DNA of 64,000 nucleotides, taken from assembly GCA_950295325.1 (NCBI GenBank), contig OX485805.1:53592758-53656757 (forward strand), in the 5' to 3' direction. Of the stretch, positions 1-64,000 are shown piece after piece (position 1 is the stretch's first letter; each line of letters starts with the position of its first letter). Under the pieces are notes generated by a model. The model was not told the DNA's origin. It made no database searches and was given only the letters and a program-made list of their open reading frames with translations. Source of the DNA: Polytrichum commune. Its lineage: Eukaryota; Streptophyta; Polytrichopsida; Polytrichales; Polytrichaceae. Position numbers and translations under genes: made by a program.

Positions 1-296
1 TCAGTTTCTTCCTCATCCTTGTAGATAGGCTCTGCCCAAGCAAAAAAAAAGCAACCAAAGGAGTTGGAATTGGCAATTCTTCTCATAGGACTTCTTATCG
101 TCGCTACTCTCACCAATAGGAGTTGTTGGTTGCACACTACCCTCCTAAGTGGGAACAACAATATCAACAAGAGACACTTAACTAGTGCTAGTAGTGATAG
201 GATTTGGTCTAGAGAAAAATCTACAAAATTTGAAGGCCTTGGAAGGGGCTAGAGTCGGAGCAATGGCCACAAACATGGCTATGGTTGCAGCTATGG
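1..296. other. Window start, no gene recognised
   Basis: Unremarkable sequence leading up to a solo LTR. The short open frame at 64-252 has no recognisable motif. The last five bases (292-296, TATGG) are the left target-site duplication of the LTR. Confidence 0.5.
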
Positions 297-1282
297 TGTC
301 GCAACCCTTGCTAGCCCCCCCTTGACCATCTTGCCAATTTTCAATTCTAGCAAAGGTTACGAGTGGCTAACCCTTCGCATACCGCCATGCTAATGGTTAG
401 CTTCTTTAACCCCGGACCAATAGTTCATAGGAGGGAACCAACCCTCCTACTTTGCTTTCGGGACTCACCCCTTAATCGGTAACCCATTTCCCCAATGTGG
501 ACTTCCATCCATGGAAGTCCAATCCTATGTTGATCATCGCGTTGCCGGAGCAACACTACAACAACCCGAACCATACTAGGCAACTATGGCCTCACAATGG
601 GCCAATGCCCATGGAGGCCGTGCCGTTCGGCCTCGGGTGGGTGAGGCCACACCACCTCACCCATATAAGCCTCTAGGACTCTACGCGGGGCCCCTACCCC
701 ACCGTCAACCAACCTCTTGTCTCTCTACCAAGAGTTGGGGCCAAGTGGACATTTTCCCTTAGCCGCTGGGCGTAGAAGCCCCCAGCAGCTTCAGACCATC
801 ATAACTTCCTTGTATGATGTCTGATTCCAGCAACCAACCACTCCATCGGCATCTACGCTTCACGTAGATGAAGCGTAGATGCCGATGGACTCCTCACTTG
901 CCCCATTCGGGCAAGTGGTGAGGAAGTTATGCCTGTTTGAACCCTGGCAGTCCCGGGAATCACTCCCAGGCACTGCTGTACCAGGGCGCTGTCCCGGGAC
1001 AGCGCCCCACTCAAATGGCCATAACTCCTAGCTCACACCTCCGATTGAGGTGTTCTTGAGCATTCTAGAATCACCACGCCATGAGCTACGCATAGCTCAT
1101 GGCCTTACCCTTGTGCCTCCTAGTCTTCGTGGATGGGAGGCGTTCCCAACGCCCGGGGACCTCACCCACACTAGGATCACTTGGGCCCTCTCACCAACGG
1201 CGCCACAAGTCCCGGGTGTCACTCCGGGGTCCCCCTTGTGCCCATGGTGTTTCGGGCACTCCTCATGGAGAGGTGCGCGACA
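297..1282 (-). mobile_element. Solo LTR (family LTR-A), minus orientation, 5-bp TSD
   Basis: On the minus strand this 986-bp block starts TGTCGCGCACC and ends GGGTTGCGACA, so it has TG...CA ends with a 6-bp terminal inverted repeat (TGTCGC/GCGACA). It is flanked by perfect 5-bp duplications TATGG at 292-296 and 1283-1287. No internal retroelement sequence adjoins it, which marks a solo LTR left by LTR-LTR recombination. The same sequence recurs at 41428-41784 and 55355-56329 (minus) and 62382-62985 (plus); the last is followed by a primer-binding site and so proves the LTR identity. It contains a perfect 24-bp palindrome at 984-1007, centred on CCCGGG, and a hairpin near 850-890. The short open frames inside are shadows of the repeat. 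Confidence 0.93.
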
Positions 1283-2499
1283 TATGGCCAAGACAAAGGT
1301 AAAATACAAAATAAATTGAAATGCATACAAAGAAGATCAACAAGGGTATGGCTTGCCACAAAAATAAAAAATAAAATCCAAGCAACATGCTTGAAACTAG
1401 CAAAGCACTAACTAGCAAAGCTTTCAACTTTAGTTGATGAAACCAACAAAGGTTTTGAGGCCACAAAACCATTGTAGCAAAGTTTAAGCACTTAGGTATT
1501 GCACAACAAATCAACAACTTGCAAAACACCAAGAAATATGTGAGGCCACAAAATACTTAAAGGAGGGGTTGTCAAGTGCAAGGACGCGGGTGTGTTAGGC
1601 AACTGCCTATAGAAAGAAGTATCTTACATCAAATCTCATATTGATGTCACTCAACCATGGTCAAAACATCTAAACTAATGAAAACAACAACACAAAGACG
1701 AGGGTTGTAATTCTATGGCAAGAAATGTGCCACAACAACCATTGACCAATGCTCCCACCTATAAAACAACAAGATAATGATTAATAGAGACATAACCTCT
1801 ACAACATAAAACAAAAACATTGCAAAAAAACAAAAATTTAACAAAAATATTCAATTCCAAAGGAAAGGTAAGAATTCACCTCCATTTTGAAACTCAAATA
1901 GTAGTTGGGGAGGAGATTGCGCTGCCATGCAATCCATATTCCCTAATCTCGCACCTTAATAGTTTGTTAGTACAAGGAGGGTAGCTACTTGTGCGGCCAT
2001 TGAAGTATGTGATGGTCACTACAAAGAGGAGCATGTCTCGATATTAGGAGGACGTCTATGGTGAATTAGAGCAGGCAATGCTGAATATGAGGAAATGGGG
2101 ATGAAGAGGAGGAATATTGCAACTTAGAGGAGGAATGGGGCGATCTGGTTGAGGACGACTGCAATGATCACCACGATGAAAAGGAAGATTAACACGGCGA
2201 TCAACATGAGGAGGATGAATGTGACGATCATCAAGGAGGAGGAAGACAAATGCGGCTAATGTGATGATCAGTAGCAACATCAAGAGGACGATCACCATGT
2301 AGAGGCAACAAGTTTTTAGGCTTCCCAATGCAAAATACAATTGGGGAGCCCTTCAATAATTTAGCACTCAGGGGGTGACACCTAGCAAAAAATTGCCACA
2401 TAGTCAAATAAAAAATTGACGATTCTAGTAATTATATCAATGACAATGCTTCACCAGAGTTTACCATGTTGAATTTTCTATGCTAAGACAATAAACATA
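1283..2499. other. AT-rich intergenic stretch
   Basis: AT-rich, with A-rich runs around 1800-1860 and a region of GAGGA/GATGATCA simple sequence around 2090-2300. No coding signal was found on either strand. Bases 1283-1287 are the right TSD of the solo LTR. Confidence 0.5.
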
Positions 2500-3060
2500 G
2501 TATAATTCCAAATGGAATCTAGCTTATTCCCAACCTTCCGCAATGCTAGGGACACCGATTGGGCTAGATCTTCCTTGTCATCACTTTTCTCTCCATTTTT
2601 GAATGTCCATATGTTCCTAAAATATCAAAATGCAATTCTGAAGGGTTTGAACACACTAACTTCTAAGGGCTATAGGGCATGGGAAGTATGGCTAGGTAGT
2701 GCTAGGAAATCAATTCCTATTTGCATTGCTTGATGGACAATGTCTAGGGTGACATGAAAGGTGTGGCCATCTATAATGAGTAGATGTTTGTGCTCAAGTG
2801 AGACTCCTCCCTTTTCTTCAAGCGATTTCATAAATGGGAGATCCACTTGTTGAATAATATGCATGTCATCCACATTTTTTTTTGCATTGCCATTGTTCCT
2901 CTAGATTCGCAATTAATGATGTAGTTTCTCCTAAATCTCATGCCCTTGAAGATATAGAAATTTGGGATAGACTAACCTTGAGCAATAATGAATGACACGA
3001 CATATCCTTGATGATGTTTTCATTGGGCATCCATCATCAATGGCCGCAAGAGCACCTTGT
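2500..3060 (-). pseudogene. Pogo/CENP-B-type DDE_1 transposase remnant
   Basis: The minus strand carries a decayed C-terminal part of a pogo-like transposase (DDE_1, CENP-B/jerky type). The best-preserved frame is at 2670-2873: HLLIIDGHTFHVT (the second catalytic Asp in the I-D-G-H motif), then a typical LALPSHTSHAL strand. Further downstream on the minus strand come LEVSVFKPFRIAF-like and KEDLAQSVSLAL-like stretches. Upstream, around 2900-3060, pieces resembling the PKFLYLQG motif are visible in shifted frames. Several stops and frameshifts make it non-functional. A second relic of the same family lies at 6640-8330 on the other strand. Confidence 0.75.
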
Positions 3061-5580
3061 AGGTCCGTGGACCAATTCCCATTTTTCGCAACACTTAATT
3101 TAAGTCTCTCCCTCTAGTGTCATGGGCTCCTTTATATGTATTCGTCACAACTACCAAGCTTGGCCTTAAGACATTGTGATCTCCACAAACCTCCTTCCAG
3201 CTATTGGTTGGATTGTAGGTCTCGAGTAGCCCCCATGGTTGTCGGCTCAGGATGTGTGCCCCAAACACTATGGCCAATCATGCTCCGAGCTCGTGAGGTT
3301 TTGTACTATTTAGAAAAATAAAATATGTTTTCTTGATATCCAACCGTACGGATGTGAACTAGACTACCATAAATTTTTGATGTGAGGATTTGAAGCCAAT
3401 CGGACAACACTAACTAGGTCGGATGACATATGAACATTCATCCGAGGGGTAGCTAGAGACTCGGAAATTTTTCACTTCATGAACATTTCATTCATGCCAC
3501 AAATTTTAGAAAGTTGGCAAGTTTGCCATACCATCTATGTGGATGACAAATGAGCTACTTCCAAAATTTTGGATTTTTTCAAAAAAAACATTTGGATGAA
3601 GTTTGTCATCCTCCAAGTGGGAGGGCCACATGATGTCATTTTTGAGAGGTTTCCCCTTTTCCATGGAGCAAGTGACATGTGCACTAATTTTTTCCAAATC
3701 CGTTGTCAAGTTGTGCACAATCATCACATTGTACTAATGGAAAAAAAACAACCCACCCAAATTGGGCATCATATGTGAAAATAATTAGCTCCTAAATTTG
3801 GCTCCTACATTTAGGTAGCTCTTTGAACCACCTCCCTAAACTAGTAATGCCAAAAATAACCAAAAAACCCTACATGCTTGGACTATGAGGATTTTATATG
3901 TTATTTTGGCCCACATGGTAATTTGCACCACCCTACACCAGTAGATACCTTCCATCCAAGAAGAATGTCACCTAGTGGATTGTAGACCCATCTTAATATT
4001 AGGTGGCAACCCATTTCGGATTGCATGAGCACTTAAGGGTTAAACCCCATCTACCTTATACAAGACTGTAAACTTAAGGTGCCCAAACTTCTTTATGAGC
4101 CCCTCTTGCAAAATAACAAGTTGTACGACATGCATCATCATAAGAATGCTTGGGTGGCTGAGAATGAGGGATTATATAACATTCCATACAAAATTTGAAT
4201 GGGTCCATGGGCCCCATTTTGAGATCTAGGTCTTTTTCTCCAAACATCTTAAAGATGGTTCACAGTTGTCCCTTCATGGAAGCACCAATGTGCCCTTTAG
4301 GCAAATATTTGGGCCGGTCTTCCAAGGTGGGTCAAGCCTAAACTTGAGGCAACATGCAAGGGGAAGTGGGATTATGACCAAGTACCGTACAACATGGCAA
4401 CCGTGCCATAGTTGCACAACCGGCCCTTGTCCCATGCCACCCTTCCAATTATTATGCTGGGTTGAAACATGTGTCATGCAAAGGGGTTAATTGGTAGGCA
4501 TGTGGACCTTTTTATTAAAACATGCCACCTTAAATCTCTAATTGCCGTTCATAATCTCATTCTTCACTCTCACATCATGTTTTGTAGTTGTTACAATGAA
4601 ATTGATGTTCAAAAACTAGTTTGTGTTTGAAAAGTATTTTGAAGTTTCCCAAGAAGTGATGGGAACTTGGAAACATATTTGTGAATTCCTCCATGGATGT
4701 CATTCACCACCTTTCATCATGCTAAGGTGCGAGTGAGGGGGTAAATTCTTCATGGCATGAATTATAGACCGGGGTTGAGAGAGATCTTCATTCTTACCCA
4801 GTAAGGTAGTACGGTGTTAAAGTAACACCAACCCAACACTGCAACTTAATAACCGTTGGCAAAAGGGCGAGAAATCGGTCGGTAAAGGGATGCCAAAGCA
4901 ACGGCCATGAGAGACCACAGTTGCACACTTCAAATGCTTCATCAAAAACTACAGGTGCCGAGAACTACAGCAACGTTTGCACAACCAAACGCTTAGTACA
5001 CACAAAATTCTAATCATACACCCAAACCTGCAAGGATTAGTAATTAGCTCACAGAGCTATGGCAATGAGCTTCAAATTGGTTGAGATTAGGGTATAATGT
5101 TGGCAAGATCAATTTAATTATGGGCGATCCCAAAGTTCATAAACAAGCTGCGAATTGGCACAATCACCTAGCAACCCACATCGCAATTGCTTTCGAGCAC
5201 TCTCAGTCTCTGAGATCCTGCATTAAATAGCCAGCAATCACTACATCTTCCGACTTCTACCTGATACTGCTCCAGAGGGGGATTATAGTATCGAATCTGA
5301 TGATCAAGTTCAGCACCAGAACTTGATGGCGAGGGGGCACAATTGGGAGGAATCTGCTATGAATGTGGAGGCATTGTTGCAGCAACAACTCTTGTTGTAG
5401 AGGGCATCAAGGATGGTGGAACGAGGAAGCTCGCAACAATGCATGCCATCCCAGGAAAGGTTTGGGTGCATCAGGGACCTCAGAATTCAGAGTTCGAGGG
5501 CAAGCAGGTAATTTCTTGGCCGAAATTATGTTTCCCTTGCTGAAATTTGGTCCTTCCATCCAACTGGAACCACCGACATG
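3061..5580. other. Intergenic, no supported gene
   Basis: About 2.5 kb without a convincing gene. The short open frames at 3506-3727 (minus), 4266-4490 (plus) and 5343-5543 (plus) lack motifs, splice structure or support from neighbours. The 5160-5560 part is slightly less AT-rich but gives no recognisable product. Confidence 0.5.
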
Positions 5581-5961
5581 CTACTGAATATGATATTTAG
5601 TGTCATATGGTATTTGATGTCACTATGGTACTGTAGTTTTTCGGATGACACTTCTTATGAATAAGTGAACAAATACTGTAATGGATGATGGATGAGTTCA
5701 TCCATTGGCCAAAACCCTATCTTCTCTTTTCAGCAACTTGTGATGAAATATCGTCACGGATGATTGAAATTTGGATGAAAAAACACTTGGTAAGTGACAG
5801 TTTTTGCAGCACTGTAAATCTACCATCCCCCTAAAAATTTACAAGGAATGACAAATGATGTTGGGTTAACATTTAGTGTTGGTGACACTATACCACAGTT
5901 TAAAATTAGTAGTGACCAAGTCAACTATAATTGATGACACTAAATATCATATGTAGTGTAG
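5581..5961 (+). mobile_element. MITE (CTACACTAAATAT family), copy A
   Basis: A 381-bp element whose two ends match in inverted orientation. The left end is CTACTGAATATGATATTT; the right end reversed is CTACACTACATATGATATTT. Each end contains a near-palindrome (AAATATGATATTT). The interior carries the family signature: GTCACTATGGTA near the left end, ATGAATAAGTGAACAAATA, GATGGATGA, and TGGTGACACTA near the right end. Related copies lie at 19256-19616, 19711-19808 (partial), 32517-32885 and 33021-33415, with a scrap near 49768. No transposase is encoded. The superfamily is uncertain; the CACTA string in the ends is only suggestive, because no clear 3-bp TSD was found. Confidence 0.75.
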
Positions 5962-6639
5962 TTGCTCCTCACATTTAGTGCCCTTCGATCCAAGCTACTG
6001 GGCTAATTTGTCTTCAATTTCCGAACTTGACTGCAAACTTGGAAACTTATTCGATTATCTTTAACTCTGAATTTGGAATCTCATTCGGTGAAGGTGGATG
6101 GCAAACATGTTGTGGGTAGATAGGCTTGCATGCCTCCTGGCCATTGGTGTGATGGGTTGACTAGGCTTTCTATGGGTCTTTGGGCTCTTGTGATGAAGCT
6201 TTTGTTGTTGAAATCTTGCAAGTTTTTTGGGCTTCCTGCTTGTTGGGCTTCAGAAGGCTGATGTGATTTAAAGGTTATGAATGTCATGAAAATTGTGCTT
6301 GTACTTAGAGTGTATGTGGTGTGTGCATACAAATCTCAGCATGCTTCAAACTCACACGCAGTACTTTAAACTCGACCCTCACAAACAATATGAGTTTCTC
6401 AAAGGTCAAGGGCTTTTGGCGTCCTGTCTGGCCAAAATTTGGCATCCTTTTTTTGCCAAGTATTAGAAATGGCAATGACAATGTCACGCCGTTGGGTACA
6501 CCATCTAATGATCCTCCAAGGGTGTCACAATCAAACATAGAGGAACTGCCATTGGGTAGCCAACCACAGAGCAGAAAGATAAATCCCCACTAAGAAATGG
6601 TAATTGGAGTGATGAGGCCCTTGCCACGGCAATAGCCGT
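5962..6639. other. Intergenic, no supported gene
   Basis: No coding signal is recognised. The open frames at 6081-6332 and 6305-6593 on the two strands have no motif. The right part leads into the decayed pogo-like transposase. Confidence 0.4.
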
Positions 6640-8330
6640 AGTGGATAGTGGGGGAATATTTTAACGACAAGCAACAATTTTGGAATACCGGTTACCACTC
6701 TTTGATGTCACCTCTCCGGGATGATAAAATCAAGGAAGCGAGGGGAGAAAGGTGTGTTGAACACAAAGGAGGAGGAAGAGTTGGTGCAATTCATTCTCCA
6801 TATGGCATCCATCGGTCATCCATTGTCTTTGAGGCTATTGCATAGAGATCACTCAAGATCAAGTGACTCCATTCAAAGACGGGATGCCCATACCTTTGTG
6901 GGTTGAGTGGTTTTGCAAACGCAATCCAACTATTTCATTACGTGTTGCGCAAAGGTTAGAGATGGCACATGCACGAGGCTATGTCCAGAAAATGTGAAAA
7001 TTTTCAATAATAACCTCCGCAATACATACCTCTTGCACGACTACTCTCCAAACCAAATTTGGAATTGTGATGAGAGCATGCACAAGCCATGAGGATCGGG
7101 AAGTGGTTGTGTTGGCTAGGATAATGTGAGGAATATGCACACCATGACGCTGGACAAAAGACAACACCTTTTGGTGCTAAATTGCATCAATGCGGGCGGG
7201 AGAGTGCATCCTAAATTTCTATATATTCAAGGGAAAGCAAATGAGAATAAACTACATTTACAACAAACTACATTTCATAAATGTGAAACATGAGTTTGCA
7301 TGGCAATGCAAGTCCAAGCATGGATGACCTCGTTCCTCTTCAACAAGTGGTTTTCTCACTTCGTAAAATATGTCTAAAATGTGGGTGGAAACTTGTCACC
7401 TTCCAACCATCACCTTTTGATTCTTGATGGACACAACTTTCACAACACATGTGATGATTGATGTTGTTTGTCAAGCTCGTTGATTGGGATTGGATCTAAT
7501 TATTCCACCCTCTCATACCTCTCATACTCTTCAACATATCAACATCCCCTGCTTTAAGACCTTTAAGATGGTGTTTAGACATTGTTGAGACATATGAGCA
7601 ATTGCAAACAAAGGCACTGGAGGAAGAAAATAGGACCTTGCTCATTGGGTTTTGGTGTTGTGTCTAGAGAACATCATCACCAAATTCCGAGCATCCGATA
7701 TTGGACCACTTGATGACACTAAGATGAATGACAAGATGGCCCCTTTTGAGTGTTGGCCTCTTCGAGAAGAAGGTGAAGGGGTCGCAACATGCACTTTAAT
7801 ATTAGTTGAAGACTTCATTGAAGTGTAAACATTGGAGGAGAGTTCGAATCCTTCTCATTACTTTGCGGAGGTTGATAATGAGAGAGAAGATATCATATTG
7901 ATTCTAGTGCCAATTGAAAGTGATGAAATGTGCATTCCAAGCACACATTTTATTGATTTGGAACCTATTATTCATGTTCATGAGACAAAGTTCCATGCTC
8001 TTGACCCTTCCAACACTTCCGGAATCAACCACAAGGAGGAAGAATGCAAGTGAACCCATGACTGACTACATCAAGTCAATTCACTTGACATTGGACAAAT
8101 ACATAGCACAATTAGGGGAGAAAACACTAAAAATGCAGAGATTGATGTGGCTTGAAAGAGGAAGAAGAAAAACATAGAGCTAAACAAAGGGATAAGGGAG
8201 GCGGAGAAGCAATTGCGTGAAGAATCAAAGAAGGCCCACATTGCAATGAAGGACTCTAAGAGAGTTTTTGACTTGCAATGGAGTGCTGAAAGTTGTGCAG
8301 TCGCAAGCGAACAACTCCACTCCGCCATCA
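6640..8330 (+). pseudogene. Pogo/CENP-B-type DDE_1 transposase, degenerate
   Basis: Pieces of one transposase occur in correct order but in different frames. LTKEEEELVQFILHMASIGH-like at about 6755-6830 is the end of the HTH/CENP-B DNA-binding part. Next come PLWVEWFCKRNPTISLR (about 6890-6945), YSPNQIWNCDES (about 7045-7080, first catalytic Asp), HLLVLNCINAGGRVHPKFLYIQGK (about 7165-7240), LFNKWFSHFVKYV (about 7340-7375), HHLLILDGHNFHNT (about 7405-7450, second catalytic Asp), LPSHTSHTLQHINIPCFKTFKMVF-like (about 7505-7580), then ASDIGPLD (about 7690). The 7832-8053 frame and a Lys/Glu-rich helical segment around 8150-8300 look like its C-terminal tail. Many stops and frameshifts make it a pseudogene. 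Confidence 0.85.
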
Positions 8331-9394
8331 AAACCAACCCACCCATTGTTGTTGGATCATACACTGGTTGTTTTATGATTCCAGACCACCAAAATTATAA
8401 GGTAGAATTTAGCATTGTGTTTTAGGAACATAAATATCCGTAGTAAACCAACTAGTCAAAAACATACTAGTTGGTCACAAATCGTCAAAAGGGCAAAAAA
8501 TGCCGATTTACTATTTGACGCCAAATCTATCCCTAATACAATTAGTTGTTAAGACATCCACTAGTTGGTTTTGTATTGTTTTATTGTTGAATAGTCTATT
8601 TAGTAGTAGTGATTATTTGGTGTTAGTAACTTAGTTGGTCAGAAAATGACTTGTAGGTCCAAATTTATTAAAATGTCATTGTCAATCTTTTATTAGTTGA
8701 CCGTTTTTAATGACCTTAGTGTGCTAGCTGGTCATGAAATGGACAGAGAGAAAAACGCGTTAGGACATCTAGTTGTAGTATTTTGATAGGGTAGCAACCT
8801 ACCAAGTTGACCCACCTAGTATGTAGATTTGGACGGGTAATTTATTGGAAAATTGTGGCAGTCCAAACGGACAAGTCATGGAAAACAAGCAGTTAAGTGT
8901 TGAAAGACGAATTTAAAGAGTAGATTCATTGCTGGTATTCTCTAATTACTACTCTTCTTGTAAGCTAAGATACTTCTTAGTGTTGACAAGATGAAGGTGT
9001 TGAACTATGATCGGGGAGAATTTGCAATTAGTTATAAATGAACCGGTCGAGTTTGAGAAATAACCGATTGAAGGTCAAGATTGCAAGAAAATTACTGATC
9101 ATTTTAGAGGAATTTATAGAATATACCCCAATTTAATAAAGGAAAGCCAAAGGATGTCAACATGTAACCGGTTGGACTTGCGAACACTAGGATCTTAACC
9201 GATTACGCCCAAAAATCTCCCCAATCACTAGTGTTGAATGTGTTACTGAAAGTGTGCATTGGACAACTTGTGATGCATTATACCAACCTATGGTATAGTT
9301 TTCAAGTCATTATGACGACTTGCTCTAGACGCCCTCTCATGAGCGTCACATGTACCCATACCCACCCTCTCTATATCCGAATGCATTCCTAGGT
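8331..9394. other. Intergenic with repeated ACTAGTTGGTC words
   Basis: No gene. Between about 8440 and 8830 the word (A)CTAGTTGGTC and close variants recur many times in both orientations, suggesting a degenerate repeat. The rest is plain AT-rich sequence. Confidence 0.45.
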
Positions 9395-9770
9395 AATGTT
9401 AGAGAGGTCAAATCCGGACTCGGTTTGCGAAAACCACCTCCGGAAGTTGGCCAATCTAACCAAAAATGCTAGTTGGTCGGCAATACGAAAGTGATTAGAA
9501 TGACTCAAAAACTCTACCATAGGTTGCAATGGTAGAAGGTTAGAGAGGGTAGATCCGGACTCGGTTTGCAAAAACCACCTCTGAAAGTTGGTTGATATGA
9601 TAAAAAAAACGTCAACTGGTTGGAAATATGTAAGTGGGTCAAAACGACCCAAAAACTCTATCATAGGTTGAGAGAAGGTTAGATATGCCAAATCCAAACG
9701 TAGTTTGTGGAAACGACCTCCGGAAGTTGGTTGATTAGGCCAAAAACGTGAGTTGGTAGGTAGTGTTCAG
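9395..9770. repeat. Tandem repeat, period about 138 bp, 2.7 copies
   Basis: Units begin near 9398, 9536 and 9673. Each carries GGTTAGAGAGG, AAATCCGGACTCGG, ACCTCCGGAAGTTGG and CAAAAACTCTACCATAGG, with point differences between copies. The minus-strand open frame across it (9389-9697) comes from the repeat and has no recognisable domain. Confidence 0.75.
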
Positions 9771-10054
9771 AGCATATTTTCAAGCCTTAAACATAAGTTT
9801 TAGGGTAGTATACGTTGGAGCAACATTCTAGGGATGAAGGACTAGCTTGGGAGGCATTTTTGCAAGGTTGGATGTGACTAGCGGCAAACTAGTTAATGGA
9901 GCAAGGAAGGAGTGCGAAAACCCATTAACACACAAATGTTGCCCAAACATGCACATTGCCATGGCCCAGCTTGGAGCCAAATGACAAGGAGGTCCTGTAC
10001 CATAATTGGACTTCATAGAGGCCCCTTGGACTCATAAACCCAACCCCCACTTTC

Positions 10055-10405
10055 CACCCATTGACTGAGAGTCCTCCAAATGATAATTTATACTTCGTTG
10101 GTGTCATAATTACGTGCTCTTTAGATCTCAATTTTTTTCCAATCATTTAATGTGAATTGCACAATGATTTTGATGTGTTCAATCAGAGTAATCACTTAGT
10201 TAGTTAATTAGAGTAACACCCATTGACTGAGAGTCCTCCAAATGATAATTTATACTTCGTTGGTGTCATAATTACGTGCTCTTTAGATCTCAATTTTTTT
10301 CCATTTTTTTCCAGAAAAAAGGAATCAATCATTTAATGTGAATTGCACAATGATTTTGATGTGTTCAATGATTCAGAGTAATCAATTAGTTAGTTAATTA
10401 GAGTA
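10055..10405. repeat. Direct duplication, about 162-bp unit
   Basis: The block from CACCCATTGACTGAGAGTCC (10055) to about 10216 is repeated from 10217 to about 10405. The second copy has small insertions after the T-run (near 10300) and in GTTCAATGATTCAGAG. The copies are otherwise nearly identical, indicating a recent tandem duplication. Confidence 0.85.
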
Positions 10406-11664
10406 ACCAAGTTAATTAGTTAGTTAAATTAAAGAAATCAGATAAGCTGATTACAGTCATCTTGCTGTGACAATAGTTGGGCAACTAAGAGTTAACATTT
10501 CAGTTGCTATAGGGAAATCAGGCTGTAATTTAGAGCACCATTAACAGCTTTATCAGCTTGGCCAATAACATCAAAGGGCCCATGTTTATATTGGAGTAAG
10601 GTAGTAGTTACTGTGCATTAGCAAAGTCTTGAATGTAGTAAGCAAGGGAGATAGGCAAGTTGATAGCCTGACAACGAGGACTATGGATATTGGCATGTCA
10701 TGCCTCAAAGTACAGGTCTCAGGTGTGGTTTACACCATGACCATGAAGTCGGACCATGGAATATGGTCATTTTCCATGGTCTGATTTTATGGCCCAATTT
10801 CTTTAAAAATCAATTTGCAAAGTCTTTGGGCCTCTCACAAGGTGTAAATTGGATGTGGACCAAGAGGAATGACTTATGCACCAAAAAGTAAATGTGTTGA
10901 ATTTTTTTATATATTTGTCCAAAAAGTACAGTTTTGAAAAAAAATTCAAGTTTGACCATTTTCTTGTCTTCTCTTGTCTTCATCTTCTCAATCCCCCAAA
11001 AAAAATCATTCAAAATTTATCATAACAACATTTCTCTGCAATGGGCCCTTGCCTTTTTTACTAGAGTACCTCCTTTGTCTCTCCCACCGCAAAACCTTTT
11101 GGATCATGTTAGTAAATAATGTAGGTCTTAAAATGTGTCTTTTGGGGACCTATAACTTCATGATCACTCTGGCATTTTTTCCTTGGTGTAAACCAAAGTG
11201 GTCCCAGGACGAGTTCAACAACCAATTACAAATTTCACATGACCTTTGGACGGCTTCATGATCCATGGTGTAAGCAACCCCTCGGAGTGGCGGTTGTAGG
11301 TTACAATAAGCTCACTTTGCAAAGGTAGCTTGTGGTGGGTTTAAAGTCTAGATGACCTTATTTATAGGGGCACCTATATGATGTGTAAATGCCCTAAGGG
11401 CAGATGGCAAACTATTATGGCTTCACAAGAAATCAAAATTTCCCAAAACTTCAATGGTTTGATTTGTGTTTCATTCGTGAACACTCGAGAAACTTCCCAC
11501 TTTTATTTTAGCATATTTCAGCATCCATATGAGCCATACACTCTGAAAGTATTACTTTAACATAATACTACTTTAAGTTAATACTACACCCAACTCCAGT
11601 TACTACCCTCCACTTGAGACAACGATGGGAGCCTGGAATGCAAAGTTGCCTTGTCAGTGGGGAC
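10406..11664. other. Intergenic, no supported gene
   Basis: AT-rich sequence with no coding signal. Open frames at 10700-11261 and 11378-11560 lack motifs. Bases 11657-11664 (GTGGGGAC) are the left TSD of the next element. Confidence 0.45.
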
Positions 11665-12503
11665 CAGTGTTGAACGGGTATGTTGTAAAGTGCATACAGG
11701 GGAGGCCTGGTTTTTGAAAATTTCTTGGAAATGTAGAACATCGAGGTATTGATATTACAAAGGTTTTGTATTTTCAAGGTAGGGTATGTGTATGTGGTCT
11801 TGTAAAATTTCTTGAATTTTAGGGTGCGTGTTATGGTGTGATTCTTTTTCATATACCAGGGTGCCCAGTGCAAGGGTATGGTATGTCATTTAAAGGTTTT
11901 TAAGAGAGAATTTAATTAATGTTGCCAATCACAAGAGTGACTCACATTGCCAATTGCAACTGTCTCTTCATGAGCACAAACACCCTCATCGTCAGACAAA
12001 AGTTGAATCGTTGCTACAGACTCCATGGCGACAAATCACACTCCCCTAAACACCCTAAGCAATCTCCTAAATCCTAACCCATAATCACTAAACTTGTTTA
12101 GCAAACACAAACCCTAGTTGTTATATGAAGTTGGTGCTTCAAGCAAAGACAAAACGGAATTACCTCTTCTTGAAGGTGCAACACCCTCTCTCCCACATTA
12201 ATCAATGTTGCTAGCTTAACCCCAGCAACAAAGCTCCACTACATGTAGTACGTTGTGCACACAACAAACCAGTACATCGCCGGAAGCAGGCATAATGAAC
12301 AAAGACGTGCATGTTTAAGGGTTTCCAAGCTCATCGTTGAGCAAGGTACGGGTTAGTGACCAGGTTTAGGGTTGGCAGTGAGTCCAGGGCCCGGGTATGA
12401 ACCTGGTATTTGCGCACTGCTTGGTAGTTCAAGCTGGTATCACAAACCAGTGTACATACCTTTTTACAGACCCGTGTGCGGGACAGATACCCGTTCAACA
12501 CTG
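11665..12503. mobile_element. Non-autonomous hAT-type element, perfect 8-bp TSD
   Basis: The element starts CAGTGTTGAACGGGTAT at 11665. The reverse complement of its right end (to 12503) starts with the same 17 bases. It is flanked by perfect 8-bp duplications GTGGGGAC (11657-11664 and 12504-12511). Eight-bp TSDs and short TIRs starting with CA are typical of the hAT superfamily. The 839-bp interior encodes no transposase; the minus-strand frames at 11568-11873 and 12331-12519 overlap its ends and have no motif. It must have been mobilised in trans. The intact TSD suggests fairly recent insertion. Confidence 0.9.
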
Positions 12504-12511
12504 GTGGGGAC

Positions 12512-13741
12512 CCTTGCACGTCAACACATTGCCACGTAATTAACCAGCATGTTCACGTTCCCAAGTTGGTGCACAATAAGGATTTCCCCAAGTTGATTAA
12601 AGACCATACACTACTAGAAGATGTGATCCTAGAACACGCTTTCATTAGGAAATGACCCCATTCACATGAGTCAAGTCCAATCTACAATTGTCAAAGATTG
12701 AACATAATGCATGTAAATGGGGTCATGCCCTAATGAATGCCCGAGTCAAATGGGAAGTGTGTTCTAAGCCCCACAATACCTTGTGAATAAATGAGGAACT
12801 TGGAGTTTGGACATGAATCTATTATAAGCATCTCGAACCTTATAACCCTGCATTTGCACCTGTATTTGTCCTTTGATTTTCTTTTTACTGATACCTTTAA
12901 TACCAAAAAAAATCACATAAGAAGCATGGTATACAATGTCATGTAATTTGATAGAAGTTGCAAACTTTATGGCAACTAAACTTTTGGTTGAATTTGCAGT
13001 AGCAACAAAAATATTTTACCAAACGAGACATCAAATCTTGGGTAGGTTACTCATGTCAATTTTAAAACCTACTTGCAACAAATATAGAGTGAAATCAAGC
13101 ACCTAGTCATTGGAGGTAATATTGATAGTAATACCACTTGTATTATGAGACCATGGATATGGAACCAATGGTCTTATAAGAACTTTGAGAGTTTATTGCA
13201 TTTGTATATCTACTAGAATTTGTTACAAAAACGGGTACAAAATGAATACAAAACGAGAAGCATATCACACAAGCAAGATCGTATAATCCTTGAGAGCTAG
13301 AGAGCAAAACCGAGATTTCGATTCATTTCTCTCTCAACTTCGGTGTTTATTTAAGGTCTTTGATCATCACCACCTCCTAGGACGATGGGGCACCATATCG
13401 GCACCTAGTTGGCCGGGGATTCGTGGCACTCATGTATTTTCATTAGTGTAAGTTCATTCATCTTTGCATATGAGATGAACCACTTTAGACACTATCTTAC
13501 GTCTTCGGCTCCTTGTCTCAAGGGTTTCAAAAATACCAAGTTTTAGTAGTTCTAAATAATCCCAATTTAATCTAATACTAAAGGCAATAATATAAAGGGT
13601 GTTAGACATTAAGAAAAAAACCTCATATAGAAGCAAGTGGGTGCATCATGCGTTGCCAATCTATCATTACTAGTCCGGTTATTTTAAAGAAATTAATATG
13701 GGCGGACATTAAATAGCCCCTCACAAACTGTTGGCCATCCC
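12512..13741. other. Intergenic, no supported gene
   Basis: AT-rich, no coding signal. The stretch CGGCACCTAGTTGGCCGGGGATTCGTGGCACTCA near 13399-13432 recurs inverted in part near 15196-15215, suggesting a dispersed repeat spanning this area, but I could not define its ends. Confidence 0.4.
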
Positions 13742-13749
13742 ACCTAATT

Positions 13750-14161
13750 CACGGGGGGATCACTCCATTGTCAAGTTGAACACCACGTGCGACCAAAAAA
13801 AATCTTCTTTTGGTAAGTTGCACCACCGAAATGGGTCAAAATTTTATCAATTTTTTTTTCATGAGTAGATATACACAATACCTATGACATAGTTAAAAGT
13901 GGTAACTAAATTTGATGATTTTTTTTTACCATAAAACATACCGTTTCTAACTAGAATGACACATAATTGAACTAAAACAATTACTAAAAAAAAATAAAGA
14001 TGACTAAAATTTTCAAAAAAGTATACAAAAGATACTATCAATGGTTATGTATATGTAGAAAAAATATCATAAATTTTAAAATTATATATGGCATGTAATA
14101 TAGGGGTAGCAAACTTTGTCCGCACGTGGTGTCAACTTGACAATGAAGTGACCTCCCCGTG
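13750..14161. mobile_element. MITE (CACGGG family), copy 1, perfect 8-bp TSD
   Basis: A 412-bp element with long imperfect TIRs of about 44 bp: left CACGGGGGGATCACTCCATT..., right end reversed CACGGGGAGGTCACTTCATT..., both continuing GTCAAGTTGA and CACCACGTGCG. It is flanked by perfect 8-bp duplications ACCTAATT (13742-13749 and 14162-14169). The AT-rich interior encodes nothing. A nearly identical copy sits at 58433-58842 with its own 8-bp TSD, so this is a mobile family, most likely hAT-related by TSD length. Confidence 0.93.
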
Positions 14162-14169
14162 ACCTAATT

Positions 14170-17100
14170 TCGAAAAAAACATTGCCCTTGCATTCTTGAA
14201 GGCTGCTTGACTACGTACAAATCCCATATTGAATGCACTTCACCTTCAAGGTCTAAAATCCAATATATACATGTGCACTTCCAATTAGTAAATAAGCAAT
14301 TGATTGGGATTTCATTCTTGAAGTGAAACCATCAATCAAGCACGTAATTAACTTGGAGGTCAAAAATATTACAAAATCCTCATTAATATTGAGGATATAA
14401 TTTTGTGACTTACCATTTTTCATTATCTTTGTCATTCTAATAATAGATCAGTACAAATTTTCATAAGATGACCAAAATGAAATAATGAAGATAGAATATA
14501 GAACATATAACAAAAATATCATATAGAAATCAATTTTATTTTTTAGATAATATAATATGAGGTATAAATAAATGGTATGTTATTTGGCATTAGACTTGTG
14601 GGACAACGTTATGGATGGGGTATACTCAGAAAATCATAAGTTTCTGACTACAGTCTATCTAAATTATTGTAATATTTTATCCTCATCACATATTGTATAA
14701 TCTTTAAAATCACATGATGTATATTAATTATTTTATATTATTATTATTATTATTATTGAATTGATTTTTGAGTTCATCAATCTACCATAAGGTGATATAT
14801 ATTATTTTGACATATTACAAATGTTTGAGCAATCAAACCCGTGCAAAATAAATGAATTATGAACAAAAAAAAATGTCTATGACAACACGTCATAATTATA
14901 TGTTGCACACGTTGATATCTTGCGATATTTATCAAAGTAACCATGTGGAATTCAAAGCCACATCATGGCCTTGGAAACAATTCATGGGAGGTTAGAAAAT
15001 AGGCTTAGAGCATCCAAGGCCACATCGTTGCCCCTTGCCAACTAATTAATATTTACAAAATAGTTAGTAATTCACAATAGCTGTAAATGAGAAAATAGGT
15101 CTTACATGCCAACTTGGAGGTGTTTCACTAAAGTTAGCTCCATCCGAGCTTCTTGATGGACTCATCCGATTTTTGTTACCGGATGACTTTGCTTGAGTGC
15201 CACGAATCCCCGGCCCACCTAGTTGCCATTCTACGATGACGAGGCGTCCTTGACGACGAGGCGTTTACGACGATTGGGCGTCCTCGACGACGAGGTTGGG
15301 TCTACAGACACCTAATCATCGACGATAGTGTCATAACATGATTCAAAGTACTATAGGGTCCTTGATTATGAAGGGGGAGGACTTTTATACATTTAATACA
15401 AATAATTTGACTATTGTAGAGGGCTCCCTATTCCAACATAAATCAAAATTTTAACCCTCAAAATTTGCCACATGCCATGCTCACATTTGCCAAGACCCAC
15501 TTGTATCCCATGTGGAAACTACATTCCGACACATGTAAAGATGAATTAGGGAGCCCTCTATATTATTTGAGATGCAATTATAATAGTTGATGGCTTGGGA
15601 GGCTAGGGATTTTAGAACATCTAACAAAGTCTTTACCAGATTTTTACTAATTCCAAAATAATGTATAATTTGAATGCCAAATCTATCATGGTATTATAAC
15701 TAAAAAGAAAGGTTATTTTATTGGTTTTGTGCCCTTGGATGGCAGAGCCTATGTAAAGGCATAATGAGAGGACAAAGTCCTTAGTTGGTAATAGAGGGTA
15801 AAGCATATGCTTAATAAAAAGCAAACAAGGTAAAAATAGAGTTATGAATTTTGAAGTGTTTATAGTTGAACTCTCAATTATATAAGTATTTTATATTGAT
15901 CAATTCTTAAAATTTTATGATAAATCAGCTGAAAACCTATTTAATATGTGTGTTCTAGAAGATTTTAACACTCAAACTCTATAACTTCTTACACCATAGA
16001 TTCTAGAAACTATGTGTGGGAGAAGATTTTAGGATCTTGTAGACAAATAGAGTCTAGAATAATAACAATGTGTATATTCTTAGAATATTTTGGAAAAAAT
16101 ATTCTAAATATTCTAAAAAATGGATTTGAAATCTTCATAAAAGTAGATTCTAGAAAAAATTATAACATTAGATTTCAAAAAACTTCAAGTACTGCAGATT
16201 TCAGAAGCTTTGCAGAAGTAGATTTTAAAATTTTATAATGATGAAAATTTGATAATCTTCTAAAAAGTAGGTATTTAGAATCATCTAAAATGTAGATTTC
16301 ATCATCTTTGGAGAAGTACACGGTAGGCTCTTCTTTTTAAATAAATTTGAGAAGCTTGTTATGCACTAGACTCTAGAAACTACATCAAATATAGACTCTG
16401 GAAAATTCTCACGGCTTGGTATCTAAAAACTCTTCAAGAGATTGCTCGGAAGTCTCTATATATACTTATTTTCTAACATTTCTTAGAACCCTAGGAGCTC
16501 TTATCATGTCTTTCAATTTCACATAGTTTCATCCATTTTATCCACTTTAATCTACTTAATACAATGGCTTTGCAATTTTATAGTAGGTTCAACTTTTGAT
16601 ATTTATTAAGAAGCATGGCAAAAATATTTTGAAATTTGTGGAGTCAAATTGCTAAAAATATGAAAAAATAACAAATACCTAAGGATAGTAGGTGTGAAGC
16701 ATGTGGGATGTTGAGATGGTGAGGATGAGGTTTGCTTAAGCTATGTTATGACCAAAGTGGCTTTACTAGTTGTTATTAAGGTCGCTCTTGGTCATGTAGG
16801 ATTCCTTAGCCTTAGGCAATGTAACCCACTACTAACTGATTTAACAATCTTATAACTTAGGAGATTAGGTTAGCTCATAAGCCTTTGACTAGTTCTTATT
16901 TCCATATTTTTCTAAGTATTTGTATAGAACTGCCAATTACTTAGACCTTTACACTTTAGCCCAATAATTTGTCTTTTAGGATTTCATAACCTATGTTTTT
17001 ATGAGTAATAAACCTCTTAGGAATTGAGCTAGTGGAAGCCTTAATTCCTAAGAGTGAGGAAGAATATTCTCTTCCATGTATATTTTGAACTGCGTATTTT

Positions 17101-18107
17101 TCAAATACACCTCTAAGATAATTTACTTTTAGAATGCTAATATGTTGAATTTATCACTAAGGAATCCTTTTAGACTTTCTAGAAATCCACATGAATTAGG
17201 TGCTCACGTTTTTCAAGTTAATGTTCCCATAAGACCTTAATGTCAAGATGAAGTATCTTTTGAGTAACAAGGAATTTGCATGCTAACATCATTCTTAACG
17301 TATATTAATAGTTGTAGATATGTTTATCCATTTATGACCTATGGAATCTAAGTCAAACATTCTTCATTCTACTTGCCAAAATTCTCTTTGTTTATAATAC
17401 CTTATAAGTGTTTCGAACATGATTCAAAATGTATGTTCTTTAATTAATCGTATTCCAATTTTCCTAATTGATAGGATGTTCCTTGTGTTGAACTTCTAAG
17501 TTGTATTGAGTTCTTATGCTTAGTAGTTTTCTATGAGGCAAGCACCCAATGCTTTTCAAGTTCATATTTTCCCAAGACCTAATGTCAAGATTAAGTGATT
17601 GTTCCTTATCAATTATAAGGATCTATTCATGTCTCATAATACTACCTTCCCATTGTAGTGTTAAGACTACTTCTCTTTAGTCAAGATTCTTTCTCTAATT
17701 CCTTCAAAAAACCTCCTTCTATTATAAAAAGAATATTCCAATCATTAAGTAAAAGTTTGACTTAGGAATTAGAAATGATGTTTCATTTGGTTTGAGAGGT
17801 TGGAGAAGATTTGACAGTGGAATGTCCGTTGATTTGGTTGGCTCGAAACTCCAAGTCGTTTTGAACTTCCAAAAGTCACCTCCAACTCCAAAAAGGGTTG
17901 AGGCGATCCCAAATTACTCTTTGCCGTCCAATAATAATTACCCTCATTTGCACCTAGGTAACACATCCACTTAACAATCCCCTTAAGTAGTATTAATCCA
18001 CCTAAACTAGAGGAGTGGTAAGTGTGCTTGCCCTTTTATATGACCGATTCTCATTTTGAATGCCATGCAATTGTTCAAGTGTCCGCGTCATAGTTGAGTG
18101 TCGAAGT
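14170..18107. other. AT-rich intergenic stretch with TCTAGAA-rich zone
   Basis: No gene found. A TTA microsatellite (TTATTATTATTATT...) lies near 14734-14756. A short GACGACGAGGCG-rich patch is at about 15230-15300. From about 15950 to 16450 the words TTCTAGAA/TCTAGAA and near variants recur every 20-80 bp (15955, 16001, 16048, 16148, 16370 and others), mixed with ATTTTGGAA-type words. From 16500 to 18100 there is only plain AT-rich sequence; the paired open frames near 17769-17974 have no motif. Confidence 0.5.
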
Positions 18108-18345
18108 AATTAATCCGATTGATCAATTTTCACATGCTTGTTCAAGTGTCCTAATTCCTAAGTTAACCGATCCAATTGATCAATTTTCACCTCTCTCGGA
18201 AATCTTCAAGTATTCCAATCCCTAGGCTAATTGATATGGTTGATCAATTTTCACTTTATCTTGGAATCTTCAAGTCTCTTGGTAATTGATCCGGTTCATT
18301 AATTTTCACTTTGTCTTGGTATCTTCAAATCTCTTGGTAATTGTG
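18108..18345. repeat. Degenerate tandem repeat, about 56-63 bp units
   Basis: Four units each contain (G)ATCAATTTTCAC, near 18119, 18178, 18241 and 18297, followed by CTTGGAATCTTCAAG-like words and TAATTGAT(C/A)(C/T)GGTT. Not coding. Confidence 0.65.
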
Positions 18346-19255
18346 TAAGTTATACGAGTATTTAATTAAGTTCTCAAGTGCTCAAGTTTCCAAGTTTTCC
18401 AAGTAATTTCTCAAGTGTTGAAATTAACATTATGAGGTAACAATTTCCGAGGTAACAACGTGACACTTCTTGTAAAATTCCAAGACCGGGGGTATTATGG
18501 TGCTCTCAGGCTCTTTGTTCCTAAGGTTCCCTTGATTGTTCCCGATACTTGTCCTTCGTTCCCGAGTTGGGGGAACTTTGTCTCTCTTTCTCAACTCCCG
18601 CTCTTATGAATGGCTCCTTCTCCTCTCAGCTCCTGCTCCTACGAATGTGTGTGTCTCTCCCCCCCCCTTTTGGATATGATCATGCTTTTGCTCTTATTGG
18701 TGCTTCTCATTCTTCCTTTTGATAATTATGCTCTTAGTGTCCTATATAGTTGCATGTTTGGAACCTAAGTGACTTTGATTCAAACCCTTTTGGCATCACA
18801 TTTGGCATTTTTACATTTTAGGAGTCGAAATTTCATTTCATTTAAATAAAATAATAATTTTTTTCCATTTTTAATAATCATTTGGCACTAAACTTGCTTT
18901 GAACATACAATATTATGCCAATTTTACATTGAAACTATAATGTCAATTTACACCACCATTGTATAGTACGACCATAATTATGCCATTTCTATTAGATTGA
19001 ATAGATCAAGTGGGATAGAACCTATCATGGGCATGCTATCTTGTGTAAAGTCACCATTGGTGACCCTAATAACATTACAAGCAACGAGTCATTATATTGC
19101 ACAATTCATTTTCTAGACTAAAGGAGGTGGTGCATGTGAAGTTACTCATTCGGTTCTAGGTTAATCTAGACACATGCATGAAATTTGGACAATGTGAAAA
19201 TGTACATATATGTAATCATATTAGTGGATCCAACTAGACCAAGGACTTGTTTACA
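18346..19255. other. Intergenic, no supported gene
   Basis: AT-rich with C/T-rich patches (CTCCTTCTCCTCTC, CTCTCCCCCCCCC near 18650). Nothing recognisable. Confidence 0.4.
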
Positions 19256-19616
19256 CTACACAAAATATTATATTTTGTGTCACTATGGTAACTTTTTGGA
19301 TGACACTTATGAATAAGTGAACAAATATTGTCATGGATGATGGATGGATGAGTGGATCCATTGGCCAAAACTCTACCTTCCCTTGTCATCAACTTGTAAT
19401 AAAATACTGTCATAAATGATTGAACTTTGGATGAAAATTCACTTGGTAAGTGATAGTAATTGCAACACTGTAAATCTATAATGCCCTAAAAAATCTAAAG
19501 GAATGACAAATACTGTTGGGTTCAAATTTAGTGTTGGTGACACTATACCGTGGTTTACAATTAGTATTGAGCAAGACAATTAGAATTGGTGACACTAAAA
19601 TATCATATTTAGTGTA
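19256..19616 (+). mobile_element. MITE (CTACACTAAATAT family), copy B
   Basis: Left end CTACACAAAATATTATATTT; right end reversed CTACACTAAATATGATATTT. The 361-bp interior matches copy A at 5581 in order and spacing (GTCACTATGGTAACTTTTTGG, GAATAAGTGAACAAATA, GATGGATGAGTGGATCCATTGG, GGTGACACTATACC). Non-coding. It lies about 1.4 kb upstream of the cytochrome b561 gene. Confidence 0.78.
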
Positions 19617-19710
19617 GTATCCAATGATCATGACTATTGCTTTCTAAATTCTTTCATTGGTGGAGGAATGAGTCGCGTCCCACCTTGCTTTCATAAGGTG
19701 GTCAAATATG

Positions 19711-19808
19711 GAATGACAAATAATGTTTAGTTTACATTAAGTGGTGGTGACACTAAACGGAGACACTGCAATTAGAATTGGTGACATTAAATACGATATT
19801 TAGTGTAG
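19711..19808 (+). mobile_element. Truncated MITE (CTACACTAAATAT family)
   Basis: Only the right-hand ~100 bp of the family is present: GAATGACAAATAATG, GGTGGTGACACTAAAC, AATTAGAATTGGTGACATTAAATA, then a terminal ATATTTAGTGTAG. The left part is missing. Confidence 0.7.
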
Positions 19809-19811
19809 TCC

Positions 19812-21040
19812 TAGATCATTCCACATGTAAAAATTCCTCCTGCAGCAATTACTTGTGCATGAAACTGCCAAAGTTAGTCTCCACTTCCCGGCTTATTAGG
19901 CTAATAAGCCCCACACCTCTTTGAGACGGCCCCCACCACTATTAGCTAAGGCGACAAATTAGCACCACTAGCCCCGAATTCGTGTCCAGTCAGACCCATT
20001 TGAGATGCATAAACCACAAATCTATGGGAGTCAAGGTCTTACTAAACCCCTTTCTTTGGGTATAGTGGGGGGCCCAGGTCAAAGAGGTGGGTGTCAAGAC
20101 CCGGCCCCGCTTCGTTGCAAGCACACGTTGAATGCGGTGGGTCAAGATCAATCACCGAATCGCCACCAAATATGGAGCAATCTGCAGACTTCGAAGTAGG
20201 CGCCATGATGTGGGGAATTAGGAACAGTGTGAAGGCAGAAGTTGGTCACGTGTCAGACGCATTTTATGCAGCGCGGAGCAGAGATGATCGAGCCGCGGCC
20301 CGCGAGCAAATCGATGCAAGGCAATATCAGAGGAAATAGATGATACTTCCCCCAGGCCATGCCTCCCTAACCGATCCCTCTGTCCTCCCTCCGATCCAGG
20401 ACGGTGCACGACCGCATGACTCCCCACCATGACTTAAGCCTAGTCGCCGTTGCTTCATCAGTGCCAGTCACATTCGATCGCTACCTGAGGGTGCAAACTG
20501 CATGCTTTATAGTCTTACGCGAACCTGCTGCTTTTCACATTCACTCATCAGCTCCCGCTCTAAATTCTTCCTTCTACTGCAGATTCAGATTCAGGTCCAG
20601 GGTGCGCAACCCATTTTTGATTCATCTAGAGCTTCTTGTTACTGACCACTGCACGGGGTTGTGTGGACCCAACAACTTTGAACGCATGCCGCAAGTCCTT
20701 GAATCTGCTGCGTCTCACTTCCATTCAACTCTTGCTGTGCTTTCCTCCTACTGCAGGTCCAGTGTGCACAATCCATCAAGACCTTCGTGTATCTAACACT
20801 GGGGCTCTGTGGATGTGAACTTATAAAACGTGCCAGCTGTATCTTAGAAGAAGATAGAAGAGGCTATGATAGTCTAGGATCTATCATCTTTCATTACAGC
20901 ATTTAAAGATTTTTTCTTCATAATCTTCCAGATGGAACCCAAACAGCGTTCCTTCGACGTATAGGTATAGCTACGCAGCAGTGTAAGAACGAGCTTGAAC
21001 GAAACTGGTCGACTTGACTTACATTTCCGATCTGTGTCCG
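19812..21040. other. Upstream region of the cytochrome b561 gene
   Basis: From about 20090 to 20800 the base composition becomes clearly richer in G+C and CpG than the DNA around it, as expected for a promoter or 5' UTR zone. Two stretches resemble each other, both with CTACTGCAG, AGGTCCAG and GTGCGCAACCCAT/GTGCACAATCCAT words (about 20570-20620 and 20748-20780). Open frames here (20091-20339, 20404-20796) are short and unsupported. A 5' UTR exon or intron is possible but cannot be fixed from sequence alone. Confidence 0.45.
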
Positions 21041-22981
21041 ATGGCTTATTTAGGATGTGCAGTGCGGAAGGGTCATGGGATCCACATGGCAGCAGTGGGA
21101 ATGCTAGTGGTGCTAAGTTCTGGTATTAGTGTGGTTGCGCAACCGGTGGCGTCTGGACCGGTGGCTGGACCGGTGGATCCCAATCAGGGCAACCCTTGCT
21201 CCATTCAGTGGTTCGAAGCCCACGGGTGGCTCATGTGGCTGGCATTTGGGGTGTTCTTTCCCATCGGCATCCTCGTCTCCAGATACGGTCAGTTCTACTT
21301 CCGGCAGTGGTTCTACACTCACATCGCTCTCCAGGTACTCTAACATGTTGCATTGCCCAGTCTCCAATCTTTTTCCTTTGCAATCTTTTTTTGATGAAAA
21401 GATGTAGTTGCTACTGGTAAAAATCATGTCATTTTTGGAAGGATGGTGGTCTCCCATTCTGCTGTCCTACAGGATTTTCTGCAATGGTGTTGATTTGAAA
21501 ACATTCATTCATGTTTGATGACATGCGCAGGTTGCAGGAGTGATCTTGTCCACAGTTGCCGCAGCCATTGCTATCAACAAATTTCAAGTTGTGCCTTTGA
21601 ACAACACGCATGTGAAGCTAGGATTAGCCATCATGATCCTTATCTGGCTCCAACCTCTTCTTTCAATCGTCAGGCCAAAGAGGTACTCTAAGCATTTGTG
21701 TGCTGCTCTGAACTTGGTGAAGCCCCAGCCGGACACAGCTTGATCTTGCTAGTTTGGTGCGACTTTTAAACGTGCCTAAAATAGATAGTCTGGATCTTTT
21801 GGTCGGTTCTCCATTTTCTGGATGATAACCAAGTTCAAGCCCGGTCTCTGAAACTTGTAGACATCGGACTTGAAATTCCTACATGTTTAAATTTGAGTTG
21901 AACAGGAAAATCAATCGAGAAAAAACAGGGCCTAAGCTTAAGGCAAAGCTCCACAATATGAGGCTCATATGAAGGGCTCAGATTCTTTTACCTTGGCCCA
22001 CCATATTTGCAAGCTTGAAGAGCTTGAGCTGCGCCTGTGTGTGGCAATGGCATGAGGAATGGTTTTCATAATGTGAGTCTTCTTTAGGAAATACTTCTGC
22101 GTGGTGTTATCAACTTCACATAACGAAGTGGATTTTACTCGTGTGAAAGAAATCGAAGTGTGAATAACGTTTCTCCTGCATGAACCTCTTGTAACAACTG
22201 CTCCTAAATTCAGTTTGTTTGTCGTAAGCTTAACCATCCGATCTGCTAGTCTTGGGTGCAAGGGCAGATTATAGATATTCAACATTACCGGGAGATCGAA
22301 GCAGCCTTCCTAGAGGCTATTTTGGTGTATGAGGGTAGAGAGTTCTATCTTCAAGAGCTAAATTTCTCTTTTTTGTGTGATGCAGAGGAGCTGCATCCAG
22401 GCCAGTTTGGTATGTAATGCACTGGTTATTCGGCACCACGGCTGTTGTCCTGGGATGGTTCAACATCTTTAAAGGCTTGGACGAGTATGTGCAGGCTTGG
22501 GCGGGTGGTGAACGGAAGGTGAGTCGTACATTGGATTGGCTGCGAAATTCAAACAATTAAAGCACCCGACTGCAACCCGCTGGGCATGGTGTTACTATAA
22601 TGTAGATGGAAGTTCAGTGTTTTGGCATCTTGTGGGAAGTCTGATTTTGTGGTGCTTGGTGAGATTAATCTGCGGCCTATATGGCGGGCTGCATTGTGTT
22701 GGCTTAATAGGCAATAATATTTAATTATTTCTTTATCGGTTTTATTTGTACAGGCGTGGTACGTGATTTGGGGAGTCCAGGTAGCGATCATGTCCTTCAT
22801 ATACCTCTTTGTGGACAGGCTTCCTCACATAAAGATGCAATCGAGCGACCCTAGAATCGTGAACCCAAATATCAAATATGATATACCTGTGGGACAACAT
22901 GACAGAGGCTATGAAATCGAAGTGAAAACTGTGTATGGGAATGGCAGCTCCAGCAACCTTACGGCAGAATCCGGTCAATAG
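21041..22981 (+). CDS. Cytochrome b561-domain membrane protein (4 exons, 268 aa)
   Basis: Exons are 21041-21334, 21531-21682, 22386-22518 and 22754-22981, each bordered by GT...AG, and the frame stays open to TAG at 22979-22981. Predicted features: an N-terminal hydrophobic signal segment (MAAVGMLVVLSSGISVVAQ, starting at the second in-frame ATG, 21086), then five transmembrane helices. The four heme-ligand His of the b561 fold are visible: AHGWLMWLAFG, YTHIALQVAGV, HVKLGLAIMIL and YVMHWLFGTTAV. There is no DOMON domain, so it resembles the short plant proteins with only the b561 core, which carry electrons across a membrane, probably from ascorbate; the acceptor is unknown. The start is taken at 21041; 21086 is the alternative. 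The gene looks intact, with no frameshift or stop. Confidence 0.88.
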
Positions 22982-24559
22982 AACTAGACGTCGTAAATTC
23001 GGACATGCAGAGAAATGGTATTCTGGTGGCTAAGGTTCCATTGTGGTTTTTTAGAGAGCCATAAATATTACTGGCGGCCCTGGGCTTATAAGGATGTCGA
23101 CGGACTACGAGCTCTAGAGGCGGTGCACTTTTGTACAGAATGGGCGTCAACGCTAGATACTTCTGTAGATTATTACCTGCACATTTACAATTGCAAATAT
23201 ATAATAGGTAGGAGGCCGAGATAGGTAGATCAGGATTCTTTAGGCATGCGATGAGTGCTTCGCAACTAGAGTCTTTAGATATGAATTAGACGGTGGTCAG
23301 ATCCCACCATTGTCTAATGATGTGGCTATGAGCAAAAAAAATCAGAAATTACATCCTCTGAATTGCATCCCTCTCAATCTCTCCTCCTCGCAATTTCCCA
23401 ATTTGAAAATGAAATTTTGTAGCAACTTGTTGCTCATTTCAACCTTCTGCCCGGAATGAAAAGCTCCATATAATAAAGTACTGTAGTTGTTAGTGAGGTT
23501 TAAGTCCTTGAATCGGCAGTGCCGGAAGAGAATAATGTTACCAGCTTCCATTTGATGCAGTCCTTAAATTGTCTTTAGCTCTGTATGTGACCAGACTGTT
23601 ATGTCTTGCATCATCCATCGAAAGAAGAGTTTCTGGCAAAAACCCTGCTTATGAATGTATTCACATAATCCCACACTCCACATGTCCTGATCTGCAGAAG
23701 ACCCTCGATCCGATCATACCCTGGGAGGTCAGGAAAAAGTGTTGAACTTGTTTTGTGGAGCCAGGCTCTCATCGGAGTCTGCACTTAGCTCTGGACCTTT
23801 CCTTCCTCGTTTGGCTCCAATTACTCGGCCTCCAAGGCGGTCCGAAATTTAATGTCTGGTGGAGCCTGCGAGCAGAAATTCATAGGCTTGGCGCCGAGTC
23901 GGTGCCAATATTAGTTTTAAAAAACTCAGAATTGTAGTGTTATCAGCAGTGGACTCAAATTAGTATACTGGGTTCCAGCCAATACCTGGATCTAGGGATA
24001 TGCAAGCAATTTCTTGGCTTCCCCAGTTCCAACACAAGCCTGCTATGGTGACCTTTGACGAGGGAGGTTTTGTGGCGATGGGAAGTTAACTACGTTACTG
24101 CACTAGGTCCATTCAGCAATACTTGGGAGATGGACATCTGAAATTCAGCAAATATTTTGATTTGAAGTCGGCGTGCTGACCCTTGCCAAGTCGGCGTTCG
24201 CATTGTAGGAATTTGGTTGCAGTGACTTGGGTACGGACAAGTCACTCGCAGCACCAAATGAACGGATTGAATCTTCTAGAGCGGGTAGCACGGCCTCTTC
24301 CTTCCAGTCGATCAGAAAAGCTGGCTAATGAAGCGTTTCAATTGAAATTGCACGGTAGCTTTGCTGGTTGTGCTCTGTTGTAAAACTCGCATATTATGAG
24401 TTTTAATCCCATTTGATTCGCTTTTCCGATGTCTCAAATAGTGATCGGAACGTACTGCAGGAGAGTGAAGAACCTTCATCCGAGGACAAGGAGGCACACT
24501 ATTCCCTACTACATTAGTCCTGGTGCTGCTGGGGCAGGTGAGAATATCAACTTCCAGAA
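22982..24559. other. Downstream of the b561 gene, no supported gene
   Basis: 3' flank and intergenic DNA. Open frames at 23342-23551, 23755-23937, 24183-24383 and 24312-24563 lack motifs. Base composition is still moderately G+C-rich to about 24500. Confidence 0.4.
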
Positions 24560-25351
24560 CCAAGAGACATAGAGCTGAAGATGAAAATTGAGCTGGAGCT
24601 TGTAATTTCCAAGAACATGCACATGTTCATACTAGGAAAACTTGATGTAAAGAGTACTACAACCCAAATTCGTTTCAAATTCCTACTGATGCTCTTGCTT
24701 TCAAATTTGATTTTGAAGGATTTCAAATTGCGATTGGACCCAGTAGACATGTGTTGATACCTTATTTTATGTTTTCTGAGGACGAGAAATATGAAGAGAG
24801 AACGCGAATGACAGATCTCGAGCACCTAGGAGAAAGGTCTTCAAATTGGGGTTTTGAGGATGCAGAGTTGTTGTTCGAGTATAGAAAGCAGATTCGAAAG
24901 CGGTGCCAACATCAATATATGGAGTATTAAAGGCGCAGCTATGTGGAATAAATTTGGGAAGAATATCTCAGGCAAAACAAGCGATCCATGTGGACTTAGA
25001 TGGGACATTCTAAATAAGTCGAAGGCGTGATCAGAGCATACTGCATCAAAAACGGAAAACAATACTCGCAACTTGATGAAGTTGATGTTCCGAAATAAAG
25101 CTGGCCACCATTTTATGCCTGGCTGGTATCATTATATTGACGTATCTTACAAGCCATCAAAGAAATACCACGAGTTCCAGGTCCAGAAACTTGAAAACTG
25201 GCACAACAAAGTAGCTCCAAACAAGATTCCTTTCGCAATTGATGTTGACCAGCCAGTTAGTTACACACCCTTAATAGATAACTTGCGGCCAGTAGTTCAT
25301 AAAGATGAACCAACTTCAGATGGTTTGGAATCGATTGCATGTTTAGAATAG
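24560..25351 (+). pseudogene. Unidentified coding-like relic
   Basis: Two stretches read like real protein but are not joined in one frame. The first (about 24655-24928) contains NPNSFQIPTDALAFKFDFEG, MFSEDEKYEERTRMTDLEHL and WGFEDAELLFEYRKQIRKR, then stops. The second (25073-25351, 92 codons with upstream extension) contains HHFMPGWYHYIDVSYKPSKK, QKLENWHNKVAPNKIPFAID and PLIDNLRPVVHKDEPTSDG. No family is recognised. The lack of splice sites between them and the shifted frames suggest a decayed gene or processed copy; two exons of a gene of unknown type cannot be excluded. Confidence 0.35.
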
Positions 25352-28300
25352 CATTCTTGATGTACTAATCTGGATAAGTAGGCTTACTACAACAAACTTG
25401 GTTACATGTTGTAGTGAGGCTCCTCAACCTCCAACATGATTACTAAACAGGTGAGCATGTGAAGGAGTTGATTTTGGAATGTAATAAAGCCTTGTATGAA
25501 GTTCGTGATTATCAGATCGTAATTGGTTTTCCGAATTCAGCCTACTTTCCTCGACATATATGATGATATAGGTTTGCCCTAGCATTGTAACATCCCACTG
25601 GTGCAGATCTTACCCCAACTTATGCCCCCTCCCCACTTGACATTAGCTAAGCCTAAAAGTGGGTTCTTAAAAATGAGCGTTCACACTATCGACATTATCT
25701 AGTGCCGAGCCTAGTTGGCAAATGATGTGGCATGGCTTAAAAGTGGAGGTTTCAAGCTAAAACTACCGACCCTCCCATCGGTACCTAGACATGAGGCAAG
25801 AATGTAGGACCTCTAAAAGTGTTGCCTCCCGCTCTTGTGATTGGTTGCTTTTAGTCTTAGCTATGAGGGCACGAGGAGCTCCATTAACAAAAACCGATGG
25901 TAAGTACTAAGGCATTTGGGGATGGGACAAAAACTATCCAACATTCATTGGTTGGTAAATAAAACAATGAACATGTGTGAAAGCTACTTAACTAAAACCT
26001 ACTTGAAAATCTCCGGAGCAAGTTCTTGTAGGTGCATTGGGATAGTCGGATGTTCCGCTATAACCGAGGGAGCTTTACCCGGGTTTTAGGGAAGTCTTTG
26101 GTTATTTGCTAATGCCAAGTGGGGAGGGGGCATTAGCGTGTCCTAAACAAAATCAGTAGATATTAAATTCCCAGTAGCTGACAGCATCACCAGGTGTGAG
26201 CCAGCTAAGCCAATATTTTGTGGCACTTTTGTGGATGACCAATCGCTTGGACCATATCAGACATGAAATCAACATTTTCCAGGTTCAGGACATTCGGTTA
26301 TGTTGTTCTTCATGAGAATTTTGACTTGAAATAAGTGGTCTACAATTATATTCATACTATTAGAACTGAGAAACATCCTTCAGCATCTAAATCCCGCTAG
26401 CGTCCAAAGTGAGATGGCTTACTATGAATGAAGTGCAGCTGGTTCATAACCACCTTGCTGGTTCCTACATCGTTGATTTACATATTTACTACAAATTAAT
26501 CCCCAAGGCTCTGATGAAACATTGGCGGTGTTATTATAACCCATCGTGGCCATGCACACCTAGGCATGTGGCACAGATGCATCTGAATAAGATGTTTTGG
26601 GATATTAGCCTTGAAATCATTGTTGATTTTAAACAAAGGATCCTGCCTTTCATGTGACGACCGATTTTTACATCACTATTTCTTTGATGGGTTGGTCAAA
26701 TTTCAACATGTCTTCTGGCACCTAATTACTAAAACCGCTATAACCTTTACTATGTGAAAATTGGAATAATGCACTTGAGTCCTTGTGTAGGAAAAACTCC
26801 TTCTCCCCATGCTTCCTACAAAATTGACGTGGAGATGTGTGTATGTAAACGTCTTAAAAAAAACTAGGATAAAAAAAATAAAAAAAATAAAAAAAATAAA
26901 AAAATAAAAATATACACACATGGCATGGTCTTCACTGTTTTTGACAGTCAATAGTCACATAGGAAAACCTATTAGGATCATTAATGTTAGCCACTCATCC
27001 TAAGTGGGGATTTAATTAGGAACAACCTGCTAGGTTAGTTAGTCAAGCTCATGGTCCAGCTCACTTGTATATAGTGAACCATTATTCATTTGGAATATAT
27101 CTGTATAGTTCCTATCGTAGGCATCTGATTTTTCAATCTATGCTTCAAATACAACAAATGTTGATAATCAACGGTGATTTGAAAGATAATGCACTTGCCA
27201 TTGAATAGCATGCAAAGACACGTGAAATGCGAGCTTGATAAAGCTTTAACCTTCACAGGCAGTTGCAAAAGTGGATGCACATAGCTCCACATTTCTTGAT
27301 GATAGGATGTTGACATGTATTCTTAAATTTCACATGTCATTTTGCAATTGAGATGTCAAGTAATAGGTTGAAAATCTTGGACAGGGTAGGTGGAGCCCAT
27401 GGCAGTAGCCAACTTTCAAATGAGTTTGATGGGTGCAAAAGCAACTTTGCTTAAAAGAAGAGTTCTGGATTAGAGAAATTAAACTTTAAATTTCTCATTA
27501 TTTGTTCAAGGAGTAAAGAATGAATTTCTCTATTCCAATGATTATTATTTTCAAACTGCAATCAATGAACAGGAACCATGATTGATTTTTAGACCCATAC
27601 AAACCCCAAATGTCCAAAATCATAACTCCAAATGTATACATGATACACATTTGATAGGCGTGATAGACATTTGACAGGTACCTAACGAATGCAAAAATTA
27701 ACACTGACAGGGAGAACCAACTGCTACATAGAGATGCACCAGTTGAGTTAGAAATTTAACCTGTTCAAATTCAACACTTCAAGAAAATAACTGATCCATT
27801 AAGAGGTGTTTACAGAATATTCTTACATTTGTTGAAGACTGAAAAATGTTAACACATAACTGCTTTGTCCTGGAAACACTACAATTTATGTCCAAAAATG
27901 TTCCTGGACACTGATTCCAATATTTCATAGTGGACAACCCTCTCTGAGCAGGTACATTCCACTTGTGCTTATATTCAGTTTATTATTTTACTAGAAATTT
28001 GCCTCATGTACCAAAAGAAAATCGACAATACACTCTAACCTCCTTAACATCAAGCTTGCGACAACCAAAATGCATGTAATATTACGGAGGGTTGTAGTGT
28101 TAACATAGATGCATATAATAAAGAATTAGTGTAGCATGTGACATTTTGAATTAACACTAAGTCATCGTTGCAATAATGAAAATAATAACAATGTGAGCAT
28201 GTGTTTTGAATTGTTTGGTTGGATTATGGAGGGCAATGTGACAACGAGGAGGGAGGTTTAAATTGCACACTTCAATTCACTATAGTTTCAGCATATTACT

Positions 28301-29115
28301 GAGGATGACGTAACGGAGGGTAGGGTGTATCAGGAGGAAAAACCTTGCTATATAACTAGACATTCTAAGATTTAACTATTATCTTCTCTAATATTTTCAG
28401 AATGGAATGAATTCATTTCATTTACCTCACAACTAGGAATATATATATATGTATATATATATATATTCTCCACGGTGCAGGTCGATTCCATTATCGCTCG
28501 CCATAACGATTTGCTAAAACATAGCATTGCAATTTGAGCTGTACTTCCGGTAGCTGCACGGAATTGACATATATGCTGCAATGGCCACATCTGGACAGAA
28601 TCTGAATGGTCGTGACGAATCACTGACCTTATTAAAAGAATAGTAGAATGCTCCACCATGGCTGATCCACGATTCGCTTACAAATCTGTACATCGGCGCT
28701 CCAGCCTAGTACTCAGCCGAGGCTTCTATTCATGTGTTTGCACTACAGCCCAAGAAATTGCCTGCACTAAGTTACTAAGATGCAAACACCTCCTAAACAT
28801 CCACAACTCATCACCACCTTATTCTCGACACTATTCCGATGAAGGCAAATCCTCCAAAAATCCCAATCTAATCAGACACCACTAGTCACCAGACCAATTT
28901 CCGCTGCTCTGCACATTCACTTTTCGGCACATGGACGCAAAGCCCACACGAATGCCATAGCTCTATACACCTCATGTCAATCCCGGGGTGGCTGAGATTC
29001 GATTCTCAGTTAGAGGCAGTGAGACTCGCGCCTTACGATTATGTGCCTGTATGTTTACCCTGAGAGACGTGCCCAGAAGAATTGGTTGGTCTGCCTCGGC
29101 TTGGCTTGGCTCAGC
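25352..29115. other. Intergenic between the relic and XTH
   Basis: No gene supported. An A-rich (AAAAAAAT)n run lies near 26866-26910 and a TATATATA microsatellite near 28439-28466. Otherwise AT-rich DNA with scattered short open frames lacking motifs. Confidence 0.45.
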
Positions 29116-30966
29116 TTAGTTGCGGCTGCACTCGGGCGGGGGCGTGCTGTATCGGGCGGAGTCGGTGCAGTAGTCGTACGTCAGGTAGTTCGCCTTCACG
29201 TCCGCCAGGCCCTGCTGCTGAATGGGGCTCAAGCCTTGGGACTGGGGAGCGTCCCACCACTTCCCGCTCGAGCAGGCGGCCACGTCGCCGTTGTTGCACA
29301 CGCACCCGTCCAGGTTCGCGAAATTCTGGAACGAGCACACGAACGGCGCTGCCGTCCAGTCGATCTTCACGCGCCCGCCTTGCGTCGCCCAGTTAGACCC
29401 GTCCCACAGGCTCGCGTACATTCCCATGGCCTTCATCTTCGGGAACGCCACGCCCAGATCCTCGCTGTTCTTGAACACGCGGATGGGCTTGCCGTCGATC
29501 TCGAAACTGCATACCAAAATCAACAATCCCAACCATCCGTACATCAGCCGATGATATTCCCGAATAACTATTCTCAGATGCTCCTGAAACAGGTTTTGAT
29601 TCCAACATGCATGTGACCATATGTGACCACTTTATACTAAATCTGCCTATTACATCCGATGACGTGCCAAATGCACCGCTTACATGATGATGTTTTTGTT
29701 CCAGAAGAAGCCGTAGGTGTGGAAGTCCAACGTGGGATCGAACCACAGCGCGATGCGCTGCTCCCTGCCGCCTATGCCGTTGGCGAACACGTTTGTCTGC
29801 ACGAGGTACGGCTGGTTCGTCGAGTTGCCCAGCATCTCGAAGTCCAGCTCGTCGTGGCTGCTGTCGGTGGAGGACAACTGCACATCACATGTTACGGCGC
29901 ACTTCGTCATCCAATATCCAATCACTAACCCATTTTCAACTCCCGAATCATTCCGCCATAATCATCATATTTCAGGAAATATGATCCAGCTACTTTCTCA
30001 TCGCCCACTGCCGCCTACATGCTCTCCAAGCTCATCACAACACACATCCCAACTGCATCCAGGGTTCTACAGCCGAGTGCATACAGCCTTGCCTGATTTC
30101 ATACGAAATGGAGCACTGATTTCCCGGTGGCCACTGATTCCGGAGATCTCTAAGTAGTGCACATACGTTTCCATGCATGCAGTGGAGATTAAATAATGGC
30201 ACTTACGTAGTAGGCTGTGACGGTGCCGGCCGAGTTGCCGGGCACGAACTTGATGCGCACTTGGAGGTGTCCGAACAAGTACTTGTTCACGGACCAGAAT
30301 CCAGAGGCTGAGGCAACCCTCCCAACACAAATAAAGTCAGCGTATTGCGGTAAATCTGTTCATTGCAAGAATCACCAGAAACAGAGTACCAACCACACAG
30401 GCTCGCCTGACAGCCTTGATGTTGCGAAGGCAGGACCCTCACTAGGTTGGATAACAGTTTACTATTGAACATAGACAACCTCATTCACTGTGGGGGGGCA
30501 GGATTCTCATCCTCTTGCCAAAATTAAGCATATCCCAGTGCATCGACCAAACTCATTGTCATCCAGACAATACACTTCTAACTTCTGCTGATCACCACAA
30601 GCATGCACCGTCTGCCAGTGTGCCCATATCACCGCTGGAGCATGACTTAGTCCGCGGATTGGGACCCAAGAATCTACATTGATCAAACATTAATACCCCT
30701 CTTACACACAGCAGATTTCCCAAGACGGCGATATCCTTGCCAATCATGACTGCCACCGACCATGGTGATGAGAGCCTTGAACACCTCACGTTACCTGATC
30801 CTTGCGTTAGCACCAGATTCGCGCTCTGCCCATCGGGACTAGTTTGCACATGATACCCATCGCTGGGGTAGTATAGAAATTGTTCAGTGAATCCCAGGCT
30901 CTGCGCTCCCGCTACCAGCATCGCGAATCCCAACACTGCGACAAGGGCAGCCATTGCTGACCCCAT
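29116..30966 (-). CDS. XTH: Xyloglucan endotransglucosylase/hydrolase (XTH, GH16), 4 exons, 285 aa
   Basis: Minus-strand exons are 30966-30795, 30307-30207, 29877-29684 and 29506-29116, all with GT...AG introns (487, 329 and 177 bp). The product is a secreted wall enzyme that cuts and religates xyloglucan. Visible features: an N-terminal signal peptide ([20 protein letters not shown]); a [11 protein letters not shown] strand; the catalytic motif [11 protein letters not shown], with nucleophile and acid/base Glu both present (family consensus DEIDFEFLG), followed at once by an N-glycosylation site [22 protein letters not shown]; and the XET_C tail with paired Cys ending near YLTYDYCTD. Length and exon phases fit the family. 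No lesion is seen. The substitutions DEL and EML in the active-site strand are conservative. The plus-strand frame 29041-29616 is only its antisense shadow. Confidence 0.95.
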
Positions 30967-31569
30967 TCTACCACGACTCCTTCACAGAACCCAGCCAGGG
31001 CCACAGCCGCTTGATTTCAACAGTTGCTGCAACTAGAAAGTCTGCTCGGAAAGACGTCGAACAGTTTCTCTTCTTTAAATCTCAGAACAACGCAAGACTT
31101 ATGTAGCTGCAGTCCAGCTGAGCTTCACCAATGGAGCTCAATCACCTGTCTGCGAGGCAGGTCCTTCAAAAATCAGGCTCCGACTGCGTAGTATGTGCGT
31201 GTCTAGAGAGGTTTATGACTTCTAACTTATTCAGAAGCAGCCGGGTGAGAGGCTAGCAACGCAACGGTGCGATGTGGAGATGTCCAGACGGACGATGCCA
31301 ATGGAGGAGCATATCAGGTGTCTTTATTAGCGATGCGACGCGGTTATAGGATGTTGTTGTGGTGCTTCCTTGGCATGCTAGCCCTCATGCCTAGGACATC
31401 CACCAGTTGGCTTCCCTCAGTTTGTCTAATTATAAAACAGGTTGTGGGATTGTGTGAGTCTGTATTGTTTGTCCACTTGCAAGCTGCAATACATACCCAC
31501 AGACTTTGTTGTCTCTGTAGGAGCTGGCTTCCAAAGCTTTCCATAAGTCGTCACTGCCAGTGATTGGGT
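30967..31569. other. Upstream region of XTH
   Basis: Promoter side of the minus-strand XTH gene. No consensus TATA box is obvious; a TTTAAAG word on the minus strand near 31070-31080 is the best weak candidate. Open frames here are unsupported. Confidence 0.4.
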
Positions 31570-31943
31570 GGTCAAGAGGAAGCCACACAAGTTCAAAAAT
31601 GTGGGTTTCAAAACGGAGTTTGGTAAGCCAAGGTTAAAGAATTTAGGCCTTTCACAAGTGCCTAACTTCGAGGAGTTGGGTTTCAAGGTTGGTCCTTCTT
31701 TTTTTGGTCAAAATCATTTATGTCCAACACCAATCGGAATTAGAGGTTTTAAGCCCTGCAAAAATGTCGGCTTGAATTAGAGTTGAAAACAAACGGTTTT
31801 AACCAAAAAAAAAGCGGGACCAACTTTGAAACCCAACTCCTCGAAATTAGGCACATGTCAAGGCCGAAATTCTTTTACCTTGGCTCACCAAACTTCATTT
31901 TAAAATCAGTGTTTTTGAACGTGTGTGGCCTCCCCTTTAGTCA
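31570..31943. repeat. Foldback inverted repeat, arms about 140 bp
   Basis: The left arm (about 31570-31712) and right arm (about 31797-31943) are imperfect reverse complements. Both contain AGCCACAC/GGCCACAC, GTTTGGT(A/G)AGCCAAGG, AAGAATTT(A/C)GGCCTT, GTGCCTAA(C/T)TTCGAGGAG, TTGGGTTTCAA(G/A)GTTGG and a terminal T-run. The loop is about 85 bp. A transcript would fold into a long, slightly mismatched hairpin. No TSD was identified, so it is either a foldback MITE or an inverted duplication. It sits about 600 bp upstream of the XTH start codon. The open frames inside are by-products. Confidence 0.82.
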
Positions 31944-32516
31944 TGAACAAATATATATACGTTTATGGTTGCATGATTGTAGAATCTTTACTTGGGTTAC
32001 AAATGGTCATTAGATGCACATCTTGTATATTGGTGGAGATGCAGTATCTAACTAAGGGGCTTTAAATGGACACTTTAAGCACTGCACCCAATCCTCGTAG
32101 GGTATGAAACACACAATTAGTGTGAGATGATTGCCATTCCAATTTTCAAATGATAAACCCTAAACCCTTCAAACCCACAATAGCTTACGTTAAAAACTAA
32201 GAATACAAAATCAATGCTATACAAAACATGAATTCTAGTGGGTTGGAAATATACTTTCAATATTACACCAAAATATAAATATTTTGTTAACGATTTATCA
32301 CATTGGATTTATATGTTTGTAGTATATAAACTATAACTGGTCCTAATTTTCAACTTACACATTAAATATAGTAAGCCATGGTATTTTCTACCCACACTAC
32401 ACGATTTTGTCTAATTAGTGTGGGTCACCATTCGCAAATACATGTTGCTATAACTTTTTACTGATATAATCATTTTTCTACCAACTAAGTTATATCATAT
32501 TCTTCAGTGTGCATAT

Positions 32517-32885
32517 GACATTAAATATGATATTTAGTGTCACCAATTCTAATTGTCTTGCTCAATACTAATTGTAAAGGGCGGCGTAGTGTCACCAACA
32601 CTAAATGTTAACCCAACCTTTTTTGTCATTCATTTTTTAAAAATTAGAGGATTATAGATTTATAGTGTTGAAATTATTGTCAATTACCAAGTGATTTTTC
32701 ATCCAAATTTCAATCATCCATGACAATATTTCATGACAAGTTGGTGACAAGAGAAGGTAAAGTTTTGGCCAATGGATGAACTCATCCATCATCCATGACA
32801 ATATTTGTTCACTTATTCATAACGAGTGAAAGTTACCATAGTGACATAAAATACCATATGACACTAAATATCATATTTAGTGTAG
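32517..32885 (-). mobile_element. MITE (CTACACTAAATAT family), copy C
   Basis: A 369-bp copy in the opposite orientation to copies A and B. Left end ACATTAAATATGATATTTAGTGTCACCAA; right end ATATCATATTTAGTGTAG. The interior has the reversed family signature (GGCCAATGGATGAACTCATCC, TATTTGTTCACTTATTCATAA, GTTACCATAGTGAC). Confidence 0.75.
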
Positions 32886-33020
32886 CTACTTCTATTATTT
32901 GGGTAAAAGTCCATGCTTGCATTAAAATGTTATCACAACATGTAACTTCAAATGAAAACCCGCACTAATTAAACAAAATAGTGTAACTTTCAGCCCACGG
33001 TCAATAGGTGTGAAAGGTGC

Positions 33021-33415
33021 ACATTAAATATTGTATTTTGTGTCGCCAACTCTATTTGTCTTGCTCAATACTAATTATAAACCACCCATGTAGTGTCACC
33101 AACAATAAATCTAGACCTAACATTATTTGTTATTCCTTGTAATAAAATTATGCATCACAAATTTACCATGTTGTAAAAAATGTCACTTAGTAAGTGATTC
33201 TTATCCAAATTTTGATCATTTAAGACTACATTTCATTACAAAAATATACGGATGCAAAATATACCAAACTTTGCTTAATTCATTGGCGTTTGAAAGAACT
33301 AAAAGTAAGTTGGGATGACAAATATTTATAAACTTCATTATAATAAGTGTTCACTTGAAATGTTGCCACAATGACATAAAACACCATATGACACTAAATA
33401 CAACATTTAGTCTAG
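33021..33415 (-). mobile_element. MITE (CTACACTAAATAT family), copy D, more diverged
   Basis: Same orientation as copy C, 135 bp away. It starts ACATTAAATATTGTATTTTGTGTC and ends CACTAAATACAACATTTAGTCTAG. The interior retains CTTGCTCAATACTAATTATAAACCAC and ATAAGTGTTCACTTGAAATG but has diverged in the centre. Confidence 0.65.
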
Positions 33416-34448
33416 TAACTCCAACATGTTATTCAGAAGAAGAGAATGAAGAACAAACTTATCACGATGACCCAAATTAGACTCTTAGCGTTCAAGAGCA
33501 ACGGTCTTCAATTCCAGAAGCTGATACAGTATATTACTTCACCCTCGATGCATGATTGTAAAAGCAGATTTGAGCCTCGAGCTCACAATTTTCCATCCAT
33601 GTGTCACAAGTGTCACACATTTAAGAAAGTAGTCTTCTTGATAAGTGAAACTGGAAAGGCTTGGCCCAAGTGTTCACCTACTACCAAGGCCACGCCCCCT
33701 CCCCCCCCCCTCTTCAAGGGTCACCAAGTGCTCTTTGAGCGGAGAGCCACCGGAAGAAACCAGTGCAAGACACGTGGCACGATACGAGAGGCCGCACCCA
33801 TGACCTCGTGTGTCAAATTATGCCAGCTAGGCCTCCATTATAGGTCAAAAAGGTCTTTCGTTTAAACCCCACTAAATCTGACCCACTACATTTCTGGAGG
33901 ACCTCAGACCTTTGCATGCAATTTTAGAAAACCCTTTGAGTGTGGTTGATTTCAAAGGATCAAACTGGCCATGGTTTCGGCAATTAAAAACGGAGAGAAT
34001 GCTAAGAAAAGCAAGGCAAAGGACTTCTATAACATTTTTAAGACATCTACCAGGCCTCAAACGGCAAGCAGATGATATTATTGAGTGCCGTTTAATAGCA
34101 TGGCCGTTGCTGACTCACTGAACCCCATAGACCCTAAGCCAGAGGGTGCTTAATCCATCGCTTTGGCTCATTTAACCTATATAAAGCATCCCATTTATTC
34201 AAAAACAACTTAGCAAATGGAAGCACACAAAAAATAATAATTGTTAGATCTTGTTGAGTGCAAGACCTAACACCGATACCAAAACATTGAAAAATCTACA
34301 ATCATCTTGATGGATAATTTTGTATCAAATACCCATGGTAAATGCCATGTCCAATCCCCAAGATAGCTTGTTGGGCCATGAGCTCATGTGGCTAGAAAAA
34401 GTTGGCACATTGCAATGGACAAGTCTAAATAATCTACAAGAGGATAGA
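33416..34448. other. Intergenic, no supported gene
   Basis: The plus frame 33446-33865 (139 codons) has no motif and ends in a C-run, so I do not call it. The paired frames at 33872-34121 are likewise unsupported. Confidence 0.4.
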
Positions 34449-34700
34449 GCACCACGGGCCTTGGCTTGGTGGTTAGGCTCATGGCCCCCAATGAGGAGGT
34501 TGTGGGTTCTATTCCCCATGCCGGCGTGGTGCTCACCACCTTAGTCCACCCAACTATGGTGGGGGGTCCTTGGACCTTGTTGTATGGGTACCTCAAAGCC
34601 CTTTGGGGGGGGATACCATGTCCGGTATCTTCAAGGCCACACTAGTGGCTAGCTAGGAACTAGTATAGTGTGTCACTATAGTGTCCATCCTCGAAAGGGG
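34449..34700 (+). mobile_element. tRNA-derived SINE (head with A and B boxes)
   Basis: An A-box-like TGGCTTGGTGG at 34462-34472 and a B-box-like GGTTCTATTCC at 34505-34515 stand 32 bp apart, as in the internal RNA polymerase III promoter of a tRNA-derived SINE head. The downstream part contains CACCACCTTAGTCCACCCAACTATGG and GGATACCATGTCCGG. The 3' end and TSD were not found, so the right limit is approximate. Confidence 0.55.
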
Positions 34701-37700
34701 AGAGTAGTATTGTCCCAGTGTCCCCTTGTCCAGTGGCCATCGGGTTCATTGGCATTACGAACGGACACTTTATTCATGCCAGCCCCTTGTAGACTGGAGT
34801 TTCTCTCTCTACAAGAGGATATATATATATAATTACACTCACCAAAGTCAATAAGCTTAGGTAACAAATGGACTTGGGCCATAAACATTTTCATTTTGCC
34901 TTGACTACCATAGGTTGATAGCCAGTCCGGTACACTTGTGCCAAATAATTATTTAAAGTGCCAAAAGTTGGTCCGGCACTTCAAAATAATAATTTCAAAA
35001 TTCTAACAATTTTCCCATGACTTTTTTCGTAATTCGATCTAGTTCCCAAATAACCAATCAATAGGTGTAAGGTGTTCACATTGCACATTAAATATTGCAA
35101 AAGAAATATGTTTTAGTACATAAGTCCTCCCCTTGAGGTGTCCACAATCCTCCTGGGATACGTAAACTTGAGAGATGAAGCCATGGTAGTCCACTTGTAT
35201 GTATTTGTCCGTATATTTTTACATAATATCTTCAACTTGCATTTTTGTTGTTGTTGGAGGCACCTAGTACTATGTTTGATTGTCTAAGCTTTTTTAGTTC
35301 AACACAACTCCAAAAAAAAAATTGTCTTAGCACAATCAAGCTCCAAAAATCCGTTCATAACACATTTTCTCTACAAACCTCCTTACTTCTTGAAAATGCT
35401 TGCTAAGATTCATTTATATCTTTTGCTACCAAATTTAGGACACAAACTTATTCTTGGATGTAGTACTTTGTTTCATGTACCAACTTTCTTTGCAGTGACT
35501 TAGGACGACTTGGAATATAATGGAATCCCTCCTATACATAATAACCTACAGTGAATTGTGAACATTACGTAAGCTTGTGAGAATTTACTAAATTTTGGAA
35601 AAAAACTTAAGATAAATTAAAATAATTCTGAAAAATTGTGTCTATCATTTCACAAATAATCAAAACTTATTTTTATAATTATTTTGTGCCAAATCATCTA
35701 TCAACTTACGGTATCCAATCATACTCCTACAACAAAAATAGGTAAACAGGAAAGTAGACATCAAGGTGTAAATTGTAATCACAAATCTCTGCATGCTTGT
35801 AAGTTTATGTAACCGGAGATGATCTAAGGACTTTTGTGATGGCCTATTTCTGGATGTCATAAGGATTGGCTTCCAAGACAATAGTCGGATTACAACCTCC
35901 CTTGGTTGCTCCCTCATGACAATGTACCTTCACCAATGTCGTCACACCTGAGTTAGCCCCCTAACATTACGGAGCCCAAAGGTGTTTACTCCAGCTCTCG
36001 CATCGAGGCGCGGCAGAGTGCGTCAGAAGAGTAGTAAAAATTGCAGCACTGCTGACCGTGCATGCGCCTCATGCCTGAGGGCTTCCGGTCCCGCCCCGGC
36101 CCGGGCTGCCAGCGCCACCCTGTATCCCCACAGCGCCACGTTGTCTGCCATGTCGCCTCGCTCCATGCTGTTTGCCACGTCGGGGATTCCAGATGTGCAT
36201 GCCCGCCCGCCCGCCCCCCGAGGTTACGAGGATCTGCGCATCAGATGCGCATGCCCTGCATCATGCCATCTTAGCATGAGCACCATGGCCTTCACCCGCC
36301 ATCCATCCATCGTGGCAACCTTAGCGCCCTCGGGGAGTGCGCTCTCCATACCTTCCTTAAAACCCTCATTCAAGCACCCATGACGATTCTTTGTAACCTG
36401 GACACTCCTGATTGCTGGTGCTATGGAGTGTGTTGTATGAAGTGACAGAGTGAATGGTTTACGGCCGAGATCGCTGCTTTGGAGTGGTCCTTTTCCAGGA
36501 CGGTTGGTACAATGAAGGTGAGTTACATCACTTCTCATATTTCTTTTCAAACCCCCAATCTATTATCACTTCTAATTTATTGTAACCTACTCATTTGTGA
36601 AATAGTCCGGGTTTGTGGCGCACTGGAGTGGCTTCTTTGAAGTGATGATGTAGCAACAAGGTTAGGACAATGATGTGGTGAAGAGTGACGTGCAAGATCT
36701 CGTAATCAAGTTTGTAATGCAGTGAATGTAATTGGATGATGAGGTTTTTGATCATGGCAGTCATGTTACATATGACTTAATTGCATTCCTTAAATTGTGA
36801 TTGACCAATAATATGGGCTGAGGTATTCGTCATGGTTCAGGTTTATGTGTTGCTTGTGATGAGGAGAAACTGGATCTGCCATTTTGTGAGAGATCGTTGA
36901 GCGGCGCATGAGGAGATCCGGCACAGACGTTTGTTACAAGGGGCGTACTCCATCCAAGAAGCGGTCAGTGTTGTAACCTGTCATCCTTTAGGGTTTTTTT
37001 GCTGCATTTGTTTCTTCTGTTTGGTTTGTGTTTGAGCACCGCTTATGCGATTTAGATGCATGCTTGGGCATTCTTTGTGTTCTGGTCCCTTCCTTCATGT
37101 AGGCAGTGCACATTTCTGAATAGTATATCAACGGTTTAGGGAGGTTTTCGGGGCGTGCTTTGTAATAATGCTGGCCATGGGCGTTGTTGGTGCATTTTTT
37201 TCTTCCCTTTGCTGTTTGTGTGTGGCAGCGTTTCTGGAAACAGATTTAAGCTCCGTAATGTATATGTTTTGGTGGGTTGCTTCGTGTATGTAGTCTTTAG
37301 GGTTTAGGCTGGCTTCAGGGATGCGATTCGGAACATTGCTTACTTCTTACTTCCGTTTCTTGTTTGTGCCATTCACATGTATGCTTAGGCGTTTCCTCTG
37401 TGTAGGTGCGTTGCGGTGTGTGGGCATTGCAGTTTTTGCGGTATAGATTGTGTAGGGTGGAGGGTGGTTTTCTGGACGTCGGTTGCAACATTGCATGTCA
37501 CAGTTCTTGCTGGTCTGTGTGTGGCATCGTTTGTACCAGACACGTCTATGCTTTTGGCTTGTCCCTGTTTTGGTCGTTTCCTTTGTGAGAGCAGTGTAGT
37601 ATTCTGTATACAATATTTAGGGTGGAGGGTGGTTTTCGTGGACGGCATTTCCAACTTTCGTGGTCACGGCTGTCCTTACTGCTTTTGGGTTGTGTTTGTT

Positions 37701-38408
37701 TGTGATTGGCCGCCTTTCGGGCATTCACGCTCATGGTTAGGTGTTGTATCTGTTGTGGTTTGCGGTCTTGGGTATCTGCAGTCTTCATGTGGCCGCGCTT
37801 TGCGACCTTCCCAGCGACGCCCGTTTCCTGCTGCTTTTCTTGGTGAATCTTCTTGTTTGTCAGCGGCCATTTTTTGGGCATTCACCTGTGTGCGAGTGCA
37901 TTTGAAAGTCTTGTTTGGCACTGCCCGCATTTAGGGCATTCAGATTTAGGGGTTGTATATGTTTTCGTCGCATGGTTGGTCTAGGACAACAACTTTTCGC
38001 TATAGATTAAGGGTTTGGGGTTTAGGAGGTCGCGGTTTAGAACATTCCAGGGCACGGCCAATCTTGGTGGTTGTTTACATTTTTGGGTTTAGGGTTTTTA
38101 CAGTGTGATAGCGTCTCTGGCATTCAGGTGTATTCTTAGGCGTTGTCTATGTTTCAGGGTCGGGGTTCGTCCAGGAATTTCAGTTTATGGGACACAGTAG
38201 TTACGGTGCTGCACGTTTGGGTTTAGGATCCTGTTGGACTTGGTGGCCATGGCCTTTGGTGCGTTACCTCCCATGGAGGGATACAAGGACCATCTACCAC
38301 GCGCATTCTGCATGCACCCTGACCTTCAAATTTCCACCCCCCTCCTTCATGCTCCCGCCTGAAACGGCATTATTCCTTGCTATTGACTTGCATTGTCGCT
38401 TGCAGAAT
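34701..38408. other. Long gene-poor stretch upstream of the split gene
   Basis: 34701-35950 is AT-rich with nothing recognised. 35990-36400 is sharply G+C-rich (GCCCGCCCGCCCGCCCC near 36200), without a convincing frame. 36600-38200 is T/G-rich on the plus strand with GGGTTTAGGG-type words near 37620, 38010 and 38086. The frames 37416-37934 (plus) and their minus partners are low-complexity and not called. This may be the 5' flank or subterminal part of the outer element that carries the split gene. The AG at 38402-38403 (GCTTGCAG) could be a splice acceptor just before the start codon. Confidence 0.4.
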
Positions 38409-40967
38409 ATGGATTCTGGTGCACACAGGCCATGCAACGAAGGAGACGAGGTTGTATACTACGTGAACAGGGATTTTGCTGGATGGGTGGAGCAGCGTGT
38501 GAGGAGGCGGGTGTACATCGAGTTGAAATTGGAATGTACTCGCAATCGATCTCGCGATGTCCAGAAGGCGCGGGATGACTGGTTGTGCCTGTATTGGAAA
38601 TCATCTTTTCCAAGCAAATTGCGCTTGACAGATCACCGGGTGGTGGGTTGCCCGTGTGGACCTGTGGATTCCACTGGCACAAAGTGGGAGCTTCCAGTCT
38701 ACCCAAATTTGAAGACAGCCAAACAAGGTAAGGACTTGAAACTGGCGTTGCAACGAGGAGACGGCTCCGTATGGGACAATTTGCAGGACAATTCTATTTG
38801 GTTGGAGCTGAACCCGGAGCTGAGGGAGCCCACTTTCCCGCCCGCTGGAGCAAGAGTGCAAGTGCGAATGTTCATGGAGCCCTCACTTGAGAGATTGGCA
38901 GCTTGCCCATCCATAGCAGGAGGTAGCGAGCAATGGCAACCGAGACCCGAACGCACACCCAAGCCACGTACTGCACCAGCCGCGGCACCGAATTTTGTGG
39001 ACCTCGAAGATGACGGCAACGATGACTATGAAGCGTCCCATCCTCACAACAGGAAGCGTCGTCATGCGGAGATGGAAGAAGGCCGTCCGAAGAAGCGTCC
39101 TCATTCAGAGATGGAAGATGGACATGGCGTTTTCCACTCTCCCCGGCAGTTCAGACCTTCGCAAAGGAAACCCAACCCAACCCCTCCCCGCCGAAGTGCT
39201 GGTGGTGAACGGCAGAGAACGCACCCGCCACGAAACCCACCACGACCGTCGCGTCCTTCGTCTGGCCCGCCTCCCCATCCCATTCTCGTAACGCCCATCC
39301 AGACTCGCAGCCCATCGCCAGAGAGGGTTGCGATTCTGGCTCCTCCTACTCCCGTTCCGCATGTGCCACATGCAATCCCTATGCCATCGCAGACGCCTGT
39401 CCCGGAGAAGGAGAACTCAACAGGTGAGCATGATATTGCTGCAACGTTACGAAAGGAGCGGCAAGCCTTTTACATCAAGGCGGCAAGCCTTTTACATCAA
39501 GGCGGCAAGTGCAGCACATGCGTCTGTGAGGATGGACATCCCCAAACCGAGTCTAAGGCCTCCAATACAACCCCCCGGTCTGTTCCACTTGTTGGTGTGT
39601 GGTTTGTTAAAATTTGATGTGGAGTCCGGCGAGTTCCCTGCTTTCCAGGAAGAGGTTGACAATTGGAAGAAGGACCCATCATTCATGGACCGGTTGTTTG
39701 CTGCCTATGGCAGATTCTACTCACCTTCGCATCAGGTACAACCTCTATGCATTTCACAATTCACCTGAGCTTTCATTTACTCATTCAGGTTTTGCAATCA
39801 CTGTTGTAACATGCGACAGTCTGGTCATTGTGGATTGCAGTCAGCATGCCCCCCTAGTCCGCCTTCTGTGCAAGCTTAGTAACATGTGTTCATGTAAGGT
39901 TTAGACGTTGTAACATGTGGAGTGGATGCGGGTGCAGGCTAGACCGGACGTAGGACCAGCAATCACAGAGACTGTCGTGGCCACAATGACCAAGGTAGGG
40001 GACGAATCCGGAATTGCGAATGAGATTGCTGCTCTATTGAGCTACATCGAACACATATTTGTCATGCGTAACCTGATGAAGCAGTGCAAGCAGTGGGACG
40101 ATGACCGTCAGGCAAAGGTTAGTGCAGCCATCGCAACGGCCATGACTCGGTGGGATGACGAGCATTACCCACGTTTGCTTGAAGCAACATGGGGTTGGCA
40201 CCCTTTCTATCCATCATTTGTGGTTAATCCCCTTTGCACCAGCTTTAAACCCGCATACCCTTTGTATCATTCAGTTGTAGAGGGTTTACATGTGCATTCT
40301 CAGCTCTTGCAACAATCTCATGTTGAAAGGGTTTACCCTGTCCCATGGTCTGTCCTTCTTCTTCGTTGTTTCCTTAAGTATCACACCCTATCCCCCCCCC
40401 TCATATCGCACCCTTTTAGTGGCGGATCCGTCGGCAATGTTACAAGATGGCTAAAGCTGGCAGAAGAAGACGAAGGAGATGGTTGGCGTGCGTGGCATTT
40501 GGCGACCACGTACTTGAAGGAAGAAGGCTTCCTTGTGTTCGCAGGGGCAAGGCCAGTGGAATCGAAACAACGGTGGCTTGTAGAGGTGGATGCAGCTTGG
40601 ATGGATTTGAAGAATCCAACCCCTGGTTGGTGGGCAGAATTGCATGTATGGTGCCAATCCACCCAGTTCAGGGCAGTCCAGGACATGGCCTTTCACGACA
40701 AGCCGTCCTGGCTCAATGCCTGGGTGATTCGTGATCAGCCCGCAACCTCTTTGCCCCCCCTTGCATGTTACGACAGCTGGCTTCAACATCGGGAGGACTT
40801 GGACATTGGCTATGTCCTTGCCAACCCACGTAGTTTTCCTCACCTCTTTTTGCAACCTGAGCTTCCAATTTCAACATCCATTCCCAATGACTTCTTTGTA
40901 ACATGCCCGTCTGTGTAACATGTCCCCTTGCAGATGTCATGGTGCCCTCGCTGGAGCGTACAAAGTA
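38409..40967 (+). pseudogene. Unidentified multi-exon gene, 5' part (split by the 17-kb element)
   Basis: The reading frame starts at ATG 38409 (MDSGAHRPCNEGDEVVYY), follows a structured N-terminal region and then a Pro/Arg/Ser-rich disordered region (about 38900-39420). A 22-bp tandem duplication (39458-39479/39480-39501) shifts the frame; after it the second frame continues (DVESGEFPAFQEEVDNWKKD). Donor GT at 39736 and acceptor AG at 39938 join SPSHQ to ARPDVGPAIT. Exon 2 (39939-40829) has TRWLKLAEEDEGDGWRAWHL and GWWAELHVWCQSTQFRAVQD. A second intron (40830-40933) joins LANP to VMVPSLERTK. The exon is then cut at 40967 and resumes at 58210. No known family is recognised. Whether 40220-40419 is another intron is unclear; it reads as low-quality coding but stays open. 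Confidence 0.6.
39458..39501. repeat. 22-bp tandem duplication breaking the frame
   Basis: GCGGCAAGCCTTTTACATCA plus AG occurs twice back to back (39458-39479, 39480-39501), followed by a third partial start GCGGCAAG. Twenty-two is not a multiple of three. Before the duplication the long upstream frame is open; after it the downstream frame (ASAAHASVRMDIPKPS...) is the one that continues to the splice donor. Confidence 0.9.
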
Positions 40968-41002
40968 CAGGGTTGTCTATTGTGTCGTGACGGAGGGTAA
41001 TC

Positions 41003-41038
41003 CCGGCATAATGTCGTGCCGTCACGACATTATGCCGG
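41003..41038. repeat. Subterminal hairpin at the left end of the hAT element
   Basis: CCGGCATAATGTCGTG and CACGACATTATGCCGG form perfect 16-bp arms separated by 4 bp. Hairpins and short repeated words near the ends are common transposase-binding features in hAT elements. The right end has tandem GTCACGACACGACACGACATGACGG words instead. Confidence 0.85.
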
Positions 41039-41191
41039 ATGCTGTCTTCATCCTGACGGATTTGAATTTTACCGATTTTTTTGTGTAATTACATTAACCC
41101 AATTCGGACACGTAGGATTTACAATGTCCACGTGTGATGACATGTCAGCAAAGTAAAGGTAAAGTGGGGAAAATTTTACTAGAGCCCGTCC

Positions 41192-41427
41192 GCCCCCCCG
41201 TCCGCCCCCGTTCCCAACCCGAGTTCGCCCATGTTCCCCCCCGTCCGCTCCCGCTCCCCGCCCCGTCCCCGCCCCGTCCGCTCCCCCCCCCTCCGTCCGC
41301 TCCCCCCCCCCTCCGTCCGCTTCCCCGTCCGCCCCCCGTCCGCTCCCCCCCTCTCCCGTCTGCCCCCCCCCCCCCCCCCCGTCCGCTCCCCACCCTCCCC
41401 CGTCCGCTCCCCACCCTCTCCTGTCCT
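41192..41427. repeat. C-rich GTCCGC minisatellite array 1a
   Basis: Irregular tandem GTCCGC(T/C)CCCC... units, C-rich on the plus strand, starting about 220 bp inside the left end of the hAT element. It continues as array 1b (41785-42062) on the other side of an inserted LTR fragment. All six frames are Pro/Ser/Arg or Gly/Arg low-complexity and are not called as genes. Confidence 0.9.
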
Positions 41428-41784
41428 GTTATGCCTCTTTGAACCTTGGCAGTCCCGGGAGTCACTCCCAGGCACTGCTGCACCAGGGCGCTGTCCCGGG
41501 ACAGCGCCCCACTCAAATGGCCATAACTCCTAGCTCACACCTCCGATTGAGGTGTTCTTGAGCATTCTAGAATCACCACGCCATGAGCTACGCATAACTC
41601 ATGGCCTTACCCTCATGCTTCCTAGTCTCAGTGGGTGGGAGGCGTTCCCAACGCCCGGGGCCCTCACCCACACTAGGATCACTTGGGCCCTCTCACCAAT
41701 GGCGTCACAAGTCCCGGGTGTCACTCCGGGGTCCCCCTTGTGCCCATGGTGTTTCGGGCACTCCTTATGGAGAGGTGCGCGACA
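41428..41784 (-). mobile_element. Truncated LTR (family LTR-A) inside the C-rich array
   Basis: On the minus strand it starts with the LTR 5' terminus (TGTCGCGCACC at 41784) and runs about 357 bp through the 24-bp palindrome (41486-41509) to GGCATAAC, where it stops. The remaining LTR, about 600 bp, is missing. Both flanks are GTCCGCTCCCCACCCTCTCC-type array, so it inserted into (or was captured by) the array and then lost one end, probably by recombination. Confidence 0.88.
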
Positions 41785-42062
41785 CCGTCCGCTCCCCACC
41801 CTCTCCCGTCCGCCCCCCCGTCCGCTCCCCCCGTCCGTCCGCTCCCCCGTCCGCTCCCCCCCCCCCCGTCCGTCCGCTCCCCCCCCACTCCCCCGTCCGC
41901 TCCCCCGTCCGCTCCCCCGTCCCCCCCTCCGTCCGCCCCCCCCGTCCGCTCCCCCCCCCTCCGTCCGCCCCCCCGTCCGCTCCCCCCCCTCCGTCCGCTC
42001 CCCCCCACTCCCCCGTCCGCCCCCCAGTCCGCTCCCCCCCCTCCGTCCGCCCCCCCGTCCGA
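41785..42062. repeat. C-rich GTCCGC minisatellite array 1b
   Basis: Continuation of array 1a: dense GTCCGCTCCCCC and GTCCGTCCGC units. It ends only about 10 bp before a TATA box (42072) that fits the hAT transposase gene. Confidence 0.9.
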
Positions 42063-42071
42063 TTCGAATAC

Positions 42072-42078
42072 TATAAAT
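42072..42078 (+). promoter_or_regulatory. Putative TATA box of the hAT transposase gene
   Basis: TATAAAT, directly after array 1b and about 235 bp upstream of the first Met (42309) of the transposase. Position fits a core promoter; no experimental support. Confidence 0.5.
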
Positions 42079-42308
42079 TGAGGGTTCAAGGTGCCATTTT
42101 TGCCTCCACTGACATAGTGTGTCTCAAGTCTTTTGATTCTCCTTTGAGGAGTGAGGATTGAATGCGTGAGACCCGAATGCAGAGGATACTTTGTCCAATC
42201 TAGTGACTGTGAATTAGGGTTGCCCTTGTGGCACTCTTGAATAGGACCTAGTATGCGATCAAAGTTACTTGCTCTAACTTGTTTGTATTTGCAAGTTTTG
42301 TTGAAGTC

Positions 42309-45300
42309 ATGCCACGCCGAAATGATGCATGGGATCATTGGTACGAGGATAAGGGGATGGTTCCCGGTAAATCACAAAGGCAGGTTAAATGTAGGTTTTG
42401 CCCGTTCGTCATATCTTACCGAGGAAATAGAATGTTGGCCCACCTTGGTTATAGACCTCCTGTAGGGGGTGCTTGTGATGTTTCCACATGTAGGATGGTT
42501 CCCCCGCATATTAGGGTCTTGTTTGAACATTGCGGAGGCATTGTGCCCTTACATGTACGCATTGTAAATGAGGACTCTCCGGTGCCAGATATTGTACCTC
42601 TGGAGCCTATTATAGCGGACTCCGTAATTAGTGAAACAGAGCCTTTGCTTATGTCCCAATCCACTCAACATTCTGATGTTGTGATATATGGCACACCTCC
42701 TCGTGAACTACGTCAACTCAACATAACGGAGGGGTTCAATGTGTCAACAAAACAACTCCTTGATAAAGCATGGGCAACGGCTTTTTATGAAGCTAACATT
42801 CCTTTCAACATTGTGAGACATCCTGCATTTGTTAATGCTGTGCGTGAAACTGCCCGTCATCGAATGCTAGCCTACACACCACCATCGTACAATGCCATCC
42901 GTACGAAGTTGTTAACTGATAAAAAGGTTGACCTAGATAGGCAAGTGAAGGAGAAGCTGGGGAATTCCGTTGACAAATATGGCGTTACACTATGTTGAAA
43001 CCGACCTCTCCTAAACGTTCTTCAATGTGGCACAAAGGGAGACGTTTTCTTGGGTACCATTGACACCACAGGAAATCACAAGGATCATGTCTACGTTGCT
43101 GCTCAAATTCAACCATTTGTGGAAAAGGTTGGTCGACATAATGTGGTCCAAGTTTACACCGACAATGCCCCAGTTATGGCCTCCGCTGCTCGCGACTTGA
43201 TTCGAGCAAATCCCGATCTATATTTTCAAGGATGTGCTGCACATTGCCTAGATCTCCTCTTAGAAGATTGGGGGAAGGAGGAATGGGTGAAAAAGTTGGT
43301 AAAAAAAAGCGCCATATTTGTGTATTTGTTAAAAACCATCATGCTTCTCAAGCTATATTCCGGAGGTTGTTACCAAATCTCTCACTCCGCCTACCTGTAG
43401 AGACCCGTTTTGCAACGAACTTCATCATGATAGAACGTCTTCTCCAAGTACGCAATGCTTTGGAAAAAATGGTGGTTGATGAGGATTGGCCTACTCTAAT
43501 GCGTGATATGAGGAGGAGATCTCGCACCTCTTATATGAAGGGCTCTGCTGTGCGAAGCTTTATACGTTCTGATGGATTCTGGAACACGTGCAAAAATTTC
43601 TTGTATATGGTGATCCCGGTTGTTAAAGCTCTTCGTGTATTTGATGGCAAGGCGCCTGCAATGGGAATGGCTTGGAGGGTCATGCATGATTTACAAACCC
43701 ATATTCGTGGATTCAGTAAACCTCCATTTCGCTTAAGCCCTGAGCTTGCTGCAAATGCTATGCTAACGTTTCAAAATAGATGGAGGTTGATGTTGAATGA
43801 TCTACATTGGGCTGGAGCGATGTTAAATCCGCTTCTACATGGTTGGGCCCCACTCCATGAGGATGACAATTCGAGGACAATCCTAAATCGAGTTCTTCGC
43901 AGGTTTGCTCAAGATGAGGACACTTATGTCCAAATCCTCCACCAGTACCAAGATTTCCTTGAAAATCGAGGGCCTTTTGCTAATTCTACTGACTCGAGCG
44001 TGCATGCCGCACCTCTCCATGAATGGTGGGATGCAATGGGAGGTGGAGCTAAAGCCCTCCAAACAATAGCAAGACGTATCCTTGCACAAGTATGTTCTGC
44101 ATCCGCATGTGAACGCAATTGGAGCATGTACTCATATGTTCACAACAAGAGTCGCAATCGCTTGCAGCATAGTCGTGCTGAGGACCTCGTCTACATATAT
44201 ACCAATAGTAGGCTCATTCGACATCGGAGGGGCCCAAGACCTGCGCAATGGTACGAATTGAACGAGGTCCATTCTGACGATGACCTTGACGAAGAAGATG
44301 ACAACGAAGATGACGTGGATCCAAATGATAGGGCCGGAAATGATGATGACAACAATGTTGATGACATCGACTTTGATTTGGATGACCTCGATTCCGAGAA
44401 TCATGATTCAGAAGATGAGGATGGCAATGATAGTGATGGAAACCTTGGGGTGTTTGATTTTGATGAACCGGATGTCCCCCAACATAACAACGGAATGCAT
44501 GATGATCATGAGGGGTCTATTGGAGGACCGCCTTTTGAAACTCTCCACACTGGACAAGGGTTTCGCCCTGACCATAATGTTGCTATGGGGGCAAGTGAGA
44601 ATGTAGGAATTGAAGTAGATTCCTTGCAACCTCGGAGCGATTATCTTTCTTTTGGTGAAGGTGACAATGTACTACCCGCAAATGAGCCAACGCACGTTCA
44701 ACAGGATCCACTTCCAGCCCGAGTACATTCTGAATCCATAGACGCCTCCCTCATATCCAACCATTGTGTAGAAGATCAAACGCCCAATGTTACTGAAATA
44801 CCTACAACTCGATTCCGTGCTCTTCAAAGAACTGCATCCACCTCTACGGTGCAAGTGCATGCACAAGGTCAACGTCGTCCTCTCACTCGAAATATTGCCA
44901 ATACTTCTAGATTGGGTGTTTCACGTGCAACTACGGTGGGTGCTACTTTGGTTGCTATACACAATGTTTCAAGAAATGTTACTACTGAGGCGCCACGTCG
45001 TCAATCTGTTCGTCGACATGTTGTTGAGAACATACCAATTGCAATTCCGTCCGCATCAGTTTCACTTCCACATAGTCAATCCAATGGAACAGGTGGCCTT
45101 GGAGTTGGAGGCGGAAGTACAACGGGGGATGTTTTTATAGATGGAAGTAGAGATGAAGTGCACTCAAGTCGTGGTCCGGGTGGAGGGCGTCAGATAACTA
45201 CGAGAGGTGTCAAACGTACTAGGAAGAGGTATCAGGGAAGATCGCTTCCGTTTACTGCTGAAGACTACAATGAAGATGAGGGTAGTCCACATCTAGATGA

Positions 45301-45484
45301 AAATGGCATACAGGATGCAGAGGGCTCCCGGCCGACCAAGAAGATAATTTTCTCACAACGTGACCGAGAGTTGCATCTTCGGAGCGCGACTCCCCAAACG
45401 GATGATGATTGCAGCACAGACGAGTCTGAAGAGGACCCAAGATGTGTCAAAGCAAATGATCCCACAGTACGGATTCGAACGTAA
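42309..45484 (+). pseudogene. hAT transposase (BED finger, DUF659, hAT dimerisation), disrupted
   Basis: Starts MPRRNDAWDHWYEDKG with a BED-type finger (CRFCPF...HLGY). The DUF659 region (about 42720-43300) is followed by a catalytic-core segment with VYTDNAPVMASAARDL and GCAAHCLDLLLEDWGKEEW. The C-terminal hAT dimerisation motif is clear: HEWWDAMGG, then SASACERNWSMYSYVHNKSR, RNRLQHSRAEDLVYIYTNSR (about 44010-44210). A long Asp/Glu-rich tail (44270-44470) and Ser/Arg-rich C-terminus follow to TAA at 45484. Lesions: TGA at 42996-42998, exactly where the usual C-D-G-W motif (first catalytic Asp) should be, with that motif absent; and a one-base frameshift in an A-run near 43303. A polyadenylation signal AATAAA lies at 45642. 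This copy cannot make active transposase. Confidence 0.9.
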
Positions 45485-46183
45485 TGGTTTTGCACAAATG
45501 TGGTATTTCGGTGCTCCCACGTACTCCCATAATTTATTACTTACGTCAAAATTGATACAAGTTACAACCTTAGGGCCTTCGGTAAGACATTTAGACCACA
45601 AAGCGAACGTTACCTTCGAAGTTGTATCATTTTATTATAGTAATAAAATTATTTATTGCATGTTTTTAAAATTTTTAAAAATATAATATGGTTGTCAACT
45701 TAGCATTGCAATTAATGTCCGACAACATGTTATGCCTTTATTAATTACTATTTTGTATTATTCTTACTGTGAATGGAGTTTTATGTTTATTTATTAAGCT
45801 TCTTAAAGAAAATACTTTTATAAATATTGCAATCCCCTATTGCTCGATTGTACATGCTTTGTTGGTGACATCCTCTTTTTGAGGACCTTTCTATCCGTTT
45901 TATATCATTATATCTTTATGTGGTATTCAATATTGACTATGTAGTCAATAGTACTTTTGGTTAGACTATCATATGAATTACTAATATTCAAGTAAGTTTT
46001 TAAAAGTTTCGAATAACATTAAAACATATGGCATCCATATGCTATCTTTTACACGATCTTAGAAATGACAACTTGTCGGTAAATCCTCTTTATATTACAT
46101 ATTCTTTGAACATGAAATATGTTCATTGTATCCAAAGTCTTCCTCCGTTTCTATACAGCTTTCTAAACATGGTACAAAAATGC
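45485..46183. other. AT-rich spacer between convergent genes
   Basis: 3' flank shared by the plus-strand hAT transposase and the minus-strand zinc-finger gene. AATAAA at 45642-45647 fits the plus gene. Nothing else recognised. Confidence 0.55.
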
Positions 46184-48488
46184 CTAATCCGAATCTGAAT
46201 CGAGGTCTATTCTAGCTGAAGTAGATCCTCGTCGTGCTCGAGATGATTTCCCCGCTTCCATGCTTCGCGTTGTTCCACGGGTGAGGTATGGACGACTACC
46301 AGGAGACAATTGAACGGCATTACGTGGTCTAGGCCCACCATTTAGCCATCTCAATACCACATCATCCGCAACTCTATGCAAGAGTGCATCAATTGCAGCC
46401 AACTGCAACCTATTCTTGTGGTACCCCACCTCTAACTGCAATTCATATCTCGGATCACGTTCCGTAGGCATGTCATCTACATCTTCTTCCAAATCATGCT
46501 CCGATACTGATTCGAGACTTGCTGCATTGTACCAAGGAGGCTGAATGCCTCTCTTTAATTGTCTGCTGGTTGTATCCCAATGTCATTCAAGAGTTTGGTA
46601 TAAAAATCTTTTCAAGCCATGATCGGGGGGCTTGTTGGGATACAACTCGTCTGCAACATACAAAATTTGACGTGCATCCCGTGTCCAGTCGCCATCTCTG
46701 TTCTCGTGCCATAGCTCAACTTTGGCACAATTGTATAACCAACTCCACTCAATATTCTCCCCATCAAACTCTTGAAGATCGAAGGGAAAGTCCCATGGCT
46801 TTAATACCCAGTCGTTAGGCATGTAATCCCGAAGGCCAAATTGGAGGTACAAACGAGGGTGGAAGGATGATCTGCAATGAGGACATTGGCGTTTCTTGAT
46901 CATATTCCCTATTAGACATTGTGGATGGAATTGGGCCCCACATGATCCAACTTGATAGCATCCTTCCGGGCCAAATGGAGATTGACAAATCGCACACGCG
47001 GTTCCGTCGAAGACCATTGTATGTGGATTTGGCCATAACAACTCACCCCTCATGCGGAATGGATATTCATGCACTTGGGTCACATTCCAATGGTGATTTG
47101 GGTCGGTCACTTGACGCCAATCGATGCTCCCGTTTGGCAATATCCACTCATTAGTTATATCCCACCTACTAGGGTACATATGCTCGTCTTCTGGCCATGA
47201 CGTGAGCATCATGTTCCGCATTCTCTGATTGTGGTTCCATTCATTCTGGATGCTCTCAAACTCAGCTTCAAATTGACGAGCCTTGGCCATAGCAAGCAAT
47301 GTGTTTGTCCTCATATATTCTTGCGCTCCACAATCGCATCAAACAGGAATTTCTTCAACCTTGCATTTTGCTCCTCCAGTCCGTCAATCTTGGCTTCGTG
47401 ATCAACAACCACTTCATTGACCACTTGAAGTTATTGTTGGATGTCCACCACCTGCTTTTGCAAAGCCTTTATCTTTCCTCGCATTACTTCATTCCTCATA
47501 CATACTTCCAGAGCTTGTGACTTTGCAATCTTGGCCTCCTGTAAAGCTGCGTCCCTCTCTACTTCCAAAGACTGAAGGTTAAGTGATGTACTACTTGAAC
47601 TGCTAGCCTCCCCCATCGTAAGTGTTGCAACTCGATTTTCCAACTCGAAAATCATCGTTTTATACTCACGAATTTCCAACGCATGTTGCTTACGCAATTC
47701 CTCCATTCTGCTCTCCATCGGGTCCGCTCCAAGTTCACCAAGGTTTACCTCGTCTAGGACCTCATTAACCACGTCGTTGATCAGGTTGTTGACCTCGACA
47801 TTTGCCTCCATGCCTCATCCACATGCTCAAACGCCTCCTCGATGGCCATCTCCACGTCATTGGCTGGTCGTTTACGATTACGTGGTTTTTTTGGTTCCCG
47901 ACCCTCTGGAATTGGGGCCCCAGGCTCGTCCACTAGTCGAGGATTCCTCCTGAACCACTCCGGAACGGGAGTGTATGGAATATCTGGAACTGTGCATTTA
48001 GTGAATGCAATTCCAATACCCCCAAATTTTTGATTATGCAGAGCAGCCAAACTTGACTAATCCACCCTAACTCGCAACACGTGCTCCGCATACATCATAC
48101 ACGCCACCGACTTTGGAATTGCACTCTTGGGCCATCTATCCAAATTAAAGATTCTTCTAAGTATCGTTATGAATCTCCATTTTGCCTCCACGTCATCAAG
48201 CTGCATATAACTCGCACTGATGGCCTTGCAATGTCGCTCGTGACAAGGTCTTGGCCACAACCGATCAAAGTGAGGGAAGCCCACGTACTGCATTGCAGTC
48301 TTCGCTGACCACGGTTGTGGTACATTCTCCCAACCTGCCCTGGCTTTTTGTGTATTGTCATCATAAACATCCCACTCCAACCCAGCGGCCTTGCGTACAT
48401 GTGATCTGTGACAACCTGATCCTCCACTTGCCATGTCCCCAGATCCTCCACTTGCCATGTCTGGAAATCCTTCACTTGCCGTATCCAC
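46184..48488 (-). pseudogene. Coiled-coil/C4HC3 zinc-finger protein, decayed single gene
   Basis: Four minus-strand frames form one ancestral reading frame. N-terminal domain 48488-48057 (HRSHVRKAAGLEWDVYDD, FPHFDRLWPRPCHERHCKAI); Pro/Lys linker 48050-47781 with KKPRNRKRP; coiled coil 47811-47300 (EELRKQHALEIREYKTMIFE, then KIDGLEEQNARLKKFL); zinc-finger part 47314-46184. The finger reads C-x2-C-x8-C-x4-C-x4-H-x2-C-x10-C-x2-C (CAIC...FHPQC...CPHC), a C4HC3 order as in RINGv/PHD fingers. In-frame stops: TAG at 48057, TAA near 47431, TGA near 46583. Frameshifts lie near 47800 and 47315. Function unknown; the family seems to travel with the hAT element. A minus-strand TATA box lies at 48924. Confidence 0.7.
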
Positions 48489-48923
48489 CCAAATTGTAGT
48501 TTCTAATTCTAATCTAGAATTCTAATTTTTAAATTACTAATTGCACTTCATAATAGTGCTACAAAACATCCAAACATACACTTCAAAATAGTGTTGCTAT
48601 GGAATTAGTTCAAAAATGTCGTTAAAAATTAAATTTCAAAAATTCAGCACACCCTTCGAGCACCCCGCTACCAGCGCTCACGCAGAGGCCAGTTGACTGG
48701 GCGCGTCATAAGGAATATGCCAAAAAGGCAATATGCCACGTCACAAGAGAACGGGTCCACGTGGATCACACCTACAAACAGGTCAGTAAAAAGAGTATAA
48801 AAGGATCCCAAAAAAGGGATCCTAAACTCCTCCGAGCACCCCGCTACCCCGCACTCTGTAGTAGAGGAGGGTCGTCCGGGCGCCCACAAGAAGTGGAGTG
48901 GGGTATGTAAGTGGTCCCCTCCA

Positions 48924-48931
48924 CTTATATA
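48924..48931 (-). promoter_or_regulatory. Putative TATA box of the zinc-finger gene
   Basis: TATATAAG on the minus strand, a few bases from the edge of array 2 and about 435 bp upstream of the first Met at 48488. Same arrangement (array, then TATA, then gene) as at 42072 and 53595. Confidence 0.5.
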
Positions 48932-48937
48932 CCCCTC

Positions 48938-49555
48938 CATCCGCTCCCCGTTCCCACCCTGTTCGCACCCGTTCCCCACCCAGTCCGCACACATTCCCTA
49001 CTGTCCACGCCCGTTCCCCTCCCAGTCCGCACTCGTTCGCACCCGTCCGCACCCGTTCCCTCCCGTCCGCTCCCGTTCCCCTCCCAGTCCGCACCCGTTC
49101 CCACCCCCGTCCGCGCCCGTTCCCCCCCAGTTCGCACCCGTTCCCTCCCGTCCGCTCCCGTTCCCCTCCCAGTCCGCACCCGTTCCCGCCCCCGTCCGCA
49201 CCCGTTCCCCTCCCAGTCCGCCCACGTTCCCCTCCCAGTCCGCACCCGTTCCCTCCCAGTCCGCCCGCGTTCCCCTCCCAGTCCGCACCCGTTCCCCCCA
49301 GTCCGCACCCGTTCCCGACCGTCCGCGCCCGTTCCCCCCCCCGTCCGAGTCCACACCCGTTCCTGCCCCCGTCCGCACCCGTTCCCTTCCGTCCGCCCCC
49401 TCGTTCCCCTCCGTCCGCTCCCCTCCGTAGGCTCCCATGTTCCCCTCCGTCCGCCCTATGTTCCCTTACGTCCGCTCCAACGTTCCCTCTCGTCCGCTCC
49501 ATGTTCCCCTACGACCGTTTTAGAGTTCCCATCCGTCCGCTCCCGCGTTCCCCTT
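48938..49555. repeat. C-rich array 2 (GTCCGCACCCGTTCCC units)
   Basis: Tandem units of about 15-18 bp, CAGTCCGCACCCGTTCCC and variants, C-rich on the plus strand. The 219-246-codon frames across it, and the Gly/Arg/Thr-rich minus frames, are translations of the repeat and not genes. Confidence 0.92.
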
Positions 49556-49564
49556 GAATCTGCA

Positions 49565-49705
49565 CTTTTTAATTTTTTTGGGAAGTTTGGACATAGTCTC
49601 GGTTTTTTGGCTCTCAAAAATTCATATGAAGTCCAAAAAATGAGTTCTTAGTATCCATGGATAGGTAATGAAGTCCTGTACATGAATATGCAATAATATT
49701 TCTAC
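49565..49705 (+). repeat. 140-bp satellite companion motif, copy 1
   Basis: TTTTTTTGGGAAGTTTGGACATAGT, CGGTTTTTTGGCTCTC, AAAAATTCATATGAAGTCC, ATGAGTTCTTAGTATCCATGG, ATAGGTAATGAAGTCCT, ATGAATATGCAATAATATTT and CTACTGC occur in this order. The same block recurs at 53040-53180 and 57465-57605. In the other two copies it stands before a C-rich array; here it follows array 2, with only a short array-like remnant (CATTCCCACGTTCCCCCATCCGC) after it. Confidence 0.9.
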
Positions 49706-50067
49706 TGCACATTCCCACGTTCCCCCATCCGCACCACATCTAACTTAGGCCCTTCACAAATAATATATGTGACACTAAATATCATAACCGGTGTACTTAT
49801 TCACAAAAAACTAATGAAGGATCCCTCAAGCAACAAAGTAACCAATGTAGTATGATGACCAACAAATTATCACCCCATAGAAGTATGCAATAATAAGCGG
49901 TTGGTTGAAATTTTATAAAAAATATATATCATAGAAGTGGTATAACATATTGTACAAGTAATAGTTTTATTATTGCGACGACGGTACAAATGCCCTTTAT
50001 AAATCACATATATGAACAAACTATGCATGATTTAATATTCCACTTCATTCCGTCAACTTGACTTCCG

Positions 50068-50622
50068 TCATGGCAACCTCGTAGATGCTTGTGGCTTCCG
50101 TCGAGGGTCCATTTTTGGGAGAGGATTCGGTCGAAGTAAATCAACATAGCTAATCGTTCGGTCTTTCATCCGTTCCTTCAATGGTAGCCGATGAGGCGAT
50201 AATCCTCTCCTTTTCTTACGAAAAGGCAAAGTCCTTGAAGATTCTCCCGTTACCTTGACATCTTCAATGTCGATTGAATTGTCATCCACATCCCCGGGCT
50301 TTACCCAAATATCCACGCTCAAATCAACCACATCATTTGGATCTCCACCCACGTTTTTTGTTAGGTCCTTCTCCACTGCATTGATCTCGAATTTCACTGC
50401 ATATCATCGTTGGTCCTCCTCCTTCCTCAACTTCCATGCTTGTCTGGATTGTGAGAAGGGGGTCATGACATAGTCATCACGAAATCGATCTCTAGCACTT
50501 CTCTCATCTCTCTCACGCTCGAGTGATGGATTGAATGGAATATTGGGTTCACCTAAATTTGCTATCTCCTCATCACATCCTAGACCCTCAAACATGTCTC
50601 TCTTCTCTCCCATCCTATCCAT
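50068..50622 (-). pseudogene. Small unidentified minus-strand gene with one nonsense codon
   Basis: The frame from Met at 50622 (MDRMGEKRDMFEGLG, FNPSLERERDERSARDRFRD) runs into TGA at about 50404 and continues in the same frame (VKFEINAVEKDLTKNVGG, VDLSVDIWVKPGDVDDNSID, basic FRKKRRGLSP) to 50068. A TGG-to-TGA change would explain the stop (QR-stop-YAVKF). About 183 codons; charged, probably disordered, no family recognised. It lies between array 2 and the 165-bp tandem repeat inside the hAT element. Confidence 0.5.
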
Positions 50623-50889
50623 GATACTCTACTCTCGTTATATGTATGAGTCTAAATGCTCTACTTATATACTGAGCTCAAATGACTTTATGAAATTTAC
50701 AATATTTGATGTAATCCAAGATGTAGAGGATCCAATTCTCGTTGGTAAGATAAAGACAACACAATAGGAATAAAAAGAAAGTTGGTGAAGTCAAAAAGTT
50801 AGTTGCACTTTTAGAAAAAGTCCCCCCGACACCCGCATTAGAAACCTCTTTGATACCTCTTTGAAGCTTCTATATTTGATGGGTTGTCC

Positions 50890-51373
50890 TTTCATTCAAC
50901 AAATCACATATTTGTGCTTCAACCTTAGTGGTTCGTATGGTTTCACAACCCACACGCATTCGAATGTCATTTTAATTCAACAAACTACATATTTGTGTTT
51001 CAACCTTTGTAGTTCATATGGTTTCACAACGCATTTCAGGCATCCGAATGTCATTTTCATTCGACAAATCACATATTTGTGCTTCAACCTTAGTGGTTCG
51101 TATGGTTTCACAACCCACACGCATTCGAATGTCATTTTAATTCAACAAAGTACATATTTGTGTTTCAACATTTGTGGTTCATATGGTTTCACAATGCATT
51201 TCAGGCATCCGAATGTCATTTTCATTCGACAAATCACATATTTGTGCTTCAACCTTAGTGGTTCGTATGGTTTCACAACCCACACGCATTCGAATGTCAT
51301 TTTAATTCAACAAAGTACATATTTGTGTTTCAACCTTTGTAGTTCATATGGTTTCACAACCCTAAACCCCTAA
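50890..51373. repeat. Tandem repeat: 165-bp higher-order unit of two ~82-bp monomers
   Basis: ACATATTTGTG occurs at 50906, 50987, 51071, 51153 (approx.), 51236 and 51318 (approx.). Alternate monomers differ (CCACACGCATTCGAATG against GCATTTCAGGCATCCGAATG), giving a 165-bp two-monomer period, about three copies. Because 165 is 55 codons, an open frame of 170 codons runs through it with a repeating peptide; I treat this as a by-product. The array ends in ACCCTAAACCCCTAAACCCTA (51361-51381), a short telomere-like tract. Confidence 0.88.
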
Positions 51374-51385
51374 ACCCTACGTCTA

Positions 51386-52613
51386 CGTCATTCCAAATTG
51401 CTACCACATATGTGCCATTGTTTTGTTCTCACACTCATGTAGAAGTGTTTCCATACATGGTTTGAGGGTTTAGGTTCCCAGCTTTCCAACGAACCCACCC
51501 GCTTTTTTTTACGATGCCTACAGCGAAAGATAAACGTTCGCAAATCGCGAGGACTACTTCAAGTTGGCACAATCTCTACTTAGACATATAACTTATGGTA
51601 TACATTGGGGTTTTTAGAAGGGGTCATGAACGCACGTGATTCTCAAACATAATGTAGAGTGCATCCCCCGAGTTCCCATAGGCTTCATAAAAATATCTTA
51701 CCAACACCTTACACAAATTAGAACATTATAGAAAAGAAAATTAATCTGGTCCACATTGATATTAAACTAGGGAATTGGTGTGGGCTTAAATTTAATGTGG
51801 CCCACATTAGTGGTCAATTGGGGGGGGTGCACTATACTAAATCCGTATGAGTATATGTGAGTGCACAAAAGAGGTATTGATTTGAACTTTGTTGTATTAT
51901 GTATACATATTCTTTACAGAATTATAAGTTGTAGTTATGTAAATATATAGAATAATTTAAAAAAATATACAACATCTCTACTAACTTGTATGGTAGTGTC
52001 ACTAGATTTTATAGAATAAGGTTTATTTTATTTTAGTATTGGCTTAAACTGGTACATAAAAAGAACCAACCACATGTGAACATACGATCTTACATATCAT
52101 TTGATGGTAGACTTCAAAACAATAATTGCATTAGCTTTTATGACATGTATTACAAATCAGATTATAGGAGGATTGAATGGAAACATATGCTTAGGGACTT
52201 GGAAAAAGGGTCGGACGTGGCCTACCATGACATTCTTAACAAATTTGATTTGATTTGGGGGGTCAAAGGTCTTATTGTGACCCGTAGCAACTTAGTCCCT
52301 ACTTGGAAGGATAGGCCTCAAATGAGCATTATTTATAGATTTCCACTTAGGCTGCGCTGTTTCGGCTGGGTTGGTTGTATTTTGAATTTGAATTTTCAAT
52401 TTGTGCCAAAAAAAGAATAAGACATATATTGCAAATCTAAGGGCCGGTTCACAATATGGCCAAACTTTGAGAGGTTCAACATTTGGACCAATGAAAATGC
52501 TGAAATGCCCAAAGTCCGTCCTCTCGGCCTTCACACTAGAGGCCGAAGTCCAAAGGACGTCGCCTCCAAAAGAGCCTAGGTGGCAACACTTTTAGGAAGT
52601 TATGGCGCCAAGA
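51386..52613. other. No supported gene
   Basis: AT-rich DNA. The plus frame 52076-52420 (114 codons, with RRIEWKHMLRDLEKGSDVAY) reads somewhat like protein but has no recognisable motif and may be a captured fragment. Not called as a gene. Confidence 0.4.
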
Positions 52614-52682
52614 GTTCGGCCTCTCGAGCAAAGTTTGGGTATAGCAAAATGCTCAACCCAAACTTCCGTCGAGAGGCCGAAC
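52614..52682. repeat. Inverted repeat GTTCGGCCTCTCGA with GAGAGGCC words around it
   Basis: The arms GTTCGGCCTCTCGAGC/AAAGTTTGGGT and their reverse complement (ACCCAAACTTCCGTCGAGAG...GAAC) face each other over about 17 bp. The word GAGAGGCCG or its complement recurs at about 52545, 52617, 52670, 52832 and 52990. A 30-bp direct repeat (CTTGGCCTTTGGAGGCTTCAC) lies at about 52792 and 52876. Probably a small nested repeat; identity unknown. Confidence 0.65.
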
Positions 52683-53039
52683 TTTTTTTTCATTAAAATA
52701 ATCAATCATTGACAAGATCTTGGCCGTTAGATTGGAGGGGTTATTTTGAGCAAGGAATAAAGTGGCATGCTCCTTTGAGTTTGGACTTTGGGCTTGGCCT
52801 TTGGAGGCTTCACACTTTGGCCATCCAAGCCGAGAGGCCGTGGGAGTTCATGGCCAAAGGTTTGGACTTTGCGCTTGGCCTTTGGAGGCTTCACCTTATG
52901 CCCAACTAAGGCTATCCTTACTATATTTTATTGGCTATTTTCAGTTCATTTCTTTGGACTCTTAACAAATTTGGGCCACTCAATCGCACGGCCTCTCGAC
53001 TTGGACGGCCATAGTGTGAACTCGGTCATTTACACTTTT

Positions 53040-53180
53040 TTTTAAAAGTTTAGACATAGTGTCCGTTTTTTGGCTCTCAAAAATTCATATGAAGTCCAAA
53101 AAATGAGTTCTTGGTATCCATGGATAGGTAATGAAGTCCTCTACATGAATATGCAATAATATTTCTACTGCCAGAAAATA
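53040..53180 (+). repeat. 140-bp satellite companion motif, copy 2
   Basis: Matches the block at 49565 nearly base for base (TTTAGACATAGTGTCCG, CTCTCAAAAATTCATATG, GAGTTCTTGGTATCCATGG, AATATTTCTACTGCCAG) and leads directly into array 3. Confidence 0.9.
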
Positions 53181-53214
53181 CATGGACGCAATTCCACGTT
53201 GTTCCCCTGCCCCC

Positions 53215-53545
53215 CTTCAACCCGTTCCCTCCCGTCCGCCTCACGTTCCCCACCCGTCCGCTCCACGTTCCCCTCCGTGCGTTCACGTTCCCTCCCGTTC
53301 CCTCCAGTCCGCCCCACGTTCCCCTCCCGTCCGCCCCGCGTTCCCCTCCCGTCCGCCCCACGTTCCCCACCCGTCCGCCCCACGTTCCCCTACCGTCCGC
53401 CCCACGTTCCCCACCCGTCCGCCCCACGTTCCCCTACCGTCCGCCCCACGTTCCCTCCCGTCCGCCCCTCGTTCCCTCCCGTCCGCCCGAGTTCCCCTAC
53501 GTCCGCCCACTCGTTCCCACGCTCCCCATACGTCCTTTTCGTGCC
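53215..53545. repeat. C-rich array 3 (CCGTCCGCCCCACGTTCCCC units)
   Basis: Tandem units of about 20 bp, C-rich on the plus strand, upstream of the kinase gene. A TATA box follows about 50 bp after the array. The open frames here are repeat translations. Confidence 0.92.
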
Positions 53546-53594
53546 CCATGTCAAATCCGACCGGGATCCCATAATGATTGTGCACCGCTTTGCC

Positions 53595-53603
53595 TATATA
53601 AAG
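53595..53603 (+). promoter_or_regulatory. Putative TATA box of the kinase gene
   Basis: TATATAAAG after array 3, about 225 bp upstream of the first Met (53828). The intervening leader has CACTCACTCATT-type simple repeats (53770-53815). Confidence 0.55.
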
Positions 53604-53827
53604 CCGTGAGGCTTTAGTTCCCCTCACTTTCCTCTCCTCCCACCACAAAGGGACCCGAGACCTTGTTGCCGTCCCAAGGATAGCGGCACCGCGCGGGTCT
53701 CAGGGGGTTTGGGAGGGCAGGGCAAATTGTGGGGGAACCCTCGCAATTTTTTTTCCAGATTCACTTGCTGATTTCTACATTCACTCACTCATTTCTACAT
53801 TCACTCACTCACGCGGTTTTTTTCACG

Positions 53828-56729
53828 ATGGAGGGGGAGGACATTGCTCCTTACCAAGACGAGGATACGAGGGTGCACCGTGCTTGGTTCCAACGCACTC
53901 CATCTGCGTATACCGGAGAGGGTACGGGAAGCGATGCCGGAAGTGGAAGTACTGCAGCCCGTCCCCCACGTCCAGATCCTTTTCGGTTTGGCGAAGAGTT
54001 CTTTGTTGTTGGTCATTCAGGAGGCAACCAAACACGTGGAAGCCATGGAACACGTGGGAGTCGGGGAAACAGTGGCCTTAGAGGGAGAACAGGAAGGGGA
54101 CCAAGCTCAGGCAGTTCCACAGATATAAATGCAGCCACTCGTGGTGAGTCCGTGCCACCACGATCTCCGACACGGCAGACATCAAGACCGGAGAGCCCTG
54201 CACGTGATGTACCTCAGGGTTCGAAGCATGGTGAAAGACGGGGACAGAAACGCCCAGCAGTTTCGGAAGGGACGGAGGAGGGGTCCGTGGTATCAGGTTC
54301 GCAATCGAGGAAAAAGAAAAATAGAGGCAAACGCGACCCGCGGATCGATGAGGCTCGAAACCATTGTAGGGTCGTGCTGTTGGAGTGGTTTAGAAATAAC
54401 AGCATGGTTTATTTGGAAAAAAAAATACCTCAATGATGGTACAAAGGGTTTAGAGTTGGTGAGGAACGAATTGATGCTTATTCTCACGGAAGCCACGGCT
54501 GGACCGGAGTTTGAAGAAGCTAGGGGCATGAACGATTGGGACACCTGGATTGAACAACAAGCCAGGGAAGCAATCTACAATCCAACAATGGCATATGATG
54601 CTCTGCATCCTGGCGAGGGAAATAGTAGTGGCAGGAAGTCCGAGCTGTACATGAAGCTAGAGAATTGGAAAAGAGGCGTAATAGCAGCAAAAAGAACATC
54701 CGCCCGCAACCTTCCCATTTTTATTGACAGGCAGATGGCAGACAACATTGCCACTCAGGGCCGGCAGGGTGTCATATGGTTGCCTAGGAATGCGGAGATC
54801 AAAGCCTTGGATAAGAAAATCTTCCAAGGGACCTTCGGAGTGGTGCGGAGAGTCACAATTCATGGAGCATCATTCATCCCTAGCTGGATAGAGTGGGCTG
54901 GGAAGACCATGAAGGCCACGAATAGTCTGGAAAACCGAAAGGAGCGTTCAATTGAAGCATTGGCCGGCGTGTCCAGTAGATCATCCTGGGGTAATCAAGC
55001 TACAATACCTCAATATGAAAACATACGAATCCTATTCGATGTGGTGGAATGGAGGCTCCTTGAAGAACATGAGGGTCTATGACTTCAGCGTTCCGGAAAC
55101 CCACGAGCGCACAATCCTTCAAATGCCTGGGGCAGACTTTGAAGCACGGAAACGGTTGGTTGTATATCGAAGGCATCGAGCTTATTTGGCATGGGCTTTA
55201 ATGTGCATTGTGGATGTAGTGCACAAGCATGACGTGTTGCACAATGACCTTAATCCCAACAATGTCATGCTGCATTTCCCACAAGACCATGATAACACGG
55301 TTTACATTGGTGTGTGTGATTGGGGCATGGCATCCTGGGGAGGTGAAGACGCACTGTCGCAACCCTTGCTAGCCCCCCCTTGACCATCTTGCCAATTTTC
55401 AATTCTAGCAAAGGTTACGAGCGCTAACCATTCGCATTCCGCCATGCTAATGGTTAGCTCCTCCTACCCCGGACCTTATAGTTCATAGGAGGGAACCAAC
55501 CCTCCTACTTTGCTTTCGGGACTCACCCCTTAATCGGTAACTCATTTCTTGGATGTGGACTTCCATCCATGGAAGTCCAATCCTATGTTGATCATCGCGT
55601 TGCCGGAGCAACACTACAACAACCCGAACCATACTAGGCAACTATGGCCTCACAATGGGCCAAAGCCCATGGAGGCCTTGCCGTTCGGCCTCGGGTGGGT
55701 GAGGCCACACCACCTCACCCATATAAGCCTCTAGGACTCTACGCGGGGCCCCTACCCCACCGTCAACCAACCTCTTGTCTCTCTACCAAGAGTTGGGGCC
55801 AAGTGGACATTCTCCCTTAGCCGCTGGGCCTAGAAGCCCCCAGCAGCTTCAGACCATCATAACTTCCTTGTATGATGTCTGATTCCAGCAACCAACCACT
55901 CCATCTTCATCTACGCTTCACGTAGATGCCGATGGACTCCTCACTTGCCCCATTCGGGCAAGTGGTGAGGAAGTTATGCCTGTTTGAACCCTGGCAGTCC
56001 CGGGAATCACTCCCAGGCACTGCTGTAGCAGGGCGCTGTCCCGGGACAGCGCCCCACTCAAATGGCCATAACTCCTAGCTCACACCTCCGATTGAGGTGT
56101 TCTTGAGCATTCTAGAATCACCACGCCATGAGCTACGCATAGCTCATGGCCTCACCCTCATGCCTCCTAGTCTCCGTGGGTAGGAGGCGTTCCCAACGCC
56201 CGGGGCCCTCACCCACACTAGGATCACTTGGGCCCTCTCACCAACGGCGCCACAAGTCCCGGGTGTCACTCCGGGGTCCCCCTTGTGCCCATGGTGTTTC
56301 GGCCACTCCTCATGGAGAGGTGCGCGACACACACCCTCCAACTATGGAAGAAATTCAGTGGATGAGATGAACAAGCACAAAGCAAAATACAACTGTGCTG
56401 GTCCAGAATTATTCCATGTACGAGGGCAGCGTGGAACATCCACCTCTCCGGTGAGGATGGCTCGGAAACATAGGCACACGTTTCTCTCGGAGTCCTTCTC
56501 AGTGGGTGCTTTAGCAAAGAAGATTTATGCCAGGGATGCGACTTCCCCCTTGTTTCAGCTAAACAGTGATCCAAATGGCTTGAATATGCGGTTTGAGTTA
56601 GCATTGGATTCATTGACGAAGACCAATCCAGCGGAAAGGTCAACCATCACACACGTAGTGAACATTTTGAAGTCCCCTCCATACAACATGGTTAACCCGA
56701 CAATGTGCTTCCGTGACACTGCAAAATAG
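53828..56729 (+). pseudogene. Atypical protein kinase gene, interrupted by a solo LTR
   Basis: Met at 53828 (MEGEDIAPYQDEDTRVHRAW). The N-terminal half is Gly/Ser/Arg-rich and disordered, with a basic patch SRKKKNRGKRD. The C-terminal half is a kinase domain: glycine loop GTFGVVRRV (about 54834-54860), a Lys-bearing AGKTMKA (about 54898-54920), catalytic loop HNDLNPNNVM (55240-55270) in place of HRDLxxxN, and VCDWG (55311-55326) in place of DFG. After the LTR the frame resumes with SNYGRNSVDEMNKHK, CAGPELF (the APE position), SFSVGALAKKIYARD and a C-lobe ending at TAG 56727-56729; AATAAA lies at 56793. Lesions: one extra A in an A-run near 54420, a frameshift near 54960, and the 975-bp LTR at 55355. 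The Asp and Asn of the catalytic loop are kept, so an active ancestor is plausible. Substrate unknown. Confidence 0.85.
55355..56329 (-). mobile_element. Solo LTR (family LTR-A) inside the kinase gene
   Basis: 975 bp, TGTCGC...GCGACA ends, nearly identical to 297-1282, including the 24-bp palindrome. Flanking pentamers are CGCAC (55350-55354) and CACAC (56330-56334), one mismatch. It interrupts the kinase frame between the CDWG motif and the GPELF motif. The short hairpin near 55905-55930 differs from that of the copy at 297. Confidence 0.93.
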
Positions 56730-57464
56730 ATTTTTTTTATTTTTTTTGCAGCAATTTTGAATCATACCAATTTTGTAACCGTTGGAGATGTAAATAAAGC
56801 CATCATTTTTTCATACAAAACTTGTATATTGTATGAGGTTTATGGATCTTAGTGCAATGTTCATACTCCATGAGGCTTTTGCTCCATGATCGAGAAGAAG
56901 TCTATGGGAGGCTAACCAAGGTTCTCACCTCTCGTGAGGCCACATCGTTCTTTCACATCGTTGTTATCACATCCATGTGCTAAGTTCAAGTTACCTATAG
57001 TTGTTTGTGATATGTCTTGCCAAAATGCAATTACCTATATTTATTCTAATTTTGGTATGCCACAAAATATAGTCAACTATAGTTATATCTAGTTAACTAA
57101 AGTTGAGCACAATATTGCAATAGTTATATCGGTTGTACACGTGATCCTCAACATCTCTAAATGTTAACTTTCTTCTACTCCCCACATATTGCACACTATA
57201 AATGTTAAACGTGTTAAATGTTAACAAAATGGTACTCCCTTCTTTGTAAATCTGACTCTATAAACGTTAACGGATGAAATACAACCATAATATGGATGAT
57301 AAAAACTACACATCCAGTTACATTGATTCATATTCACTCGTGATTTGTAAACTTGATATTGAATAAAGTTTTGATTGGGTGTGCAATTTTATGAATGGTA
57401 TTCTCTCACAAGGACTCTTCACAATTGCTTATATTTATATTTATATAATTCAGAAACAATTTTT
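56730..57464. other. 3' flank of the kinase gene
   Basis: AT-rich. AATAAA at 56793-56798 fits the kinase transcript. No other feature. Confidence 0.5.
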
Positions 57465-57605
57465 TTTGGAATTTTGGACATAGTCTCGGTTTTTTGGCTC
57501 TCAAAAATTCATATGAAGTTCAAAAAATGAGTTCTTGGTATCCATGGATAGGTAATGAAGTCCTCTACATGAATATGCAATATTATTTCTACTGCCAGAA
57601 AATAT
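57465..57605 (+). repeat. 140-bp satellite companion motif, copy 3
   Basis: Same block as at 49565 and 53040 (TTTTGGACATAGTCTCGG, GGCTCTCAAAAATTCATATG, TATCCATGGATAGGTAATG, TTTCTACTGCCAGAAAAT), leading directly into array 4. Confidence 0.9.
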
Positions 57606-57621
57606 ATGGCCGCAATTGCAC

Positions 57622-57930
57622 GCTGTTCCCCTCCCCCCCGCTCCCCTCCGCGTTCCCCCGTCCGCTCCAGCGTTCCCCCCCGTTCCCAACCCCCCTCCCC
57701 CTCCGTCCGCCCCACGCCCCACCCCCGTCCGCTCCACCCCCTCCCCTCCGTCCGCTCCACCCCCCCGTCCGTCCGCTCCACCCCCTCCCCTCCGTCCGCT
57801 CCACCCCCCCATCCGTCCGCTCCACCCCCTCCCCTCCGTCCGCTCCACCCCCCCATCCGTCCGCTCCACCCCCCTCCCCCGTCCGCCCCCGTCCACCCCA
57901 CCCGTCCGCCCCCGTCCGCCCCACACCCTC
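57622..57930. repeat. C-rich array 4 (CCGTCCGCTCCACCCCC units)
   Basis: Tandem units of roughly 17-38 bp, C-rich on the plus strand, about 270 bp from the right end of the hAT element. Open frames across it are repeat translations. The following stretch 57970-58060 (MAKWFTWQGKYTHPRRRF, then GGTAAGT) resembles a short first exon with a splice donor, but no partner exon was found. Confidence 0.9.
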
Positions 57931-58209
57931 CTTAGTCATATTTTTCTACTTTGATTTTAACAGAATGATAAGCACAATGGCAAAATGGTTTACTTGGCAA
58001 GGGAAATATACACATCCACGTCGGCGTTTTCTGCCACATAGGATGCCACCTTGGCAAGAAGGTAAGTATTTTACCCACCCTAGTCCATTCACCCTATGTT
58101 GACCCTACGTGGACCCTATTGTGTCGTGACGGAGGGGTCCGTCACGACACGACACGACATGACGGCACGACACCGTCATGACGTCGCGATAGACAACCCT
58201 GACAGAGTA

Positions 58210-59129
58210 CATGTATGAGCTTCACAATATTGCCGAAAATATTGTGAGAGAGCGTTGCAAGCATTCGGAAGTGCACCTGCCAACACATACAGGTGGTGCT
58301 AAAAGTTACAAGGTGGCAGATGCTTCGGAAGACGTGCAGCCCCCGCCGGACCCACACCCCGTAGACGATTGTCCATCCATACCTACAGACGTGCATGTTA
58401 CACCTGTCTTCCACATACCCATGACTCAGGAGCACGGGTAGATCACTCCATTGTCAAGTTGAACACCACGTGCGACCAAAAAAAATCTTCTTTTGGTAAG
58501 TTGCACCACCAAAATGGGTCAAAAAAATTTCAAATTTTTTTCATGAGTAGATATACACAGTACCTATGACATAGTCAAAAGTGGTAACTAAATTTGATGA
58601 TTTTTTTTTTTCATAAAACATACCATTTCTAACTAGAATGACACATAATTGAACTAAACAAATTACTAAAAAAAATAAACATGACTCAAAATTTCAAAAA
58701 AGTATACAAAAGATACTATCAATGGTTATGTATATGTAGAAAAAATATCATAAATTTTAAAATTATATATGGCATGTAATATAGGGGTAGCAAACTTTGT
58801 CCGCACGTGGTGTCAACTTGACAATGAAGTGACCTCCCCGTGCTCAGGAGAAGATGTTGCAAGACTTGCCCAGTCAACTTGATTTTGACTGGCAAGATTC
58901 CGCGACAACCGAGCGCAGCACTGCACCAGCCACTGCTCGAAACTTGGGTGAAGAGTTGGACGTTGTTAGCACACCCGAACTTGGAGCGTTACCCATACAA
59001 GTGGACGTCGACACATTTGTTCAGGTTTCCCAAATCGCCCACGAGGCCGTCATGGATGCCACACAGCACCAAGTACCACACCCTCTCAGCACAACTACGA
59101 CGGGCACTGCAGATGACTCTTTGCTTTAG
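58210..59129 (+). pseudogene. Unidentified multi-exon gene, 3' part (interrupted by a MITE)
   Basis: Direct continuation of the exon cut at 40967: frame YMYELHNIAENIVRERC, then SEVHLPTHTGGAKSY and a Pro/Asp-rich stretch to PMTQE at 58432. The frame is interrupted by the 410-bp MITE and resumes at 58851 with KMLQDLPSQLDFDWQD, PELGALPIQVDVDTF and SQIAHEAVMDATQHQ to TAG at 59127-59129. Removing the MITE with one TSD copy restores the frame with no change. No family recognised. Confidence 0.65.
58433..58842. mobile_element. MITE (CACGGG family), copy 2, perfect 8-bp TSD, within an exon
   Basis: 410 bp, nearly identical to 13750-14161. Starts CACGGGTAGATCACTCCATT and ends ...GTGACCTCCCCGTG. Perfect 8-bp TSDs CTCAGGAG at 58425-58432 and 58843-58850. 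It lies within the last exon of the split gene. Confidence 0.95.
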
Positions 59130-59312
59130 GGTTACATATATGTTACAGCAGCTTAAATTACACAGGGTGCCCCTATCTATATTCAAGAAAAACAACATAT
59201 ATTTTTGGTAAGGGGTGTTCTCGTGACTACAAGCCATGTGCACCCACAGTTGATGTGTAAAACGGGTAACATTTGAAACATGATGTAACATGGCCATATT
59301 GTGCTGTCATGT

Positions 59313-59631
59313 ATTGTTGCCTAAACCCGAATGCATGAATGTTGAAAAAATGTTATACGCACTGTTACACGCACTGTTACATGAACATGTTACACGTACT
59401 GTTACATGAACTGTTGTCCACAAACCAAACAATAAAATGAAACATGGCATGTTCACATATGTCAGTCCAAAAGACACTCTCCATTGTTGCCTAAACCCGA
59501 ATGCATGAATGTTGAAAAAATGTTATACGCACTGTTACACGCATTGTTACATGAACATGTTACACGCATTGTTACATGAATTGTTGTCCACAAACCAAAC
59601 AATAAAATGAAACATGGCATGTTCACATATG
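59313..59631. repeat. Direct duplication, 149 bp, period 170 bp, rich in TGTTACA words
   Basis: ATTGTTGCCTAAACCCGAAT starts at 59313 and again at 59483. Both copies run through ATGTTATACGCACTGTTACA, ACAAACCAAACAATAAAATG and CATGTTCACATATG, with a few substitutions. Between the copies lies TCAGTCCAAAAGACACTCTCC. The copies hold many GTTACA(C/T)G words, the same motif seen in the introns on both sides. This is the 3' junction zone between the two convergent genes. Confidence 0.9.
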
Positions 59632-59712
59632 CAAAAGCACCCCTAGTCAACTCCATTTTTCATTCAAAAGAAAAAAGTGTGCAACACGCTGAGTCTACCT
59701 TAGAATGTGACA

Positions 59713-62381
59713 CTACGGTGCCCAGTTTGGCCTGTACACCATAACCGGGCGTTGGTATGCCTTCAGCGGAGCATGTGGGCGGGGTTTCACAACTGGAGGC
59801 GGAGTAGTGAGTTGCCGCACAACCTCAGCATGTCGGCGGTGGAGTCGACGCGTTTGCGCTGGTGACAGCAGCCGTTGTGCGTCCCCTGGTGGAGTGATGA
59901 GGCTGGAAGGGGATGCACAAATGCCCCCCATGTTTTGGTCTCCGACGCCATTGGAAGGACTTGTTGGAGGAGTGAAGAATTCCTCATCGCTGGATATATC
60001 TCCAACCGGTCCTATGGCATCTAGGCATCTGCAAAGCCACTTCCAGACGGCCGCCCGAACTCGGTTCACATGAAAACGCGGCATGGTGAGGGAAACGAGG
60101 CAGCACGCCAAGAAAACTGCTGAATGAATGTTGTTTGGGTGGAAGTGTCCAAGGGAAATGAAGGTGCAGCCTTTAAATGACAAACGTCGCATGCTCGGAC
60201 CGCATGTGTGAACTGTTGTAACATGCAGATATGCTTGTAACATACGCGGTATCCAATACAGGTTTGACCAAGAATATAACCTACCGACGGTGTTCCAAGA
60301 AGTCCTTCCTACGCTTGAGGGACATGTTACTGCCGTCGTCGTTGGCCTGGAAATGAACATCCTCCTGGGATGGCTCCACCACCCCATGTTTTATTTGAGC
60401 CAACAATGTCTGTTGTTTGCCTCGCACGACGTGGAAATCTGTGAGGAGGTGCTTCAACAAGAATCTGTCCCCTGTAGCAACTTCCATGAACTCTGCTGCA
60501 AGGTTACGAACATGTTTCTCCATGTCCTCCCCACATGGTGTGAGACATTGGCTTCCTCGTGCTCGCATGAGCGTAGGGGTAGACCAGGGTGGTCCGGTAT
60601 CATGTGGAAAATGCTCAACAGGATCCAGCATGTTGCCACGGCCTCCCTCCCTTGTGTCTGCAAGGGATCCACAGTAACGTGTAATTGTTCCTTCTGCAAT
60701 GCTAGGATGCAACATCATGAGGACTTTAATCTGGTGTTTACATATGTTCCCCTTCATTGCCCACAAGCAATCGCAGCAGCCCCACTCGCAGTCTGGGTTG
60801 TACACAGTGTACAATTTACCAGCATTGGTCTTGGATGTCACCAACGCTGGACCGTCATTTGCAATGGGGAGAGTAACACAGGAGTCGGGAATTTCTCTCG
60901 CCTTCAGCACTGCGTTGATAACGAATTGCTCTTGTTTCAAGTTGGGTACAAACCCATGTTGTTTCCTCATTGCTTGGTACCAATAATGGGAGAGAATCTC
61001 CTCTGTCAACTCGTATATGACTCAGTCTAAACGACGACCGTGGGTTCTGCCTTTTGAGGCACGCAAGGTGGCTTTAAGGTTAGAGTGGTAACTTTCAATT
61101 GCTGCATTTGTATCCTGCCCAGCATATGGTAGGTTACGATGCCCCACAACCCACATATGGATCTTGTCTGCCCATTGTTTGTCGAAGTAAGCCCAAAAAT
61201 TGCTCACAATGGGGAAGCTATCCCTAAGAGCATTCAATTGGCGAATAGCCCAAGGCCCCATTTCATCTCCCTGAGGGCACTTAGTGTTGTACATGATACG
61301 GCCCAACCCCTTTAGCACACCCGCACGTACCGCATGGTCCTTAATTTTGGCCACCGCTTGTTTCAACCAGACACGACGAACATGCAAGAGGCACAAAAAG
61401 ACTTTCACTCCAGGCCATACACACTGCAGCCCTCCAATCTCTGCTTGCGCGTAGTCTGTAATGAATGCATTAGGCATCCAATCTTCTTGCACAGACGCCA
61501 TTTTCTTGGCTAGCGCCCTCATCCATGGTTCAAGATCAGGTTGCTTGGAACTAGAGGTGATAATGTACGCCACGGGCACTCCGTTTAGCCAGTCATCAAA
61601 GACCATCAAGGTGTACAATGGAAACTGCAGCATATCTCCAAAAAAATAACATTAGACTATGGGGGAAAGCATGCAAGTTACAAACAACAGTCTTGTAACA
61701 TTCATTCCGGCAAAACACCTAGTGCACATGCTTTGTAACATGCTGAATTAAGGAATACGGTATAAATAAACCTTATTCTCATTGGTTGCGAACGTGGCAT
61801 CAATGGACACAGCCTTTTTATGCCCGTGCTTGAGCATCATATCTTGTTGCCAAAATGTCTAGATTCCTATTGTGAATGGAATGTTATCACGTGTAATAGC
61901 TCCACGCACATGTACGTCCGACTCTTTGTAGTAGAAGACGAGGAGGGGATGTTCTTGCACCCACATGCGCACAGATTTTGCGTCATTGTTGTCACGTTTG
62001 TAGGTCTCTATTGCAAGGCGACCAACGACGTTGCGAATGTCTTGGTCACATATGAATAGGTCCTGGGTGAGTTCCTCCCCTCTTTCACATACCTCCAAGA
62101 AGTGTTTCCTGTGTTTTGCCATTATTTGTGGGATAGACAAACCCAAGTGCAAATGGCTCATGATGAACTCCCGAACTTCTTGCGACAGGTGGCTGGAGAA
62201 TCTGCTCTTATGGCCAGCTTTTGTGGCACCATGGCAGAAGAATCCTTTCAGGTTCACATGCTTCATCTGGTGGTATGTTATTTCTGCCACTGAAGGCTCC
62301 AAGTATAATCGCTTCACGACAAAACAACATTGGCACCCCCTTCGTTGGCCTGATCCTCGCATCCTCGTAGATGTGCGTGGA
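59713..62381 (-). pseudogene. MULE transposase with SWIM finger, decayed and 5'-truncated
   Basis: The minus strand reads, in order: an N-terminal domain (62378-61862; GFFCHGATKAGHKSRFSSHL, SIPQIMAKHRKHFLEV), SIDATFATNENK (61812-61773, first catalytic Asp), a 147-bp intron (61771-61625), FPLYTLMVFDDWLNGVPVAY, FITDYAQAEIGG (second Asp), CLLHVRRVW, and NAAIESYHSNLK (catalytic Glu). A SWIM finger follows (CDC...CKH, about 60785-60730), then a variable tail with an intron donor at 60284. A Pro-rich C-terminal frame at 59713-60080 (ISSDEEFFTPPTSPSNG) is probably the last exon; its acceptor is unclear. Two in-frame stops (TAG 61859-61861, TGA 61022-61024) fit Gln-to-stop and Trp-to-stop changes. 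The 5' end is cut by an LTR element at 62382. Confidence 0.85.
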
Positions 62382-62985
62382 TGTCGCGCACCTCTCCATG
62401 AGGAGTGCCCGAAACACCATGGGCACAAGGGGGACCCCGGAGTGACACCCGGGACTTGTGGCGCCGTTGGTGAGAGGGCCCAAGTGATCCTAGTGTGGGT
62501 GAGGCCCCCGGGCGTTGGGAACGCCTCCCATCCATGAAGACTAGGAGGCACAAGGGTAAGGCCATGAGCTATGCGTAGCTCATGGCGTGGTGATTCTAGA
62601 ATGCTCAAGAACACCTCAATCGGAGGTGTGAGCTAGGAGTTATGGCCATTTGAGTGGGGCGCTGTCCCGGGACAGCGCCCTGGTACAGCAGTGCCTGGGA
62701 GTGATTCCCGGGACTGCCAAGGTTCAAACAGGCATAACTTCCTCACCACTTGCCCGAATGGGGCAAGTGAGGAGTCCATCGGCATCTACGTGAAGCGTAG
62801 ATGAAGATGAAGTGGTTGGTTGCTGGAATCAGACATCATACAAGGAAGTTATGATGGTCTGAAGCTGCTGGGGGCTTCTAGGCCCAGCGGCTAAGGGAAA
62901 ATGTCCACTTGGCCCCAACTCTTGGTAGAGAGACAAGAGGTTGGTTGACGGTGGGGTAGGGGCCCCGCGTGCAAGGGTTGCGACA
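62382..62985 (+). mobile_element. 5' LTR (family LTR-A), short variant, plus orientation
   Basis: Starts TGTCGCGCACC and ends GGGTTGCGACA. It is followed one base later by a primer-binding site, so this is a true 5' LTR. At 604 bp it lacks about 370 bp found near the 3' end of the solo LTRs (in the copy at 297, the block from about 312 to 686). The 24-bp palindrome is kept. It interrupts the MULE gene; the pentamer before it is GTGGA, and the partner TSD would lie beyond the window. Confidence 0.93.
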
Positions 62986-62987
62986 CT

Positions 62988-62999
62988 TGGTATCAGAGC
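62988..62999 (+). promoter_or_regulatory. Primer-binding site (initiator tRNA-Met)
   Basis: TGGTATCAGAGC, the classical plant retroelement PBS complementary to the 3' end of initiator tRNA-Met, two bases after the LTR end. Confidence 0.95.
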
Positions 63000-64000
63000 A
63001 GGGTTCCAATATTTGAGCTAGCACTTTGAGGGAAGCATGGCTATCAAATAAGCGGGTTATGATGGTGACCCGGGGTTTCCAAAAGGTTGTGAGGCTCAAA
63101 TTGGAACAAAGATCATGTGTAAATGGAATTTGACCATACCATTGGTTCTAATGACAATGGTGGGCATGATGGTGGATTCGGTAAGGAAAATGGTGTAGTC
63201 CTTTGAAAGGGCACCCACTAACCTCAAAAAAACATTTGGGGCCTAGAATACCGAATGCACCCAAAACCTTGGAGGGCATTAATGTTGGATTGAAATTCCA
63301 ATTCGAAATGCTTGGAAGGTATTGATGATAGAATGAATTTGGTGCTAATGAGGCACCCGGGGCCTCTTAAGGCCTATGTGCGCTATTCAAACGCACAAAT
63401 GAAGGATACACCTAAAACGGACGAGCTTTCTAAGAAATGCATCCTTTTAGGTGGGGTTTTAAAAGCAGGTGGTGGATGCCTTGTTTAAGTCCCTAAGGCT
63501 TCTTGAGGACATGGTGGGGACCATCAAGTTTGCAAGAGCATTGAAGCCGATGGTCCCAAAGAGAAGTTTGGCGGCGCATCACCACAAGTGGCTTTAGCCA
63601 AAGTAGGTCCCAAAGAAATGAGTGCAAATTGTTTGGTCCATTTTATTTAGGCAAAACATGTTGGTGCCGCGGACGGAATGTTGAAAGGTGGCTTTATGCT
63701 TCCAAAGCAAATCATACTTGTGCCGCGGATGGAATGTTGGGAGGTGGGTTTGTCCTACCAAGGCAATTCATGTTCGTGCCGTGGACGGAGTGTGGGAAGG
63801 TGGCTTTGTGCTACGAAGGCAAAACATGTTTGTTTTGCGGACAAACTATTAGAAATTGGTTTTGTGGCACCAAACCAATTTGTCCCGCGGACGAAATGTT
63901 TAAAGTTGGCTTTGCGGACCAAGCCAAGCCAAGTTGCCGAGGACCGAATGTAAGACGATGGCATTGTGGCCAAGGCTAGTAGCCTTAAGCCAAGGCCAAA
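63000..64000 (+). mobile_element. Internal region of the LTR element (partial)
   Basis: Continues to the end of the window. No gag or pol motif was recognised in this first kilobase. From about 63630 to 63940 there are about five imperfect 56-bp tandem units, each with a GCCGCGGACGGAATGTTG-like word followed by (A/G)GGTGGCTTTGTGCTACCAA-like sequence. Open frames across them (63629-63979) are Cys/Gly-rich because of the repeat and are not called. Confidence 0.7.

Follow-up and report, generated by a model that had tools for sequence, protein, structure and literature searches.

hAT elements usually measure a few kb and carry one gene. The locus analysed here raises the question of whether a longer stretch of moss DNA, in which a hAT transposase gene (T) lies together with a zinc-finger gene (R) and a kinase-like gene (K), is one mobile element with additional genes of its own or a nest of separate insertions. 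The window, that is, the whole stretch of 64,000 nucleotides that was analysed, corresponds to C3:53592758-53656757 in a surveyed genome of 407.8 Mb in 64 contigs, seven of which make up about 406 Mb; contig C1 starts with a TTTAGGG array. We find that positions 40968-58201 of the window are one hAT transposon, and we assign a probability of about 0.83 to the reading that it belongs, as a decayed copy, to a large autonomous three-gene hAT family, with K and R as selected accessory genes.

The element, its ends and a related empty site

The limits of the element are defined by the following features:

40960-40967, no strand: left target-site duplication (TSD) ACAAAGTA, 7/8 match to 58202-58209
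40968-40988, plus strand: left terminal inverted repeat, perfect over 13 nt, 18/21 when extended (86%)
58181-58201, minus strand: right terminal inverted repeat, from the repeat comparison within the window, pairing with the left end
58202-58209, no strand: right TSD ACAGAGTA, 7/8 match to the left flank

An earlier note on this DNA had placed inverted termini at 40968 and 58201, surrounded by an 8-bp TSD with one mismatch, and both assignments hold: CAGGGTTGTCTAT at 40968-40980 recurs inverted at 58189-58201 with 13/13 identity, giving perfect inverted ends of 13 bp, and the two flanks agree at seven of eight positions. It had also claimed that the outside sequence rejoins, and had proposed an empty site as a check. 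When the flanks of the element were fused so that a single copy of the duplication remained (198 nt) and compared with the genome, 22 matches were obtained, of which one, C7:21783691-21783888, was full-length at 97% identity and represents an uninterrupted target; two of the others were the halves of the window's own site, and the remaining 19 were partial matches of 73-86%, which likewise cross the insertion point. The alignment to the C7 site is free of gaps over 300 nt and the site carries ACAGAGTA, and it is therefore a related (paralogous) empty site in dispersed sequence. The claimed rejoining of the sequence outside the element holds. The sequence that hosts the window element is dispersed, its C7 version showing 98.6% identity on the left side (about 1.5 kb). 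The 8-bp duplications, the short inverted ends of the CAGGG type, the related empty target and the dimerisation domain of the transposase of an open copy, described below, identify the element as a hAT.

Full-size copies and short derivatives

The ends of the element recur throughout the genome. A search with the initial 200 nt found 594 candidates and one with the final 200 nt found 602, of which 40 were scored in each case, and the exact left-end 25-mer occurs 395 times in the 408 Mb and the right-end 23-mer (one ambiguous base) 344 times, while the reversed patterns occur 0 times. A chance origin of the left terminus was rejected on the count of 395 against 0 for the pattern read backwards. 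In the following, W is the copy in the window, A the copy at C1:49.07 Mb, A4 that at C4:36.31 Mb, B that at C2:2.23 Mb, C that at C6:34.73 Mb, and the "C2" copy lies at C1:46.38 Mb (the label does not refer to contig C2).

As support for a family, the earlier note had named loci measuring 10-20 kb that share ends and gene content and bear 8-bp TSDs, and copies A (15,879 bp, AGTGTTGG twice), A4 (15,734 bp, AAATACCT twice) and B (15,740 bp, CTTCCACA twice) are such loci, each with a perfect TSD and all three genes. Copies A and A4 are colinear with the window copy except for inserts, with an identity of 93-96% in the main aligned blocks and of 87-89% in the end blocks. Copy C extends over 17,069 bp, its left end has two mismatches, and its flanks show no matching TSD; the "C2" copy of 14,593 bp is flanked by CCTGCGAG/CCTGTGAG. 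Ten further end pairs were read on C1, where the genes were located by protein searches only, and nine of the ten have perfect TSDs; the tenth (TSD 0/8, left end 9 kb away from the transposase match) is probably a wrong pairing. Over the 16 full-size end pairs, the TSD is thus 8/8 in 12, 7/8 in 2 and absent in 2, with two of the 12 perfect pairs representing one insertion that was duplicated with its surroundings, as their flanks are shared. These belong to C1:21.86-21.97 Mb, where three neighbouring copies have kinase matches with an identical stop tally; the two copies whose ends were read have identical flanks, and the neighbours look like a single insertion duplicated along with its surroundings. 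Full-size copies span 14.6-18.4 kb, some of them containing nested inserts. Left and right ends are thus paired repeatedly, and the possibility raised in the earlier note that they never occur together elsewhere does not apply.

Short derivatives also exist. Of 31 places with a left end only, four were read, and they are elements of 570, 571, 930 and 4,343 bp, three with perfect 8-bp TSDs and the 930-bp element with 6/8. In these four, the matches to copies A and C comprise ends and non-coding repeats and no genes. As the short derivatives lack K and R, neither gene is necessary in cis, and the derivatives resemble Ds-type or MITE elements that would be moved in trans.

The three genes

Within the window element, the genes lie as follows:

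42309-45484, plus strand: hAT transposase gene T, with DUF659 and Dimer_Tnp_hAT in open relatives, broken in the window
46184-48458, minus strand: finger gene R, three frames in the window copy, with stops
46871-46999, minus strand: C4HC3/RING-like finger of R, Pfam zf-RING_2, 28.7 bits (cut-off 27.3)
53828-56729, plus strand: kinase-like gene K, broken in the window by frameshifts and a nested insert
55355-56329, no strand: 975-bp nested insert in K, ends TGTCGC...GCGACA, flanks CGCAC/CACAC (4/5), absent from A and A4

All three genes are broken in the window, and the window copy is dead. The hAT transposase announced by the earlier note is present in it in damaged form: a stop at about 42997 takes the place of the stretch with DGW, and the frame shifts near 43259-43337. 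Copy B encodes a transposase of 1065 aa, which matches Pfam PF04937 DUF659 with 120.1 bits (cut-off 34.7) and PF05699 Dimer_Tnp_hAT with 39.9 bits (cut-off 21.4). A PDB sequence search with T gave no matches, and NCBIfam gave none for T and R.

The finger gene is likewise present as described, on the strand opposite to T and with ligands in C4HC3 order (C-x2-C-x8-C-x5-C-x4-H-x2-C-x10-C-x2-C). zf-RING_2 is the best Pfam model, with 28.7 and 28.8 bits on two fragments and 24.9 on the copy B protein (cut-off 27.3). The eight ligands are intact in five of six copies, and the sixth has a stop at the second Cys. In copy B, R has 713 aa and its frame ends about 54 aa short of the C-terminus of the window version, whereas stop-to-stop frames elsewhere reach 788 aa.

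K comprises 638 aa in an open copy, with a charged N-terminal half followed by a kinase-like region. The earlier note had counted four genes, and its transposase, finger and kinase genes stand; its small charged protein gene is the N-terminal half of K, which appears as two genes in the window because frameshifts split it there (at least two frameshifts, besides the 975-bp insert). The insert is possibly solo-LTR-like, judging by eye from its ends. The Pfam Pkinase model scores 27.0-29.0 bits on K (27.4 for copy B), below the gathering cut-off of 31.7, and we therefore call the gene kinase-like and regard catalysis as only putative. All 14 copies compared have residues K359, H470, D472 and N477, and D496 and G498 are each found in 13 of the 14; these are positions of the catalytic type. 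With K alone, a PDB sequence search gave one weak match, PknI (E 0.005), with a K alignment it gave 13 weak matches, all TTK (E about 0.008-0.01), and NCBIfam gave two weak partial matches to lanthionine synthetases. A viral origin of K was also considered and dropped, with 48 pattern matches in an alignment scan of viral contigs and 0 confirmed.

A candidate fourth gene, a 110-aa frame at 52088-52417 on the plus strand, is shared by W, A, A4 and B but was not found in either copy of layout C, which suggests a remnant or minor gene, and we do not count it.

Linkage and layouts

The protein searches scored 67 of 252 T, 98 of 181 R and 79 of 224 K candidates, and the linkage counts are lower bounds, with copies whose partner genes went unscored, the window's own T and K included, counting as misses. 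R lies within 8 kb of 59 of the 67 scored T, on the opposite strand in 59/59, K within 20 kb of 43, and both genes accompany 39. Conversely, the 79 scored K have R within 15 kb in 61 cases, T within 20 kb in 44, R or T in 65, and R, T or a family end nearby in 72, which disposes of the alternative named in the earlier note that kinase and finger genes occur only outside such elements. By our own arithmetic, chance linkage of the genes would amount to about 1%. Clustering of the 67 T, 100 R matches out of 103 (all except the three weakest, which are short), 79 K, 40 right ends and the 40 full-length of 79 left-end matches (39 short internal ones omitted) gave 143 clusters, at least three of which merge two elements. 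The left end stands alone in 31, and the other 112 hold a gene or a right end: at least 39 have all three genes, 44 two, 27 one and 2 the right end only, so that at least 83 of the 112 have two genes or more. Long stop-free frames are seen for T in 34/67, for K in 41/79 and for R in 7/100 (thresholds 1060, 638 and 700 aa, respectively).

These data bear on the reading that separate kinase- and finger-bearing transposons came to lie by chance inside an ordinary hAT. The window copy does contain nested inserts, but in copies A, A4 and B one gene set extends across about 16 kb between perfect TSDs, and the genes are linked genome-wide; a nest of insertions is refuted by these observations, and we give it a negligible probability. 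The giant multi-gene hAT family that the earlier note had proposed is supported by the repeated ends, the TSDs, the gene set and the empty site.

The same order of genes in every copy, which had also been expected, was not found. A single scored K lies within 16 kb of 41 T (a count that leaves aside T with two K nearby, copy C on C6, of layout C, among them), and in these K is downstream in 41/41, with the strand opposite to that of T in 29/41 (layout B) and the strand shared with T in 12/41 (layout A, the window type). In whole-copy alignments, the K block of B is inverted relative to A, and in layout C, seen in the two C copies, K lies ahead of the transposase in the order K-T-R. There are thus three layouts, yet one gene set has been retained.

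Tests for selection on the three genes

Nei-Gojobori omega was calculated with copy B as the reference, chosen for its open frames, and since mutation bias affects omega, the null was obtained by 500 random redraws of the substitutions over sites of the same base and the same CpG context. For T, the comparison of B with the C2 copy gave an omega of 0.46 (null 0.85, 0/500) and that with C gave 0.43 (null 0.84, 0/500), with 1 stop observed vs 8.4 expected and 1 vs 6.3, respectively. For R, omega was 0.49 against C (null 0.78, 0/500; stops 3 vs 17.8) and 0.56 against the C2 copy (null 0.75, 11/500; stops 4 vs 18.8). For K, the comparisons of B with C2, C, k62.9 and k7.13 gave values of 0.47-0.50 (0.50 each for C and C2), reached in 0, 0, 1 and 0 of 500 redraws, with observed/expected stops of 0/8.3, 2/8.0, 0/8.2 and 0/8.2, and that with k4_43 gave 0.50 (0/500; stops 2 vs 8.7). 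Omega was not significant against k5_4.68 (0.70, null 0.78, 148/500; stops 3 vs 7.8, 18/500) and k6_21.4 (0.60, null 0.75, 45/500; stops 4 vs 9.7, 13/500). Overall, five of the seven divergent K copies lie far below the null, and the two that are not significant for omega are decayed and stop-bearing. A K pair without B (k16.61/k62.9) gave 1/500 and 0 stops vs 8.2 expected. Close pairs gave weaker results, with 7 (B/A) and 26 (B/W) of 500 for T, 72 (B/A) and 14 (B/W) for R, and 47 (B/A), 25 (B/W) and 27 (B/k16.61) for K. The K null test was run without k56.88, k7_27.9 and A4, copies with 9 and 10 differences being too close to B.

Between subfamilies, amino-acid change and stops are thus below the mutation-matched null in most comparisons, which are not independent because they share B; the stop counts lean toward constraint because B was picked for its open frames, and dead copies may dilute omega or shared history distort it. 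At the level of sequence, this pattern suggests that all three genes are kept together by selection. The dS between B and the C copies differs by gene (0.12-0.15 for T, 0.18-0.19 for K and 0.28-0.30 for R), which suggests exchange between lineages.

Gene capture is common in plant transposons, and K and R might be passive host cargo, captured once and without a role for the element; the spread of short derivatives without K and R fits this, as do the scarcity of full-length R (7/100) and the two non-significant K comparisons. However, the constraint on K and R resembles that on the transposase, stops between subfamilies are fewer than under the matched null, and both genes persist through three layouts, and we consider passive carriage unlikely. 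Slightly less probable still is that K and R have a function in the host and owe their selection to it. Both genes are constrained, and giant fungal transposons can bear host-useful genes, as described in the excerpt of PMC11623301 considered here; on the other side, one copy would suffice for the host, whereas dozens of dispersed copies have long open frames, and K and R are co-retained with the transposase. No host homologue outside elements turned up among the best 79 of 224 K candidates, a set too limited to reveal one. Given the co-retention over three layouts and the constraint, we favour the view that the element is autonomous and that the extra genes most likely reside in it as accessory genes. 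The earlier note had called them cargo, and the extra genes are indeed conserved between copies, but the word is probably too weak, as the genes look selected.

Known systems and possible functions

The moss family resembles other plant hATs in its DUF659/Dimer_Tnp_hAT transposase, short CAGGG inverted ends, 8-bp TSDs and short derivatives, and differs from them in its size of about 16 kb and its two extra genes. The nearest large hAT known to us is ToxhAT of fungal wheat pathogens. According to the part of the source drawn on here, ToxhAT is a composite hAT-like element of 14.3 kb with eight ORFs, for which TSDs were not found (PMC6737239); it shares with the moss family the presence of several genes between inverted ends in a large element, whereas the moss family has other genes, many copies and TSDs. 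In rust fungi, hAT7 and IS3EU transposons carry TET/JBP genes, and TET-bearing IS3EU also has alpha-kinase genes, as far as the portion of the article considered extends (PMC12730594). These are likewise transposons with terminal inverted repeats and an extra enzyme gene beside the transposase, in IS3EU with a kinase, but the enzyme is TET/JBP, the TSDs of hAT7 are 7-bp, and IS3EU belongs to another superfamily and has a kinase of the alpha type; the words RING and ubiquitin are absent from the same portion of that text (PMC12730594). VANDAL DNA transposons of plants encode VANC anti-silencing proteins that target non-coding regions with tandem repeats, and thus share with the moss family, as far as the excerpt of PMC10398659 goes, an additional protein acting for the element and tandem-repeat non-coding regions. 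The element type is a different one, and anti-silencing by the moss element is only putative. VANC is a protein different from K and R. A Pfam scan of the three genes of copy B found no tyrosine-recombinase domain of the kind of a Starship captain, and no hAT with kinase-like and finger genes was found in the open-licence literature, judged from titles and the beginnings of abstracts.

Cut-and-paste is the established mode of hAT transposases. The transposase of the moss family would accordingly bind the ends and cut and paste the element like other hATs, mobilisation being supported by the TSDs and the related empty site, and it would also mobilise the end-retaining derivatives of 0.6-4.3 kb. 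From constraint and co-retention, K and R probably act for the element. The kinase-like and finger proteins may modify or turn over host silencing or repair factors, or control the transposase. As the likeliest class of function, we propose that K and R counter host silencing or control the transposase, for which we see somewhat less than an even chance; this idea is based on the analogy with VANC (PMC10398659) and with the TET/JBP and alpha-kinase genes that rust transposons carry (PMC12730594), as given in the parts of these sources considered. More tentative, and in our judgment rather doubtful, is a signalling pair in which the kinase and the ubiquitin-ligase-like finger would jointly disarm host silencing, perhaps through the GC-rich and tandem non-coding arrays of the element, or license the transposase. 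If this were true, the family would be, to our knowledge, the first case of a hAT that itself encodes a post-translational control over its mobility. A many-copy hAT that keeps K and R through rearrangements would mean that accessory functions have been gained by a hAT, in parallel to VANDAL with VANC (PMC10398659) and the rust transposons with TET/JBP (PMC12730594), within the portions of these articles referred to. As a single genome offers open copies and short derivatives as well as an empty site, the benefit of a transposon from extra genes becomes directly testable.

Further features of the window

The earlier note had seen a promoter-like array at each gene, and GC-rich CCGTCCGCCCC arrays do sit 5' of T, R and K. 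The array scan and repeat comparisons gave the following features:

41185-42056, no strand: GC-rich CCGTCCGCCCC arrays on the 5' side of T, with an interruption at about 41421-41805
48932-49554, no strand: GC-rich array 5' of gene R (array scan)
50890-51362, no strand: 81/165-bp tandem repeat block, with similar sequence in copies of all three layouts and in one short element of 4.3 kb
53223-53518, no strand: GC-rich array 5' of the kinase-like gene (array scan)
57635-57922, no strand: GC-rich array close to the right end (array scan)

The interruption at about 41421-41805 is a shorter repeat that, as read from the sequence, resembles the insert in K, and it is absent from A and A4. Outside the element, a frame on the minus strand at 60281-61021 has a CDCLWAMKGNICKH stretch that by eye looks like the SWIM finger of another transposon, with no Pfam match at E 0.01. 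Between the finger gene and the kinase-like gene lie two inverted repeats, at 52610-52686 (37 nt, 84%) and at 52809-53020 (50 nt, 82%).
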